Below are positions 1-64,000 of a stretch of DNA of 64,000 nucleotides, one piece after another. Location: assembly GCF_900105475.1 (NCBI RefSeq), contig NZ_LT629777.1, positions 4,898,001 to 4,962,000 on the forward strand, in the 5' to 3' direction. This stretch comes from Pseudomonas asplenii (lineage in GTDB: Bacteria; Pseudomonadota; Gammaproteobacteria; Pseudomonadales; Pseudomonadaceae). A program made the translations under genes and the position numbers. The notes beneath the pieces were generated by a model. That model saw only the letters and a list, made by a program, of their open reading frames with translations. It made no database searches and was not told the origin of the DNA. The stretch's first letter is position 1; every line of letters starts with the position of its first letter.

Positions 1-33
1 TGCCGACCCTGTCAAGCGAGGGCCACAGGAGCC

Positions 34-263
34 TCAAATTCGCTTCTGAATTTCGCACAGTGAGCGAGCCAGCAGTGAGAGTGGAATACACCCTTTCCTA
101 GCGACGAACGCTGTGTCCTCAGCCTCCTCCGGCACCATGTACAAGATATCGAGCGGGAGCTCAGCGCCAGCGGCTCTTAATTCGCTCTTCAGTCGAACCA
201 ATGGCGCGCCAGAAGGGCCCACTACCAAGACGTCGTAATCGCTGCCGATGCCGTGGAGCGATG
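34..263 (-). pseudogene. Nucleotidyltransferase (MNT-type) gene, 5' end removed by IS66
   Basis: The minus frame that leaves the IS66 end reads GIGSDYDVLVVG and then about 65 further residues to a TGA at 34-36. The GSDYDV core fits the GSxxxxSDxD metal/nucleotide-binding signature of small nucleotidyltransferases (MNT fold; known members include antitoxins of MNT-HEPN pairs and aminoglycoside-type enzymes). The residues that should precede it are replaced by IS66 terminal sequence, so no native start exists. The 33 bases beyond the stop could begin a further minus-strand gene (TTG overlapping the TGA), but too little is visible to call it. The family assignment rests on the short motif and is moderate. 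Confidence 0.5.
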
Positions 264-363
264 GTAAGCGTACGGCGAACTCACCTTCCGAACTCCAGCA
301 TTAAGGGCGATGGTGTCCGCGTATTTTTAAGCGGACGCAATCACCCTTATCGCCAGGATTTTC

Positions 364-684
364 ATGCGCCAACGAAGCTCTTATCCGAAACCGTTCAAAG
401 CCCAGGTCGTTCAGGAATGCCTGCAACCTGGGGCAACCGTGTCGAGTGTTGCCATCAGCCACGGCATCAATGCCAATGTCATCCGCAAATGGATGCCGCT
501 CTATCGAGACCAGCCTGCAGCGACTTCACTACCGGCATTCGTTCCGCTAAAAGCCGCACCTAAACGGCCAGCCGAAGCGTCAGTGATCATCGAGTTGCCC
601 ATGGCCGGCCAAGTGATCACAGTGAAATGGCCAACCTCAGATCCCGAGGGCTGCGCGCAATTTATACGGGCTGTGGCCCAATGA
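364..684 (+). CDS. tnpA: IS66 accessory protein TnpA (IS66 Orf1)
   Basis: This 106-residue protein is the first IS66 cassette gene. Its N-terminal half reads as a helix-turn-helix of the transposase-8 kind (FKAQVVQECLQPGATVSSVA, then the recognition helix around NANVIRKW at residues 40-47), and its C-terminal half is the usual IS66 Orf1 tail. It is translationally coupled to tnpB, since its TGA at 682-684 overlaps the tnpB ATG at 681. In IS66 elements TnpA and TnpB assist the main transposase; their exact roles are not settled. Confidence 0.9.
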   Translation: MRQRSSYPKPFKAQVVQECLQPGATVSSVAISHGINANVIRKWMPLYRDQPAATSLPAFVPLKAAPKRPAEASVIIELPMAGQVITVKWPTSDPEGCAQFIRAVAQ

Positions 685-1016
685 TCCGCATCAATGCGAT
701 CTGGCTGGCCACCGAGCCGATGGATATGCGCGCCGGTACCGAAACCGCATTAGCCCGGGTGATAGCGGTGTTCGGTGCGGCGAAGCCGCACTGCGCTTAT
801 CTGTTCACCAATCGCCGGGCTAACCGGATGAAGGTGCTGGTGCATGATGGTGTGGGCGTCTGGCTTGCCGCGCGGCGCCTGAATCAAGGCAAGTTTCACT
901 GGCCCGGCATTCGCCACGGCTGCGAGGTCGAACTCGACAGCGAACAACTCCAGGCGTTGGTACTGGGTTTGCCGTGGCAGCGAGTCGGCGCGGGTGGCGT
1001 GATCAGCATGCTGTAA
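681..1016 (+). CDS. tnpB: IS66 accessory protein TnpB (IS66 Orf2)
   Basis: This 111-residue protein matches IS66 Orf2: a beginning like IWLATEPMDMRAGTETAL, a central RRANRMKVLVHDGVGVWLAARRL and a FHWP motif. I start it at the ATG at 681, which overlaps the tnpA stop by four bases (ATGA). An earlier in-frame start at 627 would lie inside tnpA and add 18 residues foreign to the family. It is a helper for transposition in the IS66 family. Confidence 0.9.
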   Translation: MIRINAIWLATEPMDMRAGTETALARVIAVFGAAKPHCAYLFTNRRANRMKVLVHDGVGVWLAARRLNQGKFHWPGIRHGCEVELDSEQLQALVLGLPWQRVGAGGVISML

Positions 1017-1079
1017 TCGCCGGCCATTTGACCGGTCTGCTTATCGTCGTTTCGGGCCTGCTCTGGCACAATCGGTGGC

Positions 1080-2615
1080 ATGACTTTCTCGCCCAACCTC
1101 GACCAGATGACCCCGGAACAGCTTCGTGCCTTGGCGGCACAGGCGTTGCAGTTGCAGTCCCAAGTCGAGGCGATGAGCAGAAAGATCCAGAACGATGAAA
1201 CCATCATCGAGCAGCTCACTTACGAAATTGCCCTGCTCAAACGCCACAAGTTTGCCAAGCGCAGCGAGCAAATCAGTCCGGCGCAAGGCAGCTTGCTGGA
1301 TGACCTGCTCGATACAGACCTTGAAGCTATCGAGGCAGAGCTGAAACAGCTCCTCCCAGCTTCGTCACAGGCCGAGCCACGGCAATCCCCCAAACGTGCG
1401 CCATTGCCACCGCAGTTTCCACGCACGGTGATTCGTCACGAACCGGAAAACACTCAGTGCGCTTGTGGCTGCCAACTTCAACGCATCGGCGAAGACGTTA
1501 GCGAGAAGCTGGATTACACGCCAGGCGTGTTTACCGTCGAGCAGCATGTACGTGGTAAATGGGCCTGCCGTCAGTGCGAAACACTGATCCAAGCGCCGGT
1601 GCCAGCGCAGGTTATCGACAAAGGTATCCCGACCGCAGGCTTGCTGGCCCACGTAATGGTGGCCAAGTTTGCCGATCACTTGCCGCTGTACCGGCAGGAG
1701 AAAATTTTTGGCCGCGCCGGGCTGGCAATCGCTCGCTCGACCTTGGCCCAGTGGGTCGGACAAACCGGTGTGCGGCTCCAGCCGCTTGTCGATGCACTGC
1801 GTGAAGCCGTGCTGAACCAAGGTGTGATTCACGCTGATGAAACACCGGTGCAAATGCTTGCGCCGGGTGAGAAGAAAACCCACCGAGCCTATGTCTGGGC
1901 CTACAGCACGACGCCGTTTTCGGCGCTCAAAGCTGTGGTTTACGATTTCAGCCCAAGCCGTGCAGGCGAACATGCGCGCAACTTCCTGGGCGACTGGAAC
2001 GGCAAGTTGGTATGCGATGACTTCGCTGGCTACAAAGCAGGTTTTGAGCAAGGCATCACTGAAATCGGCTGCATGGCCCACGCCCGTCGCAAGTTTTTCG
2101 ACCTGCATGTTGCGAACAAAAGTCAGTTGGCCGAACAAGCGCTGCACTCGATCAGCGGCTTGTACGAAGTCGAGCGCCAAGCGCGGGACATGAGTGATGA
2201 AGATCGTTGGCGAATACGTCAGGAAATGGCGGTACCGATCTTCAAAAAACTGCATGACTGGATGTTGGCCCAGCGCGACTTGGTGCCCAACGGATCAGCC
2301 ACGGCCAAAGCCCTCGACTACAGCCTGAAACGCTGGGTAGCGCTGACGCGCTACCTGGACGATGGAGCTGTGCCGATCGATAACAATCAGGTCGAGAACC
2401 AGATACGGCCATGGGCACTCGGGCGCTCGAACTGGCTGTTTGCCGGGTCGCTGCGCAGTGGTAAACGGGCGGCTGCAATCATGAGCCTGATCCAGTCGGC
2501 ACGCATGAATGGGCATGATCCGTATGCCTATCTCAAAGATGTGCTGGCGCGGCTGCCGACACAGCGGGCCAGTGAGATCGGGCAGTTGCTGCCGCATCAG
2601 TGGGTGCCTGCCTAA
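1080..2615 (+). CDS. tnpC: IS66 DDE transposase TnpC
   Basis: This full-length 511-residue transposase catalyses the cut/strand-transfer steps. It has an N-terminal coiled-coil/leucine-rich part (residues about 15-60, including KRHKFAKRSEQ), a Cys zinc-finger-like patch (CACGC, then CRQCE near residues 125-165), and a DDE core. The core includes IHADETPVQML (first Asp), CDDFAGYKAGF (second Asp) and NNQVENQIRPWALGRSNWLF (Glu). The C-terminal LLPHQW is typical of the family. It appears intact, so the element may still be mobile. Confidence 0.94.
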   Translation: MTFSPNLDQMTPEQLRALAAQALQLQSQVEAMSRKIQNDETIIEQLTYEIALLKRHKFAKRSEQISPAQGSLLDDLLDTDLEAIEAELKQLLPASSQAEPRQSPKRAPLPPQFPRTVIRHEPENTQCACGCQLQRIGEDVSEKLDYTPGVFTVEQHVRGKWACRQCETLIQAPVPAQVIDKGIPTAGLLAHVMVAKFADHLPLYRQEKIFGRAGLAIARSTLAQWVGQTGVRLQPLVDALREAVLNQGVIHADETPVQMLAPGEKKTHRAYVWAYSTTPFSALKAVVYDFSPSRAGEHARNFLGDWNGKLVCDDFAGYKAGFEQGITEIGCMAHARRKFFDLHVANKSQLAEQALHSISGLYEVERQARDMSDEDRWRIRQEMAVPIFKKLHDWMLAQRDLVPNGSATAKALDYSLKRWVALTRYLDDGAVPIDNNQVENQIRPWALGRSNWLFAGSLRSGKRAAAIMSLIQSARMNGHDPYAYLKDVLARLPTQRASEIGQLLPHQWVPA

Positions 2616-2786
2616 CTTACGCAAGGTGAGTTGGGCGGACGCTTACCCCACTGCGCCACGGAATTCAGTTTTACTAACTCCAGGTGCCACGCCGATATTG
2701 AGCTGCGTCATATCCGACCTCGAATAATAAAGTCTTGGATTTTAAGTAATTAGATGCGGACTTTTTTGCGCCCGCTTACAGTGTCA

Positions 2787-4259
2787 TTACAGGTACGAGA
2801 CGGGCTCTGGATTGCCTGCCAACTGCAACGCTTGGTTCACCAGACGAATAGGATTCGGATCCTTGGAGCTCAAATAGTTCATTGCAAGGTTTCGTACCGG
2901 GTCCCCAGCGTAATAACGCTCATACTGCACAAGCCTCTGACCAAACGCCTCCCCTGCAAGATCCCAAGCCAATTTAAACAGCTTCACGCGCTCCAGAGAT
3001 GGCATTCCATCAGCGCCCTGGTAGTAAGCATGCAGATCATCTGCAATTTCCGGCGCCTGGAAGTCCGCAGCGCTCGGCATCAGCATGAATCCACCTGCGC
3101 CGATCGTTTGCAGCACTTCAATCACCCGTGGGTAAGCGGTAGGCAGCATGGTTCGAATGGCCTGAAGCGGTGCGAGATTTGGCTGTAGTGTTCCACGAGT
3201 CGTCCGCTGAGCCTCAACCTCTGAACGTACTAACGCACTCTTTACCTGCTCAATGTAACCAAGGCATTCGCCCAACATCTGTTGTACGTGAAGGAATTGG
3301 TCAGCCTTGATGGCGCGCGCTACCGCCATGGCAAGCCCGACGGAAAACTGCATCTTAACCAATGCACGAGTATTTGTTTGATGTGCCGTGTGATTACGAA
3401 CGCCGGTAGTGGCGTATAGACGGTTCGAGAGCTCAACATTTCGGTAGCAGAAAACACGCTCCCAAGGCACAAACACATTGTTGAATACCAACAGAGAATC
3501 GTTTTCTTCAAAGCGCGTTGAAAGCGGGTGATCGAAGCTCGTGCGCCCCTCGACATGGTAGGGGTCGCGACAGATTTGCCGAAGGCCTTCAATGTGGGTC
3601 GGCACGGCAAATACCAAGGCATGATCTTCGTCACCGGCTTTAAAGGATGGCAGGTTGTACATAACCATTTCGTCTGATACCGGCCCCAGCGTGGCAATCA
3701 TCCGGGCGCCGCTTACGTAGATACCCTCGGCACTTTCGCGTACAACCCGAAGGTGCATGTTCCCCATTTGCGAAGACTGCTTGGAACGATCATTTTGCGG
3801 CGTAATCAGTGCATGACTTAAGAATAGATCCTTGTCACGGATATATTCGTAGTAACGTTCGATGTTGTCCGCGTACTGCTGCCCACCCTCAGCGAACGTA
3901 TCGCGGGCCTCCCAGAAAGCCAAGAGAGTAACGTTCATGAAATCAGGAGAGCGGCCCATTAGCCCAAAATTGGTTTCAGCCCACACCCTGTATGCTTCGC
4001 GACGCTTAGTCAGATCATCTACACTTTGCGCAGGGTGAAATGCCATGCCTGCACGTTGTCCGGTGGATGGGACAACATAAGTTACCTTGTCCTGAAGCTC
4101 GGGATTATGCTGCGTGTCGTAAAGCTCGGCTAATTGCTTGACTGCGCCGCTGAATGCAGGGTGGGTCGTAACATCACTAACTTGGACCCCATTTACCCAC
4201 ACGTCGCGACGATTTTCTTTAAGGCCAGCTATGAACTCTTTACCAGAACGAATACCCAT
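2787..4259 (-). CDS. HpaB-family FADH2-dependent monooxygenase (large component)
   Basis: This 490-residue protein has the full length of the 4-hydroxyphenylacetate 3-hydroxylase large-subunit family. The N-terminus MGIRSGKEFIAGLKENRRDVWVNG, the central stretch around GNMHLRVVRESAEGIYVSGARM and the C-terminal part around AGGFMLMPSAADF are typical. Such enzymes hydroxylate phenolic or other aromatic substrates with FADH2 supplied by a separate reductase (HpaC type). No reductase is encoded in this window, so it must come from elsewhere. The gene is divergent from the GntR gene and about 280 bp downstream of a shared palindrome. Codon use is AT-richer than the core genes. The substrate cannot be told from sequence; phenol or 4-HPA-like compounds are possible. 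Confidence 0.85.
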   Translation of the reverse strand: MGIRSGKEFIAGLKENRRDVWVNGVQVSDVTTHPAFSGAVKQLAELYDTQHNPELQDKVTYVVPSTGQRAGMAFHPAQSVDDLTKRREAYRVWAETNFGLMGRSPDFMNVTLLAFWEARDTFAEGGQQYADNIERYYEYIRDKDLFLSHALITPQNDRSKQSSQMGNMHLRVVRESAEGIYVSGARMIATLGPVSDEMVMYNLPSFKAGDEDHALVFAVPTHIEGLRQICRDPYHVEGRTSFDHPLSTRFEENDSLLVFNNVFVPWERVFCYRNVELSNRLYATTGVRNHTAHQTNTRALVKMQFSVGLAMAVARAIKADQFLHVQQMLGECLGYIEQVKSALVRSEVEAQRTTRGTLQPNLAPLQAIRTMLPTAYPRVIEVLQTIGAGGFMLMPSAADFQAPEIADDLHAYYQGADGMPSLERVKLFKLAWDLAGEAFGQRLVQYERYYAGDPVRNLAMNYLSSKDPNPIRLVNQALQLAGNPEPVSYL

Positions 4260-4707
4260 TGGACTTTCCTTATTTTTATTAAGTCGAACGAAACTCTGCC
4301 AAAAAAGGCCTGCTTTTGTGCATACACATCATATATAAACATTGGCGCGCAATTAACTTGACGTGCGGGGATTTCTTGGGGGAAGTGGGATTTGAATAAG
4401 CAAGCTTAAGTAAGCCTCGCGCTCGAAGATGGGCTGCGATCGAGCCGTAGCTTGGGCAGCTATATGGGGCAGTCGCAAAGCATTGCTCATACCTGAATAC
4501 TCCGCGTGGCAGTTCATCTGCTTTTATATTTCTTATTTGGCATGCTAGCATGTAAGTGGTTGTTGTCAACTGATTTACGTTCAGTTACGCGACCGTTGCT
4601 CGCCACGAAAGCCGTCCTGGATCTGCGTCCCTTGTAGATCAAGCCTTTGCGCACTAAAGTGGACGAATGCGCACTCCCCTCGATTGCACCTCACCTACCG
4701 AAGACCT
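4260..4707. promoter_or_regulatory. Intergenic control region between monooxygenase and GntR genes
   Basis: This 448-bp AT-rich spacer lies between divergent genes. It holds the palindrome CATGCTAGCATG at 4541-4552. On the minus strand a TTACAT/AAATAT-like promoter could straddle it and would drive the monooxygenase with a long leader of roughly 240 bases. I see no convincing gene in the spacer. Confidence 0.5.
4541..4552. promoter_or_regulatory. Candidate GntR operator, copy 1 (palindrome CATGCTAGCATG)
   Basis: This is a perfect 12-bp palindrome. Read on the minus strand, the sequence CTTACATGCTAGCAT matches 14 of 15 bases with CTTGCATGCTAGCAT at 8308-8322, in the same orientation relative to the downstream operon. 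FadR-type GntR proteins bind short palindromes, and the gntR gene lies next to this copy. Assignment to that regulator is inference. Confidence 0.5.
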
Positions 4708-5385
4708 ATGCATACGCCAAACAAAAAATTCGCGATCTATCAAGAAATCTTGCAGCGCTTGCTAACCCGCCGCTATCGCTTCGGCGAGAAAATTTTCGTG
4801 AAGGAAATTGGCGAATCGACGGGAGTCAGTCGGCAGCCAATAATGACCGCACTGAACAGCCTGCAAGAGCGGGGATTTGTTCAAATCATTGCACAGGTTG
4901 GCTGCCAAGTGGTGCAACCGAGCCCAGATGAGGTTGCTGATTTCTATCGAATGTTCGCCAATACCGAAGGCCTGATCGCAAGCCTTGCAGCAGAGCGCGG
5001 AACGCCTCTGGAGGTCGCAAGGCTTCAAGAGTTGAATGAGCAAATCGCACGGATCAACCCAGCCCACAGTGACGCCTCGGAGAGCTATAGAAACCTGAAC
5101 GTTGACTTCCACCGGCTTCTCCATGCGATGGCACGGTCACCTATCGTGTCGACACGGCAGATGGCCAATTTCGAACTGTCAGACTTTTTCATCGTTCAAA
5201 GTTGTGGCTTTCAGGCGCACCTGCCTGACGTAACCGGCGAACATGACGAGATAATCGCAGCGCTGAGCACCCGCAACGACAAACAGTGTAAAAAGGCGGC
5301 GATGGCGCACATTGACAGCGTATCAAGGCATGTTATCGAGGCAATGCAGCGCCTGCACAGCGAGGAGATGGCTGCCACGGTTTGA
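4708..5385 (+). CDS. GntR-family regulator, FadR/FCD subgroup
   Basis: This 225-residue regulator has an N-terminal winged HTH (about residues 8-70; FVKEIGESTGVSRQPIMTAL is the helix-turn-helix). An all-helical FCD effector domain follows (about 80-215), with FHRLLHAMARSP and the later His in EHDEI as probable metal/ligand residues. I chose the ATG at 4708 (MHTPNKKF) over a TTG eight codons upstream. FCD regulators usually respond to an organic acid from the pathway they control. It sits between the divergent monooxygenase and the convergent porin/cupin/ADH operon, so it probably represses both. Confidence 0.88.
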   Translation: MHTPNKKFAIYQEILQRLLTRRYRFGEKIFVKEIGESTGVSRQPIMTALNSLQERGFVQIIAQVGCQVVQPSPDEVADFYRMFANTEGLIASLAAERGTPLEVARLQELNEQIARINPAHSDASESYRNLNVDFHRLLHAMARSPIVSTRQMANFELSDFFIVQSCGFQAHLPDVTGEHDEIIAALSTRNDKQCKKAAMAHIDSVSRHVIEAMQRLHSEEMAATV

Positions 5386-5403
5386 GCCGTAGCAGCCACG
5401 TGC

Positions 5404-6309
5404 TTATAGTGGAAACGCAGCTTCAAGCCAGACCGAGTCACCCTGAGGACCATTTTTCACATTGGTCTCATGCAGCCATTTGAGCACCACACCGGTGTTC
5501 TGGTTGAATGAGTAAAACAGCTGAGGGCCCACACCCACCTTTCTCAGCCGATTGCCCCCAGGTAAGTTGTCGCCGCTGACATTGTCATCCGACATCTGCT
5601 TAGTATAGTACCCAGCCAAACCAAACTGAAGTTTTGGCATAGAGGGAAAGCGGTACCCCAATAAGTAGTCGACATTAAACACGTTGCCGGAGCGGTAGTC
5701 TGTATCCTTGTTTCGCTCATTGAATGAATAAGTGGGCGCCAGAGAAACTTCCCAGTCCGGATGCGGGAACCAAGTCAGCGCAAACTCTGAAATATAAGTT
5801 GTGTAATTTGGCGTAGTGTTGGCCAAATCATTCTTATCATAGCCTCCCAAGGGTTTAAAGACACTGACGCCGGCGAGCAGATGAAGATTAGGGGCCGGAG
5901 AGTAAAGCACGTTCAAAGGACTGATATAGGTCTGCCGCATTCCCGTTTTAGAATCGGACGCTCCTCCGGCCTTTATATTTACGTGTCCCCCAGTACCAAT
6001 AATTCCGCTTGTGAATCGAACACCTGATTCAGTTTGATAATCCCAGGTATGAACGAGACGTATCGCCTGAATATAATTTTCCAAATTGAACCCTGGAACG
6101 CTGGAGCGCCCGGAGTTATCTTTGTAATTTCCAGCATGATAATAAACAGTATAACTATAGAACTCGGTTTCTCCTGGGCTCGGCATCAAAGCGGGTACAA
6201 CGGTTTGCACACCCAACGGCCAGGTTGTATCACCCCGTTCCGTTGCCATGGCTAAATTCGCTGCGCAGGTAGCAGCCACAGATACGCACAAAAATGCATA
6301 CGCTTTCAT
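5404..6309 (-). CDS. SphA/MetA-pathway-type outer-membrane porin
   Basis: This 301-residue outer-membrane beta-barrel protein has a signal peptide (MKAYAFLCVSVAATCAANLA, cleavage probably after ALA/AMA) and alternating amphipathic strands ending in an aromatic-terminated strand (AAFPL). It belongs to the family annotated as phenol-meta-degradation or SphA transporters, found beside aromatic catabolic genes and thought to admit hydrophobic substrates. I start at the ATG at 6309, with AGTGAG upstream, rather than a GTG four codons earlier. It is the last gene of the ADH-cupin-porin operon and convergent with gntR. Confidence 0.8.
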   Translation of the reverse strand: MKAYAFLCVSVAATCAANLAMATERGDTTWPLGVQTVVPALMPSPGETEFYSYTVYYHAGNYKDNSGRSSVPGFNLENYIQAIRLVHTWDYQTESGVRFTSGIIGTGGHVNIKAGGASDSKTGMRQTYISPLNVLYSPAPNLHLLAGVSVFKPLGGYDKNDLANTTPNYTTYISEFALTWFPHPDWEVSLAPTYSFNERNKDTDYRSGNVFNVDYLLGYRFPSMPKLQFGLAGYYTKQMSDDNVSGDNLPGGNRLRKVGVGPQLFYSFNQNTGVVLKWLHETNVKNGPQGDSVWLEAAFPL

Positions 6310-6368
6310 AATCAATCTCACTTTTTTGTTATTGGATGTGGATTGTTCGGATTTCTAAACAGGAGTAT

Positions 6369-6905
6369 TTATTGCTTATTGGTACCTACCAAGACAAACG
6401 CTAACGTAGCAGGAACATCACCTTGGTTTCTCCAGGCGTGAATATTCCCTTGTTGAATGATGACGTTATGCTTTTCTAGCTTCACTGTGACGCCATCGTC
6501 GAGCTCAAGCCAAATGGTACCTTCAAGCACGACGCCATAATCAACTGTCGGGGTCGAGTGCATTCCTGGTCGTTCGGGATCAAAATGATCCACCATCCCT
6601 GTCAGATGCTTTTGTTGCTCGGCAAAAGCAGCCTGATGACTGAAATCCGGATGAGCAAAAATCGAGTCCGGAGGAAAGGTGACGATTTCAAGTCTCGTTT
6701 CCCCAGGCCCAGGAACAAACGAACTGCTCACCGAGATTGTTTCATCTCTACCACTAGAAAGTTGCTCTGATGTTGTCGTACCCCAAACCAAGGCGGTAGA
6801 AAAACCAGGTACATGTTCGTAGTCGTGAGAACGTGGTACCGGTCCATCATTCAGAACAACCGAACGGCCATCGACCGTTCCTACCACTAAACGCCTAATT
6901 GTCAT
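6369..6905 (-). CDS. Cupin-domain protein
   Basis: This 178-residue protein has a single cupin fold in the C-terminal half. The first motif is loose (HSTPTVDYGVVLEGTIWLEL, with the conserved Glu and Gly). The second is good (IIQQGNIHAWRNQG, matching the G-x2-H-x3-N pattern). The HxH pair of the first motif is not evident, so metal binding is uncertain. Cupins in catabolic operons act as dioxygenases, isomerases or hydrolases, or bind small ligands. Its place between an ADH-like gene and a porin gene suggests a step on an oxygenated intermediate. No more specific function can be assigned. Confidence 0.7.
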   Translation of the reverse strand: MTIRRLVVGTVDGRSVVLNDGPVPRSHDYEHVPGFSTALVWGTTTSEQLSSGRDETISVSSSFVPGPGETRLEIVTFPPDSIFAHPDFSHQAAFAEQQKHLTGMVDHFDPERPGMHSTPTVDYGVVLEGTIWLELDDGVTVKLEKHNVIIQQGNIHAWRNQGDVPATLAFVLVGTNKQ

Positions 6906-6955
6906 AGATCACCTCTGAAATAAGACTGGCGCAGCTCGATGCCGCGCCAGTTCGA

Positions 6956-8068
6956 TTAATGGCCTGGCGTTACAACAACGTTCGTGAAACCACCTTTACG
7001 GTTTTCCAAGGCGTCCAGAGCGTCATTCACTTCAGATAGCGGGAAAACCTCTTGATCAAATTTTGTCAAATCGAGCGTACCGGCAGCCGCCATCTCCGCC
7101 ATGTCCTGACCTTCTGCAACCGTGAACCATAGCGAACCGATGATGCTGATCTGGTAGCACATCAGCTGGAACATTGGCACGGGCAAGTCTTCAGACATGC
7201 CCCCAATGTCGACCATACGCCCTCCCCTACGAAGCGATTTGATCCCGCCGACGGTGATTTGATGGGGAGCTCCGGGGCCGACTGCATCGATGAAAACGTC
7301 GGCGCCCAGGCCTTGGGTATGCTCGCGAACCCATTCATCAACAGGCCGTTCTCCGAGAGAAAGTACGTGCACGCGAGACGGATCCAACTGGCGGACTCTT
7401 TCGAGCAGTTCGCGGTTACGGGCCATGCCGAGCACTTTCGTTGCTCCCATAGCGAGCGCGAGCATCACAGCTCCAACCCCCAACGTTCCCGAAGCGCCAT
7501 TGATCAATACTGTCTGCCCAGAACCTACATTCGCTTTGCGCAATGCAGAGTAGGCAGTGCCGAGATAACCGAAACGACAGCCTTGTTCGAAACTGATGGA
7601 TTCCGGGAGCTTCACGAGCCCGTTGACAGGCGCCGTCATGAACTCGCAGAAGCCACCATAAGGGTAATCTTCAAACACTCGTTGCGAGCCAGCACCGAAG
7701 CCAAAATATCCTTGGAAGGTGAATGCGGTGCAGTTGAGGTGCTGACCTCGCAAGCACGCGTGGCAAGACCCGCAGCTTCGGCCTGGGTTGACGTATACAC
7801 GATCGCCCGGCTTAACCGAATGCACTTGGCTACCTACTGCCTTGACTACCCCGGAGGCATCTAAGCCATAGATGGCTGGCAATTTAGGCAGGGGAAGATA
7901 GGGGAACCACTCAGGATAACGCTCGATAACGTTACGCAGGTTAGGGACAACGTTGCAGGCTTTAACGTGCACCAACACGTCCGTTGGCCCAATGGCAGGA
8001 ATGTCGATTTCGTCGATCACAAAGGTCGGGCCGACATTGTGAAGTCGAGCTGCTTGCATTTTGCCCAT
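6956..8068 (-). CDS. Zinc-type alcohol dehydrogenase-like oxidoreductase (MDR)
   Basis: This is a 370-residue medium-chain dehydrogenase/reductase. It has the four-cysteine structural zinc lobe (GRSCGSCHACLRGQHLNC, near residues 92-109) and a Rossmann nucleotide site (LINGASGTLGVGAVMLAL). The usual catalytic zinc residues are altered: the position of GHE reads GLDASG, and the early CG(T/S)D motif reads ACNVVPN. That suggests a zinc-independent or modified active site. The ATG at 8068 is preceded by AAGGAT; an upstream start would add a non-homologous tail. It is first in the operon with the cupin and porin genes, about 240 bp downstream of the second palindrome. Confidence 0.8.
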   Translation of the reverse strand: MGKMQAARLHNVGPTFVIDEIDIPAIGPTDVLVHVKACNVVPNLRNVIERYPEWFPYLPLPKLPAIYGLDASGVVKAVGSQVHSVKPGDRVYVNPGRSCGSCHACLRGQHLNCTAFTFQGYFGFGAGSQRVFEDYPYGGFCEFMTAPVNGLVKLPESISFEQGCRFGYLGTAYSALRKANVGSGQTVLINGASGTLGVGAVMLALAMGATKVLGMARNRELLERVRQLDPSRVHVLSLGERPVDEWVREHTQGLGADVFIDAVGPGAPHQITVGGIKSLRRGGRMVDIGGMSEDLPVPMFQLMCYQISIIGSLWFTVAEGQDMAEMAAAGTLDLTKFDQEVFPLSEVNDALDALENRKGGFTNVVVTPGH

Positions 8069-8498
8069 GATTTTATCCTTATTAGGTGAGCACACACATG
8101 TACTCCTGCTAGCCACAGAAGGAGCTGTAGGTTGGTACGGAACTGATAAGAGTCGTTCGGAGACAAGCCCAGAGCACTAGGGCTGTTGATCTGGGGGGCG
8201 CATTCGCGCCTTGGGGATGGTTACTGCACAAGCCAATGGAACGTGGGTATACGTTTTCATTACGGGCATCTTCAATTTGTTGTTATGCCCAAATACTGCA
8301 CCTTTGAATGCTAGCATGCAAGATCAATTTGAGACTTTTCTCACCCCGTTCGTATGCGTGATTAGATCCGAGCCGCGGGCATACGACCTGCGGCTCATAA
8401 TGATGAGTCACTGCCAAATGCGCAGGATGTGCTGTAGGGATCTTAGTTGTCAGCTAGTCTCCAGCAATCCATTTTAAGACGCGTTCACGGGCTACCAT
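8069..8498. promoter_or_regulatory. Leader/promoter region upstream of the ADH operon
   Basis: This 430-bp gap contains the second GntR palindrome (8308-8317). A minus-strand promoter-like TTGCAT, 17-base spacer, CAGTAT overlaps that palindrome. A 10-bp hairpin (arms 8370-8379 and 8387-8396, one wobble pair) lies nearer the end of the glutamine-synthetase-like gene; it lacks a T-run, so it is at best a weak terminator. I support no gene here. Confidence 0.45.
8308..8317. promoter_or_regulatory. Candidate GntR operator, copy 2 (ATGCTAGCAT)
   Basis: This is a perfect 10-bp palindrome identical to the core of the copy at 4541-4552. On the minus strand it overlaps a plausible -35 element (TTGCAT). 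The conserved block extends one helical side upstream (CTTRC) in both copies. I did not notice the 10-mer elsewhere in the window. Confidence 0.5.
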
Positions 8499-9866
8499 TC
8501 ATGCGTGAGTGAGGTACCAGCGCCAGTCCTGTTCCCCGACTTCGGCATTGAATGTACGGAACTCGCGCCACTTGATCGCCAGGTACACCTTGAGGAATTC
8601 GGCGCCCAGCGCCTCGCGTGCCCAGGTCGAACGTTCCAGCGCCTGCAACGCTGTCAGCCAGTCAGTAGGTAGAAAATCGGTCGCCTGTTCATAGCCATTG
8701 CCCACAATCGCTGCGCCAGGATCGCTTTGCTGAGTGATGCCGTGGTGAATGCCCGCCAGTAAGGCGGCAGCGGCGAGATAGGGGTTGGCGTCGGCACCGC
8801 AAATGCGGTGTTCGATGTGCCGACTTATCGCGGGGCCGCCGGGCACGCGGAACGACACCGTACGGTTGTTGACGCCCCAACTTTTGGCCAGCGGCGCGTA
8901 ACTGCCAGTCTGGAACCTGCGATATGAGTTGGCATGGGGGCAAAATATCGCCAGCGAGTCGAACAAGGTTGCCATCATCCCGCCGATGGAGTGACGCAAC
9001 AGCGGCGTGCCCTGTGGGTCTTCGCTCGCATACAGGTTATTACCCTGCTCGTCGGCGAGGCTGACGTGCAGATGCAGACCGCTACCGGCCTGATCGCTGA
9101 ATGGCTTGGCCATGAAACACGCTTGCAGTCCGTGTTTGTTGGCCACACCTTTGACCAGGCGTTTGTAACGTACGCCTTCATCGATGGCCTGGAGTGCGTC
9201 GAAACGATGCTCCAGCGTCAACTCGAGCTGGCCCGGCGCGTACTCGGAGATCGCCGTGCGTACCGGCAGCCCTTGCAGCGCGCAGGCAGCATAGAGGTCA
9301 TCAAGAAACGGTTGAACCTGCTCCAGTTCGTGGACGCCGTAAACCTGCGGGGCAACAGGGCGTACGCCATTGGTTTGCGTCGCAGGCTGCGGGCGACCAT
9401 TGACGTCGCGCTTCTGGTCCAGCAGGTAAAACTCCAACTCAACGGCCATGACCGGATGGAATCCATCAGCTTTGAGCCGCTCGACGGCGTTCACCAGCAG
9501 ATGGCGCGGGTCGGCGGGCGCGGCGGGAAGCCCCTGGGTCGGGTGCATGCTCACTTGCACCTGGCCGGTGGGTTGGGTGCGCCAGGGTTGCAGGGTCAGG
9601 CTCCCCGGCAAGGGATAGGTCCAGCAATCAGCGTCAGCGACATCCCAGACCAGGCCGGTCTCGTCCACGTCCTCACCCTGAACGGTCAGAGCGAGAATGG
9701 AGCTTGGCAGCGGCCGACCATTTTCGTAGATCGCCAGTAGCTCGTCGCGATGTAACAGTTTGCCCCGCGGAACACCATTGGCGTCGATCAGGAACAACTC
9801 GATACTCAGGACTTCAGGGTGGGCGGCCAGATAATCCACGGCCTCTCTTTTATCAGCAAATTGCAT
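8499..9866 (-). CDS. Glutamine-synthetase-family gamma-glutamyl ligase (PuuA/PauA-like)
   Basis: This 455-residue glutamine synthetase homologue has the beta-grasp N-domain, then the catalytic core with VELEFYLLD (metal Glu), GSGLHLHVSL (His of the catalytic site) and NNRTVSFRVPG. In Pseudomonas such homologues attach glutamate to amines (polyamines, ethanolamine, anilines) before oxidation. The ATG at 9866 is preceded by AAGAGG seven bases upstream, and the start seven codons earlier lacks a site. The downstream position after an aminotransferase suggests amine catabolism. The amine is unknown, and true glutamine synthesis is unlikely given the shorter, divergent sequence. Confidence 0.82.
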   Translation of the reverse strand: MQFADKREAVDYLAAHPEVLSIELFLIDANGVPRGKLLHRDELLAIYENGRPLPSSILALTVQGEDVDETGLVWDVADADCWTYPLPGSLTLQPWRTQPTGQVQVSMHPTQGLPAAPADPRHLLVNAVERLKADGFHPVMAVELEFYLLDQKRDVNGRPQPATQTNGVRPVAPQVYGVHELEQVQPFLDDLYAACALQGLPVRTAISEYAPGQLELTLEHRFDALQAIDEGVRYKRLVKGVANKHGLQACFMAKPFSDQAGSGLHLHVSLADEQGNNLYASEDPQGTPLLRHSIGGMMATLFDSLAIFCPHANSYRRFQTGSYAPLAKSWGVNNRTVSFRVPGGPAISRHIEHRICGADANPYLAAAALLAGIHHGITQQSDPGAAIVGNGYEQATDFLPTDWLTALQALERSTWAREALGAEFLKVYLAIKWREFRTFNAEVGEQDWRWYLTHA

Positions 9867-9921
9867 GTCAAACCTCTTAGCGCTCATTCAAGCGACTTGG
9901 CAGTATTTGAAAAGATGGGCT

Positions 9922-11334
9922 TCAGACGTCCAGTCCTGAAGGGATGACCCTGGCACCAGGCAGCGCAAGCAGCGTGGTCAGTGCGCTATCCAACTCACCG
10001 ATCAGCCTGTCGACATCCGCATGGCTTGTTTGCGGACAGCACAAGGTCATGTTGTGAAAAGGCGTGATCAGGATGCCGCGATTGATCAAGTACAGGTGCA
10101 GCGCCATTTGAAGGCTGTCATGAAAAGCCGCCTCGGCTTGCGCACCGGTTCTGGGCGAGGTAGCACAGAATTGAAACTCACAGCGAGCCCCCAACTCTGT
10201 GACGGACCAGTTCAGTTGGTGATGCTTGAACAAGTACCGAAGTCCCTGAGCCAATCCCGAGGCAAGAGGCAACATATGTTGGTAGGCGGACTCTGTCATG
10301 ACCTCTTCGAGGCTGACTCGCATGCAACGCATCGCCAGCGAGTTGGCCGACAGCGTGGTTCCCATACCGCTGTGGCCATGCCCGCTACTCTCTTCACTGA
10401 CAGTTTTCTGCGCATCGCGCATGGCCAGGGCAACCTGCTCGGTCACGCCAAACACCGCGCAAGGTATGCCTCCCGCGATGGGTTTACCCACCACGAAAAA
10501 GTCGGGTTTCAAATCCCATTGGCGGGTGCATCCACCCAGGCCAGTGGAAATGGTATGGGTCTCATCAATGACCAGCAGGCTGCCGTATTTGAGGGTCAAC
10601 TCTCGGCACTTCTGCAGGAACCCCGGATCGGGCAGGACCATGCCTATGTTCGTCATCGCCGGCTCGCACATCAGCGCGCACACATCGCCTTGGGCTAAAG
10701 CAGTCTCCAGTGCGTCCACATCGTTGAACGGGATCGATCGACTGTATTGAGTCAAGTCGTAGGCCTGGCCCACAAGACCTGCACGGGGCACTGTTTTACC
10801 GTCGCGATAGCGCACCATGACGTCATCCACGGTGCCGTGATAGCAGCCGTCGAACACCAGCAAGACGTTGCGTTTGGTAATCGCGCGCGCCCAGCGCAAC
10901 ACATAACGGTTGGCGTCTGTCGCAGTGGCGGTCACCTGCCAGTAAGGCAGCCCGAATCGCTCAGCCAGCAACTCACCGCAGACCACCGCGTCTTCGCCAG
11001 GCAGCATCGTGGTCAAGCCATTATTCGCCTGCTCGGCTATTGCACGAGCAACAGGATCAGGTGAATGACCAAACATCGTGCCGGTGTCGCCCAGGCAAAA
11101 ATCTATATACTCATGACCGTCAACATCGGTGAAGCGCGCCCCTTTGGCACGCTGGACGAAGAGTGGCGAAGGCATGGACCAATCGCTCATCCAGTGCATG
11201 GGCACACCGTTGAACAGATTCGCCTTGGCGCGTTTGGCGAGCCCTATTGACGTTGGGTTGTTTTCTATAAAACGAGCACGCTCGGAGGCGGTAAAAGCAG
11301 CAATCGCTGATTCACTAATTCCACTTTTCGACAT
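9922..11334 (-). CDS. Class III (PLP) aminotransferase, glutamate-semialdehyde-aminomutase-like
   Basis: This 470-residue fold-type I enzyme has the PLP aspartate motif LLVIDETHT and the Schiff-base lysine in FFVVGKPIAGGIPCAVFG. The usual SGTEA phosphate-contact motif is replaced by TATATDANRYV, so the subgroup is unusual. Class III members transfer the amino group of omega- or beta-amines to an oxoacid. The ATG at 11334 has AGGGTG upstream; a GTG three codons earlier is less likely. It is cotranscribed with the glutamine-synthetase-like gene (55-bp gap). Together they could glutamylate and deaminate an imported amine. The substrate is unknown. Confidence 0.8.
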   Translation of the reverse strand: MSKSGISESAIAAFTASERARFIENNPTSIGLAKRAKANLFNGVPMHWMSDWSMPSPLFVQRAKGARFTDVDGHEYIDFCLGDTGTMFGHSPDPVARAIAEQANNGLTTMLPGEDAVVCGELLAERFGLPYWQVTATATDANRYVLRWARAITKRNVLLVFDGCYHGTVDDVMVRYRDGKTVPRAGLVGQAYDLTQYSRSIPFNDVDALETALAQGDVCALMCEPAMTNIGMVLPDPGFLQKCRELTLKYGSLLVIDETHTISTGLGGCTRQWDLKPDFFVVGKPIAGGIPCAVFGVTEQVALAMRDAQKTVSEESSGHGHSGMGTTLSANSLAMRCMRVSLEEVMTESAYQHMLPLASGLAQGLRYLFKHHQLNWSVTELGARCEFQFCATSPRTGAQAEAAFHDSLQMALHLYLINRGILITPFHNMTLCCPQTSHADVDRLIGELDSALTTLLALPGARVIPSGLDV

Positions 11335-11477
11335 GATCAACACCCTATGTTAATTACAAAAATCAGTTAAAAATCCGTGCCGCTCAGAGAGGAACTGTCC
11401 AACACCGCGTTCATGCTTGTCGGCGCATGACGGTGCATTAATACGGCTCGGCGAACTTACTCATTCTTCGAAAACAT

Positions 11478-11494
11478 CGCGCTTTTACAGCGCG
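11478..11494. other. Small intercistronic hairpin between SDR and aminotransferase genes
   Basis: A 6-bp stem (CGCGCT and AGCGCG) with a 5-base loop lies in the 183-bp gap downstream of the SDR stop. It lacks a T-run, so it is a weak terminator or RNA-processing candidate only. Confidence 0.25.
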
Positions 11495-11517
11495 CAGTGA
11501 TAGCCCCGTCCTTGACG

Positions 11518-12303
11518 TCAGGCGTGAGGGGATTTGTTCTCGACCAGACAATTCCCGCCATCCACCACCAGGACTTCACCGGTGATGTAACTGGCGTCAG
11601 GCGACGCCAGAAATGCAACCGCCGCCGCCACTTCGCGGGGGCTGCCTGCTCGCCCAATCGGGGTAAAACGCCCCGCCTCTGTTTCGGCCGGCGTGGTGGA
11701 GCCGGTGGTGATCCATCCCGGAGCCACGCTGTTTACGGTAATTCCCTGTTTGGCGACTTCAAGTGCGAGCCCCATGTTCATACCCACCATCGCGGCCTTG
11801 GCGGCGCTATAAGCGGCTTCACCAGGATTGCTGCACCGGGTGCCCGTGGTGGAACTGATATTGACAATGCGCCCATAACCTCTCGCCTTCATGCCAGGCA
11901 AAACAGCGCGGGTCAGAAGAAAAGCTGTAGTTAAATTTCTGGCCAGTGAAAGATTCCACTCATGCAGTTCCATTGTTGCCAATTCCGAGAAAACCTCAGG
12001 GCTTCCTTGCATGGCCATACCGGCGTTATTCACCAGAATATCGACCCGCCCCCAGACTGACTCTGCCCATAGGCCGAATTCACGCACCTGACTTTCATCA
12101 GTGAGGTCAGCGGGTCGGCCTTCAACGTCGAACCCTTCAGCGCGCAGCTCTTTCACCCGATCCAGAATACGAGCGCTGCTCGCAGTGATGATCAACTTCA
12201 CTCCGGATGCACCTAGCCTGCGAGCGATGGCCATTCCGATCCCGGCTTCACTTCCGGCACCGCTGACGAGTGCAACATGCCCTCTAAATTGCATATCCAA
12301 CAT
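11518..12303 (-). CDS. Short-chain dehydrogenase/reductase (FabG-like)
   Basis: This 261-residue classical SDR has the cofactor motif GAGSEAGIG near residue 15, NNAG near residue 90, catalytic Ser in NISS and the YSAAK Tyr/Lys pair near residue 165. SDRs of this type oxidise a secondary alcohol or reduce a ketone with NAD(P)(H). It lies divergent from a LysR gene and upstream of the aminotransferase, so it may handle the carbonyl product of amine removal. The start is not supported by a strong ribosome site; an ATG three codons downstream is an alternative. Confidence 0.85.
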   Translation of the reverse strand: MLDMQFRGHVALVSGAGSEAGIGMAIARRLGASGVKLIITASSARILDRVKELRAEGFDVEGRPADLTDESQVREFGLWAESVWGRVDILVNNAGMAMQGSPEVFSELATMELHEWNLSLARNLTTAFLLTRAVLPGMKARGYGRIVNISSTTGTRCSNPGEAAYSAAKAAMVGMNMGLALEVAKQGITVNSVAPGWITTGSTTPAETEAGRFTPIGRAGSPREVAAAVAFLASPDASYITGEVLVVDGGNCLVENKSPHA

Positions 12304-12398
12304 GGTGTGCCCACGTATTTAATTTGAAAGAGAGTAGAAACTAGGCGAATAAACCTGATACATAAAGACGATCATCATCAGAAAATTTGACAACACCT

Positions 12399-13304
12399 AT
12401 GGCGTTTACCAGTGAGTCACTTAAAATTTTCCTCTCGGTCATCGACAGCGGATCCTTTTCGGCGGCGGCGCGAAAATTAGGCCGGGTGCCCTCGGCCATC
12501 AACATGGCGGTGTCGCAGCTTGAAGCCGAGCTGGATTTGTTGCTGTTTGACCGATCAACCCGCAAAGCCATTCCTACGGCCGCCGCCAAAGCACTTGAGC
12601 CCCAGGCAAGGCAGGTCGTGAGCCAACTGAACCTGCTGGACGCCCATGCGCTGCAGCTTCATCAGGGATTGGAAGAGCGCTTGGTCCTTGCGATGGCGCC
12701 GGAGTTGCAAACAGGCATCTGGAATCGTCCGCTGTCCATTATCGCCAGGGAGTTTCCCACGCTGGAAATCGAGATTCGCTCCGCATCCCATCCGGAAGCG
12801 ATGCGCATGCTCCATGAAGGGCGTGTGCAATTGGCGCTTGGGTTCGAACGGCCAGGGCTTGATGAGCGCGAGACATTTCTTGAGGCGGGGAGCCAATTGT
12901 TAATCGCGGTTGCTGCTCCGGATCACCCTGCGGCCGCCGGCAAAAAAAGCCCCTTGAGTGAGGAGCAACTGGTCAATGTTCGGCAGATCATCGTCGCGAC
13001 CGGAGGACCTGCAGACTCTGACCCACGTGTTGTGCTGTCGCGCCGGATTTGGCACAGCGACAATTATCTGGCCACTTTGGACCTGGTGCAGCAAGGATTG
13101 GGTTGGGCTTATCTTCCAAAATCGCTGGTACACCCTCTCATCACGTCAGGTGCATTGACGGAGGTGGTGTTTGACTACATGCCGAGTCAGATGCGGCTAT
13201 GGGTCGATATCATCTGGGTAAAAAACCGGCCCCTGGGACTGGGCGCGCTTCGTTACCTGAGCCTGATACGCGAAATTGCAGAGGGCGAGCCTCGTCGTGT
13301 TTGA
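12399..13304 (+). CDS. LysR-family transcriptional regulator
   Basis: This 301-residue regulator has an N-terminal winged HTH (LKIFLSVIDSGSFSAAARKLG, then SAINMAVSQLEAELDLLLF) and a periplasmic-binding-like effector domain. It is divergent from the SDR gene across a 95-bp spacer, the classic LysR arrangement, so it probably controls the SDR-aminotransferase-ligase genes. I start at the ATG at 12399; a TTG four codons earlier is possible. The inducer is unknown. Confidence 0.88.
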   Translation: MAFTSESLKIFLSVIDSGSFSAAARKLGRVPSAINMAVSQLEAELDLLLFDRSTRKAIPTAAAKALEPQARQVVSQLNLLDAHALQLHQGLEERLVLAMAPELQTGIWNRPLSIIAREFPTLEIEIRSASHPEAMRMLHEGRVQLALGFERPGLDERETFLEAGSQLLIAVAAPDHPAAAGKKSPLSEEQLVNVRQIIVATGGPADSDPRVVLSRRIWHSDNYLATLDLVQQGLGWAYLPKSLVHPLITSGALTEVVFDYMPSQMRLWVDIIWVKNRPLGLGALRYLSLIREIAEGEPRRV

Positions 13305-13309
13305 CTGGT

Positions 13310-13385
13310 AAAAATCTTTGGCCCGTTTGTCGATAGCAATTCGCTGGATCGCATTTTCAATAGGTAGGTTATCTACCTCAGGCAG
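13310..13385 (-). pseudogene. Possible decayed IS66 transposase fragment
   Basis: The minus frame reads LPEVDNLPIENAIQRIAIDK, which resembles the C-terminal IS66 TnpC block (PIDNNxxENAIRPxAxGRK). It lacks the following NWLFAGS. Neither other IS66 parts nor inverted repeats were found nearby. This is a weak reading based on about a dozen residues. Confidence 0.25.
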
Positions 13386-13594
13386 CACTGATCGGAGAAA
13401 AAATCAATGAGTTGGTTGCGGTTCGATTATAAATCGTGACCACCAGCTTCATTTTTAGCAGGCCATGATGCGAGGACACTTGGCCTATGCGGAGATGAAG
13501 GGCGGCGGAAGGCAGTTGACCAGATTAATCGCCAATGGAGCTGAGCTCTCCGATCAGTACCACGAGCCCACCACACGCGCGTAGGCGATGATAC

Positions 13595-13840
13595 TTAGTT
13601 CGAAAATGTGGTCCGACGGTTGATCACCTCGGCGTTCTCAGCTTCAGCCTCTATGTATTGTAGACAAGCATCACAGCCTATGAGCATAAAGACCTGGCTC
13701 AAGGCGGGACATGACTGGCTGCGACCATTGAGGCTAAGGATCGAAGGGGGCAGGACAAAGATAACGATCACGAGAGTCACGCCGAACCGTGCCAATACCA
13801 CGAACAATGGCGAAACTCGAGACGGCTGAGGAATGCTCAT
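13595..13840 (-). CDS. Hypothetical small membrane protein
   Basis: This 81-residue frame starts at an ATG preceded by AGGA at a good distance. A hydrophobic segment (LFVVLARFGVTLVIVIFVL, residues 12-30) could be a single membrane helix, and the rest is polar with three cysteines. I do not recognise the family. The surroundings are decayed genes, so it may be real but functionless. Confidence 0.3.
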   Translation of the reverse strand: MSIPQPSRVSPLFVVLARFGVTLVIVIFVLPPSILSLNGRSQSCPALSQVFMLIGCDACLQYIEAEAENAEVINRRTTFSN

Positions 13841-14122
13841 TAAAATCCTGCTTCCAATGCACGTTAGATCACTAAAATTGGCAGAATCAGGTCTTGGATC
13901 TCAAAGGTGGTATGGACACTCTGGGTCGGCGTACTGATCCATACGAAGATCGACGTAATCCCGTCCATGATCAACCAGCCGAGTCTGTACGCCGAGCCTT
14001 TTCCATCGTCCGCTGGAAAACACTGGAGCAATATAGGTCTAATTTCGACGTAGGTCGTTTTTTGAAACACTGACGGCTCTAAGGTCGGAAGATGCCCTTT
14101 CAGACTACCCCTAGGCCGCACG
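13841..14122. other. Decayed spacer without recognisable gene
   Basis: Between the hypothetical protein and the MFS remnant I see only one open minus frame of about 95 codons, overlapping the MFS tail, with no recognisable motif or ribosome site. Composition is AT-richer than the core. Confidence 0.3.
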
Positions 14123-14390
14123 TTACCTACGATTGGAGATTTCACGAGCAATAACGATCATTAACAACAGTCCACCCGCTATCCCTAGCGTCAAAGGCGC
14201 CCCGAGTTGGGCCGCAATCAGCCCCGCGAGCAGTCCTCCAATAGCCTCAAAACCGAAACGCAGGGCGATGTAGAACGCAATAACTCGTCCGCGCAGTGCG
14301 CCAGGCGCGCCACTTTGCAGCTGCATATTACTGCTCACGTTACTCACGGTGATCCCAAACCCGAGGACTGCCAAACACAGCAATGCCAAC
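14123..14390 (-). pseudogene. MFS exporter, C-terminal remnant (EntS-like)
   Basis: The final 89 or so residues of a major-facilitator protein remain (RGRVIAFYIALRFGFEAIGG followed by LLAGLIAAQLG). The pattern matches the last helices of EntS-type exporters. About three quarters of the gene is missing; its upstream end abuts the IS3 element. Removing the element does not restore the reading frame, so the truncation predates or accompanied the insertion. Confidence 0.7.
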
Positions 14391-14457
14391 AGTTGTAGTG
14401 GTCTACTAACCCCGGACACCTTTTTAGGCGAGAATGATCGCCATACAGAGGTGTTCG

Positions 14458-15626
<1,169 letters not shown>

Positions 15627-15634
15627 CCACTACA

Positions 15635-15863
15635 AGTCAACCCAGAATGCCGTGTCGTAGGGATCGTTGAATCCATTGGCTACGCTCAGATATAGGGTTT
15701 TCTCAGCCAGGTTCTTCAGCGCGAACTCGCCGCAGGCTCTGATTTTGAACAGTCGATTGGGCGTGTTCAGGTGCTTGTCGTGAATTAGCTTCGGGATGTC
15801 CATGTCACCAATCGTGGCCGAAGAAAAATTCTCGATCAGATCTTTTACCCAATCCCTATCCAC
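15635..15863 (-). pseudogene. DUF2971-like gene, N-terminal fragment cut by the IS3 junction
   Basis: About 76 residues remain from a GTG at 15863 (GGAG five bases upstream). The motif NRLFKIRACGEFALKNLAEK followed by SVANGFNDPYDTAF is the characteristic start of DUF2971 proteins. Those are normally 200-300 residues, of unknown role, and often seen in mobile or defence-rich DNA. The rest is missing at the IS boundary, and the sequence on the other side of the IS belongs to a different gene. Confidence 0.6.
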
Positions 15864-16249
15864 ACGAACTCCTTTGTCTACGCGGCTTGCTGAGGCACGA
15901 GACGTTATCACATCTGGGTTACGCTCACTTATCCCACCGGTATAGTGAGCAGGCCGTTTTGTAGCCTTGGGAATCAGGGGGGCCCAGCTCATCGCAAGCG
16001 CGTAGCCGCCACTCCCCCTCATAGTGGGTGGACACACTGAAGGCCAGCAAGTGCAGCATTAGTAGCTTTCATAAATCGCCATTCGCAGTCGCTCTGCACA
16101 CTCGACGCGATTGGGGGCAAAAATGGGGGCACAACGCACTTTTTTTGTTGTGAAACTACCGTCCTAGAGCCCAGTCAAAATGTTTTGTGGGGATCCTGAT
16201 AGCCTCTAGGCGTGGCCTGGCAGACTGTCCAGCGGATCATTTTTGCCTT
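15864..16249. other. Gene-poor spacer with TGGGGGCA direct repeats
   Basis: This 386-bp stretch is downstream of hipA. It holds two direct copies of TGGGGGCA at 16112-16119 and 16124-16131 (12 bp apart, one helical turn), followed by a T-run at about 16140. Such G-rich tandem repeats can occur beside tyrosine-integrase attachment regions, but no integrase or tRNA is visible. I find no supported gene. Confidence 0.35.
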
Positions 16250-17518
16250 TCATAGACCATGATGTAACCGAGCTACGTTCTGATCGATGCGGCCTTGGAT
16301 CGTGCGCAAGGTGTCTTGAGTAATAACCTGTGGGTACATGTTCTTGGCGATGGCTGCAAACCGGCTCGCTACCTCACAAATGCCGTCAATCACTCTACCC
16401 GCAGCGTCCGGGGACACCTCAGCCTCCTCGGCAAGCCGAAGCATTTGCGCTCGGGAAATCGACAGGGCTTCCCCCATCACATCCATCTGGTGATACCCAC
16501 CTGGCCCCTCGCAGAAGGTCACGTCGTAAGCCGGCGACAGTCTCCACTGACCGTCTTGCGACATGATGTAGGCAAAGTTCTTGGGGTGATCGTCTCTGTT
16601 GTTGAACGCCACATTGAAGACGGCACGCTCAAAGGCCACCGCCATCGCCCGCACGTCGTTGGTACACATCTGTGTGGCCCGCAAGAAGTTGACGTAATCC
16701 AGCACCCCCGGACAGCGGTAATTTGCCCCCGTAAAGGCCGCGAGGCTTTGCATGGGGACGCGCAGACCATCCCGGCGGTCAAATCGCTTACTGGCAAACG
16801 CTGCCAAGCCGTTCGGCAGGCTGAAGTACTGCGTATCTGGGGTTTCGATACCGCACAGGCGCAGGCACTCGGCGTAGACCATTTCGATAGCGCACACCTC
16901 TGCATGTTCTTCTTTGGCCGGAAACTTAACCAACCATGCTTCAAAGCCCGGCGTGACGGCAGTGGTAAACCCACCAGTTTCAGGGTCGCGATAGATGAGG
17001 GCCTTGGGCCTTGCACCTTGAGGCGAACCGCCCACCAGCAGCAACGTCTGCAGAAACTCGCCACCGTCTCCATGCAGCACTTCCTGCACTTCGGCGGCAA
17101 GCTGTTCCAACTGGATGTGGACTTCAGATTCCCGCCCTTCGGGTGCCACTGGCTCAAACGTCATGGCACCCATCGCATTGCTACCGATATAGGCCAGCCG
17201 TTCCAGTGAGCCGATACGTGCTGTGGTGAGCCCACGGCGCCTGAACAGGCGGTCCATCAGCAACAGTCCCCAGCCATCCGGCAGCGAGTCGTAAACAGGC
17301 CCTGGCAAGTGCAGTTGGTGGTCTGGAAAATCCCGACGCAGTTGAGCCCCCTGCAATGGCAATGTGTAGGAGGACAGTTCCAAGCCCCTTTGCCTGGCTT
17401 CATTACTGTACTCGAACACGATCAGCGGGCGACCGGTCAGGGCGGTGGTGGAAACCAGCGTGCCCCATTGCCATCGCTCACCCCAGCCCTCGTAGAAGAC
17501 GTTCACCTGCTCAAGCAT
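16250..17518 (-). CDS. hipA: HipA-type serine/threonine kinase toxin
   Basis: This 422-residue protein matches HipA. It has an N-terminal HipA_N/couple_hipA lobe, a Gly-rich loop (LLVGGSPQGARPKAL, residues 161-174), the ATP lysine in WLVKFP (K198), the catalytic loop NNRDDHPKN (306-314, Asp near 310) and the metal Asp in SPAYD (332). Family members phosphorylate glutamyl-tRNA synthetase or other targets and cause dormancy when not bound by HipB. The start ATG at 17518 overlaps the hipB stop (ATGCTTGA), so the two are coupled. All key residues are present. Confidence 0.9.
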   Translation of the reverse strand: MLEQVNVFYEGWGERWQWGTLVSTTALTGRPLIVFEYSNEARQRGLELSSYTLPLQGAQLRRDFPDHQLHLPGPVYDSLPDGWGLLLMDRLFRRRGLTTARIGSLERLAYIGSNAMGAMTFEPVAPEGRESEVHIQLEQLAAEVQEVLHGDGGEFLQTLLLVGGSPQGARPKALIYRDPETGGFTTAVTPGFEAWLVKFPAKEEHAEVCAIEMVYAECLRLCGIETPDTQYFSLPNGLAAFASKRFDRRDGLRVPMQSLAAFTGANYRCPGVLDYVNFLRATQMCTNDVRAMAVAFERAVFNVAFNNRDDHPKNFAYIMSQDGQWRLSPAYDVTFCEGPGGYHQMDVMGEALSISRAQMLRLAEEAEVSPDAAGRVIDGICEVASRFAAIAKNMYPQVITQDTLRTIQGRIDQNVARLHHGL

Positions 17519-17828
17519 TGCCCGGCTTCCTCTTTGTGCGCAGACGATTGGCGCTGTTTTCGTAGCGCCGAATATCCTCGATGCTTTCCAGTTTTGGCAG
17601 GAACAGGCCTTCGAGCTCCTTGGTTCGGCCAAGCGCTATCGCTACCCGGACCACGTTTTCGAACCCGACATTGCGCCCGGCTTCAAGGTTGGACACCGTG
17701 TTGGTGCCGATACCAGCACGCCCAGCCAAGTCGGCTTGTGTCATGTCCAGCGCCAAGCGCTCTGTGCGCAAGCGAGCGCACAGGCACTTGACGACCTCGC
17801 TCGGCTTGCTGAAGCTTAAATCCAGCAT
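17511..17828 (-). CDS. hipB: HipB-type antitoxin, Cro/CI HTH
   Basis: This 105-residue antitoxin has a Cro/CI-type HTH at residues 25-80 (MTQADLAGRAGIGTNTVSNLE, with the recognition helix in the second half). It precedes hipA and overlaps it by eight bases, as in other hipBA operons. HipB proteins neutralise HipA and autorepress the operon. An inverted repeat (ATAGAA-N11-TTCTAT, 17872-17894) lies 44-66 bp upstream of the start and is a candidate operator. The C-terminal tail (ANRLRTKRKPGNA) is basic and flexible. Confidence 0.88.
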   Translation of the reverse strand: MLDLSFSKPSEVVKCLCARLRTERLALDMTQADLAGRAGIGTNTVSNLEAGRNVGFENVVRVAIALGRTKELEGLFLPKLESIEDIRRYENSANRLRTKRKPGNA

Positions 17829-18501
17829 AGTGTGTACTCAGCCTATTTTTCGCCAGTTAACGCCCAAAATTATAGAATTAAGACCAAGTTCTATCAACTT
17901 ACATAATTCCCGTATTTTGTGCTTTATCGATCATTTTCATGGTTTAGCCACAATTTAATGGATTTACCTCTCATCAAACTCAAGCGAAGGCTTCGCCGGG
18001 CGAAGCTAGCCATGGGTGACCATCCAGAATCGTATTGTGAGCGAAAACCTGGCTTGCACCCGAATGTAGCTGAGCAGGCTGATAGAACGGACGACGAAAG
18101 CTTTTGTGCGCCACTTTGGTGCAAAGCCCCGAGCAGCGGGAGCAGGCCCAACGCCTTGCCTTGCCTCATCCCCCTGCCCCGACCCCGCGAGACGATATAA
18201 ACCGCGCGAGATTGAGCGCCCCGCCCCGGGAAAGCGCTTGATTTGCGGACTTACGGTTTTCCGGCATCGTTATTGCTAAAGCTTGCCTACCAGCGCAAGT
18301 CTGCATTCACAAAAGAAAAATGTGAGCCAGGCAGCCCGTATGGACAGGGCAAGCGGCGCCTATCCGACGCGCCGCTGGAAGTCGACAACGCACACTGAGG
18401 TGCCTCTCCAAACCAGTACTCGATCATCTAGCAGGGTCTCGCATCGTGAAGTAACCAAGTTGCAGGAAAATGCCGTCGTTTTGAACGGCAAGGAGTGCGG
18501 T
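17829..18501. promoter_or_regulatory. 673-bp spacer: hipBA promoter side and Anbu-operon leader
   Basis: The left part (17829-17960) is AT-rich and holds the inverted repeat ATAGAA-N11-TTCTAT. The centre has a CTTCGCC-G-GGCGAAG repeat near 17990-18010. The right part upstream of 18502 has no recognised motif apart from the AAGGAG ribosome site at 18490-18495. I see no supported gene. This spacer is the likely boundary between island and core. Confidence 0.4.
17872..17894. promoter_or_regulatory. Candidate HipB operator, ATAGAA-N11-TTCTAT
   Basis: A perfect 6-bp inverted repeat with an 11-base spacer lies upstream of hipB in AT-rich DNA where the promoter should be. HipB dimers bind palindromes of similar span in other bacteria. 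Assignment is inference. Confidence 0.35.
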
Positions 18502-19911
18502 ATGTCCCGATCTTTTTTCAACGAAATGTATGACGCGGACGGTGCCTGCCGTCCCCATTACCAGCCGTTTGCACACTGGCTGGCGGATACACCGCCCGAA
18601 CTGTTGGAGCAACGCCGCCGCGAAGCCGACCTGCTGTTCCATCGAGCCGGTATCACCTTCACCCTCTACGGGGACGAACAGGGTACCGAGCGTCTGATCC
18701 CCTTCGATATCATCCCCCGCAGCATCAAGGCCAGCGAATGGCAAATGGTCGAACGCGGCTGCATTCAAAGGGTGCAGGCGTTGAACATGTTCCTGGCAGA
18801 CGTCTATCACGACCAGCGCATTCTCAAGCAAGGCATCATCCCGGCTGAGCAGGTGCTGGCGAACGAGGGTTACCAGATTGCAATGCAGGGCCTGGACCTG
18901 CACCGCGACATCTATGCCCACATCGCCGGGGTCGACCTGGTGCGTGACGGTGATGGCAGCTACTACGTGCTTGAAGACAACCTGCGCACCCCCAGTGGCG
19001 TGAGCTATATGCTCGAAGACCGCAAGATGATGATGCGGCTGTTCCCCGAGCTGTTCGCCAGCCAGCGCGTGGCGCCCATCGACCACTACCCCAACCTGCT
19101 GCTCGACACCCTCAAGAGCGCCAGCCCGCTGGATAACCCCACTGCGGTGGTGTTGACCCCAGGCCGTTTCAACAGTGCCTATTTCGAACACGCGTTCCTG
19201 GCCCGGGAAATGGGCGTGGAGCTGGTCGAAGGTGCCGATCTGTTCATACGCGACGATCATGTCTTCATGCGCACCACCGCCGGCCCGAAACAGGTGGACG
19301 TGATCTACCGGCGCCTCGACGATGCCTACCTCGACCCGCTGTCCTTCACGCCCGACACCTTGCTCGGGGTCCCCGGCCTGATTGCCGCCTACCGCTCGGG
19401 CAACGTGGTGCTGGCCAATGCCGTCGGTACCGGACTTGCCGACGACAAGTCGATCTACCCCTATGTCGGCGAAATGATCCGCTTCTACCTCGACGAGGAA
19501 CCGATCCTCAAGAACGTCCCGACCTGGCAATGCCGCAACCCGAAGGAGCTGTCCCACGTGCTGGCCCATCTGCCGGAACTGGTGGTCAAGGAAACCCAGG
19601 GCTCCGGCGGCTACGGCATGCTGGTCGGGCCAGCCGCCACGGCGGCCGAAATCGAGGACTTCCGTGCTCGACTCAAGGCCCGTCCCGAGGCCTACATCGC
19701 CCAACCCACACTGAGCCTGTCGACCTGTCCGACCTTCGTCGAGAACGGCATTGCACCGCGTCATATCGACCTGCGGCCGTTTGTCCTGTCGGGTAGCGAA
19801 ACCCGCCTGGTACCCGGTGGATTGACGCGTGTGGCCTTGCGCGAAGGCTCGCTGGTGGTGAACTCGTCCCAGGGCGGCGGCACCAAGGACACCTGGGTAG
19901 TGGAGGACTGA
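18502..19911 (+). CDS. Circularly permuted ATP-grasp protein (Anbu operon)
   Basis: This 469-residue member of the circularly permuted ATP-grasp family (DUF404/407 type) has motifs YYVLEDNLRTPSGVSYMLEDR, TPGRFNSAYFEHAFLA, VVKETQGSGGYGMLVG (ATP-binding glycine loop) and a C-terminal SSQGGGTKDTW. Such proteins are expected to form an amide or peptide bond. The ATG at 18502 follows an AAGGAG six bases upstream. It is the first gene of a four-gene set with alpha-E, transglutaminase and Anbu. Together these are proposed to make and process a small modified peptide, whose identity is unknown. Confidence 0.88.
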   Translation: MSRSFFNEMYDADGACRPHYQPFAHWLADTPPELLEQRRREADLLFHRAGITFTLYGDEQGTERLIPFDIIPRSIKASEWQMVERGCIQRVQALNMFLADVYHDQRILKQGIIPAEQVLANEGYQIAMQGLDLHRDIYAHIAGVDLVRDGDGSYYVLEDNLRTPSGVSYMLEDRKMMMRLFPELFASQRVAPIDHYPNLLLDTLKSASPLDNPTAVVLTPGRFNSAYFEHAFLAREMGVELVEGADLFIRDDHVFMRTTAGPKQVDVIYRRLDDAYLDPLSFTPDTLLGVPGLIAAYRSGNVVLANAVGTGLADDKSIYPYVGEMIRFYLDEEPILKNVPTWQCRNPKELSHVLAHLPELVVKETQGSGGYGMLVGPAATAAEIEDFRARLKARPEAYIAQPTLSLSTCPTFVENGIAPRHIDLRPFVLSGSETRLVPGGLTRVALREGSLVVNSSQGGGTKDTWVVED

Positions 19912-19914
19912 CAC

Positions 19915-20865
19915 ATGCTTTCAAGAACCGCTGCGGACCTCTACTGGATGTCCCGTTATCTGGAGCGCGCCGAGAACCTGGCACGCATGCTCGAAGTCAG
20001 TTACTCACTGTCGCTGATGCCCCAGGCCGGCCGCACTGACGGCCGGGCCGAGTTGGCCATGTCGTTGCTGGCGGCCGGTACCCTGGATGACTACAACCAG
20101 CGCCACGACACGCTCGACACCGCGCGCATGCTGCATTTTTTCGCCTTCGACGAAACCAACCCCGGCAGCATCTACTGCTGCCTGCAGGCAGCGCGCACCA
20201 ATGCGCATGCCGTGCGCGGGCGAATCACCGCCGACATGTGGGAGAACATCAACGCCACCTGGCTGGAAATGCGCAAGATCGCCAGCAACGGTCTGGCACG
20301 CTATGGCATGAGCCAATTCTGTGACTGGGTCAAGGAGCGCTCGCACCTGTTCCGCGGGGCCACCTCAGGCACCATCATGCGCAACGATGCCTATTGCTTC
20401 ATTCGCCTGGGAACCTTCCTCGAACGGGCGGACAACACACTGCGCCTGCTCGATGTACGCTACGAAATGTTCGGCGAGGCGTCCGATGAAGTCAGCGACC
20501 ATTCGGCCCGCGGCTACTATCAGTGGAGCGCCCTGCTGCGCGCCTTGTCATCGTTCGAGGCCTTCAACGAGATCTACCGCAATGCCCCCAGCGCCAGGCA
20601 AGTCTCGGAACTGCTGCTGTTGCGCGCCGATGTACCGCGCTCGCTGCATGCGTGCATCGAGGAACTGGACACTATCCTCGCCGGCTTGCCCAGCCACACT
20701 GGCCGCGCCTCACAGCGCATGGCGGCGGAACTCAATGCGCGCCTGCGCTACACCGACATCGACGAGATCCTCGAAGCCGGCCTGCATCCCTGGCTGACCG
20801 ATTTCATCGAGTGCATCCGCCAACTCGGCCAGACTGTTCACAACTCCTACCTGGAGGTCGTATGA
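19915..20865 (+). CDS. Alpha-E domain protein
   Basis: This 316-residue helical alpha-E protein opens MLSRTAADLYWMSRYLERAE, the family signature. It starts three bases after the ATP-grasp stop and overlaps the transglutaminase start by four bases (ATGA). Alpha-E domains accompany ATP-grasp and transglutaminase-like proteins; no catalytic role is established. Confidence 0.88.
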   Translation: MLSRTAADLYWMSRYLERAENLARMLEVSYSLSLMPQAGRTDGRAELAMSLLAAGTLDDYNQRHDTLDTARMLHFFAFDETNPGSIYCCLQAARTNAHAVRGRITADMWENINATWLEMRKIASNGLARYGMSQFCDWVKERSHLFRGATSGTIMRNDAYCFIRLGTFLERADNTLRLLDVRYEMFGEASDEVSDHSARGYYQWSALLRALSSFEAFNEIYRNAPSARQVSELLLLRADVPRSLHACIEELDTILAGLPSHTGRASQRMAAELNARLRYTDIDEILEAGLHPWLTDFIECIRQLGQTVHNSYLEVV

Positions 20866-21662
20866 AGCTCGCCATCTACCACGACACCCGCTACACCTAC
20901 GCCAACCCGGTGAGCGCAAGCATCCAGTTTCTGCGCCTGACGCCCAAGAGTACCGAGCGTCAGCAGATCCTCGAATGGCGTGTGCAGATGCCCCGCCAGG
21001 TGCGCAGCCAGATTGACCCCTACGGCAACGTGTTGCACGTCTTGACGCTGGAAGAGCCGCACAGTGCCCTGGAACTGAGCGCCTACGGCCAGGTGGAAAT
21101 CGACCCGTCACTCGAAGTCGAACACGACAGCCAGTCGCCCTTGCCGTTCCTGCGTACCAGCCGTCTGACCCAGGCCAATGAGACCCTGATCGACTTTGCC
21201 GCACAACGTTGCGGCCACCGCCGTGATCGTGCCGCCCTGATCGAACTGATGGAGGGCCTGGCTGAGCGCATGCCGTACAGCCCAGGCGCCACCGCAGTCG
21301 ACAGTACTGCGGCCGAGGCCTTCGCCGCCGGGGTGGGCGTGTGCCAGGATCATACCCATGCGTTTCTCGCCTGCGCCCGCAGCCTGGGGATTCCGGCCCG
21401 ATACGTATCCGGTTACCTGTGCACCGAGGATGAAAACCACCTGGCCAGTCACGCCTGGGCCGAGGCCTGGCTGGAGGATGGCTGGTATAGTTTCGACGTG
21501 ACCAATCGGCTGTCCAGACCCGATCGCCACCTGAAACTGGCGGTGGGCCTGGACTACCTCGACGCCTGTCCGGTGCGCGGCATGCGCCGCGGAGGGGGCG
21601 CCGAATCGATGCTGGCGCAAGTCAAGGTCACGTCGCTACTGGAGGAGCAGCAACAACAGTAG
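20862..21662 (+). CDS. Transglutaminase-like cysteine protease-fold protein
   Basis: This 266-residue protein has an N-terminal bacterial transglutaminase beta region (YHDTRYTYANPVSASIQFLRL) and a core with the triad Cys in GVGVCQDHTHAF, His in ASHAWAEAWLEDGW and Asp in FDVTN. Such proteins act as peptidases or amidases, or as transglutaminases. The ATG overlaps the alpha-E stop. The 73-bp gap to the Anbu gene holds a hairpin (21687-21709) without a T-run. Confidence 0.9.
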   Translation: MKLAIYHDTRYTYANPVSASIQFLRLTPKSTERQQILEWRVQMPRQVRSQIDPYGNVLHVLTLEEPHSALELSAYGQVEIDPSLEVEHDSQSPLPFLRTSRLTQANETLIDFAAQRCGHRRDRAALIELMEGLAERMPYSPGATAVDSTAAEAFAAGVGVCQDHTHAFLACARSLGIPARYVSGYLCTEDENHLASHAWAEAWLEDGWYSFDVTNRLSRPDRHLKLAVGLDYLDACPVRGMRRGGGAESMLAQVKVTSLLEEQQQQ

Positions 21663-21686
21663 GGTCCTCCATCCCCACCCGCATCC

Positions 21687-21709
21687 CCCGCCGTTGCCGT
21701 GACGGCGGG
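21687..21709. other. Hairpin between transglutaminase and Anbu genes
   Basis: An 8-bp perfect stem (CCCGCCGT and ACGGCGGG) with a 7-base loop is followed by no T-run. It could act as a partial attenuator or mRNA-processing site that sets the Anbu level relative to the upstream genes. Confidence 0.3.
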
Positions 21710-21735
21710 TCATTCAATACACACAGGTAAAGCAC

Positions 21736-22467
21736 ATGACGTACTGCGTGGCGATGCACCTTGCCGACGGGCTGGTGTTTGTCTCCGATTCACGCACCAA
21801 TGCCGGGATCGACCAGATCTCGACTTTTCGCAAACTGTTCATTTTCAGTACGACGGGTGAACGACTGATCGTTTTGCAGAGCGCAGGCAACCTGGCCACT
21901 TCGCAATCGGTGGTCAACCTGCTCAGGCAGCGTTGCAACGGTACGGGCAACCACCTGTTGAACGTGCGCACGCTCTATGACGCGACAGTACTGGTGGCCG
22001 AAACCATCCGTGAGGTTACCCTCCGTGATTGCAGCAAGCTGACGAGCAAGGTCGACCTCAGTTGCTCGTTTCTGGTGGGCGGACAAATCGCCGGTGGACC
22101 GATGGGGCTCTACAGCATCTATCCGCAAGGCAATTTCATCCAGGCAACCGAAGACACCCCCTTCTTGCAACTGGGTGAAAGCAAGTACGGAAAACCGATC
22201 CTCGATCGCAACCTGACGTATCAGATGTCACTGGACGAAGCATTGCGCTGCAGCCTGATCTCGTTCGATTCGACCATCCGCAGCAACCTCTCGGTGGGCA
22301 TGCCCCTGGATCTGCTGGTGTATCGCAAGGACGCTTTCGGGCCGACGCAAAGCCATCGTATCAACCAGGACGATCCCTACTACGCCCAGATCCGCAACCA
22401 GTGGTGCAAGGGGCTAAGGGACCTGCTGGCCGATCTGCCTGCACCGCCCCAAAGTTACATGACGTAA
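21736..22467 (+). CDS. Anbu (proteasome-related) N-terminal nucleophile protease
   Basis: This 243-residue protein belongs to the Anbu branch of the proteasome/HslV superfamily. It starts MTYCVAM, so Met removal leaves Thr1. Asp17 (SDSRTNAG) and Lys32 (STFRKLF) fall where the catalytic Asp and Lys are expected. Anbu assembles as an open helix or ring without an unfoldase. It closes the ATP-grasp/alpha-E/transglutaminase operon, the partner set known for Anbu. The physiological substrate is not established. Confidence 0.9.
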   Translation: MTYCVAMHLADGLVFVSDSRTNAGIDQISTFRKLFIFSTTGERLIVLQSAGNLATSQSVVNLLRQRCNGTGNHLLNVRTLYDATVLVAETIREVTLRDCSKLTSKVDLSCSFLVGGQIAGGPMGLYSIYPQGNFIQATEDTPFLQLGESKYGKPILDRNLTYQMSLDEALRCSLISFDSTIRSNLSVGMPLDLLVYRKDAFGPTQSHRINQDDPYYAQIRNQWCKGLRDLLADLPAPPQSYMT

Positions 22468-22713
22468 CTCATACCCTACCCCGCCCTATCGTTCCTCGAT
22501 GCTTTTCGCTGGCAGGTGCGCCTGGTCACTCCGGTGCGCCTGCAGCTCACTTGCCAACGAGCGCCAAAAAACCTCCCGAGCCTGCCACTGACTTGCTACT
22601 GCATCCCGACTAGACTCCCTGTATCCTTGCCCACAGCCAGGAATGGCTTTCTGCTATGCCTCCTTCGGAACGGGTCGCCGAACCAGGAGTGCTGACTACT
22701 ATCAGGTATTGAC

Positions 22714-24219
22714 GTGAAGCGTGATATCCATCTCGTTGTCCTTCTGTTATCAGTCATCGGGTGCTCGCTCGCGTCCTTGACGCTCTGGAAGGTCATCGCC
22801 TCCCGCGAACGAGCGCTGGAAGAAATCAATGTCCACAGCCTGAACCTGACCCAGGCGCTCTCCACCTACTCCGAAAGCATCGTGAGGCAGAGTTCCCTGC
22901 TATTGCTCGACCTGGTTGAACGCCTGGAGGCCGAGGGCAGCGGGCCTGAGCAGATCGAACGCCTGAGCCAACTGGTCCACCATCAGCAGCACTTGATGCC
23001 GCAGATGAGCGGTATCGCCGTTTACGCCAGTGACGGACGCTGGTTGATGTCATCCAAGCGAAGGATCCCCGTCGGCATCAACAGCAACGATCGCGCCTAT
23101 TTCATCCATCACCGCGACGATCCCTCCCGCGAGCCCTTCATCGGCTTGCCGATCCGCAGCCGCACCAATCAGGAATGGGTGATTACCGTCAGCCAGCGTT
23201 TCAACAATGCCCGCGGCGAATTCGCGGGCGTGGTGGTCGTAACGCTGGGGGTGGAGAACTTCCTGCGGTTGTTCGGCCAGATCGACGTAGGACAGGAGGG
23301 AGCCATAGGCTTGTCCTACACCGACGGCTCGATGCTGGTGCGCTACCCGTTTCGGGAGCAGGACATGAGTCACAACTTTTCCAAATCACCGATTTTCACC
23401 AAGTATCTGCTCGAGAATCCGGTGGGTACCGCCTCCTTCACCTCCAGCCTGGATGGTGTAGAGCGCCTGTATGCATTTCGCAAGAGCGACAAGTTGCCCC
23501 TGGTGACGGCCGTTGCGCTGGGTAAGCGCGAGGCCCTGGCGACCTGGCGGTTCGAGACGCTGCTGTCATTGCTGGTGGTCTGTGGACTGCTGCTGCTCAC
23601 CGGCGCCATCGGTTGGATGCTGATACGCAACATCAACCGCCGTATCGCGGTGGAGAGCGAACTGAGACTGACCCAACGGCAGTTGCTCGACAGCAACCAA
23701 CAACTCGAACGCCTGGCGATGCACGATGCATTGACCGGCCTTGCCAACCGGCGCTGCTTTGACGAAACGCTGGTGCTGGAAGTCGGCAGAGCCCTTCGAA
23801 GCGGGAAATCGCTGGCGTTGCTGATGATCGATATCGATCATTTCAAACGCTACAACGACACCTATGGTCACCCGGCTGGCGACGTCTGCCTGCAACAGGT
23901 CGCCACTCTACTCTCACGTTGTCTGCGCCGTCCGCCCGACCTGCTGGCTCGCTACGGGGGCGAAGAGATGGCAGTGATTCTGCCCGAGACCGACAACGCC
24001 GGTGCAAGTGTCGTCGCGCAACTGATGCTGGAACGCCTGGCACAGGAACCGATCCCCCACCAGGGCAGTCCTTTTGCGCAGGTGACCGTCAGCATCGGCA
24101 TCGCCTGCACAACGGCGACTGATCTCGACTATGGGCAGTCGCTGCTCAAGCGCGCTGACCAGGCGCTGTATATCGCCAAGGAAACGGGTCGCAACCGCCT
24201 GCATGCCGACGCAGGGTAA
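22714..24219 (+). CDS. Membrane diguanylate cyclase with periplasmic sensor domain
   Basis: This 501-residue protein has a TM helix (residues 7-28), a periplasmic dCache/PDC-like sensor (about 30-280), a second TM helix (about 285-305) and a GGDEF domain (about 340-495). The active loop is YGGEEMAV and the metal residue is in LLMIDIDHFKRYND. The inhibitory I-site RPPD is present five residues before GGEEM, so it should be active and product-inhibited. The start is a GTG at 22714. Direct repeats GGTGCGCCTG (22515-22524 and 22533-22542) lie in the 246-bp upstream gap. The convergent photolyase gene ends 7 bp away. Confidence 0.9.
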   Translation: MKRDIHLVVLLLSVIGCSLASLTLWKVIASRERALEEINVHSLNLTQALSTYSESIVRQSSLLLLDLVERLEAEGSGPEQIERLSQLVHHQQHLMPQMSGIAVYASDGRWLMSSKRRIPVGINSNDRAYFIHHRDDPSREPFIGLPIRSRTNQEWVITVSQRFNNARGEFAGVVVVTLGVENFLRLFGQIDVGQEGAIGLSYTDGSMLVRYPFREQDMSHNFSKSPIFTKYLLENPVGTASFTSSLDGVERLYAFRKSDKLPLVTAVALGKREALATWRFETLLSLLVVCGLLLLTGAIGWMLIRNINRRIAVESELRLTQRQLLDSNQQLERLAMHDALTGLANRRCFDETLVLEVGRALRSGKSLALLMIDIDHFKRYNDTYGHPAGDVCLQQVATLLSRCLRRPPDLLARYGGEEMAVILPETDNAGASVVAQLMLERLAQEPIPHQGSPFAQVTVSIGIACTTATDLDYGQSLLKRADQALYIAKETGRNRLHADAG

Positions 24220-24226
24220 TGTCTTT

Positions 24227-25753
24227 TTATAACGCCTCTGCGCTATCGAGCCGTGCCAACAGGCTTTCGCCACGTTGCCACAACGCCTCTTGCCGCGCCT
24301 GCGGCATGCCATCGAGGCTGTGATAGATCAACGCCAGCCGCGGGTTGGCTGAAAGCGGTTGGCGATGGCGAATGAGGAAATGCCAATACAGCGCATTGAA
24401 CGGACAGGCATCCTCCTCCACGGCCAGCTCGACCTTGTAGCTGCACGCCTGACAATGATCGGACATGCGCTGGATATAACGGCCACTGGCGCAGTAGGGT
24501 TTGGACCCCAGGTAGCCGCCATCGGCATGCATCACCATGCCCAGGGTGTTGGGCAGTTCGACCCAGTCGAAGGCATCCAGGTAGACCGCCAGGTACCACT
24601 CGCAGATTGCGGCAGGCGCGATGCCGGCCAGCAGCGCGAAATTGCCGGTGACCATCAGTCGCTGGATATGATGGGCGTAGCCCAGTTCCAGGGTCTGGCC
24701 GATGACCTGGGCCATGCAGCGCATGCGGGTCTGCCCGGTCCAGTAGAACTCGGGCAGCGTCCGTTCGTTGCCCAGGTAGTTGAGCCCGGCGTATTCGGGC
24801 ATCCGCAGCCAGTAGATACCCCGCACGTACTCGCGCCAGCCGATCAACTGGCGGATGAAACCCTCGGCGGCATTGAGCGGCACCCTTCCCTCGCGCCAGG
24901 CCGTGTCGACGTCGTCGCACAGTTGGCGAACATCCAGCAGGCCGATGTTCAGCGCGGCACTGATGCGCGCATGGAACAGATACGGTTCGCCCTCGGCCAT
25001 CGCATCCTGATAATCACCAAAGGCTGTCAGGCCGAATTCAAGAAAGTGTGTCCACAGTTCCCTGGCCTGGTCGTGGGTCACCGGGTAGTCGAAGGCGTCG
25101 ACCGTGCCGTAATGCGTTGCGAAACGCTCGCGCACCAAATCCACGACCGCGGCCGTGATCGCATCCTGGGTGAAATGCGCCGGGAAAGGCCCACGCAATC
25201 CCCGCGGCAGTGACTTGCGATTATCCCCGTCGAAGTTCCAGGCGCCGCCCACCGGCCGGCCATCGGGCTCCATCAACAGGTTGCAGCGCTTGCGCATGCC
25301 CCGATAGAAGTGCTCCATGCGCAATTGCTTGCGACCGGCTGCCCAGCGCGCAAAGGCTTCCCGGGAACACAGGAAACGTGTATCGCGGTGCCAGGTGAGC
25401 GCCAGCCCGGCCTCGCGCAAGGCCTGTTCCAGGCGCCACTCGCCGCATTCGGTCACATGCAGTTCGTCGACACCCAGCCTGGCCTGCCAACGCTCAAGTT
25501 CGCCGGCGATGCTGCCACTGTTGTCCGGCTCGTCCAGTTGCACGTAGTGCACCCGCCAGCCCTGCTCGCGCAGGGCTTGGGCGAAGTGGCGCATGGCGCT
25601 GAAGATGAGCACGATCTTTTGCGGGTGATGCGGCACATAACGCGCCTCACCGTCGACCTCGGCCATCAGCAAGGCGTCGCGTGCCGGGTCCAGTGCGCGC
25701 AACACCGCCAGGTCGAAAGAAAGCTGGTCGCCCAACACCAGGCCCAGGCGCAT
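24227..25753 (-). CDS. Cryptochrome/photolyase-related protein, FeS bacterial type
   Basis: This 508-residue protein belongs to the FeS bacterial cryptochrome/photolyase class (DUF523-like photolyase-related). It has the N-terminal Rossmann start MRLGLVLGDQLSF, the FAD region (NIGLLDVRQLCDDVDTAW, then LIGWREYVRGIYWL) and a cysteine set YCASGRYIQRMSDHCQACSY followed by C near the end, which should hold an [4Fe-4S] cluster. Members repair (6-4) photoproducts or sense light. The ATG at 25753 lies 8 bp after the upstream gene, and the in-frame extension to 25828 is inside that gene. It is the last gene of an operon with an operator upstream. Confidence 0.87.
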   Translation of the reverse strand: MRLGLVLGDQLSFDLAVLRALDPARDALLMAEVDGEARYVPHHPQKIVLIFSAMRHFAQALREQGWRVHYVQLDEPDNSGSIAGELERWQARLGVDELHVTECGEWRLEQALREAGLALTWHRDTRFLCSREAFARWAAGRKQLRMEHFYRGMRKRCNLLMEPDGRPVGGAWNFDGDNRKSLPRGLRGPFPAHFTQDAITAAVVDLVRERFATHYGTVDAFDYPVTHDQARELWTHFLEFGLTAFGDYQDAMAEGEPYLFHARISAALNIGLLDVRQLCDDVDTAWREGRVPLNAAEGFIRQLIGWREYVRGIYWLRMPEYAGLNYLGNERTLPEFYWTGQTRMRCMAQVIGQTLELGYAHHIQRLMVTGNFALLAGIAPAAICEWYLAVYLDAFDWVELPNTLGMVMHADGGYLGSKPYCASGRYIQRMSDHCQACSYKVELAVEEDACPFNALYWHFLIRHRQPLSANPRLALIYHSLDGMPQARQEALWQRGESLLARLDSAEAL

Positions 25754-25761
25754 CTTCTGGG

Positions 25762-26067
25762 CTACCACTGGATGGCCAGACTGACCGGCACTCGCAAGGG
25801 TTCGATCGGGCCGTCGCGCTGGCCACACATCTCGTCGTGTACCACCTGCTGCACCAGCATGCAGCGCAAGGGCGGCACATCGGCGAGCAGTTGTCGCAAC
25901 TCGGTGATCGAGCGCAGGTGCAGCGCTTGGCCTCGCGCATCACACAGGGTCTGCGGCCCTGCGCCACTCAGCGCGCGAAGGACGTAAAAACCGCCTTCCA
26001 GTGACAGCAGTTCAAGCTCATCGATGGTACCGGCGTGAGCCAGCTCGGTCAGGTCCTGCAGGTTCAT
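25762..26067 (-). CDS. DUF6482-like small protein
   Basis: This 101-residue protein is of a type common in Pseudomonas beside stress or light genes (LELLSLEGGFYVLRALSGAG). It has no membrane segment or recognised catalytic residue. The ATG overlaps the stop of the preceding DUF3833 gene (ATGA). The DUF name is from memory and the role is unknown. Confidence 0.65.
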   Translation of the reverse strand: MNLQDLTELAHAGTIDELELLSLEGGFYVLRALSGAGPQTLCDARGQALHLRSITELRQLLADVPPLRCMLVQQVVHDEMCGQRDGPIEPLRVPVSLAIQW

Positions 26068-26600
26068 GGTGTGCCCTCCGGCAGACGGCGGAAGAACAGG
26101 GTGATCTGCCCGATCTCCACGCCCAGTTTGCTCATGCTCGAGCGGTTGATGAGGGTGTCGTCATCCATGCGGTACATCCAGTCGTCCAGATCGACTGCCC
26201 AGTGCCGGCCATCGACCGGCAGATCCAGGCGATATTGCCAACGCAAGGCATTGCCGGCGACCTGCCCCCGGGCCTCGCCGATCACGTCACCGGCCGTTCC
26301 GCGCCAGTGATCGGGGCCGTCCGGGGTCAGCGTCCAGGTCCGTTGCTGGCGGGTGCCATCGCTGTAGAGAAAGTGCTCGTCGAGAATCAGGTTCTGCCCT
26401 TCCCGGCGGCTGTCGATGCGCACCTGGAAGCGCTTGACCACCTCGCCCGAGCGCTTCTGGAACATCCCCCAGGCTTGCACCGGTCGAGAAAAGAACGCCA
26501 CCAGATCCAGGCGCGGCTGCTCACCGGCGTAGTGCTCGACGTCAACGTTGCCGCAACTGCCCAGTAACAGGCAGCAGACCAACAGCAGGCTTTTGTACAT
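26064..26600 (-). CDS. DUF3833 lipoprotein
   Basis: This 178-residue protein has a lipoprotein signal (LLLVCCLLLGSCG, lipobox LGSC with the acylated Cys) and the beta-rich DUF3833 body (YAGEQPRLDLVAFF and LDDWMYRMDDDTLINRS). The ATG at 26600 has AAGGAG upstream; an earlier GTG is less likely. It lies two bases after the chalcone-isomerase-like gene. Genes of this type sit with photolyase-like genes in Pseudomonas, and the function is unknown. Confidence 0.8.
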   Translation of the reverse strand: MYKSLLLVCCLLLGSCGNVDVEHYAGEQPRLDLVAFFSRPVQAWGMFQKRSGEVVKRFQVRIDSRREGQNLILDEHFLYSDGTRQQRTWTLTPDGPDHWRGTAGDVIGEARGQVAGNALRWQYRLDLPVDGRHWAVDLDDWMYRMDDDTLINRSSMSKLGVEIGQITLFFRRLPEGTP

Positions 26601-26602
26601 GC

Positions 26603-27151
26603 TCACTCTCCTTGCGGGTTTGCGGCCAGGCCGAGCAGGCGCTGGCGCAGTTGCTGGTCACGGGCACGCGGGTCGAGCCAGATGGCGAAGAACGTCTGGG
26701 CGAAAGCCGGATCGGCGATTTCGCGGCTCAGTTGGCCGTCGACATAAAAGCGGCAGCCCTGACCCGGCAGGTACAGACCGGTGATGCGCATGCCCGGGCG
26801 GACATCGACAAAGGCTTCTCGCATCATCTGCGCCCAGCGCGCCTCGGTGGCAGGGGCCAGCGGCTGCTCGGCCAGGCGCTTGATTTCGTCCAGGCTCGCC
26901 TGCACCAGCGTGTCCCGAGACAGCGCGCGGTGGTAGATCAATTCCAGCGCGAAGGGCTGCTGCCAGCCCTGCACGGCCCCTGCACTCCACACCCGGGCGG
27001 TATACAGGCGCAGGCCGAACCAACTGAACTCGGCAGTGCCGATCAGGCGAGCGCCGCTCACTGCGGGGCGCCAGTCCGACCAGGCGGGTGACGCATTCAT
27101 GATCAGTAGGCTCAAGGCAAACAGCCTGAGCGCCGGAATTCTGCGTGCCAT
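26603..27151 (-). CDS. Chalcone-isomerase-like secreted protein
   Basis: This 182-residue protein has a signal peptide (MARRIPALRLFALSLLIMNA, cleavage near SPAWS) and a chalcone-isomerase-like fold (WFGLRLYTARVWS and ALELIYHRALSRDTLVQASLDE). Bacterial members lack known isomerase activity and may bind lipids. It is the first gene of the photolyase operon, immediately downstream of the TGTACA repeats. I start at the ATG at 27151 because the frame upstream crosses the operator. Confidence 0.8.
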   Translation of the reverse strand: MARRIPALRLFALSLLIMNASPAWSDWRPAVSGARLIGTAEFSWFGLRLYTARVWSAGAVQGWQQPFALELIYHRALSRDTLVQASLDEIKRLAEQPLAPATEARWAQMMREAFVDVRPGMRITGLYLPGQGCRFYVDGQLSREIADPAFAQTFFAIWLDPRARDQQLRQRLLGLAANPQGE

Positions 27152-27177
27152 GGGTGGACACCGGAAATCGATTGATA

Positions 27178-27214
27178 TTGTACAAGCATATATCTTTGTA
27201 CAAGTTTTGTATAA
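27178..27214. promoter_or_regulatory. Candidate LitR/CarH-type light operator (TGTACA-N12-TGTACA)
   Basis: TTGTACAAG occurs at 27178-27186 and 27196-27204, giving TGTACA-N12-TGTACA; a third variant TTGTATAA is at 27207-27214. As I recall, the MerR-type light regulators of Pseudomonas (LitR/PplR) bind T(G/A)TACA-N12-TGTA(C/T)A. The sites overlap a plausible minus-strand promoter 27-63 bp upstream of the chalcone-isomerase-like start. Assignment depends on that recalled consensus. Confidence 0.6.
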
Positions 27215-27321
27215 ATATCTGAGGGCCTGTGCCGATTCATGATTCTCGGGACCGCCCCCATGAAAGCTGGGCTCTAGAAGGTAGGCATATCGGCGCATCG
27301 ACGAGGCCTGCCCCTGTGAGA

Positions 27322-27369
27322 ATTTGTCGCAGAATGACAAATTAACTATTCAGTTAATTAGCAAGCTAA
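27322..27369. promoter_or_regulatory. Stacked palindromes upstream of gcd
   Basis: Three successive perfect inverted repeats occur: ATTTGTC-N7-GACAAAT (27322-27342), AATTAACT-N4-AGTTAATT (27340-27359) and TTAGC-N2-GCTAA (27358-27369). They end 39 bp before the gcd ATG and may cover its promoter (TTGTCG, 17 bases, TATTCA). They look like sites for one or more dimeric repressors. Confidence 0.4.
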
Positions 27370-27408
27370 GGGTATAGTCAGCGCATTCACACAGCGAGAC
27401 GTTCCATC

Positions 27409-29826
27409 ATGAAACAACCTTCCCGGGCCAGTGGCCTCACCCGATTCATTCTCTACGGACTGGGCATTATCATCGCCCTGCTCGGCCTGATCCTGGCAGC
27501 AGGCGGTGTGCGCCTGGTGATGCTGGGCGGCAGCGGCTACTTCCTGATTGGCGGGCTGGCCATGGCTATCGCCGGTGTCCTGATCGCCCGCCGCAAGCCG
27601 GCCGGTGCCTGGCTGTTCGCCGCATTCCTGGTCGGCACCGCGCTTTGGGCGTTGGTGGACACTGATCGCAGCTTCTGGCCGATGTTCTCCCGCCTGTTCA
27701 TGTTCAGCGTCATCGGCCTGGTGGTCGCACTGGTCTACCCGAGCCTGGTGCGCGCCTCCGGCCGCAGCGCCGGACGTGGCGCCTACGGCCTGGCCGGGGT
27801 GCTGGCGATTGCACTGGTCTGGGCGGTGGGCAACATGTTCGTCGCGCATCCGAGCGTGCCGGCCACCGGTAACGGGCCGGCGCTGACACCGGTTGATCCG
27901 GCCAAGGCACAGAAGGATTGGGCGCACTACGGCAACACCGAGGGTGGCAGCCGCTTCGCGGCGCTGGATCAGATCAACCGCACCAACATCAATCAGTTGA
28001 AGGTGGCCTGGACCTATCACACCGGCGATGTGGCCATCAGCGACGGCAACGGCGCCGAAGACCAGCTGACACCGCTGCAGGTTGGCGACAAGGTGTTCAT
28101 CTGCACCCCACACAACAACCTGATCGCGCTGGATGCCGACACCGGCAAGGAGTTGTGGAAGAACCCGATCAACGCCCAGTCCAAGGTCTGGCAGCGTTGC
28201 CGCGGCATGGCGTACTTCGATGCGAGCCAGCCGGTGCAGCAGCCAACTCAACCGAACAGCGTGCCGGTGATCGCCGCCACTGTGCCGGCTGGCGCCAATT
28301 GCCAGCGGCGCCTGCTGACCAACACCATCGACGCCCGCCTGATCGCGGTGGACGCCGACACCGGTGCCTTCTGCGAAGGTTTCGGCAACCATGGCCAGGT
28401 CGACCTGAAGGCCGGCCTCGGCGATGTGCCGGACTCCTACTACCAACTGTCGTCCGCGCCGCTGATGGCTGGTACCACCGTGGTGGTCGGCGGGCGTGTC
28501 GCCGACAACGTCCAGACCGACATGCCCGGTGGCGTGATCCGCGGTTTCGACGTGATTACCGGCGCCATGCGCTGGGCGTTCGATCCGGGCAACCCGCAAG
28601 ACAAGCAGGCGCCCACTGACGGCAAGACCTACGTGCGCAGCACCCCGAACAGCTGGGCGCCGATGTCGTACGATCCGGCGATGAACACCGTGTTCTTGCC
28701 GATGGGCAGCTCGTCTACCGATATCTACGGTGTCGAGCGCACCGCCCTGAACCACAAGTACGGTGCCTCGATCCTCGCGCTGGACGCCAGCACGGGCGCC
28801 GAGAAGTGGGTCTACCAGACCGTGCACAACGACCTCTGGGACTTCGACCTGCCGATGCAGCCGAGCCTGATCGACTTCACCAGAGATGACGGCAAGCAAG
28901 TACCGGCCGTCGTCATCGGCACCAAGGCCGGGCAGATCTACGTGCTCGACAGGGCCACCGGCTAGCCGCTGACCCGGGTCGAGGAAGTGCCGGTCAAGGC
29001 CGCCAACATTCCCAACGAGCCCTACTCGCTGACCCAGCCCAAATCGGTGGGTATGCCGCAGATCGGTGCCCAGACCCTGACCGAATCGGACATGTGGGGC
29101 GCGACCCCGTTCGATCAGTTGCTGTGCCGTATCGACTTCAAGAAGATGCGCTACGACGGCCTCTACACCGCGCCGGGCACTGACCTGTCGCTGAGCTTTC
29201 CGGGCTCCCTGGGCGGCATGAACTGGGGCAGTCTGTCGACCGACCCGGTGAATGGTTTCATCTTCGTCAACGACATGCGCCTGGGCCTGTGGATCCAGAT
29301 GATCCCCTCGGTCAACAAGGGCTCGGCGGCGGGTGGTGGTGAAGCGTTGAACACCGGCATGGGCGCGGTACCGCTCAAGGGCACGCCCTATGCGGTGAAC
29401 AAGAACCGCTTCCTCTCGGTCGCCGGCATTCCGTGCCAGGCGCCGCCTTATGGCACCCTGACCGCCATTGATATGAAGACCCGCCAGATCGCCTGGCAGG
29501 TCCCGGTCGGCACCGTAGAAGACACCGGCCCGCTGGGCATCCGCATGCACCTGCCGCTGCCGATCGGCCTGCCGACCCTCGGCGGCACCCTGTCGACCCA
29601 GGGCGGCCTGGTGTTCATCGCCGGTACCCAGGACTTCTACCTGCGCGCCTTCGACAGCGGCAACGGCAAGGAAATCTGGAAATCCCGCCTGCCCGTGGGC
29701 AGCCAGGGCGGCCCGATGACCTACGTCTCACCCAAGACCGGCAAGCAGTATGTGGTGATTACCGCCGGTGGCGCGCGGCAATCGACCGATCGTGGGGATT
29801 ACGTCATGGCATACGCCTTGCCGTGA
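27409..29826 (+). pseudogene. gcd: Membrane PQQ glucose dehydrogenase interrupted by in-frame TAG
   Basis: The frame encodes a full 805-codon quinoprotein glucose dehydrogenase: five N-terminal TM helices (residues 10-145), then an eight-bladed PQQ propeller (HYGNTEGGSRFAALDQIN, LWDFDLPMQPSL and so on). Codon 519 is TAG (28963-28965) in DRATG-TAG-PLTRVEE; homologues carry Lys or Gln there, so one base change would do it. The reading frame continues to a normal stop at 29826 with no other damage. Gcd oxidises glucose to gluconate in the periplasm and feeds ubiquinone. The product should be truncated and inactive unless suppressed or the base is an error. Confidence 0.92.
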
Positions 29827-29856
29827 TCCACCTGCCCTCCTGCGGCGGGTAAACAG

Positions 29857-29892
29857 GTCTTGCGGGGCGGCTTCACGCCAGCCCCGCAAGAC
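29857..29892. terminator. Strong hairpin after gcd (candidate terminator)
   Basis: A perfect 12-bp stem (GTCTTGCGGGGC and GCCCCGCAAGAC) has a 12-base loop and sits 31 bp after the gcd stop. It lacks a T-run (atccctgt follows), so termination may need Rho, or it may be a bidirectional structure. Confidence 0.45.
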
Positions 29893-30004
29893 ATCCCTGT
29901 ACCGCGCGGGTAACGGGCGGATACAAACCTTCACAATCACTCACATCCCTGTCGACCGTTGCGAGGCACACTGAGCGTCCTGCAATGATTCCTGTCGAGT
30001 CCAC

Positions 30005-31525
30005 ATGCCCTCTTCTCACCCCTCGGCCAAACGCTGGCTGATCCTGTTTGCCGTGATGCTGGCTTTCCTGCCGGTGGTGATCGACATGACGATCCTGCAC
30101 ATCGCCATTCCGTCGCTGACCCTGGCTTTGCAGGCATCAGGCACCGAAGTCCTCTGGATTATCGATATCTACCCGCTGCTGATGGCCGGATTGCTGGTGC
30201 CGATGGGGACCCTGGCCGATCGCATTGGCAATCGGCGCATCCTGTTGAGCGGGCTATTGATATTCGGCGTTGCGTCCCTGCTGGCCGCCTTTGCCCAGAC
30301 GCCGGCCATGCTCATTGGTGCTCGGGTCCTGCTCGCGCTGGGCGGGTCGATGATCATGCCTTGTGTGCTGGGGATCATCCGCCGGACCTTCGAGGATGAA
30401 CAGGAACGGGCCATGGCGTTGGGTCTGTGGGGCACCGTCGGTGCCGCAGGGGCAGCGGTCGGGCCGTTGATCGGTGGCGGACTGCTGGAGCATTTCTGGT
30501 GGGGCTCGGTATTCCTGATCAATGTTCCGGTCGTGCTGATCGTGGTCGTGTTTGCGTCTGTATTGTTGCCTCGCCGCGAAATCACCACGCCAGGCGGTTG
30601 GGCCTTCGGTCAGGCGCTGATCCTCATTGCCGGTATCATTTCAGTGGTGTATGGCATCAAGGCCGGTGTCGGCGCCACGCAATCCCTGGCACTCACCGTC
30701 TCGATTCTGGTTTTCGGCCTGGCGTTGCTGGCCGTGTTCGCCCGCCTGCAACTGCGGGCGCAAAATCCGATGCTGGATCTGTCGCTGTTCTCGCATCCGG
30801 CGATCCTGGCGGGCATGATCATGGCGATTGTCACCTGCGGCGCATTGGCTGGCGTGGAGCTGACCCTCGCCCAGGAACTGCAGTACGTATTGGGCAAGAC
30901 GCCGTTGCAGGCCGGGATTTTCATGATCCCGATCATGACGGCAGCCGCCATCGGCGGCCCCTGCGCCGGCTACCTGAGCAACCTGTTCGGTCTGCGCCTG
31001 GTTGCCAGCCTGTCACTGGTCATTTCTGCGGTGGTGCTCGCGCTGCTGGCCCAGGCCGACTTCCATCATCCCGGCGTCTGGGTGCCGGCGTTGCTGGGCA
31101 TGCTGGGGCTGGTGCTGAGCACCGGGCTCACGGCCTCTTCCATCGCCATCATGGGCTCGGTCGAGGCCAGCAAGGGCGGTGCGGCGGGTTCGCTGGAAGT
31201 GACAGGCTATGAGTTGGGCAGCGGGCTGGGGATCACCTTTTTTGGCGTGTTCATGTCCAGGGTGTTCGCACGGACGCTCGAACTGCCGCCGCAGCTTGAG
31301 CAACCGCTGGCGACCCAGGCTACCCGTTCCATCGGGGATGCCCACGTCGTGGCACAACAGCTGGACGCAGACCAGGCAAGCGCACTGATCGAAGCGGCGA
31401 AGGTGGCCTTCTCGACCACCCACTCGGTTCTGTTGACCACCTCGGCCGTGCTGATCGGCGTGCTGGCGGTGATCGTATTCTTCATGCTTGCCAACTACGC
31501 GCCGAAGAGCGCCACACACGGCTAA
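30005..31525 (+). CDS. DHA2-family MFS efflux transporter (SmvA-like)
   Basis: This 506-residue protein has 14 expected TM helices. Motif A-like GTLADRIGNRRILL, motif C-like GLWGTVGAAGAAVGPLIGGG and the opening MTILHIAIPSL fit the DHA2 drug:H+ antiporters (SmvA, methyl-viologen and quaternary-cation export). The substrate cannot be told. The start has no strong ribosome site. The gene is convergent with the SnoaL-like gene. Confidence 0.85.
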   Translation: MPSSHPSAKRWLILFAVMLAFLPVVIDMTILHIAIPSLTLALQASGTEVLWIIDIYPLLMAGLLVPMGTLADRIGNRRILLSGLLIFGVASLLAAFAQTPAMLIGARVLLALGGSMIMPCVLGIIRRTFEDEQERAMALGLWGTVGAAGAAVGPLIGGGLLEHFWWGSVFLINVPVVLIVVVFASVLLPRREITTPGGWAFGQALILIAGIISVVYGIKAGVGATQSLALTVSILVFGLALLAVFARLQLRAQNPMLDLSLFSHPAILAGMIMAIVTCGALAGVELTLAQELQYVLGKTPLQAGIFMIPIMTAAAIGGPCAGYLSNLFGLRLVASLSLVISAVVLALLAQADFHHPGVWVPALLGMLGLVLSTGLTASSIAIMGSVEASKGGAAGSLEVTGYELGSGLGITFFGVFMSRVFARTLELPPQLEQPLATQATRSIGDAHVVAQQLDADQASALIEAAKVAFSTTHSVLLTTSAVLIGVLAVIVFFMLANYAPKSATHG

Positions 31526-31538
31526 CAGCACGCCGCAA

Positions 31539-32060
31539 TCAGTTGGCGGCGTGTTTGGCCTGCACTTCCGGCATCGCCGAAGAGTGATGATTGAGGATCT
31601 TCCACTGGCCGTTCAGTTGCTCGTAGACGAAGGTGTAGCGTGCCTGCACCTGGCGAGTCGCACCGTCGGCTCCGGTCAGGAGGAAGGTGTACACGCCGCT
31701 GTCGATGGCCACGTCATTGCCCAGTCGGTGGATGTCACGGTAGTTGATCTGCCCGATCGGCTTGAGTGCCAGGAAGTGGTCGAAGTAGTCCTTGATCTGC
31801 GCCGGTGTCGTACGCACCTGGTTGGAAACCGTCGGCTGCAGCATGGCATCCGGCGCGTAGAGGTCTACCACCGCCTGGGCGCTGCCACTCTTCAGGGCCG
31901 CATTCCAGCGGTCGAACAGGCCGGCGATTTCACGGTCTTTCTGGTTGCTCGGCTGGGTGGCAACGTCGTTATAGACATACGGTGTGGTTTCAGCAGCCTG
32001 GGCAAACGGGGCGCTGAGGGCCACCAGCAGAACAAGGGCCGAGGTCTTCATTTTCATCAT
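31539..32060 (-). CDS. Secreted SnoaL/SgcJ-like protein
   Basis: This 173-residue protein has a signal peptide (MMKMKTSALVLLVALSAPFA, cleavage after AQA) followed by a SgcJ/EcaC-type cone fold (LFDRWNAALKSGSAQAVVDL, FVYEQLNGQWKILNHHSS). The ATG at 32060 has GGAG six bases upstream. Members bind small molecules or have unknown roles. It is divergent from the NarX-like kinase operon. Confidence 0.8.
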   Translation of the reverse strand: MMKMKTSALVLLVALSAPFAQAAETTPYVYNDVATQPSNQKDREIAGLFDRWNAALKSGSAQAVVDLYAPDAMLQPTVSNQVRTTPAQIKDYFDHFLALKPIGQINYRDIHRLGNDVAIDSGVYTFLLTGADGATRQVQARYTFVYEQLNGQWKILNHHSSAMPEVQAKHAAN

Positions 32061-32234
32061 GCAACTCTCCAGTGATGTCCGATGGCTGTACTTTGCCAAG
32101 CGCCACCCGCCCCGCCATCGGCCAACCGGAGTCTTTTACCTATGCCATTCGGCAGATAGCCCCCGGCCCGGTTACACGGTTTAATAGCGCCCTCGCCCGT
32201 ACGGGCACGCCTCCCGAAGTGTCGGAGCCCGACC

Positions 32235-33419
32235 ATGCAAAACCTGCCTCATGATCCGGGCAGCGCCCTGGCCATCCGGACCCAGTACCGGCAGTCACAG
32301 AGTCGCGCGGCGCGCCTGCGGCTGCTGGTCGATACCGGTCAGGAACTGACCCGGCTGTCCCCGATCGCCATGCGCGAGCGCGTCCTGACCCGCGCCTGCG
32401 CCTTTCTCGCGATGGACCATGGCGTTTTGCTGGAGCGTGACGCCGATGGACGAGTCAGCAGCACCGCCAGCCAGGGCAGCCAGGAACGCCTGGATAGCCT
32501 CGGCGATCAGATCGATACCGCGATGCGCAGCCCCTGTTGGCTGGAGCAGCCGGGCGCGCTGTTGTCCCAGGTACTGCGAGTACCGCTGCGCGGTGGCGAC
32601 GGCCAGACCTTCGGTATTCTGCTGCTGGCCAACAGCACCCGTATCGGCGCTCCCGACAACGAAGACCTCGAGTCCCTGCAACTGCTCGCCACCCTGCTGG
32701 CCGCGCATCTGGAAAACGACCGCCTGCTGAGCACCCTGATCGTGCGTGACCGTACCCTCTCGGACCTGGTCAACCGACTGTTCCGGGCCCAGGAAGACGA
32801 ACGCAAGCGCGTGGCCTATGACCTGCATGACGGCCTGGCGCAGACCCTTGCCGGATTGCACCAGCGCCTGCAAGGCTTCGCCGGCCGCTGCCCGCCACTT
32901 CCCCAGGCGCTGGACACGGACCTGCAGGCGATCCTGACCCTGGCGCAGCATTGCGTGGTCGAGGGCCGACAGTTGATCGCCGGCCTGCGCCCCACCGTGC
33001 TCGACGATTTTGGCTTGCTGACTGCACTCGACAAGGAAGCCGATCGTCTGCGGGATGCCGGGATCAACGTGCAATGGATGGCTCGCTGCCCGGCACGCCT
33101 GCCAGGCTCGGTGGAGATCGCCCTGTTCCGGATCGCCCAGGAAGGTATCAACAATATTCTCAAACATGCCCAGGCCAGCCAGGTCCAACTGGCCCTGGAA
33201 CTGAGCGAGGGCCAGGCCTGCTTGCGCGTGGCCGATAACGGCAAGGGCTTTGCCCCGGAGCAACCACTCGACAGCCACGACGCCCGACACCTGGGACTGG
33301 CGACGATGCAGGAGCGCGCCAGCCTGCTCGGTGGAACATTCACCTGCATCAGCAACGCCCGGCACGGCACGCAACTGGTGGTCGACGTGCCCTGCATTCT
33401 GGAGGAACCCCATCAATGA
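32235..33419 (+). CDS. NarX-type histidine kinase with GAF sensor
   Basis: This 394-residue cytosolic kinase has an N-terminal GAF-like domain (about 25-165), a HisKA_3 dimerisation helix with phospho-acceptor His198 in ERKRVAYDLHDGLAQTL, and an HATPase (FRIAQEGINNILKHAQAS, VADNGKGF, HLGLATMQERASLLGG). There is no membrane segment, so it senses a cytoplasmic signal. Its stop overlaps the start of the response regulator gene by four bases, so they form a pair. The ligand is unknown. Confidence 0.9.
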   Translation: MQNLPHDPGSALAIRTQYRQSQSRAARLRLLVDTGQELTRLSPIAMRERVLTRACAFLAMDHGVLLERDADGRVSSTASQGSQERLDSLGDQIDTAMRSPCWLEQPGALLSQVLRVPLRGGDGQTFGILLLANSTRIGAPDNEDLESLQLLATLLAAHLENDRLLSTLIVRDRTLSDLVNRLFRAQEDERKRVAYDLHDGLAQTLAGLHQRLQGFAGRCPPLPQALDTDLQAILTLAQHCVVEGRQLIAGLRPTVLDDFGLLTALDKEADRLRDAGINVQWMARCPARLPGSVEIALFRIAQEGINNILKHAQASQVQLALELSEGQACLRVADNGKGFAPEQPLDSHDARHLGLATMQERASLLGGTFTCISNARHGTQLVVDVPCILEEPHQ

Positions 33420-34069
33420 CAGCCGTCCTGCGCCTGGTTCTGGCCGACGATCATGAAGTCACCCGCACCGGCTTCGTCGCCCTGCTCGCCGGCCATCCGC
33501 AATTCGACGTGGTTGGCCAGGCCTGCGACGGCCAGGAAGCCATCGAACTGTGTGAACGACTGCAACCCGACATCGCCATCCTCGACATCCGCATGCCGGT
33601 GCTCAACGGTTTGGGCGCGGCCCGCATCCTTCAGCAGAAGCAGCCGACGCTGAAAGTGGTGATGTTCACCATGGACGACAGCCCGGACCACCTGGAAGCG
33701 GCCATGCAGGCCGGCGCCGTGGGTTATCTGCTCAAGGATGCTCGTCGCGACGAGGTGATCGAGGCCCTGCAACGTGTCGCGCGCGGCGAAGAGGCGCTCA
33801 ACAGTGCGGTCAGCGCCCGCCTGCTGCGGCGCATGACCGAACGCCACGGCAGTGGTGCACCCACCAGCGAAAACCTCACCGCCCGCGAACGCCAGGTGCT
33901 CGGGCTGGTCGCGGGCGGGCTGAGCAACCGTGAAATCGGCGAGAAACTGGGTATTACCACCGGGACCGCCAAGGCCCATGTCGAACGGGTCATTGGCAAG
34001 CTCGGCGCTGCGGACCGGACCCAGGCCGCCGTTCGGGGCATCGCCTTGGGCCTGGTGGCGCAACCATGA
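33416..34069 (+). CDS. NarL/LuxR-type response regulator
   Basis: This 217-residue protein has a REC domain with the phospho-Asp in AILDIRMPVLNGL and the phospho-switch Lys in YLLKDARRDEV. The C-terminal LuxR HTH reads LTARERQVLGLVAGG followed by SNREIGEKLGIT. It overlaps the kinase gene upstream and the hybrid kinase gene downstream (ATGA). It is the transcriptional output of the GAF kinase. Confidence 0.92.
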   Translation: MTAVLRLVLADDHEVTRTGFVALLAGHPQFDVVGQACDGQEAIELCERLQPDIAILDIRMPVLNGLGAARILQQKQPTLKVVMFTMDDSPDHLEAAMQAGAVGYLLKDARRDEVIEALQRVARGEEALNSAVSARLLRRMTERHGSGAPTSENLTARERQVLGLVAGGLSNREIGEKLGITTGTAKAHVERVIGKLGAADRTQAAVRGIALGLVAQP

Positions 34070-36393
34070 GGCTGTTGCCCGCGCGCCGCTGGATCGACCT
34101 GCCGCTACGGGACAAGGCGCTGGTGGTGATTTCCCTGCCCCTGGTGATTCTGTTGATGTCGCTGGTGCTGATCTACATCACCGAACGCCAGACCGCCCAT
34201 GCCGAAGAAGACGTGCGGCGGGTGTTGCGCGTACAGGGCGATATCCAGACCGTGCATACCCTGCTCGCCGAAGCAGCCGCCAGCGTACGCGGCTACCTGC
34301 TGACCCAGCGCGAGGATTTTCTGCCGAGCTATCTGAAAGTCCGGCCGCAGATCGACGCAGCCCTGCAACGCCTGAACCGCAACGTGCGTGACGAGCGCGT
34401 GCGCCGGCAACTGGCAGCCATCGAACCGTTGATCAACAGCAAGATCGCCGGCCTGGAAGAGATGCTTGACGAACACAGCAACAAGCCGGAGACGATCACC
34501 CCGATCCTGATCAGCAACAAGCACATCCTCGACGAGTTGCGCGAACATATCGGCACCATCCTCACCCTTGAGGACACCTTGCTGGCCGAACGTACCGCAG
34601 CGGCCGCCGAGACGCGCCAGCGCCTGTTGCTCTCGACGTTGCTGGCGGCGTTCTGTGGCCTGTTCGGCGCCATCGTCGCCGTGCTGTTTCTGTCCAAGGG
34701 CATCGTCGCGCGGGTGCAGCAGGTCAAGGGCAATGCGCAACGCCTGGCGCTGGGCCAACCCCTGCAACCACAACCGCCGGAACACGACGAAATCGGCCAG
34801 CTCGGCACCCGTCTGGTGGAGGCCGGGTTGCTGCTGGCCGAACGCGAGCGGGCGCTGCGAGACAATGAAGAGCGGCTGAGGCTGATCATCGATGGCGTCA
34901 AGGACTATGGCATCTTCGCCCTCGACACCGAGGGTTTCGTCACCAGTTGGAACGCCGGCGCCGAGCGGATCAAGGGCTACACCGAACAGGAAATCATCGG
35001 CCAGCATTTCTCGCTCTTCTACCTGCCGCAGGAATGCCCGGAGCATCCCGAGCATGCACTGCGCGAGGCGACCCGCGATGGTCACTACATGGAAGAAGCC
35101 TGGCGCATTCGCAAGAATGGCAGCCGCTTCTGGGCCAGCGTGGTGATCACCGCCCAATACGACAGCCGCGGGGCGTTGCGCGGTTTCTCCAAGATCACCC
35201 GCGACATCACCGACCGCCGCACAGCCGAGATTGCGCTGGGCACCGCCCGCGAGGAAGCCGAACGGGCCAGCCGCGCCAAAAGCGAGTTTCTCTCGCGCAT
35301 GAGCCATGAGCTGCGCACCCCGCTCAACTCGATCCTGGGTTTTGCGCAACTGCTGGAGATGGAGGCGCAGCCGGGGCAGCAAGCCAATATCCTGCACATT
35401 CTCCGGGGCGGCAAACACTTGCTGGGGCTGATCAACGAGGTGTTGGACATCGCCCGTATCGAAGCCGGACACCTGCAGTTGAACCTCGAATCGGTGCCGT
35501 TGATATCGGTGCTGCAGGAAGCGCTGACGCTGGTATCACCGATGGCCACCAGTGCCGGCATTCGTCTGCTGCCACTGCCAGCACTGCCGGCCGACAGCGG
35601 CATCGTCGCCGACCGCCAGCGCCTGACCCAGGTGCTGCTCAATCTGCTGTCCAATGCCATCAAGTACAACCGGCCTGAAGGCCAGGTCAGCATCGACGTC
35701 AGCGTCGATCAACAACGCATCGCCGTGTCGGTCAGCGATACCGGCAAGGGCATTGCTGCCGAGCGCCTGGGGCAGTTGTTCACGCCGTTCGAACGCCTGG
35801 ATATCGACCCGAACATCGAAGGCAGCGGCCTCGGGCTGGCGTTGAGCAAGAACCTGCTGGAAATGATGCAAGGCAGCCTGGCCGTGCAGAGCCAGCCAGG
35901 CCTGGGCTCCCGATTTACCCTTGAGTTGCCGTTCGTGCGCCTGCAGGACACCCCAGTGCCTGCGGCTGAACCGATCGCTCCCCCTGCCGAGCCCGCTGCT
36001 CCCGGCCTCCCGACCTGGCGCGGTCAGGTGCTGTGCATCGAGAACCAGCTGTCGAGCCTGGCACTGATCGAAACCCTGTTGCAGAGGCGCCCGGGGATCA
36101 GGCTGTTGTCGAGCATGCAAGGGCAACTGGGGTTCGACCTGGCCGCGCAGCATGCGCCCCAACTGATCCTGCTCGACGTGACCCTGCCGGACATGGACGG
36201 GCTGGCCATCCTGCAACTCCTGCGTCAGTCGCCCATCACCCGCTCGACCCCGGTGCTGATGATGACCGCCGACACCAGCGAGGCTACCCGTCAAGCCTTG
36301 TGCGAAGCCGGTGCGACAGCGGTATTGGGCAAACCGATTCACATTCCCTCGTTCCTCGCCCACCTCGACCAGTACCTTGCGGAGCCCGCGTGA
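34066..36393 (+). CDS. Hybrid histidine kinase: CHASE3-PAS-HisKA-HATPase-REC
   Basis: This 775-residue protein has an N-terminal TM, a CHASE3-like periplasmic segment (about 30-180), a second TM, a HAMP-like linker, a PAS domain (about 275-385, DYGIFALDTEGFVTSWNAG), HisKA (SRMSHELRTPLNSILGF), HATPase (GSGLGLALSKNL) and a C-terminal REC (LILLDVTLPDMDGLAIL). It may pass phosphate to its own REC and to the downstream receiver. Overlapping starts show it is cotranscribed with the GAF kinase pair. Confidence 0.9.
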   Translation: MRLLPARRWIDLPLRDKALVVISLPLVILLMSLVLIYITERQTAHAEEDVRRVLRVQGDIQTVHTLLAEAAASVRGYLLTQREDFLPSYLKVRPQIDAALQRLNRNVRDERVRRQLAAIEPLINSKIAGLEEMLDEHSNKPETITPILISNKHILDELREHIGTILTLEDTLLAERTAAAAETRQRLLLSTLLAAFCGLFGAIVAVLFLSKGIVARVQQVKGNAQRLALGQPLQPQPPEHDEIGQLGTRLVEAGLLLAERERALRDNEERLRLIIDGVKDYGIFALDTEGFVTSWNAGAERIKGYTEQEIIGQHFSLFYLPQECPEHPEHALREATRDGHYMEEAWRIRKNGSRFWASVVITAQYDSRGALRGFSKITRDITDRRTAEIALGTAREEAERASRAKSEFLSRMSHELRTPLNSILGFAQLLEMEAQPGQQANILHILRGGKHLLGLINEVLDIARIEAGHLQLNLESVPLISVLQEALTLVSPMATSAGIRLLPLPALPADSGIVADRQRLTQVLLNLLSNAIKYNRPEGQVSIDVSVDQQRIAVSVSDTGKGIAAERLGQLFTPFERLDIDPNIEGSGLGLALSKNLLEMMQGSLAVQSQPGLGSRFTLELPFVRLQDTPVPAAEPIAPPAEPAAPGLPTWRGQVLCIENQLSSLALIETLLQRRPGIRLLSSMQGQLGFDLAAQHAPQLILLDVTLPDMDGLAILQLLRQSPITRSTPVLMMTADTSEATRQALCEAGATAVLGKPIHIPSFLAHLDQYLAEPA

Positions 36394-36845
36394 ACAACGA
36401 CCTGCGTATTCTGATCATCGACGACCAACGCCCCAACCTCGACCTGATGGAGCAACTGTTGGTGCGCGAAGGCCTGAGCAACGTGCTGAGCAGCACCGAG
36501 CCGTTGCGGACCCTCGACCTGTTCAACAGCTTCGAGCCGGACCTGGTGATTCTCGACCTGCACATGCCGGAGTTCGATGGTTTCGCGATTCTCGAGCAAC
36601 TGAACCGGCGTATTCCGGCGGGCGAGTACCTGCCGATCCTCGTCCTGACTGCCGATGCGACCCGCGACACCCGTCTGCGGGCCCTGGCGCTGGGGGCCAA
36701 GGATTTCATCAGCAAACCGCTGGATGCCCTGGAAACCATGCTGCGGGTGTGGAACCTGCTGGAGACGCGTGCGCTGTATAACACCTTGCGCACGCTGATT
36801 CCGGCGGATCAGATCGCGCTGGTAGGCCCTGGCATCAGGTCATAG
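36390..36845 (+). CDS. Single-domain response regulator
   Basis: This 151-residue receiver has no output domain beyond a short helical tail. Residues are VNNDLRILIIDDQRPN, the phospho-Asp in VILDLHMPEFDGFAIL and Lys in FISKPLDALE. The GTG start at 36390 overlaps the stop of the hybrid kinase gene. It likely receives phosphate from that kinase and acts by protein contact. Its 3' end overlaps the convergent GST gene by 37 bp. Confidence 0.87.
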   Translation: MNNDLRILIIDDQRPNLDLMEQLLVREGLSNVLSSTEPLRTLDLFNSFEPDLVILDLHMPEFDGFAILEQLNRRIPAGEYLPILVLTADATRDTRLRALALGAKDFISKPLDALETMLRVWNLLETRALYNTLRTLIPADQIALVGPGIRS

Positions 36846-37441
36846 GGGTGCTGCCAGCCTGGCATGGCTTGAATGCGCGCTTTCCAGGCCTCGATATTGG
36901 GGAACTCCGACTTGGAGATGCCGGTGTCCTCGGGCATGAAGACATAACCGGCCAGGGACAGATCGGCGATTGTCAGCCGCTCCCCGACCAGAAACGGCGT
37001 CTTGCCAAGGTGGTTATCGACAATCTGATAGGCCGCTCGCACGCGTTCGCGAAAGAACTGGGTGACCGGCGTCTCTCCGGACTTCTGCAGGCCGTACATG
37101 AAGCGCAAGGTTGCGTAGTAACTGGTGAATTTGTGGTTATCGAACAGCATCCAGCGCCAGATCTCCTGGCGTTCTTCTTCATTTTCAGGCCCGAATTTAC
37201 CGGTCACTTGCGCCAGATGATCGAGAATCAGCGCAGACTGTGTCAGCTTCTTGCCCTGATGCTCCAGCACCGGGGCTTCGCCCTGTTCGTTGACCGTCTC
37301 GCGCCACTCCCTGGTCCTGGTCTCCCCGTTCAGGTAGTCGACAAATACCTGCTCCCACTTCTGCTGGGCCAGCGCGAGGAAAAGCGCAACCTTGTACGAG
37401 TTACCCGAAAGCGCGAAGCAATGTAACTTGAACTCTGACAT
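36809..37441 (-). CDS. Glutathione S-transferase family protein
   Basis: This 210-residue protein has an N-terminal thioredoxin-like domain (FKLHCFALSGNSYKVALFLAL; Ser likely the GSH-activating residue) and an all-helical C-domain (LTIADLSLAGYVFMPEDTGI). The ATG at 37441 is preferred over a TTG eight codons upstream. The catalytic substrate is unknown. Confidence 0.88.
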   Translation of the reverse strand: MSEFKLHCFALSGNSYKVALFLALAQQKWEQVFVDYLNGETRTREWRETVNEQGEAPVLEHQGKKLTQSALILDHLAQVTGKFGPENEEERQEIWRWMLFDNHKFTSYYATLRFMYGLQKSGETPVTQFFRERVRAAYQIVDNHLGKTPFLVGERLTIADLSLAGYVFMPEDTGISKSEFPNIEAWKARIQAMPGWQHPYDLMPGPTSAI

Positions 37442-37586
37442 TCTCTGGACGTCCGTATTTTCCAATCATCGGGACGTCACTGTACCCTCTTTCAAGTCGT
37501 TCGGGCTTGTAGCCCACGGCGGCAACACGGCTGAAGCCACCTTCAGGGCAAGGCTTGCCGTTTGGTGCGCTGACCACCCTCGTCAT

Positions 37587-38669
37587 TCACTTATGCAAAA
37601 TCGCCTGGTGAATATCCTGCAGGGCCATGATCCGCTGCGCGGCATTAAGCTTGATGGCTTCCTTGGGCATCCCGAATACCACGCAGCTGGCTTCATCCTG
37701 GGCAACCGTCGCGGCGCCGGCGTCGAGCATCTCCTTGAGGCCCCGCGCGCCATCATCGCCCATGCCGGTCATGATGATGCCGGTGGCGTTCTTGCCGGCA
37801 AACTTGGCCACGGAGCGAAACAACACGTCCACCGATGGACGATGGCGGTTGACCAACGGGCCATCAATGACCTGGGCATGGTAGAAGGCACCGCTGCGGG
37901 TGACCATCAGGTGTTTGCCACCGGGGGCGATCAGGGCCAGGCCGGGCAGGATGCGGTCGTTGTTGCGGGCTTCACGGACTTCGATCTGGCACAGGCTGTC
38001 GAGGCGTTCGGCGAAGGACGCGGTGAACTTCTCCGGCATGTGCTGCACGACCACCATGCCGGGGCATACCCTCGGCAGCGCAGTCAGTACGGTTTCCAGG
38101 GCTTGGGTGCCGCCGGTCGAAGTGCCGATGGCGACGATGCGTTCGGTAGTCTGGGCCATGGCGTGGCCGTTGGCGGCGGGCAGGATCGCGTCCGCGCTGA
38201 GTTTGCTGGCCGGCACAGACGCCGGCATCGCTGGTGCGGCGCGTTTGCCCAGGTTCCTGACGTTGACATTCGCTGCTGCACGGATTGCCGCGACCAGTTC
38301 GGCCGCCGAGTCGATCAGGAAGTTTTTCAAGCCGGTGGTCGGTTTGGTAATGATTTCCACGGCACCGGCGGACAACGCCTGCAAGGAGGTTTCCGCGCCT
38401 TTCTGGGTCAGCGAGGAGCAGATCACTACCGGGGTTGGCCGTTCAGCCATGATTTTGCGCAGGAAGGTAAGGCCGTCCATACGCGGCATTTCCACGTCCA
38501 GCACGATCACATCCGGCCATTCCCGGGCGAGCTTGTCCATGGCGAAAATCGGGTCGGAGGCGGCCCCCATGACATGGATGTCCGGCGTATCGTTGAGCAG
38601 ACTCAGTAGTACCTGGCGCACCACAGCCGAATCATCGACCAGCAGCACACTGATTTTCTTGTTAGGCAT
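37587..38669 (-). CDS. cheB: Chemotaxis methylesterase/deamidase CheB
   Basis: This 360-residue protein has a REC domain (residues 5-120, phospho-Asp in [14 protein letters not shown]) and a CheB esterase (165-355). The esterase has catalytic Ser in [10 protein letters not shown], His in [11 protein letters not shown] and Asp in [12 protein letters not shown] place the start at the ATG at 38669 ([10 protein letters not shown]); the longer frame to 39206 crosses cheD in another frame and is spurious. It is the last gene of the chemosensory operon, 2 bp after cheD. Confidence 0.94.
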
Positions 38670-38671
38670 TT

Positions 38672-39163
38672 TCAGAGGGTTCCCATTGGTTGGTGCCGGA
38701 CCCAGACGTTGCCGTTCCAAAGGTCGAATACAATTGTTCGGTAGCCGGTACTGCCCATGTCCTGGGCGGTCAGGCACAGTCGATGACGCTCGGCCAAGGC
38801 CAGCGCCGCCCGAACATTCAAGCTGGCCACGTCCTGCGCAGGCAGGTTGCGGCGCTGTTCGGGAAACATCTCGCCACCACCGAACAGCTTGACCTGATAA
38901 TCCTGCGGCGTTGTGCCGTTGGCGCGAGCGTGACGAAACAGCAGTTCGACTGCCTCGTCGCCATATCTGCCATCCAGGGCATGGTCCCTGCGCAAGCGTG
39001 CCGGCAGCATGAAATGGCACATGCCACCGATCCGCCGTTGCGGGTGCCAGAACGTGAACGCCACGCATGACCCGAGCAGGGTCCGCAGACGCGTCGGCCG
39101 GGTCGCGAAGCTGACCTCCCCCGGCGCCAATACCACTTCGCTCACATCGACGGGCTTTTTCAT
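38672..39163 (-). CDS. cheD: Chemoreceptor glutamine deamidase CheD
   Basis: This 163-residue CheD has catalytic Cys in [10 protein letters not shown], His in GGMCHFML and Thr/Gly in [18 protein letters not shown]. It deamidates receptor Gln residues and in other systems partners CheY-P phosphatases. Its ATG overlaps the cheR stop (ATGA). The match is clear along the length. Confidence 0.94.
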
Positions 39164-39969
39164 GGTTTGCGATAAATCGACGGAGCCACCAGCTTGAGCG
39201 TGTCATTCACGCCGTGGAGGCTTTCCGAATGGCTGATGATGAAGAAGCCACCAGGCTTCAGGCGTGGCAGCAGGCGTGAAACCACCTGGCTTTTGGTCTT
39301 CTGGTCGAAGTAGATCATGACGTTGCGCAGGAAAATCACCTCGAACTCCCCCAGGTCGGGCAGGCTTTCGTTCAGGTTGACCTGGACGAAATTGACCCGG
39401 TTGCGCAGGGCCTTGTCGACCAGGAAGGTGCCCTCCTGGCGACCAATGCCCTTGAGGCAATACTTGGTCAGCAACGGCATGGGCAAGGTGCCGGCGCGCT
39501 CCATGGGGTAATGCCCCGTGCGCGCCCTGGCCAGCACCTGGGTACTGATGTCCGAGCCGATCACCTCCCAGGGTGTGGTGCCCAGGCTTTCGGCCAGGGT
39601 CATGGCCAGGCTGTAGGGCTCTTCGCCGGAGGAGCTGGCGGCGCTCCACACGCGAAACAGCTTGCCTGGCGCCACCTTGGGCAGTACCTGCTGGCGCAAG
39701 AAATCGAAGTGCTTGGGCTCGCGAAAAAAGTAGGTCTCATTGGTGGTCAGCAGGTCCAGTGCAACCTGCAACTCCCCCTTGTGCTGATCGGTCATGATCA
39801 GCTTGAAGTACTCCCCATAGCTCTCCAGTTCATAGTGCTTGAGGCGTTTGAACAGGCGCCCGGCCACCAAGGCTTTCTTGGCCTGCGACAGGTTGATGCC
39901 GGCCGCGCGGTACAACCAGGACTGGAACTGGCCGAACTCGCGATCGTCGAGAGAAGAGGTGTCTGGCAT
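39160..39969 (-). CDS. cheR: Chemotaxis methyltransferase CheR
   Basis: This 269-residue CheR has an N-terminal helical domain (residues 5-75, [20 protein letters not shown]) and a SAM-dependent methyltransferase domain ([20 protein letters not shown] and [16 protein letters not shown]). The neighbouring receptor ends in EFTRF, a fit to the x-aromatic-x-x-aromatic tail that tethers CheR proteins. It methylates Glu residues in the receptor methylation helices. Confidence 0.94.
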
Positions 39970-39978
39970 GATCGGGCC

Positions 39979-40518
39979 TTAACGCGGATCGAGGTCGAGC
40001 CCCGGCGCCTGGGCGGCCTCGGCGAGGCTGGACATCTCGTCAATGGACAGCACCTTGTCCACCGCCAGCACGATCACGAACTTGCCCTCGACCTTGGCCA
40101 TGCCGCTGATGAAATCGGCGCGAATCCGCGCACCGAAGCTGGGGGGTGGTTCGATCTGGTCTGCCGAGATGTCCTGCACCGCAGACACGGTATCCACCAG
40201 CAACCCGATGTCCTGAGGCTGGCCCTCCTCCGTCCTGGCCTCGATGATGATCACGCAGGAGCGCCGGGTAATGGTCGAAGCCACACGGCCAAAGCGCGCC
40301 GACAGGTCGACCACCGGCACGACGGAACCGCGCAGGTTGATCACGCCGCGCACGAAGGTCGGCATCATCGGCACCATGGTCAGGCTGCCGTACTCGATAA
40401 TTTCCTTGATCCCCAGGATACCGAGGGCGAACATCTCGCCACCGAGTATGAAGGTCAGGTACTGCGCCTCCTCGCTTGTCGCAACCGCAGTGTGACGGGT
40501 GGTCATTACAGCGCCCAT
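39979..40518 (-). CDS. cheW: Chemotaxis coupling protein CheW
   Basis: This 179-residue CheW has the core YLTFILGGEMFALGILGIKE and VRGVINLRGSVVPVVDLSARFG. The ATG at 40518 has AGGGAG upstream; an earlier in-frame start is weaker. CheW bridges receptors and CheA in the array. It sits between the mcp and cheR genes, as in che2-type clusters. Confidence 0.93.
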   Translation of the reverse strand: MGAVMTTRHTAVATSEEAQYLTFILGGEMFALGILGIKEIIEYGSLTMVPMMPTFVRGVINLRGSVVPVVDLSARFGRVASTITRRSCVIIIEARTEEGQPQDIGLLVDTVSAVQDISADQIEPPPSFGARIRADFISGMAKVEGKFVIVLAVDKVLSIDEMSSLAEAAQAPGLDLDPR

Positions 40519-40553
40519 GTCATTCTCCCTTTGAGCCGGCATCGATCCTGCGA

Positions 40554-42209
40554 TCAGAAGCGGGTGAATTCCGATTCGTCCAAGGCACCGGCCATGTTCT
40601 GAGCGAATGCCTTGCGCGGTGCCTGCGCCATGGGACGCTGCGCCTGGCGATCGGGTTTGTTGCCGGCATTGTCCAGGTTGCGAGCAGGTGCAGCCCTGGG
40701 TGTGGCATCGAGCACGAAGAAGCTCATGGCCTGCTGCAACTGCTCGGCCTGGCTGCTCATTTCTTCTGCGGTGGCGGCCAGTTCCTCACTGCTCGAGGCG
40801 TTCTGCTGGGTGACCTGGTTGAGCTGGGTCATCGCCATGTTGATCTGCGCGACACCGGCGGCCTGCTCCTCGGACGCGGCACTGATTTCCTGCACCAGAT
40901 CGGAAGTCTTGGTGATCGAGGGGACCATTTCATCGAGCAGCTTGCCGGCCTTCTCGGCCATGTCCACGCTGCTGGAAGACAACTCGCCGATTTCCTGGGC
41001 GGCCACCTGGCTGCGCTCGGCCAGCTTGCGCACTTCGGCGGCCACTACCGCGAAGCCCTTGCCATGCTCACCGGCCCGCGCGGCCTCGATGGCAGCGTTG
41101 AGGGCGAGCAGATTGGTCTGGTAGGCGATGTCATCAATAATGCTGATACGCTGGGCGATTTTTTTCATCGCCACCACCGTCTGCTGCACCGATTCGCCGC
41201 CGTCGGCGGCCTCCTTGGCCGCCTTGCTGGCCATGCCATCGGTGACCTTGGCGTTCTCGGTATTCTGGTTGATGCTGGCGCTCATCTGCTCCACCGACGC
41301 ACTGGTCTCCTCGACACTGGCCGCCTGCTCGCTGGTGGCCTGGCTCATCGATTGCGCGGTGGCGCTGACCTGCTCCGAGGCGCTGGCCAGATTGTCGGCG
41401 GCGTTGCGCACATCGCCGATGATATGCGCCAGCTTGCCAACCATGTTGCGCATGGCGTTGAGCACCATGCCGGTCTCATCCTTCGCACCCGATTCGATAT
41501 GGGCGTTGAGACTGCCCTCGGCCAGTTGCTCGGCCGCTGCCGCCGCGTGGCGTAACGGCCGCGAGATGATCCGGGCGATGAACAATGCCAGCCCCAGGCC
41601 GACCAACAGTGCAACGATCAAGGCCGCGACGATCGACAGACGTGAGCTTTCGTACAATTCCGAGCCCCGATCACCGGCCAACGTGGCGCCGACGTCGTTG
41701 AGTTCGATCATTTTCTGCAGGCGACTCGTCAGCTCATCAAAATGCACCTTGGACTCGCCGCGCAGCACGCCACGAGCCTGATCCACCTCATTCTGCCGGG
41801 ACAGTTCGAACAGTTTCTGACTGGCCGCCAGGTAGGTACCCCAGGCGCTCTTGACGCTGTCGAGAAGCAGACGATCTTCGTCGTTCGATAACAATTTCTC
41901 GTAGGTTTCGAGCCTGGTTTCGAACTGCTGGCGCGCCTCGACGGCTTCGCGTTCCGCCTGGACCTTTTCCTCGGCCACTTCGGTGCTGATGTGACGGTTT
42001 TCCTTCAGGCGATAGTTGGCTGCAAAAAAACGCATGCCTGCCGCTGCGCGCATGGATGGCAACCAGTTGCCCCTGATGTCCTGGGCCGCCTGGTTGACAC
42101 TGCCGAGCTGGACGATAGCGAAGGCTCCCATGCCGGCGGTCAGCGCCAGGACTATCAGGAAAGAGCTGATCAGCTTGATTGAAATTTTCAGATCGTAGAA
42201 CCATTTCAT
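40554..42209 (-). CDS. Transmembrane methyl-accepting chemotaxis protein
   Basis: This 551-residue receptor has a TM at residues 10-32, a periplasmic four-helix-bundle domain (about 35-185), a second TM (about 190-212, [20 protein letters not shown]), a HAMP and a signalling hairpin. The hairpin tip is [20 protein letters not shown]. The C-terminus is SEFTRF, matching the CheR-tether consensus (x-[HFYW]-x-x-[HFYW]). The ATG at 42209 has GGAGG seven bases upstream. It lies between cheA and cheW. The ligand is unknown. Confidence 0.93.
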
Positions 42210-42238
42210 CGAGGAACCTCCATGGAATTGCAAATACG

Positions 42239-44284
42239 TCAGCGACCAACGACAGGAGACGACTGAGGTGCCTGGGCCATACGGGCTTCCAGGTGTACGA
42301 TTTGGTTGAGCAATGCCGGCACATCCAGAATCAGGGCCACCGCGCCGCTGCCCAATATGGTCGAACCGCTGATACCACGCAGTGAGCCGAAGAGCTTGCC
42401 CAGGGGCTTGATCACGATCTGGAACTCGCCGAGCAACTCGTCCACCACCAGACCGGCCTTGTGCTCGGCGTAACGCACCACCACCACGTTCTGCCGCCGA
42501 GCCGCAGGGCCTTCGTGGTTGAAGTGATCGCGCAAGTCCACCAGGGGCAATACCTCGCCACGCAGGCCCAGATACCCCTGGTCGCGGCTGGATTGGCGCT
42601 GGTGTTCATCCAGTTCGATGCATTCCTGGACCATGTCCAGGGGAATCACGTAGGTCGCGTGGTCGATGCCCACCAGGAAACCATTGATGATCGCCAGGGT
42701 CAGCGGCAGGCGAATGCGCACCACGGTGCCCTGGCCGGGGCGGCTGTCCAGGTCGACGGTACCGCGCAACAGCGAGATGTTGCGCTTGACCACGTCCATG
42801 CCCACGCCACGTCCGGACAGGTTGGTCACCGCTTCGGCGGTAGAGAAACCGGCTTCGAAGATCAGGTTGTAGATCTCCTGGTCGCTGAGCACCGCGCCGC
42901 TGGCGACCAGCCCTCGTTCCTGAGCCTTTTCCAGGATGCGCTCACGGTTGAGGCCCGCTCCGTCATCGGCGATTTCGATGACGATGCTGCCCGAGTCGTG
43001 GTAAGCATTGAGGCTCAGGTGACCCTTGCTCGGCTTGCCAGCCGCACGCCGGGCTTCGGCGCTTTCGATACCGTGATCCATGGCATTGCGCAACAGGTGC
43101 ATGAGCGGATCGCCGATCTTCTCCACCACCGTCTTGTCCAGTTCGGTTTCCGCACCGCTGATGATCAGGTCGATGTCCTTGCCCAACTCCTGGCTGACGT
43201 CGCGTACCACGCGGCGGAAGCGGTTGAACGTATCTCCGATAGGGATCATGCGCAGGTGCAGGGCACTGTCGAGAATGTCCTCCACCAGACCTGACACGGT
43301 CGAGGTGGACTCTTGCAATGGAGCGTTGTTGCAGGAACGGGCCAGCAGACTCGCGCCAGCGCTGGCGATCACCAGTTCGCCGACCAGGCTGATCAACTCG
43401 TCGAGCTTGTCGGCATTGACCCGCACATAGTTGCCATCCCGGGCTTTCGCCTCACTGGTCACCGGTAGCCGCTGAGGCGCGGCAACCGTGGCTTGTGACT
43501 CAGGCAGCGCGACCAGCTCGGTACCCTGGGCAAGCGTGCCGTCAGGGGTTTCGTCGACGGCGCGGATATGTACTTCGCACTCGTCACGCACGAAGTCGAA
43601 GACTTCATTGAGGGTGGCATGGCTGGCGGCGGAACGCAGGTCGATTTCGAAGCCCAGGTAGCAGCTCTCCGGATCCCAGCTTTCAAGGGCCGGAATGCTA
43701 TCGGTCAGCGTAGTCACCTGAATCATCTGCCCCAAGGTGTCGAGGTAGCGCAGGAACGACAGCGGGTCCATGCCATTGCGGAACACGTCCACGCCAAAGC
43801 GCAAGGAAATGTGCCATAACACCTCGCCCGACGTGTCCGGACCTGCGCCTGCAACGGCGACTGGCGCGCTTTCGCCGGGCTCGGTTGGTGTCTGGTAGAC
43901 ACTCAGCGAAGCGCGCAAGGCAGCTTCCCGCTCCAGCGCAGGCGGCTGGAGCACCTCGCCCCGATTGGCGACGACTTCGATCAGCTCAAGCATATGGTCG
44001 CCGCACTTGAGCAGTACCGCGATCAGCGCGGCATCCACGGCCACACTGTCATCGCGGATACGGTCGAGCACATCCTCCACGATATGCGTAAAGCTGACGA
44101 TCGGTGCCAGGCCGAACAGCCCGGCGGAACCCTTGATGGTGTGTGCGGCACGGAAAATCGCGCCGATGGCATCCTGATCGCCGGGCTCGTTTTCCAGTTG
44201 CAGCAAGGATTGCTCCATGGCCTGCAACAGTTCACGTGCCTCCACGATGAAAGTCTGCTGTGCCTGATCGAGATTGATGCTCAC
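42239..44284 (-). CDS. cheA: Chemotaxis histidine kinase CheA
   Basis: This 681-residue kinase has P1 Hpt (phospho-His in [16 protein letters not shown]), a P2-like region (residues about 150-270, [15 protein letters not shown]), P3 dimerisation helices ([19 protein letters not shown]), P4 HATPase ([29 protein letters not shown]) and a P5 CheW-like C-terminus. It phosphorylates CheY and CheB. It is directly upstream of the mcp gene and downstream of the STAS gene. Confidence 0.95.
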
Positions 44285-44335
44285 CTGGACTATCCCTGTC
44301 TATCCCTGTCTATCAATGAACCGTCGCGGTGCCGG

Positions 44336-44623
44336 CTAAAAGGCGGGACTGCGGCACAGTTGAAGCGTTTGCGTGACCGTCGGGCTCTTGTCGGTCAGGC
44401 TCAAGGCCATACCGGCGAGGCCGGCTTCACGCTCGATGACTGCAAGCAACTGCAGCCCGGCGCCATCCATTTCGGTGACCTGCGACAGGTCCAGTTCTAG
44501 GCACGCCGCCGCCCCCATCTGTGGCAGCAGCGCGGCCGCCAGTTCGGCGACGGTGTAGATGGTGAGTTCACCGTCAATGCCTACGCGAACCGTATCGGCG
44601 ACGATTTCGCTGGTAACGGACAT
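44336..44623 (-). CDS. STAS-domain protein inside the chemosensory operon
   Basis: This 95-residue STAS (SpoIIAA-like) protein has the core CLELDLSQVTEMDGAGLQLLAV. In phosphorylatable anti-anti-sigma factors the loop reads DSSG; here it reads DGAG, so the usual phospho-Ser is missing. That suggests a scaffold or nonphosphorylated binding role. It lies between cheY and cheA on the same strand. A role with CheA or the receptor is inference; I know of no established one. Confidence 0.85.
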   Translation of the reverse strand: MSVTSEIVADTVRVGIDGELTIYTVAELAAALLPQMGAAACLELDLSQVTEMDGAGLQLLAVIEREAGLAGMALSLTDKSPTVTQTLQLCRSPAF

Positions 44624-44645
44624 GGTTGCCTCCTGGGGCCGGGTT

Positions 44646-45014
44646 TCAGGGCAGGATCAGTTTGGAAACTGCCGCCAGCATCTGTGCCGGCTGGAAGGGC
44701 TTGACCACCCATGCCTTGGCTCCTGCAGCCTGACCTTCGGCCTTTTTCGATTCCTGCGACTCGGTGGTCAGCATGATGATAGGCGTGAACTTGTAGTTGG
44801 CCAGTTTCTTCACCTCCTTGACGAAGGTGATGCCGTCCATGTTCGGCATGTTCACGTCGCTGATGATCAGGTGTACTTTCTGCCCGGTGAGTTTGCTCAG
44901 CGCGTCTTTGCCATCGCTCGCCTCGATCACGTCGTAACCGGCGCTTTTCAAGGCAATCCCGACCACTTGCCGCACACTGCTGGAGTCGTCGACCACTAAT
45001 ACGTTCTTCGCCAT
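44646..45014 (-). CDS. cheY: Chemotaxis response regulator CheY
   Basis: This 122-residue single-domain receiver has acidic residues VVDDSSSVRQ, phospho-Asp in LIISDVNMPNMDGI, Thr in IMLTTESQ and Lys in WVVKPFQP. It is upstream of STAS and cheA in the operon, and its target (flagellar switch or other) is not shown by sequence. Confidence 0.92.
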   Translation of the reverse strand: MAKNVLVVDDSSSVRQVVGIALKSAGYDVIEASDGKDALSKLTGQKVHLIISDVNMPNMDGITFVKEVKKLANYKFTPIIMLTTESQESKKAEGQAAGAKAWVVKPFQPAQMLAAVSKLILP

Positions 45015-45023
45015 GATGGGCTC

Positions 45024-46244
45024 CTAAAAGAAAGTGATTTCTGCTGAACTCTGTTGGGCGGCGGCTGTGCCATGGTGTGTACGCCGCTGTTCGTCGGTGG
45101 CGTAGGTGGATTCCATGCGCGCCAGCCATTGCCGGGCGTCCATGGTTTCGGCCTGGCCCGGCGACTGGCGGGCCTGCAACAGGTGATCGTGCAACGCGGT
45201 GATGTTGTCGCGCACGTGGCTGAGAATCTGGCTGACCCGATCCTGGAATTGCAGGTTGACCAGCACGTCGGTCAGCTCGTCGCGAATCCCGTGGCTTTCC
45301 TGCTTGAGCAGATCGGCGGAGTCGGCCAGGCGACCGGTGATGTCCTGGAAACGTGCAAGTACAAGCTGAATGCTCTGCTCGGACGCGCCGACGGAATGGC
45401 TGTCCTGGTCGGCGCTGCTGGACGCGGCCTGCACCAGTTGGGTAATGGCGTTGTTGATGATGTCGACCTTGGCCGACATCTGCTGGCCGGTCTCGCTGGA
45501 CTTGCTCGACAAGGTGCGTACTGCATCGGCCACCACGGCAAAGCCACGACCGGCCTCGCCGGCACGGGCTGCTTCGATGGCGGCATTGAGGGCCAACAGG
45601 TTGGTTTGCGCGGCAATGGCCGCAACGTCGGCGGCCATGGTCCGCAATTCGCCGGTATAGGCCGTAAGCCCGCGCACCTGGCCGAGTATCTGGTCACGGC
45701 TGGTTTGAGTGGCCTTGAGAGAGTCGATCACCTGGCTCAGCTCGCTGTCGCTGCGCGCCAGCACCTTGAGCGCGCCATCAGCGGCCTGGCCATCCAGTTC
45801 GCCGGCAGCCTGCTGCGAGGCTTGTACCGTCTCCTGCAAGCGCGTGGCGATCCCGCTGAAACGATTGACCAGGCTGACAATTGCCTCTTCGGTCTGTTGG
45901 CGCGAGTTTTCTACCTGCTTGGCCCATATCGGCATGGCCCCCAGCAACACCTCATCGAGCGTCGCCCGTGAAGCCGCACCGTTCTGCGCGGCATCTGCGC
46001 CACTTTGCTCGCTCAGGCCCCGTGCACTCGCGCGAAGCACCGCATCACGTTGTGAGCGCGCGCTCCAGGCGCAAGCCACGAGACCTAGCAGCACCAGGAC
46101 CGCACAAGCCAGCAGGTTGGCCGCAGAGGTCGATTGCACGAGTATCCAGGTAACAGCAGGCACAACAGGGATCAAAGCGAACCAACGAAAACGCGGATGA
46201 CCGGAAATGGAACTGGGGCTAGGACTGGATTGACGCGATATCAT
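45024..46244 (-). CDS. Membrane-anchored chemoreceptor-like protein lacking a ligand domain
   Basis: This 406-residue protein has two adjacent TM helices (residues about 20-65) with almost no periplasmic loop, then an MCP signalling hairpin with tip [21 protein letters not shown] CheZ-like stretch [16 protein letters not shown] follows, and the tail is AEITFF. The ATG at 46244 has AAGGA upstream. It is the first gene of the cheY-cheB operon. It probably senses the membrane or cytoplasm. The exact input is unknown. Confidence 0.85.
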
Positions 46245-46545
46245 GAATTCGATCCTTGAACGTTCTTGCCAATACAAACAACATAGGACTTATCTGCCCG
46301 GTTTGCGGCAACTTTATAGATTCCCCCATGCCTTTCGTCTGGTTTATTGCCAGTCGCTATATTGGTCCGCTCTTCCAGGAGCTTGTGGTGCGGGGTTTAT
46401 CCGCAGTCATATCGGTCTCGGTCAGCGCCCCACCGCTCAATGTGGCGGGGCATCCGGCAGCCACAGCTGCCTCCCACAATGAGCGCGCCATGTGGGAGAC
46501 GGATGCACCTGCAGATAGGCGCCGCAGGCAATGGCGAGTCAGATC
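46245..46545. other. 301-bp spacer between two receptor genes
   Basis: The spacer carries the likely start of the che operon transcript. I see a GC-rich imperfect inverted repeat near 46420-46445 and no convincing gene or terminator. Confidence 0.3.
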
Positions 46546-47901
46546 CTACCCGACCCAGCCCACTGCCGTTTTCGGAATGATGTCGGACTCCTCCATCTTG
46601 GACGCGAACATGCTCACCGCCTCCACCGCATCGCTGGTGCCGCTGCGGATCTGCAGAATGACCGATCCGGCCTGATCCGCCAGGGTGACGCCGCGTTGCG
46701 CGCCTTCCTGGGTGACATGCATGCTGGCCACCGCGTCGCGGGTTTCCGCGAGGATCTTGCCGATCACCTCGGCAATCTCGGTGGTCGAACGGCTGGTGCG
46801 TCCGGCCAACTGTCGTACTTCGTCCGCAACGACGGCAAAGCCGCGGCCCTGGTCGCCCGCACGGGCCGCTTCGATGGCCGCGTTGAGGGCCAGCAGGTTG
46901 GTCTGTTCGGCGATCCCCCGGATCGTGTTGACAATCGCCGAAATTTCCTCGGAACGGCCACCCAGTTGTCCCACCAGACGTGACGAGTTACCGATGTTGT
47001 CGGCAATCAGGCGCATTTCCTTGGCCGTCTGCTGGATGACCTGTTCGCCCTGCTCGGCGACACGCTCCGTCTCGGCGGAAATATGGTAGGCCCGCGCTGC
47101 GCCCAGCGAGTCTGCTTCGAACTTCTCGACCCGCTCGGTGATGTCGCTGGCGAATTTGACGATCTTGCTCAATTTGCCTGCGGCATCGAAAACCGGGTTA
47201 TAGGTTGCTTCCAGCCAGACGGTCCTGCCGTTTTTACCGATGCGTTTGAATTGGCCGCTGAAGAACTCACCGGCGTTGAGTCGGCGCCAGAAGTCGCTGT
47301 ACTCGCTGCTGTTGACCAGGCTGGGCTCACAAAACATGCGATGCTGCTTGCCCTTCAGATCCGCCTTGGCATAGCCCATGGTGGAGAGGAAGTTATCATT
47401 GGCCCAGAGGATATTGCCGTTCAGGTCGAACTCGATCACCGCCATTGCCCGATCAAGCGCCGTCAGCTTGCTGTTCGTTTCCGCCTCCCTGACTACCTGT
47501 GCGGTGACATCCAGCGCATATTTGACGATCCGGGAGACTTGTCCCTGCTGGTCCATTACCGGGTTGTAGCTGGCTTCCAGCCAGATAGCCTGCCCCTGGG
47601 CATTGAGGCGCTTGAAAGTACCAGACACGAAGTTACCGGTACGTAACTGGTTCCAGAACTCACTGTATTCACGACTGCGGACCAGATCGGGCTCACAGAA
47701 GTCCCGATGAGACTTGCCGGGTAACTGATCGGCCCGGTAGCCCATCGCTTTCAAGAAGTTCTCATTGGCGCGGATGACCTTGCCATCAAGGCTGAACTCC
47801 ACCACCGCCATAGAGCGATCCAGTGCGGCAATCAATCCCTTGTAGCTTTCCACTTCGGCCGTCCTGGCCGCCAGTTCATTTCTAAGTTTTTGATTGAACA
47901 T
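46546..47901 (-). CDS. bdlA: BdlA-like PAS-PAS-MCP chemoreceptor
   Basis: This 451-residue soluble receptor has two tandem PAS domains (residues about 25-140 and 145-265, each with AVVEF/AVIEF, then GYNPV-type WLEASYNPV and WLEATYNPV), then an MCP signalling domain (tip [21 protein letters not shown]). The architecture and length match P. aeruginosa BdlA, which mediates biofilm dispersion. BdlA has no HAMP or TM, as here. The ATG at 47901 has GAGG seven bases upstream. The symbol is by homology of architecture only. Confidence 0.75.
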
Positions 47902-48388
47902 GACGCACCTCACAAAGGACGAACACTATACTAAGTGTATCGGCAATTTATGGGGCGACTTAAGGTCTCGTGAAAAAAAGTTGCAAGCCGTTCGGTGCCA
48001 GGACGAAGGCTCTTCAAGCCCTGGCGCCGAAAGCTGAATGCTTGCTCCCCTGCGCATTAAGCCTATCTTACTTTATATGGCGAAATGCCATGTACGTATT
48101 AGCAGTTAGTTCTTATTTGAATAGTTTCAGCATTGCAATTTGCATTCATGCCGTTCAATGAATTACCCAAATACCTGTGAAAAGGGCTGACAAGTGCAAC
48201 CTTATTACATGACGAGCAACATAGATTTGCGCTCAAGGAGATTGATAGGTTACTAACGAAAGTGCATGATGGGAAGCCCTCTTGGGCTTCCATCATTCCG
48301 AATGATAGTGACCTTCGCTTCATTCGATTCGTGTGCGATCAGCGGCCACAGCATCATCCGCCCATCTCAATAGATTGGCGGACTCCCC
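47902..48388. promoter_or_regulatory. 487-bp spacer between bdlA-like and mexE genes
   Basis: This divergent spacer contains a hairpin at 47993-48029 (10-bp arms, one wobble) in the bdlA-side leader. A long hairpin with a one-base bulge lies at 48266-48296, about 93 bp before mexE; neither has a T-run. I found no clear MexT (nod-box) site. An open plus frame of about 63 codons across 48180-48409 lacks a start and is not called. Confidence 0.4.
48266..48296. other. Bulged hairpin upstream of mexE
   Basis: Arms 48266-48279 (ATGATGGGAAGCCC) and 48284-48296 pair over 13 bases with one bulged G and a 4-base loop. The structure is strong and could be a terminator of an upstream transcript or an attenuator in the mexE leader. 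Confidence 0.35.
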
Positions 48389-49645
48389 ATGGAACAGTCA
48401 CTTAAACTTTTGCGCTTTCCCCTCGCGGCACTGGCGGTCGTGGTGATGAGCGCCTGCGATAAGGCACCGGTGGCGGCAGGTGGTGCGATGCCGGCGGCCA
48501 AGGTCAGCGTGGCCAAGGTCCTCGAACAACCCGTCAATGAGTGGGACGAGTTCACCGGACGGCTCGAAGCCCCGGAAACCGTGGAGATCCGCCCGCGCGT
48601 TTCCGGCCAGATCGATCAGGTAACCTTCACTGAAGGTGCACTGGTCAAGAAAGGCGACCTGCTGTTCCAGATCGACCCACGGCCCTACCAGGCTGAAGTC
48701 CACCGCCTCGAAGCCCAACTGCAGCAAGCCCGCGCCACAGCCAACCGCACCGCCAACGAAGCCGAACGTGGCAAGCGCCTGCTGACCAGCAACGCGATTT
48801 CCACCGAACTGGCCGACACCCGTACCAGCACCGCCCAGGAAGCCAAGGCCGCGGTCGACGCGACCCAGGCCCAATTGGATCTGGCCAGGCTGAATCTGAG
48901 CTTCACCCGCGTCACCGCCCCGATCAGCGGCCGCGTCAGTCGCGCCGAGATCACCGCCGGCAACATCGTCAGCGCCGATGTCACGCCGCTGACCAGCGTG
49001 GTCTCCACCGATAAGGTCTACGCCTACTTCGACGCCGACGAGCGGGTCTACCTCAAGTACACCCAACTGGCTCGCCAGGGCAAACGTGGCCAGACCACTC
49101 CGGTGTACCTGGGCCTGTCCAACGAGACCGGCAATCCGCATCTGGGCCAGATGAACTTCGTCGACAACCAGGTCAACCCACGCACCGGCACCATTCGTGG
49201 CCGTGCGGTGTTCGATAACAGCGACGGCAGCTTCACCCCCGGCCTCTATGCACGCCTGAAACTGGTCGGCAGCGGCACCTACGATGCCGTACTGATCAAC
49301 GACGAAGCGGTCGGCACCGATCTGGGCAAGAAGTTCGTGCTGGTGCTGGATGCCGACAAGAACACGGCCTATCGCACCGTCGAGCTGGGTCCGAAGATCG
49401 AAGGCTTGCGCATCGTGCGCAGCGGGCTGAACAAGGACGACACCATCATCGTCAAGGGCCTGCAACGCGTGCGTCCTGGCTCGCCAGTGGATCCCGAAGT
49501 GATCCCGATGGCCAGCAAGGAAACCCTCGCCGCCCTGGCACAACAACGACAAGCCCTGGAAGCCAGCAACCTGTCGCAGGTCGCCCCGGCCAAGGCCGCC
49601 GCGCCCCAGGCAAACAAGCTGGCCGCAGCGACTCCACGCGGTTAA
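48389..49645 (+). CDS. mexE: RND efflux periplasmic adaptor MexE
   Basis: This 418-residue membrane-fusion lipoprotein has a signal with lipobox VMSAC, a lipoyl-like hairpin (VRPRVSGQIDQVTF-like, residues 60-80), an alpha-hairpin (about 95-150) and a beta-barrel. The C-terminal Ala/Gln-rich tail (ALAQQRQALEAS) is typical of the MexE group. It is the first gene of a three-gene RND operon whose order and sequences match MexEF-OprN. The pump exports chloramphenicol, quinolones and quorum-sensing precursors in P. aeruginosa. Confidence 0.88.
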   Translation: MEQSLKLLRFPLAALAVVVMSACDKAPVAAGGAMPAAKVSVAKVLEQPVNEWDEFTGRLEAPETVEIRPRVSGQIDQVTFTEGALVKKGDLLFQIDPRPYQAEVHRLEAQLQQARATANRTANEAERGKRLLTSNAISTELADTRTSTAQEAKAAVDATQAQLDLARLNLSFTRVTAPISGRVSRAEITAGNIVSADVTPLTSVVSTDKVYAYFDADERVYLKYTQLARQGKRGQTTPVYLGLSNETGNPHLGQMNFVDNQVNPRTGTIRGRAVFDNSDGSFTPGLYARLKLVGSGTYDAVLINDEAVGTDLGKKFVLVLDADKNTAYRTVELGPKIEGLRIVRSGLNKDDTIIVKGLQRVRPGSPVDPEVIPMASKETLAALAQQRQALEASNLSQVAPAKAAAPQANKLAAATPRG

Positions 49646-49657
49646 GGGATACACACG

Positions 49658-52600
49658 ATGAATTTTTCCCAGTTCTTCATATCAAGACCGATCTTCGCGG
49701 CCGTGCTGTCGCTGTTGATCCTGATCGCCGGCGCCATCTCGCTGTTCCAGTTGCCGATCAGTGAATACCCGGAAGTGGTCCCGCCGACCGTGGTCGTGCG
49801 TGCCAACTTCCCCGGCGCCAACCCCAAGGTGATCGGCGAAACCGTGGCCGCGCCATTGGAGCAGGCGATCACCGGCGTCGAGAACATGCTGTACATGTCC
49901 TCGCAGTCGACCGCCGACGGCAAACTGACCCTGACCATCACCTTCGCCCTGGGCACCGACCTGGACAACGCGCAGGTGCAGGTTCAGAACCGCGTGACCC
50001 GCACCGAGCCCAAGCTGCCGGCCGAAGTGACCCGAATCGGTATCACCGTCGACAAGGCCTCGCCCGACCTGACCATGGTCGTGCACTTGACCTCGCCGGA
50101 CCAGCGTTACGACATGCTCTACCTGTCCAACTATGCCTTGCTCAACATCAAGGATGAGCTGGCGCGCCTGGGCGGTGTCGGCGACGTGCAACTGTTCGGC
50201 ATGGGCGACTACTCCCTGCGGGTCTGGCTCGATCCGAACAAGACTGCCTCGCGCAATCTGACCGCCACCGACGTGGTCAATGCCATCCGCGAACAGAACC
50301 GTCAGGTTGCCGCCGGCCAGTTGGGTGCACCGCCCGCGCCGAACGCCACCAGTTTCCAGATGTCGATCAACGCCCAGGGCCGTCTGGTTACCGAGGAAGA
50401 GTTCGAGAACATCGTGATTCGTGCTGGCGACGACGGGGAAATCACCCGCCTGAAGGACATCGCCCGGGTCGAACTCGGCTCCAGCCAGTACGCCCTGCGC
50501 TCGCTGCTGAACAACCAGCCGGCAGTGGCGATCCCGATTTTCCAGCGTCCAGGCTCCAATGCCATCGAGATTTCCAACGAAGTCCGGGCAAAAATGGATG
50601 AACTGAAGAAGGATTTCCCCCAGGGCATGGACTACAGCATCGTCTATGACCCGACCATCTTCGTCCGTGGCTCCATCGAGGCAGTGATTCACACCCTGTT
50701 CGAAGCCCTGATACTGGTGGTGCTGGTGGTGATCCTGTTCCTGCAGACCTGGCGCGCCTCTATTATTCCGCTGGTGGCCGTTCCGGTCTCGCTGATCGGC
50801 ACCTTCGCGGTCATGCATCTGTTCGGCTTCTCGTTCAATGCCCTGTCGCTGTTCGGTCTGGTTCTGGCGATCGGTATCGTGGTGGACGACGCCATCGTGG
50901 TGGTGGAGAACGTCGAGCGTAACATCGGCCTTGGCCTCAGTCCGGTGGAAGCCACCAAGCGCGCCATGCGTGAGGTGACCGGCCCGATCATCGCCACGGC
51001 GCTGGTGCTCTGCGCAGTGTTCGTCCCGGCGGCATTCATTTCCGGCCTGACCGGCCAGTTCTACAAACAGTTCGCCCTGACCATCGCCATTTCGACCGTG
51101 ATTTCGGCGTTCAACTCGCTGACCCTGTCGCCGGCCCTGGCTGCGGTGCTGCTCAAGGATCACCACGCACCCAAGGATCGTTTCTCCAAGGTGCTCGACG
51201 CGCTGCTTGGCGGCTGGCTGTTCCGTCCGTTCAACCGTTTCTTCGACCGCGCCAGCCATGGTTATGTCGGCGCCGTCGCCCGTGTCATCCGCGTCAGCGG
51301 CGTGGCGCTGGTGCTCTATGCCGGCCTGATCGTGCTGACCTGGCTCGGCTTCTCGACCACCCCGACCGGTTTCGTGCCCGGCCAGGACAAGCAGTACCTG
51401 GTGGCCTTCGCCCAACTGCCGGACGCGGCGAGCCTGGACCGTACCGAAGACGTCATCAAGCGCATGTCCGACCTGGCCCTGAAACAACCCGGTGTGGAAA
51501 GCGCGGTGGCCTTCCCCGGCCTGTCGATCAACGGCTTCACCAACAGTCCGAACGCCGGCATCGTGTTCGTCACCCTCAAACCGTTCGACGAGCGCAAGGA
51601 CCCGAGCGAGTCGGCCGGCGCTATCGCCGGGGCCTTGAACGGCAAGTTCGCCGGGATCCAGGAAGCCTACATGGCGATCTTCCCGCCGCCGCCGGTACAA
51701 GGCCTGGGCACCATCGGTGGTTTCCGCCTGCAGATCGAGGACCGGGGCAACCTGGGCTACGACGAGCTGTACAAGGAAACCATGAACATCATCAACAAAA
51801 GCCGCAGCGTGCCGGAGCTGGCGAATCTGTTCACCAGCTACACCGTCAACGTGCCGCAGGTCGACGCAGCCATCGACCGCGAGAAGGCCAAGACCCACGG
51901 TGTGGCCGTCAGTGACATCTTCGACACCCTGCAGATCTACCTGGGTTCGCTGTATGCCAACGACTTCAACCGCTTCGGCCGTACCTATCAGGTCAACGTC
52001 CAGGCCGAACAGCAGTTCCGCCTCGAATCCGACCAGATCGGCCAGTTGAAGGTGCGCAACAACAAGGGCGAGATGATCCCGCTGGCGACCTTCATCAAGG
52101 TCAGCGATACCTCGGGGCCGGACCGCGTGATGCACTACAACGGTTTCATCACCGCCGAAATCAACGGTGCAGCGGCACCGGGCTACAGCTCCGGCCAGGC
52201 CCAGGTGGCGATCGAGAAACTGCTCAAGGACGAACTGCCCAACGGCATGACCTACGAGTGGACCGACCTGACCTACCAGCAGATCCTCTCGGGCAACACC
52301 GCGTTGCTGGTGTTCCCGCTCTGCGTACTGCTGGCGTTCCTGGTCCTGGCGGCCCTGTATGAAAGCTGGAGCCTGCCGCTGGCGGTGATCCTGATCGTAC
52401 CGATGACCCTGCTGTCGGCGATTGCCGGGGTGATCCTGTCCGGTGGCGACAACAACATCTTCACCCAGATCGGCCTGATCGTACTGGTGGGCCTGGCGTG
52501 CAAGAACGCGATCCTGATCGTCGAGTTCGCCAAGGACAAGCAGGAAGAAGGGCTCGATCCGCTGAGCGCGGTGCTGGAGGCCTGCCGTCTGCGTCTGCGG

Positions 52601-52837
52601 CCGATCCTGATGACCTCGGTGGCGTTCATCATGGGCGTGGTGCCCCTGGTGTTCTCCAGCGGTGCCGGTGCCGAAATGCGTCATGCCATGGGCGTGGCGG
52701 TGTTCTCCGGGATGCTCGGTGTGACCTTCTTCGGTCTGCTGCTGACCCCCGTGTTCTATGTATTGATCCGCCGCTTCGTCGAGCGTGGCGAAGCGCGCAA
52801 GGCCGAACGGGCCCTCAAGCTGGAGGCGCAACAATGA
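49658..52837 (+). CDS. mexF: RND efflux inner-membrane transporter MexF
   Basis: This 1059-residue HAE1 RND pump has 12 TM helices. The start NFSQFFISRPIFAAVLSLL, the proton-relay pair IVVDDAIVVVENVERN in TM4 and the second-half block LVGLACKNAILIVEFAKDKQ are typical. The porter loops are intact. It sits 12 bp after mexE and overlaps the oprN start (ATGA). Confidence 0.9.
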   Translation: MNFSQFFISRPIFAAVLSLLILIAGAISLFQLPISEYPEVVPPTVVVRANFPGANPKVIGETVAAPLEQAITGVENMLYMSSQSTADGKLTLTITFALGTDLDNAQVQVQNRVTRTEPKLPAEVTRIGITVDKASPDLTMVVHLTSPDQRYDMLYLSNYALLNIKDELARLGGVGDVQLFGMGDYSLRVWLDPNKTASRNLTATDVVNAIREQNRQVAAGQLGAPPAPNATSFQMSINAQGRLVTEEEFENIVIRAGDDGEITRLKDIARVELGSSQYALRSLLNNQPAVAIPIFQRPGSNAIEISNEVRAKMDELKKDFPQGMDYSIVYDPTIFVRGSIEAVIHTLFEALILVVLVVILFLQTWRASIIPLVAVPVSLIGTFAVMHLFGFSFNALSLFGLVLAIGIVVDDAIVVVENVERNIGLGLSPVEATKRAMREVTGPIIATALVLCAVFVPAAFISGLTGQFYKQFALTIAISTVISAFNSLTLSPALAAVLLKDHHAPKDRFSKVLDALLGGWLFRPFNRFFDRASHGYVGAVARVIRVSGVALVLYAGLIVLTWLGFSTTPTGFVPGQDKQYLVAFAQLPDAASLDRTEDVIKRMSDLALKQPGVESAVAFPGLSINGFTNSPNAGIVFVTLKPFDERKDPSESAGAIAGALNGKFAGIQEAYMAIFPPPPVQGLGTIGGFRLQIEDRGNLGYDELYKETMNIINKSRSVPELANLFTSYTVNVPQVDAAIDREKAKTHGVAVSDIFDTLQIYLGSLYANDFNRFGRTYQVNVQAEQQFRLESDQIGQLKVRNNKGEMIPLATFIKVSDTSGPDRVMHYNGFITAEINGAAAPGYSSGQAQVAIEKLLKDELPNGMTYEWTDLTYQQILSGNTALLVFPLCVLLAFLVLAALYESWSLPLAVILIVPMTLLSAIAGVILSGGDNNIFTQIGLIVLVGLACKNAILIVEFAKDKQEEGLDPLSAVLEACRLRLRPILMTSVAFIMGVVPLVFSSGAGAEMRHAMGVAVFSGMLGVTFFGLLLTPVFYVLIRRFVERGEARKAERALKLEAQQ

Positions 52838-54258
52838 GCAGTATGAAGGCCTTTGTGCCGAGCCTGCTGGTACTGGCGCTGAGTGCCTGTGCCGTCGGCC
52901 CGGACTACAAGACTCCCGACACCCCGGCGGCGAAGATCACTGCCGCCAGCGATGAAAGTGCTGCGCAGAAGAACTTCGACCGCGCACGCTTCGAGGGTGT
53001 CTGGTGGCAACAGTTCGACGATCCGACCCTCAACCAGTTGGTGACCCAGTCCCTGAGCGGCAACCGTGACCTGCGTGTCGCCTTCGCCCGCCTGAAGGCG
53101 GCGCGGGCGATCCGCGATGACGCCAGCGACGATGCGATGCCAACCATCACCAGCCGGGCCAGCGCCAATCTCGGCAAGGGCCAGGTCCCGGGCCAGACCG
53201 AAAGCCGGGTCAATAGCGAGCGCTATGACCTGGGGCTGGACATGGCCTGGGAAGTCGACCTGTTCGGCCGCATCCAGCGCAACCTGGAGGCCGCCGACGC
53301 CGACCAGCAGGCGGCCGAAGCCGACCTGTACCAGTTGCAGGTGACGATGATCGCCGAACTGGTGGATGCCTACGGACAACTGCGCGGCGCACAACTGCGG
53401 GAAAAGATTGCCCTGGCCAACCTGAAGAACCAGCAGGAGTCCAAGGGCATCACCGAAAGCCTGCGCGACGCCGGGGTCGGCGACCAGCTCGACGTGGTCC
53501 GTGCCGATGCCCGCCTGGCGGCGGTCGAAGCCAGCGTACCGCAACTGCAGGCCGAACAGGCCCGGCAGAAAAACCGTATCGCTACCCTGCTCGGCGAACG
53601 CCCGGACAGTCTGACGGTGGACTTGGGTCCCAAGGACCTGCCGGCGATTGCCAAGGCCCTGGCCATTGGCAATCCGGGCGAACTGCTGCAACGCCGTCCG
53701 GACATTCTCAGTGCCGAACGCAAGCTGGCCGCCGCCACCGCGCGGATCGGCGTGGCCAAGGCCGACCTGTTCCCACGGGTCAGCCTCAGCGGCTTCCTCG
53801 GCTTTACCGCCGGGCGTGGTTCGCAGATCGGCTCGTCGGCCGCCAATGCCTGGGCCCTGGGCCCGAGCATCACTTGGCCGGCGTTCAACCTGGGCAGCGT
53901 GCGGGCGCGCCTGCGCGGTGCCAATGCCGAAGCTGAAGGTGCCTTGGCGACCTACGAGCAACAAGTGCTGCTAGCGCTTGAAGAATCGCAGAACGCCTTT
54001 ACCGACTATGGCAAGCGCCAGCAGCGGCTGGTCTCGCTGATTCGCCAGAGCGAATCGAGCCGTGCCGCCGCTGACCTGGCCGCGATCCGCTATCGCGAAG
54101 GCAGCGTCGACTTCCTGGTCCTGCTCGACGCCCAGCGCGAGCGCCTGGCCGCCGAAGACAGCCAGGCCCAGGCCGAGGTCGACCTGTATCGCGGCATCGT
54201 CGCGATCTACAAGGCCCTGGGGGGCGGCTTCGCGCCGCAGACCGTCGCCAGCAACTGA
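52834..54258 (+). CDS. oprN: Outer-membrane efflux channel OprN
   Basis: This 474-residue outer-membrane factor has a lipoprotein signal (LVLALSACAVGPDYKTP, acylated Cys) and the TolC-like repeats (SRRAELGLDMAWEVDLFGR-like, FGRI, RPDILSAERKLAAATARIG). The ATG at 52834 overlaps the mexF stop; a longer in-frame frame to 52498 is inside mexF. It closes the operon and is followed by a good terminator. Confidence 0.88.
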   Translation: MSSMKAFVPSLLVLALSACAVGPDYKTPDTPAAKITAASDESAAQKNFDRARFEGVWWQQFDDPTLNQLVTQSLSGNRDLRVAFARLKAARAIRDDASDDAMPTITSRASANLGKGQVPGQTESRVNSERYDLGLDMAWEVDLFGRIQRNLEAADADQQAAEADLYQLQVTMIAELVDAYGQLRGAQLREKIALANLKNQQESKGITESLRDAGVGDQLDVVRADARLAAVEASVPQLQAEQARQKNRIATLLGERPDSLTVDLGPKDLPAIAKALAIGNPGELLQRRPDILSAERKLAAATARIGVAKADLFPRVSLSGFLGFTAGRGSQIGSSAANAWALGPSITWPAFNLGSVRARLRGANAEAEGALATYEQQVLLALEESQNAFTDYGKRQQRLVSLIRQSESSRAAADLAAIRYREGSVDFLVLLDAQRERLAAEDSQAQAEVDLYRGIVAIYKALGGGFAPQTVASN

Positions 54259-54297
54259 TTCAGACTCTCCCGGCTGGATGCCCCTCCAACCGATTTG

Positions 54298-54331
54298 GCC
54301 CCGCAGCCCTTGGCTTGCGGGGCTTTTTTTC
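54298..54331 (+). terminator. Rho-independent terminator of mexEF-oprN
   Basis: Stem GCCCCGCA/TGCGGGGC (54298-54305 and 54316-54323) with a 10-base loop that can extend the pairing is followed by seven T. It lies 40 bp after the oprN stop. Confidence 0.88.
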
Positions 54332-54395
54332 GTCGATGAATAATGCCGGGAGATAGTGTTACAAGATATTTCATCAACTCCGAAATGCTCTAACG

Positions 54396-54415
54396 AACTG
54401 TCATTTCTGACAGTT
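54396..54415. promoter_or_regulatory. Palindrome AACTGTCA-N4-TGACAGTT upstream of a secreted-protein gene
   Basis: Perfect 8-bp arms with a 4-base spacer lie about 75 bp before the ATG at 54490 and well after the oprN terminator. It is a candidate operator for a dimeric regulator. Confidence 0.4.
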
Positions 54416-54489
54416 ACCGGCGAAGCGGGCTCTGGGTACGGTAAGTACGCGCATAGATCGTGCGCTCACTCATCGCAAGGAGAAGCGTC

Positions 54490-55779
54490 ATGAAACTCCC
54501 CTCTCGTCTTGTCACTTCGCTAGGCCTGGCTATCGCCGGCGCCAACCTGGCCATGACGGCCCAGGCTGCCATATGGACCGATAACATCACCAACACCACG
54601 TTTTTCGATACCCGACTGACCTCTGGCACCGATTACCATTTTTTTGTTGGCGTGGGTCAAAGCACAGACTTCACCCCCCGGGCCCTCTGGGATACCGCCT
54701 CTGGCGGGGCGACGGCCCTGCCTTCCTTGTACGCCTCCGCCAGTGGAGTGGAAGCGAGCTGCACCGCCGATGCGGTCAATAACGCGCCGATCAGCACCGC
54801 CGTGATCATCGGCGCCTGCGAAGACACCAACGAAGACAGCCAGGCTGTCGTGTGGCATGGCAACAACCTCACCGCGCGCCCCCTGCTGCTGCAACCGCTG
54901 CCCATTCTCGCCGGGCTGCGCCTGGTACCCGACGTACAGACGGAGGCCGCTGCGGTCAACCTGGCAGGTGTCGTGACGGGCATCAGCATCAGTCCCACGG
55001 GTGAAACCACTCCGGTGGTCTGGACCTCTGCAGGGGCGGCGAACAGCCTGCTGCCGCCGCTGCTCGGCTCGGTCACCAACTGCAACGTCGCGGATATCAA
55101 TGACGCGGCAACCCCCTCGATCATCGGCAATTGCCCTGCGGGGGCCGGAGGCCAGGGGAAAAACCAGGCCGTGCTCTGGGCCAATGCCAGCACCGGCTAT
55201 AGCGCGTTGCCCGTGCCCAGCGGGGCCAGTTACTGTGTGGCCAGTGCAATCAATGCCAGCGGAAAAATCCTCGGCACCTGCTATTACAATGGCGGTGGCA
55301 GCGGCACTCCGAATACCTATAAAACCGTGCAATGGGCCGCCGGCGGTGCCAGCGCGCCAACGGTGCTGTTGACCATCAACAGCAGCACCTCGCTGCGTAA
55401 CTCCGGGATAGCCATGAACGCCTCGGGGCAGATCACCGGCAACCGGATTAAATCCGGAGGCTTTACCACGGCCTTCTTCTGGGATCCCGCAACCGGTACC
55501 AACGCGACCCCGATCGCCCCCTTGCCAGGCAGTTCGAAAGGCACCGCCAAGGCAATTTCCAACAACGGCGTCGTCGTCGGTTGCAGTGAGGTCAATGGTC
55601 TGAGTGAAGCCTTTGCCTTCCATAGCGTCGGCGGTGCTCTGGTCGCAATCAGCCCCCTGGGCGCCGGTGGCAACGACTGTGCCGACACCATTTCTCCCAA
55701 TGGCGCCTATGTCGCCGGCGTCAGCGAAGACGCCAGCATCAGCCAGCAGGGAGACGGCGTGATCACCAACACGCCCTAG
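54490..55779 (+). CDS. Secreted repeat protein (HAF-repeat-like), function unknown
   Basis: This 429-residue protein has a signal peptide (LGLAIAGANLAMTAQA). The rest consists of imperfect repeats of about 45-55 residues, with phrases such as AINASGKILGTCYYN, AMNASGQITGNRIKS and AISNNGVVVGCSEV, each followed by an aromatic VW/FFW stretch. This is the pattern of HAF-type extracellular repeats, a predicted beta-propeller. Paired cysteines suggest disulfides. The ATG at 54490 has AAGGAG seven bases upstream. Role unknown. Confidence 0.7.
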   Translation: MKLPSRLVTSLGLAIAGANLAMTAQAAIWTDNITNTTFFDTRLTSGTDYHFFVGVGQSTDFTPRALWDTASGGATALPSLYASASGVEASCTADAVNNAPISTAVIIGACEDTNEDSQAVVWHGNNLTARPLLLQPLPILAGLRLVPDVQTEAAAVNLAGVVTGISISPTGETTPVVWTSAGAANSLLPPLLGSVTNCNVADINDAATPSIIGNCPAGAGGQGKNQAVLWANASTGYSALPVPSGASYCVASAINASGKILGTCYYNGGGSGTPNTYKTVQWAAGGASAPTVLLTINSSTSLRNSGIAMNASGQITGNRIKSGGFTTAFFWDPATGTNATPIAPLPGSSKGTAKAISNNGVVVGCSEVNGLSEAFAFHSVGGALVAISPLGAGGNDCADTISPNGAYVAGVSEDASISQQGDGVITNTP

Positions 55780-55845
55780 GGCGAGCACGTGAAGGGTTCA
55801 GGGCTTCCACCGAAGCGTATGGGTTTGATCCAGAGGGATACTGAA

Positions 55846-56214
55846 ATGACTGCTATCGTTCTTTCGCCGTCGGCCTGTTCCACGGAAACAAAAGCGACGT
55901 ACTCCTTGTGCCCCCCAAAGGGGCTTGCATTGGCCTTGCTGATTGCCGCGGGGACTATCTGCCCGCTGATCGCGACATCCAGCCAGGCCGCTCCCGCCTG
56001 CCGCTATACGTGCAACAGTAACGTGCCCGCCAGACCCGCAGGTTACTCTCCGGGGTTCAATGCCGGGTACGACAGAGGCTATGCAGCAGGTTACGCAGCC
56101 GGCCGCCATCAATATGCCGCGGACTATAATGCGGGCTACAACTACGGCTTCTCGGCGGGTTACAGCAACGGTTACGCCGCGAACAAGCCACCTTATCGCC
56201 CGGTCCGTTATTAA
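55846..56214 (+). CDS. Secreted Gly-Tyr repeat protein, function unknown
   Basis: This 122-residue protein has a hydrophobic signal (LALALLIAAGTICPLIATSS, then QAAPACRYTC) and a C-terminal low-complexity part. That part repeats GYxxGYxxGY-type units (NAGYDRGYAAGYAAG and FSAGYSNGYAANK). Such Gly/Tyr-rich tails are flexible or adhesive. I start at the ATG at 55846. No family is recognised. It follows the repeat-protein gene by 66 bp on the same strand, so the two may be coexpressed. Confidence 0.55.
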   Translation: MTAIVLSPSACSTETKATYSLCPPKGLALALLIAAGTICPLIATSSQAAPACRYTCNSNVPARPAGYSPGFNAGYDRGYAAGYAAGRHQYAADYNAGYNYGFSAGYSNGYAANKPPYRPVRY

Positions 56215-56468
56215 GACCGGTCGAGTGGGTTACAACCATGGCGCCGACGGCGACTGGGCGGTCGCGCCCTGCAAGTAACACTCGTTGCTGTCGGCCCCTG
56301 GTGTATCAGCGGGAACGAACTCCACCTGGAATTCCAACCATGGATCTCCAGCGGGTGCCGCCGATAGATAGGCTCGATCAAGCTGTCGGGCAGAGCGATT
56401 GGACAAGCCGCCTCCCCGACTTCTAGTCTGGAACTGCGTACCCCCCGCGCTGCTGCCAGTCCCTGCCC

Positions 56469-57368
56469 ATGATCGTGCGTCCAAAGCCGAACCTTACCGC
56501 CATCCTGTTTTCCCTCAAAGGCTCCATCGCTCGCCGTATCGCCTTGCGCTGCCTGGTGGTGACCCTCCTCGCCGCAGTCATCGTGCTGGTGGAAACCGCA
56601 CACCCGGAGTTTTTCTCCAAGGTCAACGCAACGCCCTTCACCCTGCTCGGCCTGTCGCTGTCGATCTTCATGAGCTTTCGCAACAACGCCTGTTATGACC
56701 GCTGGTGGGAAGGCCGCAAGCAACTGGGACAGATGATCATCGATATCCGCTCGCTGATCCGCGAAAGCCAGGTGCTCGGCGACGGGCCGCAACGTACGGC
56801 GTTGCTGCGCGAACTCTGCGGCTTTGCCCACGGGCTGATCGCCCGTCTGCGCCAGGAAGACGAGTGCCAGGCCATCCGACCCTGGCAACAGGACACGCCG
56901 AGCCCCGGACACCCGAACGCCACGGATCAAGTGCTGCAGCGCATCGGCATCCGCTGCCAGGACATGGTGAAACAGGGCCTGATCAGTGAGTGGCGCTATA
57001 CGCTGTTCTCCTCGCTGCTGCTCAGCCTCAGCCAGGTCCAGGCCAGTTGCGAACGGATCAAGCAGACACCACTGCCCTTCCCCTACAACCTGCTGCTGCA
57101 CCGGACCATCTACCTGTTCTGCATCCTCCTGCCCTTCGCCATGGCCGAACCGCTGGGTTGGCTGACGCCGATCTTCACCGCGATCGTAAGCTATACCTTT
57201 CTTGGCCTGGACGAGATCGGTGACGATCTGGAAGACCCGTTCGGCTTCGATGAAAATGATCTGCCCTGCAGCGCGATTCTGCGCACCGTGGAGCGCGAGG
57301 TCCTTGCCAGTCTGGGCCACATCGATCTGCCGCCACCGCTGGCGCCAGTGGAATACGTGCTGAGTTAG
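56469..57368 (+). CDS. Bestrophin/YneE-like membrane channel protein
   Basis: This 299-residue protein matches the bacterial bestrophin-like (RFP-TM, YneE) family. It has membrane segments near residues 27-45, 50-70, 205-230 and 240-255. The signatures are FMSFRNNACYDRWWEGRKQLG and GLDEIGDDLEDPFGFDENDLP. Bacterial members form pentameric cation channels. The substrate ion is not determinable here. Confidence 0.87.
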   Translation: MIVRPKPNLTAILFSLKGSIARRIALRCLVVTLLAAVIVLVETAHPEFFSKVNATPFTLLGLSLSIFMSFRNNACYDRWWEGRKQLGQMIIDIRSLIRESQVLGDGPQRTALLRELCGFAHGLIARLRQEDECQAIRPWQQDTPSPGHPNATDQVLQRIGIRCQDMVKQGLISEWRYTLFSSLLLSLSQVQASCERIKQTPLPFPYNLLLHRTIYLFCILLPFAMAEPLGWLTPIFTAIVSYTFLGLDEIGDDLEDPFGFDENDLPCSAILRTVEREVLASLGHIDLPPPLAPVEYVLS

Positions 57369-57444
57369 GCGGCGGGTTTGACTCCAGGACGCGGCTGACC
57401 GAAGCTTGCCATCCAACGAAAGCTCGCCAGCTCACGGACCCAGC

Positions 57445-58497
57445 ATGACGAAGCCCCGCCGCTACCTGCTTACCAGCCTGTTGTTAGTGCTCGCCCTCGG
57501 CCTTGTCTGGCATCTGATGCCCGGCAAGCTGGCCAACCCCCAGGCGCCTCACGTCAATTACGGTCAGGCGCTCAAGCAGGCTCACAATGGTCTGCCCGGG
57601 GCCGCGCGGGTGCTCTATCAGCAGTTGGCGCGCACCGACCTGTCGGACACCCGCCGGGCCGCCCTGCATGCCGAGTTGCCCAACTACCCCAGCCCACGCG
57701 CCTTGAAACTGGCCGACACGGACCTGCAAAACCCCTCGGCACTGGTGCGAGAAGCGGCGATCCAGAGCGTGGTCGGACTGGTCCCCGGAGCCCAGCGCAG
57801 CCTGCTGCTCGGGCCGGTGCTGGAGGACCGCGAACAGGCGGTGCGTTTCGCAGCGGCCAACGCTATGCTCGGCCTCTCACCGGATGACCAGGGCTTGTAT
57901 TTCGGCCCGTTGCAGCAGGTGGTCGAGGAATACGAACGCACCCTCAAGGCTCAACCGGAAAACGCCGAAGCGCAGTTCCAACTGGCGCGCCTGTACCTGC
58001 ACGAAGGCCAGTTGAATGAGGCGCAGCAGTCCCTCGAACAGGTCTCCCGACTGGAACCGAACAATCTCAAGGCAGTGGTGGCCCAGGTTGAATTGCTGGA
58101 CAAACGCAACCAGCCCGATCAGGCCCGGCAATTACTCGCCAGGCAGTTGGAAGTACAGCCGCAGTCGGCCTATCTTCAACACGCGCTGGGCGTCTGGCTG
58201 CTGCACCACGGCCAGAGCGAATACGCCCTGTTGAGCCTGGCAAAAGCCGTGGAACTGGAGCCGGACAACACCGAATACCGCTACAAGCTCGCCACCACCC
58301 TGCACGATCTCGACCAGCTTGAAGCCGCCCAGCGCCAGTTGGAGGAATTGGTTCAACGTCATCCGGCAAACCGCAAGGCCCGGGTGTTGCTGATTGGCTA
58401 CTGGAAGGAAAGTGGACAGCTACAGAATGTGCAGATTCTGCTGGCGCAGTTGGAGCAGCAGAATCCGGATGATCCGGCGTTGCAGCAGGGGCTGTAA
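57445..58497 (+). CDS. TPR-repeat protein with N-terminal membrane anchor
   Basis: This 350-residue protein has a TM/signal anchor (LLTSLLLVLALGLVWHL), a HEAT-like segment (residues about 95-150, ALVREAAIQSVVGLVPGAQR) and five or so TPR repeats to the end (NAEAQFQLARLYLHEGQL, YALLSLAKAVELEPDNTEYR). It probably assembles protein complexes in the periplasm or at the membrane. The ATG at 57445 is preferred. Six-base arms CCTCCA/TGGAGG follow the stop. Confidence 0.75.
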   Translation: MTKPRRYLLTSLLLVLALGLVWHLMPGKLANPQAPHVNYGQALKQAHNGLPGAARVLYQQLARTDLSDTRRAALHAELPNYPSPRALKLADTDLQNPSALVREAAIQSVVGLVPGAQRSLLLGPVLEDREQAVRFAAANAMLGLSPDDQGLYFGPLQQVVEEYERTLKAQPENAEAQFQLARLYLHEGQLNEAQQSLEQVSRLEPNNLKAVVAQVELLDKRNQPDQARQLLARQLEVQPQSAYLQHALGVWLLHHGQSEYALLSLAKAVELEPDNTEYRYKLATTLHDLDQLEAAQRQLEELVQRHPANRKARVLLIGYWKESGQLQNVQILLAQLEQQNPDDPALQQGL

Positions 58498-58625
58498 CCT
58501 CCATCTGGAGGGCTGCCTTCGACGGCTCGCCAGCAACTTGGCGCCCACCAGTGCGGTGAAATTGGGAACCGTGGCCTGCGCGAGCGGTCCAGTAACAGTA
58601 TCCCCAGCCAAAAGAGCCTCTGGAA

Positions 58626-60128
58626 TTGACGACACCCTCTGACTCCATCACCGCCAAGGCGGCCACCGGTATCGACGGCCTGGACGACATTCTTTCCGGC
58701 GGTCTGTCCCGTGGTCATGTGTTCCTGCTCGAAGGCGAACCCGGTACCGGCAAGACCACCGTCGCCCTGCAATTTCTCATGGCGGGCGCCGAAGCCGGCG
58801 AGCGCTCGCTGTACATCACCCTCTCGGAAACCGAGCAGGAACTGCGCCAGGGTGCCCGATCCCACGGCTGGGAACTGGATCACAACATTGCCATCTTCGA
58901 GCTGACGCCCCCGGAAAACCTGCTCGATGCCGATCACCAGCAAAGTCTGCTGCACTCCTCGGACCTGGAACTGGGCGAGGCCACCCGGCAGATCTTCGAA
59001 GCGGTGGAACGGATCAAGCCGACCCGCGTGGTGCTCGACAGTCTTTCCGAGATTCGGTTGCTGGCACAAAGCTCGCTGCGCTACCGCCGGCAGATCCTGG
59101 CGATCAAGCATTACTTCGTCCGTTATGAGGCCACGGTCCTGCTGCTCGATGACCTGACCAACGAATCCCTCGACAAGACCGTGCACAGTGTCGCCCACGG
59201 CGTCATCCGGCTTGAGGAACTGGCGCCGAACTACGGCGCCGAACGGCGTCGGGTTCGGGTGGTGAAATACCGGGGCCAGAAGTACCGGGGCGGTTACCAT
59301 GATTTCACCATCGGCAACGACGGCATCCATGTGTTCCCGCGCCTGGTGGCGGCCGAACACCGTGGCGAATATCTGCGCCAGCAACTGAGCAGCGGCATCG
59401 GCGAGATGGACGCCCTGCTCGGCGGCGGCATCGAAACCGGCTCCAGCACCCTGATCCTCGGTCCGGCCGGTACCGGCAAGACACTCATCGCGATGATCTT
59501 CGCCGCCGCGGCAGTGGCTCGTGGTGAAAAGGCCGCGCTGTTCATCTTTGACGAAGAACTGGGCCTGCTACACGAGCGCATGAAACACCTCGGCATCGAT
59601 CTGGCGGCCCTGCAAGCCACCGGCAACCTGTGGATGGAGCAGGTCGACGCCGCCGAACTGTCGCCTGGCGAGTTCTCCCATCGGGTCCGGCGTTGCGTGG
59701 ATGAAGGCAATATAAAGACCGTGGTGATCGACAGCATCAACGGTTACCAGACCGCCATGCCGGAAGAGAACGCACTGATCCTGCACATTCACGAACTGTT
59801 GCTGTATCTCAATCGCCGCGGCGCCGCGACCTTCATGACCGTCGCCCAGCATGGCCTGGTCGGCGACATGCAGGCCCCCGTAGAGATCACCTACCTGGCC
59901 GATACGGTGATCCTGCTGCGTTACTTCGAGGCCCTGGGCAAGGTCCGCCGGGCGATTTCGATCATCAAGAAACGCACCGGCCCCCATGAGTCGACCATTC
60001 GTGAATACCGCATCGGCGAAACAGGCATGACCATCGGTAAACCGCTGGACGCCTTCCAGGGCGGGTTGCGTGGCGTACCGACCTACCTCGGCGAGGCCCT
60101 GCCACTGCTCAAGGATGAGGGTTTGTGA
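58626..60128 (+). CDS. KaiC-like double RecA ATPase (Rad55 family)
   Basis: This 500-residue protein has two KaiC-type RecA lobes. The Walker A motifs are GEPGTGKTTVAL (near residue 40) and GPAGTGKTLIAM (near 280). The start is a TTG at 58626. There is no kaiA or kaiB, so clock function is unlikely; in Pseudomonas such genes sit beside hybrid kinases. The GTG of the next gene overlaps its stop, so the two are cotranscribed. KaiC-type autophosphorylation is inference. Confidence 0.83.
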   Translation: MTTPSDSITAKAATGIDGLDDILSGGLSRGHVFLLEGEPGTGKTTVALQFLMAGAEAGERSLYITLSETEQELRQGARSHGWELDHNIAIFELTPPENLLDADHQQSLLHSSDLELGEATRQIFEAVERIKPTRVVLDSLSEIRLLAQSSLRYRRQILAIKHYFVRYEATVLLLDDLTNESLDKTVHSVAHGVIRLEELAPNYGAERRRVRVVKYRGQKYRGGYHDFTIGNDGIHVFPRLVAAEHRGEYLRQQLSSGIGEMDALLGGGIETGSSTLILGPAGTGKTLIAMIFAAAAVARGEKAALFIFDEELGLLHERMKHLGIDLAALQATGNLWMEQVDAAELSPGEFSHRVRRCVDEGNIKTVVIDSINGYQTAMPEENALILHIHELLLYLNRRGAATFMTVAQHGLVGDMQAPVEITYLADTVILLRYFEALGKVRRAISIIKKRTGPHESTIREYRIGETGMTIGKPLDAFQGGLRGVPTYLGEALPLLKDEGL

Positions 60129-61798
60129 ACCATTCGCATGAGGTTTCCGAACGGGCGATCATCCTGGCGCCCTGGGGCCGTGACAGCCAGATCGCCCGGA
60201 GGATCCTCGAGGAAGCCGGTTTCTGCGGGGTGGTGACGGAAAATCTGTCTTCGTTGTGCCTTGAACTGGAGCGCGGCGCCGGTCTGGCGATCATCAGTGC
60301 CGAAGCGCTGCAAGCCATCGATCTCGACCCACTGCTGCAGTATCTGCAGCAGCAACCGTCCTGGTCAGACCTGCCTATCGTGCTGCTGACCCACCACGGA
60401 CGCCCGGAACGGCCCACAACCTTTCGGGTCGGCAGCCAGCTGGGCAATGTCACCTTTCTCGAACGGCCCTTCCACCCGGCCACCCTGATCAGCCTGGTGA
60501 CCTCGGCCATTCGCGGTCGAAGGCGACAATACGAAGCCCGTGATCGCCTGGTCGACCTGAGCCAGAGCGAACAACGGCTCAAGGAAACCCTGGAGACCCT
60601 TGAGCAACAGGTAGAAGAGCGCACCATGCAGTTGCGGCACAACGAAGAAGCCCTGCGCCAATCGCAGAAAATGGAAGCGGTGGGGCAACTGACCGGTGGC
60701 ATCGCTCACGACTTCAACAACATGCTGACCGGGATCATCGGCAGCCTCGAACTGCTCAAGCGCCGGCTGGCCCGTGGACGTCTGGAAGACCTGGAAAACC
60801 TCATCGACCTCGGCGTCACCTCGGCCAACCGTGCCGCCGGCCTGACCCATCGGCTGCTGGCATTTTCTCGCCGGCAGTCGCTGGACTCCAAGCCGGTGAA
60901 CATGAACGAGCTGGTCAAGTCCATGGGCGAACTGCTGCATCGCAGCCTGAATGAAAGCATCGAACTGCGCATGGACCTGGCCCCGGCACTGTGGACCGCC
61001 GAAGCCGATCCCAATCAACTGGAAAGCGCCCTGCTCAACCTCGTGCTCAATGCCCGCGACGCCATGCCGGAGGGCGGTCAGTTGCTGGTCAGTACGTCGA
61101 ATCAGGTGCTGGACCTGGCCTTCACGCAATCCCAGGGGCGCCTGGAGCCGGGCGACTATGTGCTGCTGCAGGTCCGCGACACTGGCTGCGGCATGCCGGA
61201 GAATATTATCAGCCGGGTCTTCGATCCGTTCTTCACCACCAAGCCGATCGGCCAGGGCACTGGCCTGGGGCTGTCGATGATCTATGGTTTCAGCAAGCAG
61301 TCCCACGGGCATGTCTGTATCGACAGCACGGTCGGCCAAGGCACCTCGGTCAACCTGTATCTGCCGCGCTACAGCGGTGAGCCGATACTCCAGGACGACT
61401 CATTGCAACTGTTGCCGTCTTCCCAGGCCGCCGAAGGCGAAACCGTGCTGATCGTCGAGGACGACCCGGCAGTACGGGCGCTGGTGCGCGATGTCTTGAG
61501 CGAGCTGGGCTATCAGTTCGTCGAGGCCGAGGACGGCAATGCCGCCGTGCCGGTACTCGAATCCAGCCAACGCATCGATCTGCTGATCAGCGATGTCGGC
61601 CTGCCTGGGATGAACGGCCGGCAACTGGCGGAAATCGGCCGTCAACTAAGGCCAGGGCTCAAGGTGCTGTTCATCACCGGCTATGCCGAACACGCGGCGG
61701 TGCGTGGCGGCTTTCTCGACACGGGCATGCAGATGATCACCAAACCCTTCAACCTGGACCTGCTCACGGCCAGGGTCCGGGAAATGATCAACGCTTGA
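60125..61798 (+). CDS. Hybrid histidine kinase with degenerate N-terminal receiver
   Basis: This 557-residue protein has an N-terminal receiver-like domain (residues 8-125) in which the phospho-Asp is not conserved (LAIISAEAL replaces the usual D). A coiled coil, HisKA ([18 protein letters not shown]), HATPase ([18 protein letters not shown] and [12 protein letters not shown]) and a true C-terminal REC (phospho-Asp in [13 protein letters not shown]) follow. The GTG at 60125 overlaps the kaiC-like stop. The pseudo-receiver may dock the KaiC-like ATPase; that is inference. Confidence 0.87.
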
Positions 61799-61799
61799 G

Positions 61800-62177
61800 T
61801 CAGGCCAGCAGGCGCTGGATCTGCTCCTGCAAGGTATCGAGGTCGAAGGGCTTAGCCAGGATCGGCGCCTTGCGGGTGATCGGGCTGTCCGTTTCGAGAA
61901 TTTCCGCCGGATAACCGCTGATGAAGATCACCTTCAGATCCGGACGCAACTTGACCGCCGGTTCGGCGATATCGACCCCGGAAATCCCGCCGGGCAAGCG
62001 GAAGTCGGTGACCATCAGGTCCAGGTTGGGCTTGGTCGCCAGGATCTCGAAGGCCTGCTCGCCGTTTTCGGCCTGCAGCACTCGATAGCCCACACTGGAC
62101 AAATACGCCGACAGCACCATCAGGATCGACGGATCATCTTCGACGATCAGCACGACGTCTTGTGCATCTTCACTCAT
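61800..62177 (-). CDS. Single-domain response regulator
   Basis: This 125-residue receiver has VEDDPSILMVLSAYL, phospho-Asp in LMVTDFRLPGGISG and Lys in ILAKPFDLDTL. It lies one base from the end of the convergent hybrid-kinase gene. A 43-base gap separates it from the kinase gene upstream on the same strand, so they are probably coexpressed. Confidence 0.88.
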   Translation of the reverse strand: MSEDAQDVVLIVEDDPSILMVLSAYLSSVGYRVLQAENGEQAFEILATKPNLDLMVTDFRLPGGISGVDIAEPAVKLRPDLKVIFISGYPAEILETDSPITRKAPILAKPFDLDTLQEQIQRLLA

Positions 62178-62220
62178 GGAAAACCTTCATTCTCAAAATT
62201 CTGCCCATACGACCACCAGC

Positions 62221-63435
62221 TCAGCCGGAGGTTGCGTCGGTGTGCCGGGTTTCCTGCAATGGCAGGCGAACAGAGAAGGTCGAACCCTCACCCAGCTTGC
62301 TGCTGACCGTGATGGTACCGCCATGGGCGGTTACGATCTGCTCGGAAATGAACAGGCCCAAGCCCAGTCCGGCGCTTGAATGCCCAGCCGCAACGCGCTC
62401 GAACTGCAGGAAAATCCGTTTCTGGTTGTCCTCGCTGATGCCGATGCCGCGATCACGGACCTCGATACACGCCTGATCGCCGTCGCGGTACACGCGGACA
62501 TCGATCGGGCTTTTGGCACCGTAGCGTACGGCGTTGGTCAGCAGGTTGGAAATCACCTGCTCGATCCGGAACTCATCCCAATGGCCCTCCAGTGGCCCGC
62601 TCGACTCGTAGCTGAGCGTCGACTCGGCGGCCTGGATCTGGGGCGCGAAACCTTCCAGCAATTTGCTCACCAACTGCGACAGATCAAAACGGCTCGGTCG
62701 GATCGACAGCTTGCCGGTACGGATACGCGACACGTCAAGCATGTCTTCGATCAGCCGGATCAGGCTCTTGATCTGCCGTTCGTCACGCTCGACCATGGCA
62801 TTCATCTTGTCGAGGCTGAACGCCGCCGCGTTGTTACGGGCCAGGTGCATCTTGCGCAGTTGGGTCTCGAGAATCAGCCCATTGAGCGGTGTGCGTACCT
62901 CGTGGGAAACGATCGACATGAAATCGTCGCGCATGCGCACCGCACGCTGCAACTCCTGCTGCGTGGCCTGCAACTCCTTGAGCAGCGCCTCCTGCTCGCG
63001 CCGGCTCTGCTCCAGGGCCTCGACCTGCTGTTTCATGGCCTTGCTCTGGCGATAGAGATCGACGAAGACATTGACCTTGCTCTTCACCGCGTGGGTATCG
63101 AGGGGTTTGTAGAGAAAGTCCACAGCCCCGCTTTCATAGCCCTTGAAGGCGTAGTTGAGTTCCCGTCCACCGGCGCTGACAAACACGATGGGAATATTCT
63201 TGGTCTTTTCGGTGCCACGCATCAGTTCAGCCAGCTCGAAACCGTTCATGCCCGGCATCTGCACGTCGAGAATCGCCATGGCGAACTCGTGCTGCAGCAG
63301 CAGCGACAGAGCCTCGTCGGCGCAAAGGGCCTTGTAGACAATGCGGTCTTCACGCTTGATCAGCGCTTCCAGCGCCAGCAAATTTTCCGGCAGATCGTCG
63401 ACGATCAGCAATTTGGCCTGGATTGTACTTAACAT
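62221..63435 (-). CDS. Receiver-histidine kinase (REC-HisKA-HATPase)
   Basis: This 404-residue cytosolic kinase has an N-terminal REC (phospho-Asp in AMAILDVQMPGMNGFEL), a coiled coil (residues about 130-165), HisKA (FMSIVSHEVRTPLNGLI) and HATPase (DRGIGISEDNQKRIF, GLGLGLFISEQI). The start overlaps the CheB-like gene's stop by seven bases. A receiver at the input end implies it is controlled by another kinase. Confidence 0.9.
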   Translation of the reverse strand: MLSTIQAKLLIVDDLPENLLALEALIKREDRIVYKALCADEALSLLLQHEFAMAILDVQMPGMNGFELAELMRGTEKTKNIPIVFVSAGGRELNYAFKGYESGAVDFLYKPLDTHAVKSKVNVFVDLYRQSKAMKQQVEALEQSRREQEALLKELQATQQELQRAVRMRDDFMSIVSHEVRTPLNGLILETQLRKMHLARNNAAAFSLDKMNAMVERDERQIKSLIRLIEDMLDVSRIRTGKLSIRPSRFDLSQLVSKLLEGFAPQIQAAESTLSYESSGPLEGHWDEFRIEQVISNLLTNAVRYGAKSPIDVRVYRDGDQACIEVRDRGIGISEDNQKRIFLQFERVAAGHSSAGLGLGLFISEQIVTAHGGTITVSSKLGEGSTFSVRLPLQETRHTDATSG

Positions 63436-64000
63436 GCGATTCGTTCCAGCTCGACAAGCAGGCGGCCAATGCCGCGAAGAGGGAGGATGTAGTCGGGTAC
63501 GTGTAAAGCGAGTGCTGCCTCGGGCATGGTGGCTATCCGCGCCTCGCGCGGGTCCTGCACCACGGTCAGGCCGCCCAGGGCCTTGACCTGGGCAAGGCCC
63601 TGGGCACCGTCCTGGTTGGCCCCGGTCAACAGGATCGCCAGCAGGCTCGAACCGTAGGCATCGGCGGCAGACTCGAACAGATAATCGATGGAAGGCCTCG
63701 AATGGTGCACCCGCGCCTCACAACTGAAAGAAAAACTGCGGTCCCGTTCCACCGACAGGTGATAGCCGGGCGCCGCGAAATAAAAGCTTCCGGGGCTGAT
63801 CGACTCCTTGTCGGCCGCCTCCTTGACCGGCATCGACAAACGATGGGAAAAAACCTCGGCCAAGCGGCTCTGACGCTCCTCGGGCAGATGCAGCACGGCA
63901 ATGACCGGCAGGCTGAAACCGTTCGGCAATTCACTGAATACCGTCAGCAACGCCTCGACGCCGCCTGCCGAAGCGCCCACGGCGATGGCTTCCAGACGTT
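63429..64000 (-). CDS. CheB-type protein-glutamate methylesterase, partial (runs off window)
   Basis: This esterase domain without a visible receiver has catalytic Ser in VGASAGGVEAL, His in VIAVLHLPEERQ and Asp in LLTGANQDGAQGL. Residues upstream of VGASAGG continue in frame to base 64000 (RLEAIA), so the start lies outside the window. It is the sole or first CheB of the adjacent kinase group and would act on a chemoreceptor or CheB-R-type signalling complex. Confidence 0.85.
   Translation of the reverse strand, partial: RLEAIAVGASAGGVEALLTVFSELPNGFSLPVIAVLHLPEERQSRLAEVFSHRLSMPVKEAADKESISPGSFYFAAPGYHLSVERDRSFSFSCEARVHHSRPSIDYLFESAADAYGSSLLAILLTGANQDGAQGLAQVKALGGLTVVQDPREARIATMPEAALALHVPDYILPLRGIGRLLVELERIAC

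What the first reader, a model, noticed from the sequence alone, without database searches (positions are those of the whole stretch)
27409..29826. Glucose dehydrogenase gene broken by a single in-frame TAG
Codon 519 is TAG at 28963-28965, inside an otherwise intact 805-codon gcd. The codon sits where homologues carry Lys or Gln, so one base change from AAG or CAG explains it. The frame after the stop is conserved to the last residues, so the loss is recent, the base is an error, or TAG is read through. Loss would stop periplasmic gluconate formation and the gluconate-based solubilisation of phosphate.
Basis: partly seen in the sequence, partly recalled or inferred. Interest (0 to 1): 0.75.

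Follow-up and report, generated by a model that had tools for sequence, protein, structure and literature searches.

The report
Recently broken glucose dehydrogenase gene
A Pseudomonas chromosome carries a glucose dehydrogenase gene that is complete and well preserved except for one stop codon in its middle, most simply a very recent loss of the enzyme in this strain or a single wrong base in the sequence.

Summary
In detail: an 805-codon gcd at 27409-29826 is interrupted only by TAG at codon 519 (28963-28965). Its halves match the membrane PQQ glucose/quinate/shikimate dehydrogenase model up to position 498 and from 500. Of 81 relatives read, 67 carry Lys, 12 Gln, 2 Thr at that codon, none a stop. 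Dedicated amber suppression is not supported: none of 70 tRNA genes found has anticodon CUA; release factor 1 is intact. The window protein keeps 540 of 540 columns invariant in 16 orthologues. dN/dS on this strain's branch is 0.08 (0.03 after the stop), leaving at most about 4-5% of the branch for neutral decay. So the break is very young, or one wrong base; without reads I cannot separate these. Among 178 sampled Pseudomonas genomes with a listed near full-length gcd match, 2 show an in-frame stop; the other (G031) is at a different codon. Genes for PQQ synthesis (pqqF, B, C, E), Edd, glucokinase and a paralogous dehydrogenase are intact. Ordinary; low interest.

The parts
27409..28965 (+). 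N-terminal part of gcd, 518 codons and the internal TAG: hydrophobic N-terminal stretch (membrane anchor, by sequence and family knowledge) and the first part of the PQQ beta-propeller
   Evidence: TIGR03074 3-498; PF01011 1-332
28963..28965 (+). in-frame TAG at codon 519
   Evidence: relatives K 67, Q 12, T 2 of 81
28966..29826 (+). C-terminal part of gcd after the stop, 286 codons and terminal TGA: rest of the beta-propeller
   Evidence: TIGR03074 500-783; PF01011 334-595; dN/dS on the window branch 0.034

Best explanation
This is an orthologue of the membrane-bound PQQ-dependent glucose dehydrogenase Gcd that was inactivated very recently by a single nonsense substitution at codon 519 in this strain. 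Translation ends after 518 residues, before the last 44% of the PQQ beta-propeller model, so no active enzyme should be made. Shown: the stop, the intact frame on both sides, no CUA tRNA among those found, intact RF1, and no sign of decay. Inferred: that the base is real, that the truncated protein is inactive, and that the strain then uses glucose by the phosphorylating route (Glk and Edd are present).
For: Single internal stop in an otherwise open 805-codon frame; halves join in the family profile with one position between them. 0 of 540 invariant columns changed. Window-branch dN/dS 0.078 overall and 0.034 after the stop (bootstrap 0.008-0.081); the two sister branches give 0.070 and 0.116 overall, 0.013 and 0.051 after the stop; the bootstrap upper limit for a neutral share of the branch is 0.04-0.05. 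No CUA anticodon in the 70 tRNA genes found; RF1 gene intact. Aligned to two P. fuscovaginae genomes, gcd has no gap that breaks the frame: none against IRRI 6609 that is not a multiple of three, and four single-base gaps near 27450-27456 against SE-1 that cancel. A second Pseudomonas (G031) has its own stop in gcd at a different codon, so stops in this gene do turn up.
Against: Nothing here shows that the base is real: no reads and no second isolate of the same species were available. Perfect conservation after the stop is equally what an error, or a functional read-through gene, would show. The stop makes the word CTAG, which is rare here (26 in the window against 230 expected from base composition); this may be read either way.
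Confidence: 0.63

Rival explanations
1. The TAG is a sequencing or assembly error (or a mutation that arose in the sequenced culture), and the strain at large has a working gcd.
For: 540 of 540 invariant columns kept and no relaxation of selection is just what an error would give; none of 81 relatives has a stop there.
Against: The genome is one contig with completeness 100; gcd shows no frame-breaking gap against two relatives. Errors of long-read assemblies are mostly indels (recalled), whereas this is a substitution; but the sequencing method is not known to me.
Confidence: 0.28
2. TAG is read through or suppressed, so that some full-length Gcd is made.
For: Purifying selection shows after the stop (dN/dS 0.034); codon 519 is a tolerant position that holds Lys, Gln or Thr.
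Against: No CUA anticodon among the 70 tRNA genes found; RF1 intact; the RNA from the stop on does not fold better than shuffles (z -0.71); no Rfam match in 27000-30100; none of 81 relatives shares the stop, so nothing suggests a conserved signal.
Confidence: 0.05
3. The gene now works as two proteins, with the second half restarted downstream of the stop and joined to the first in the periplasm.
For: An ORF can start at GTG 28987 and run to 29826.
Against: The restart would lose the first residues after the stop and would carry no membrane or export part of its own, since those lie in the first half (inference from the sequence); the break falls inside one propeller model; none of the 80 relatives has an internal stop.
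Confidence: 0.02

Closest known systems
Membrane-bound PQQ-dependent glucose dehydrogenase (Gcd, TIGR03074 / PF01011), Pseudomonas orthologues such as P. fuscovaginae IRRI 6609 (L006) and SE-1 (L007)
   Same: 95% and 94% amino-acid identity over 805 residues, same length; flanking DNA collinear from about 24.2 kb (IRRI 6609) or 26.6 kb (SE-1) to 36.8 kb of the window
   Different: an in-frame TAG at codon 519; both relatives are open
gcd of the unnamed Pseudomonas genome G031
   Same: a single in-frame TAG in an otherwise full-length gcd
   Different: at its own codon 674, aligned to window codon 677, about 158 codons further on; a separate event in a gene 85% identical
Laboratory gcd deletion in Pseudomonas putida EM42 (PMC13332142, passages read)
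   Same: loss of periplasmic glucose oxidation, glucose entering by ABC transport and phosphorylation, as described there
   Different: there an engineered deletion (with hexR); here a natural or erroneous single stop with no phenotype measured

Membership tests
Membrane-bound PQQ glucose dehydrogenase (Gcd) | matches TIGR03074 and the PF01011 propeller along the whole protein | tested here: met
   two halves cover 3-498 and 500-783 of TIGR03074 and 1-332 and 334-595 of PF01011; each half alone is below the TIGR03074 curated cut-off (661.7 and 420.8 against 832.65 bits)
Membrane-bound PQQ glucose dehydrogenase (Gcd) | one uninterrupted reading frame | tested here: not met
   TAG at codon 519
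Membrane-bound PQQ glucose dehydrogenase (Gcd) | family-conserved residues kept | tested here: met
   0 of 540 columns invariant in 16 orthologues changed in the window protein
Membrane-bound PQQ glucose dehydrogenase (Gcd) | glucose oxidation activity | not testable with these tools
   needs an assay; TIGR03074 also covers quinate and shikimate dehydrogenases, and the assignment to glucose rests on identity with Pseudomonas gcd genes as commonly named (recalled)
Stop codon recoding (amber suppression) | tRNA with anticodon CUA | tested here: not met
   70 of 70 RF00005 hits in the own genome read with ARAGORN as 70 distinct genes, none CUA; a suppressor too odd for RF00005 would be missed
Stop codon recoding (amber suppression) | loss or weakness of release factor 1 | tested here: not met
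   TIGR00019 hit of 551.6 bits, over cut-off, no stop inside
Pseudogene | relaxed selection or further lesions after the break | tested here: not met
   dN/dS 0.034 after the stop, no second stop or frameshift; this makes the break very young and does not exclude it

The most novel reading that the evidence does not exclude
The strain makes functional Gcd despite the TAG, by efficient read-through of UAG at a tolerant codon without a dedicated suppressor tRNA, which would explain why selection still shows on the second half.
Probability: 0.04. Interest if true: 0.6.

Novelty: new member of a known kind. Interest (0 to 1): 0.2.

Why it matters
If the stop is real, this strain is a natural recent gcd mutant in a clade whose two nearest named relatives keep the gene, and it predicts a clear phenotype: little or no direct oxidation of glucose to gluconate, and weaker acid-based phosphate release. 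It also warns that a family search could list gcd as present here. If it is an error, it matters only for the record.

Tried and rejected
Read-through or suppression: tested with the tRNA set, RF1, downstream RNA folding and Rfam; not supported. The window itself has no tRNA gene. Old pseudogene: rejected by dN/dS and by conservation. Poor assembly: gcd shows no frame-breaking gap against two P. fuscovaginae genomes; I did not tabulate the other genes one by one, and a single-base gap near 38674 against both relatives was not examined. A substitution error is not excluded by any of this. Shared stop in relatives: the only other stop found (G031) is at another codon. Plasmid records: 29 records with a match to 20-44 kb, none covering 80% of it; the five listed rows matched only in and around gcd at 74-78% identity; not pursued. 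Solved structures: 26 distinct PDB sequences matched, all the names shown being PQQ-type dehydrogenases or similar and the best a methanol dehydrogenase at 3.2e-28; no close Gcd structure appeared. A phenotype in print: P. fuscovaginae is described as oxidising glucose in OF medium and unable to utilise 2-ketogluconate (PMC4675855, passages only); this concerns the species and not this strain, and is no evidence on gcd. Paper searches for natural gcd nonsense alleles in Pseudomonas (1, 16 and 1 papers hold the terms; 1, 15 and 1 listed) showed no such case in titles and abstract starts; of these I opened passages of PMC13332142 only. Paper searches were seen as listings, apart from the passages, and did not identify the strain.

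Full report
What is there. The frame from 27409 to 29826 on the + strand encodes an 805-residue membrane PQQ-dependent dehydrogenase and has one internal stop, TAG at 28963-28965, codon 519. The two halves match the family model TIGR03074 from position 3 to 498 and from 500 to 783 of 783, and the propeller model PF01011 from 1 to 332 and from 334 to 595. So the frame passes through the stop without a shift and nothing else is missing. The window lies in a one-contig genome of 6.53 Mb.

Relatives. In the collection of named genomes (one per species) the closest are Pseudomonas fuscovaginae IRRI 6609 (95% amino-acid identity) and SE-1 (94%). The residues on either side, Gly518 and Pro520, are invariant in an alignment of 17 sequences, 16 orthologues and the genome's own paralogue, while 519 itself varies.

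How often gcd is stopped. Two overlapping samples of the genus were searched: 298 genomes, of which 253 matched at E 1e-100 or better, and 398 genomes, of which 242 matched at 1e-250 or better. Each list of matches is cut at 150 rows. From I kept the 141 rows with at least 76% identity and dropped 9 rows at 60-65%; one search gave 149 genomes. Together these are 178 different genomes with a near full-length gcd match, and two have a stop inside: this genome and G031. A gene broken by a frameshift, or lost, would not appear in these lists, so this is a count of stops among listed genes and not of all losses. The G031 stop lies at its own codon 674, aligned to window codon 677, so the two are separate events.

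Age of the break. Against the two P. fuscovaginae genes, dN/dS on the window's own branch is 0.078 for the whole gene and 0.034 for the part after the stop; the sister branches give 0.070 and 0.116 for the whole gene and 0.013 and 0.051 after the stop. With 200 bootstrap samples the share of the branch that could have passed without selection is at most about 0.04-0.05 (97.5% limits 0.041 whole, 0.037 before and 0.050 after the stop; NG86 distances of three sequences only). Of 540 columns invariant in 16 orthologues, 220 of them after the stop, the window protein departs from none. The break is therefore very young, or not real.

Read-through. RF00005 found 70 tRNA genes in the genome; read with ARAGORN they are 70 distinct genes and none has anticodon CUA. 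Release factor 1 is present and intact. The 118 bases from the stop on fold no better than shuffles (z -0.71, 36 of 200 shuffles at least as stable), and Rfam has no match in 27000-30100 at its gathering scores. Of 18 long ORFs picked by eye in the window, some of them overlapping, one ends in TAG. Low-level read-through by near-cognate tRNAs cannot be excluded.

Consequence. Ending at residue 518 removes positions 333-595 of the 595-position propeller model, so I infer no activity. Other genes of the pathway are in place: pqqF, pqqB, pqqC and pqqE (pqqD and pqqA were not identified here), Edd and glucokinase. I did not look for the glucose ABC transporter. In P. putida a gcd deletion leaves glucose to the ABC transporter and phosphorylation route (PMC13332142, passages read). 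The genome also holds a second, intact 835-aa member of TIGR03074, scoring over the cut-off, 43% identical to the IRRI 6609 Gcd; whether it oxidises glucose is unknown, and so 'no gluconate' is a prediction and not a result.

Error or mutation. The genome is a single contig and gcd shows no frame-breaking gap against two relatives, which speaks for a fair assembly. But one wrong base would look exactly like this, and neither reads nor a second isolate could be examined. I put real recent loss at 0.63, error or culture artefact at 0.28, read-through at 0.05 and a working split protein at 0.02.

Verdict.

Noticed in passing
36821-46545: In P. fuscovaginae IRRI 6609 and SE-1 the alignment of this region jumps from about 36821 directly to about 46540 (L178, L179); part of the stretch between (37.6-42.5 kb) matches other contigs there (L180, L181). 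The window genome carries about 9.7 kb here that lies elsewhere, or was not seen, in the relatives.
   Followed up: no
L116 (G031:C41:20000-27500), gcd at 2649-5054: An unnamed Pseudomonas genome has its own in-frame TAG in gcd at codon 674 of its gene, separate from the one in the window.
   Followed up: partly
1-64000: The word CTAG occurs 26 times against about 230 expected from base composition; one of them is made by the gcd stop.
   Followed up: no
24227-25828 (-), 26603-27340 (-) and 30005-31525 (+): Neighbours of gcd are a photolyase-related protein (DPRP, PF04244), a chalcone isomerase-like protein (PF16036) and an MFS efflux transporter resembling the SmvA family but below its curated cut-off.
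   Followed up: no
38674: A single-base alignment gap against both P. fuscovaginae genomes, near the end of a short minus-strand ORF (38672-39163); it may lie between genes or change the end of that ORF.
   Followed up: no
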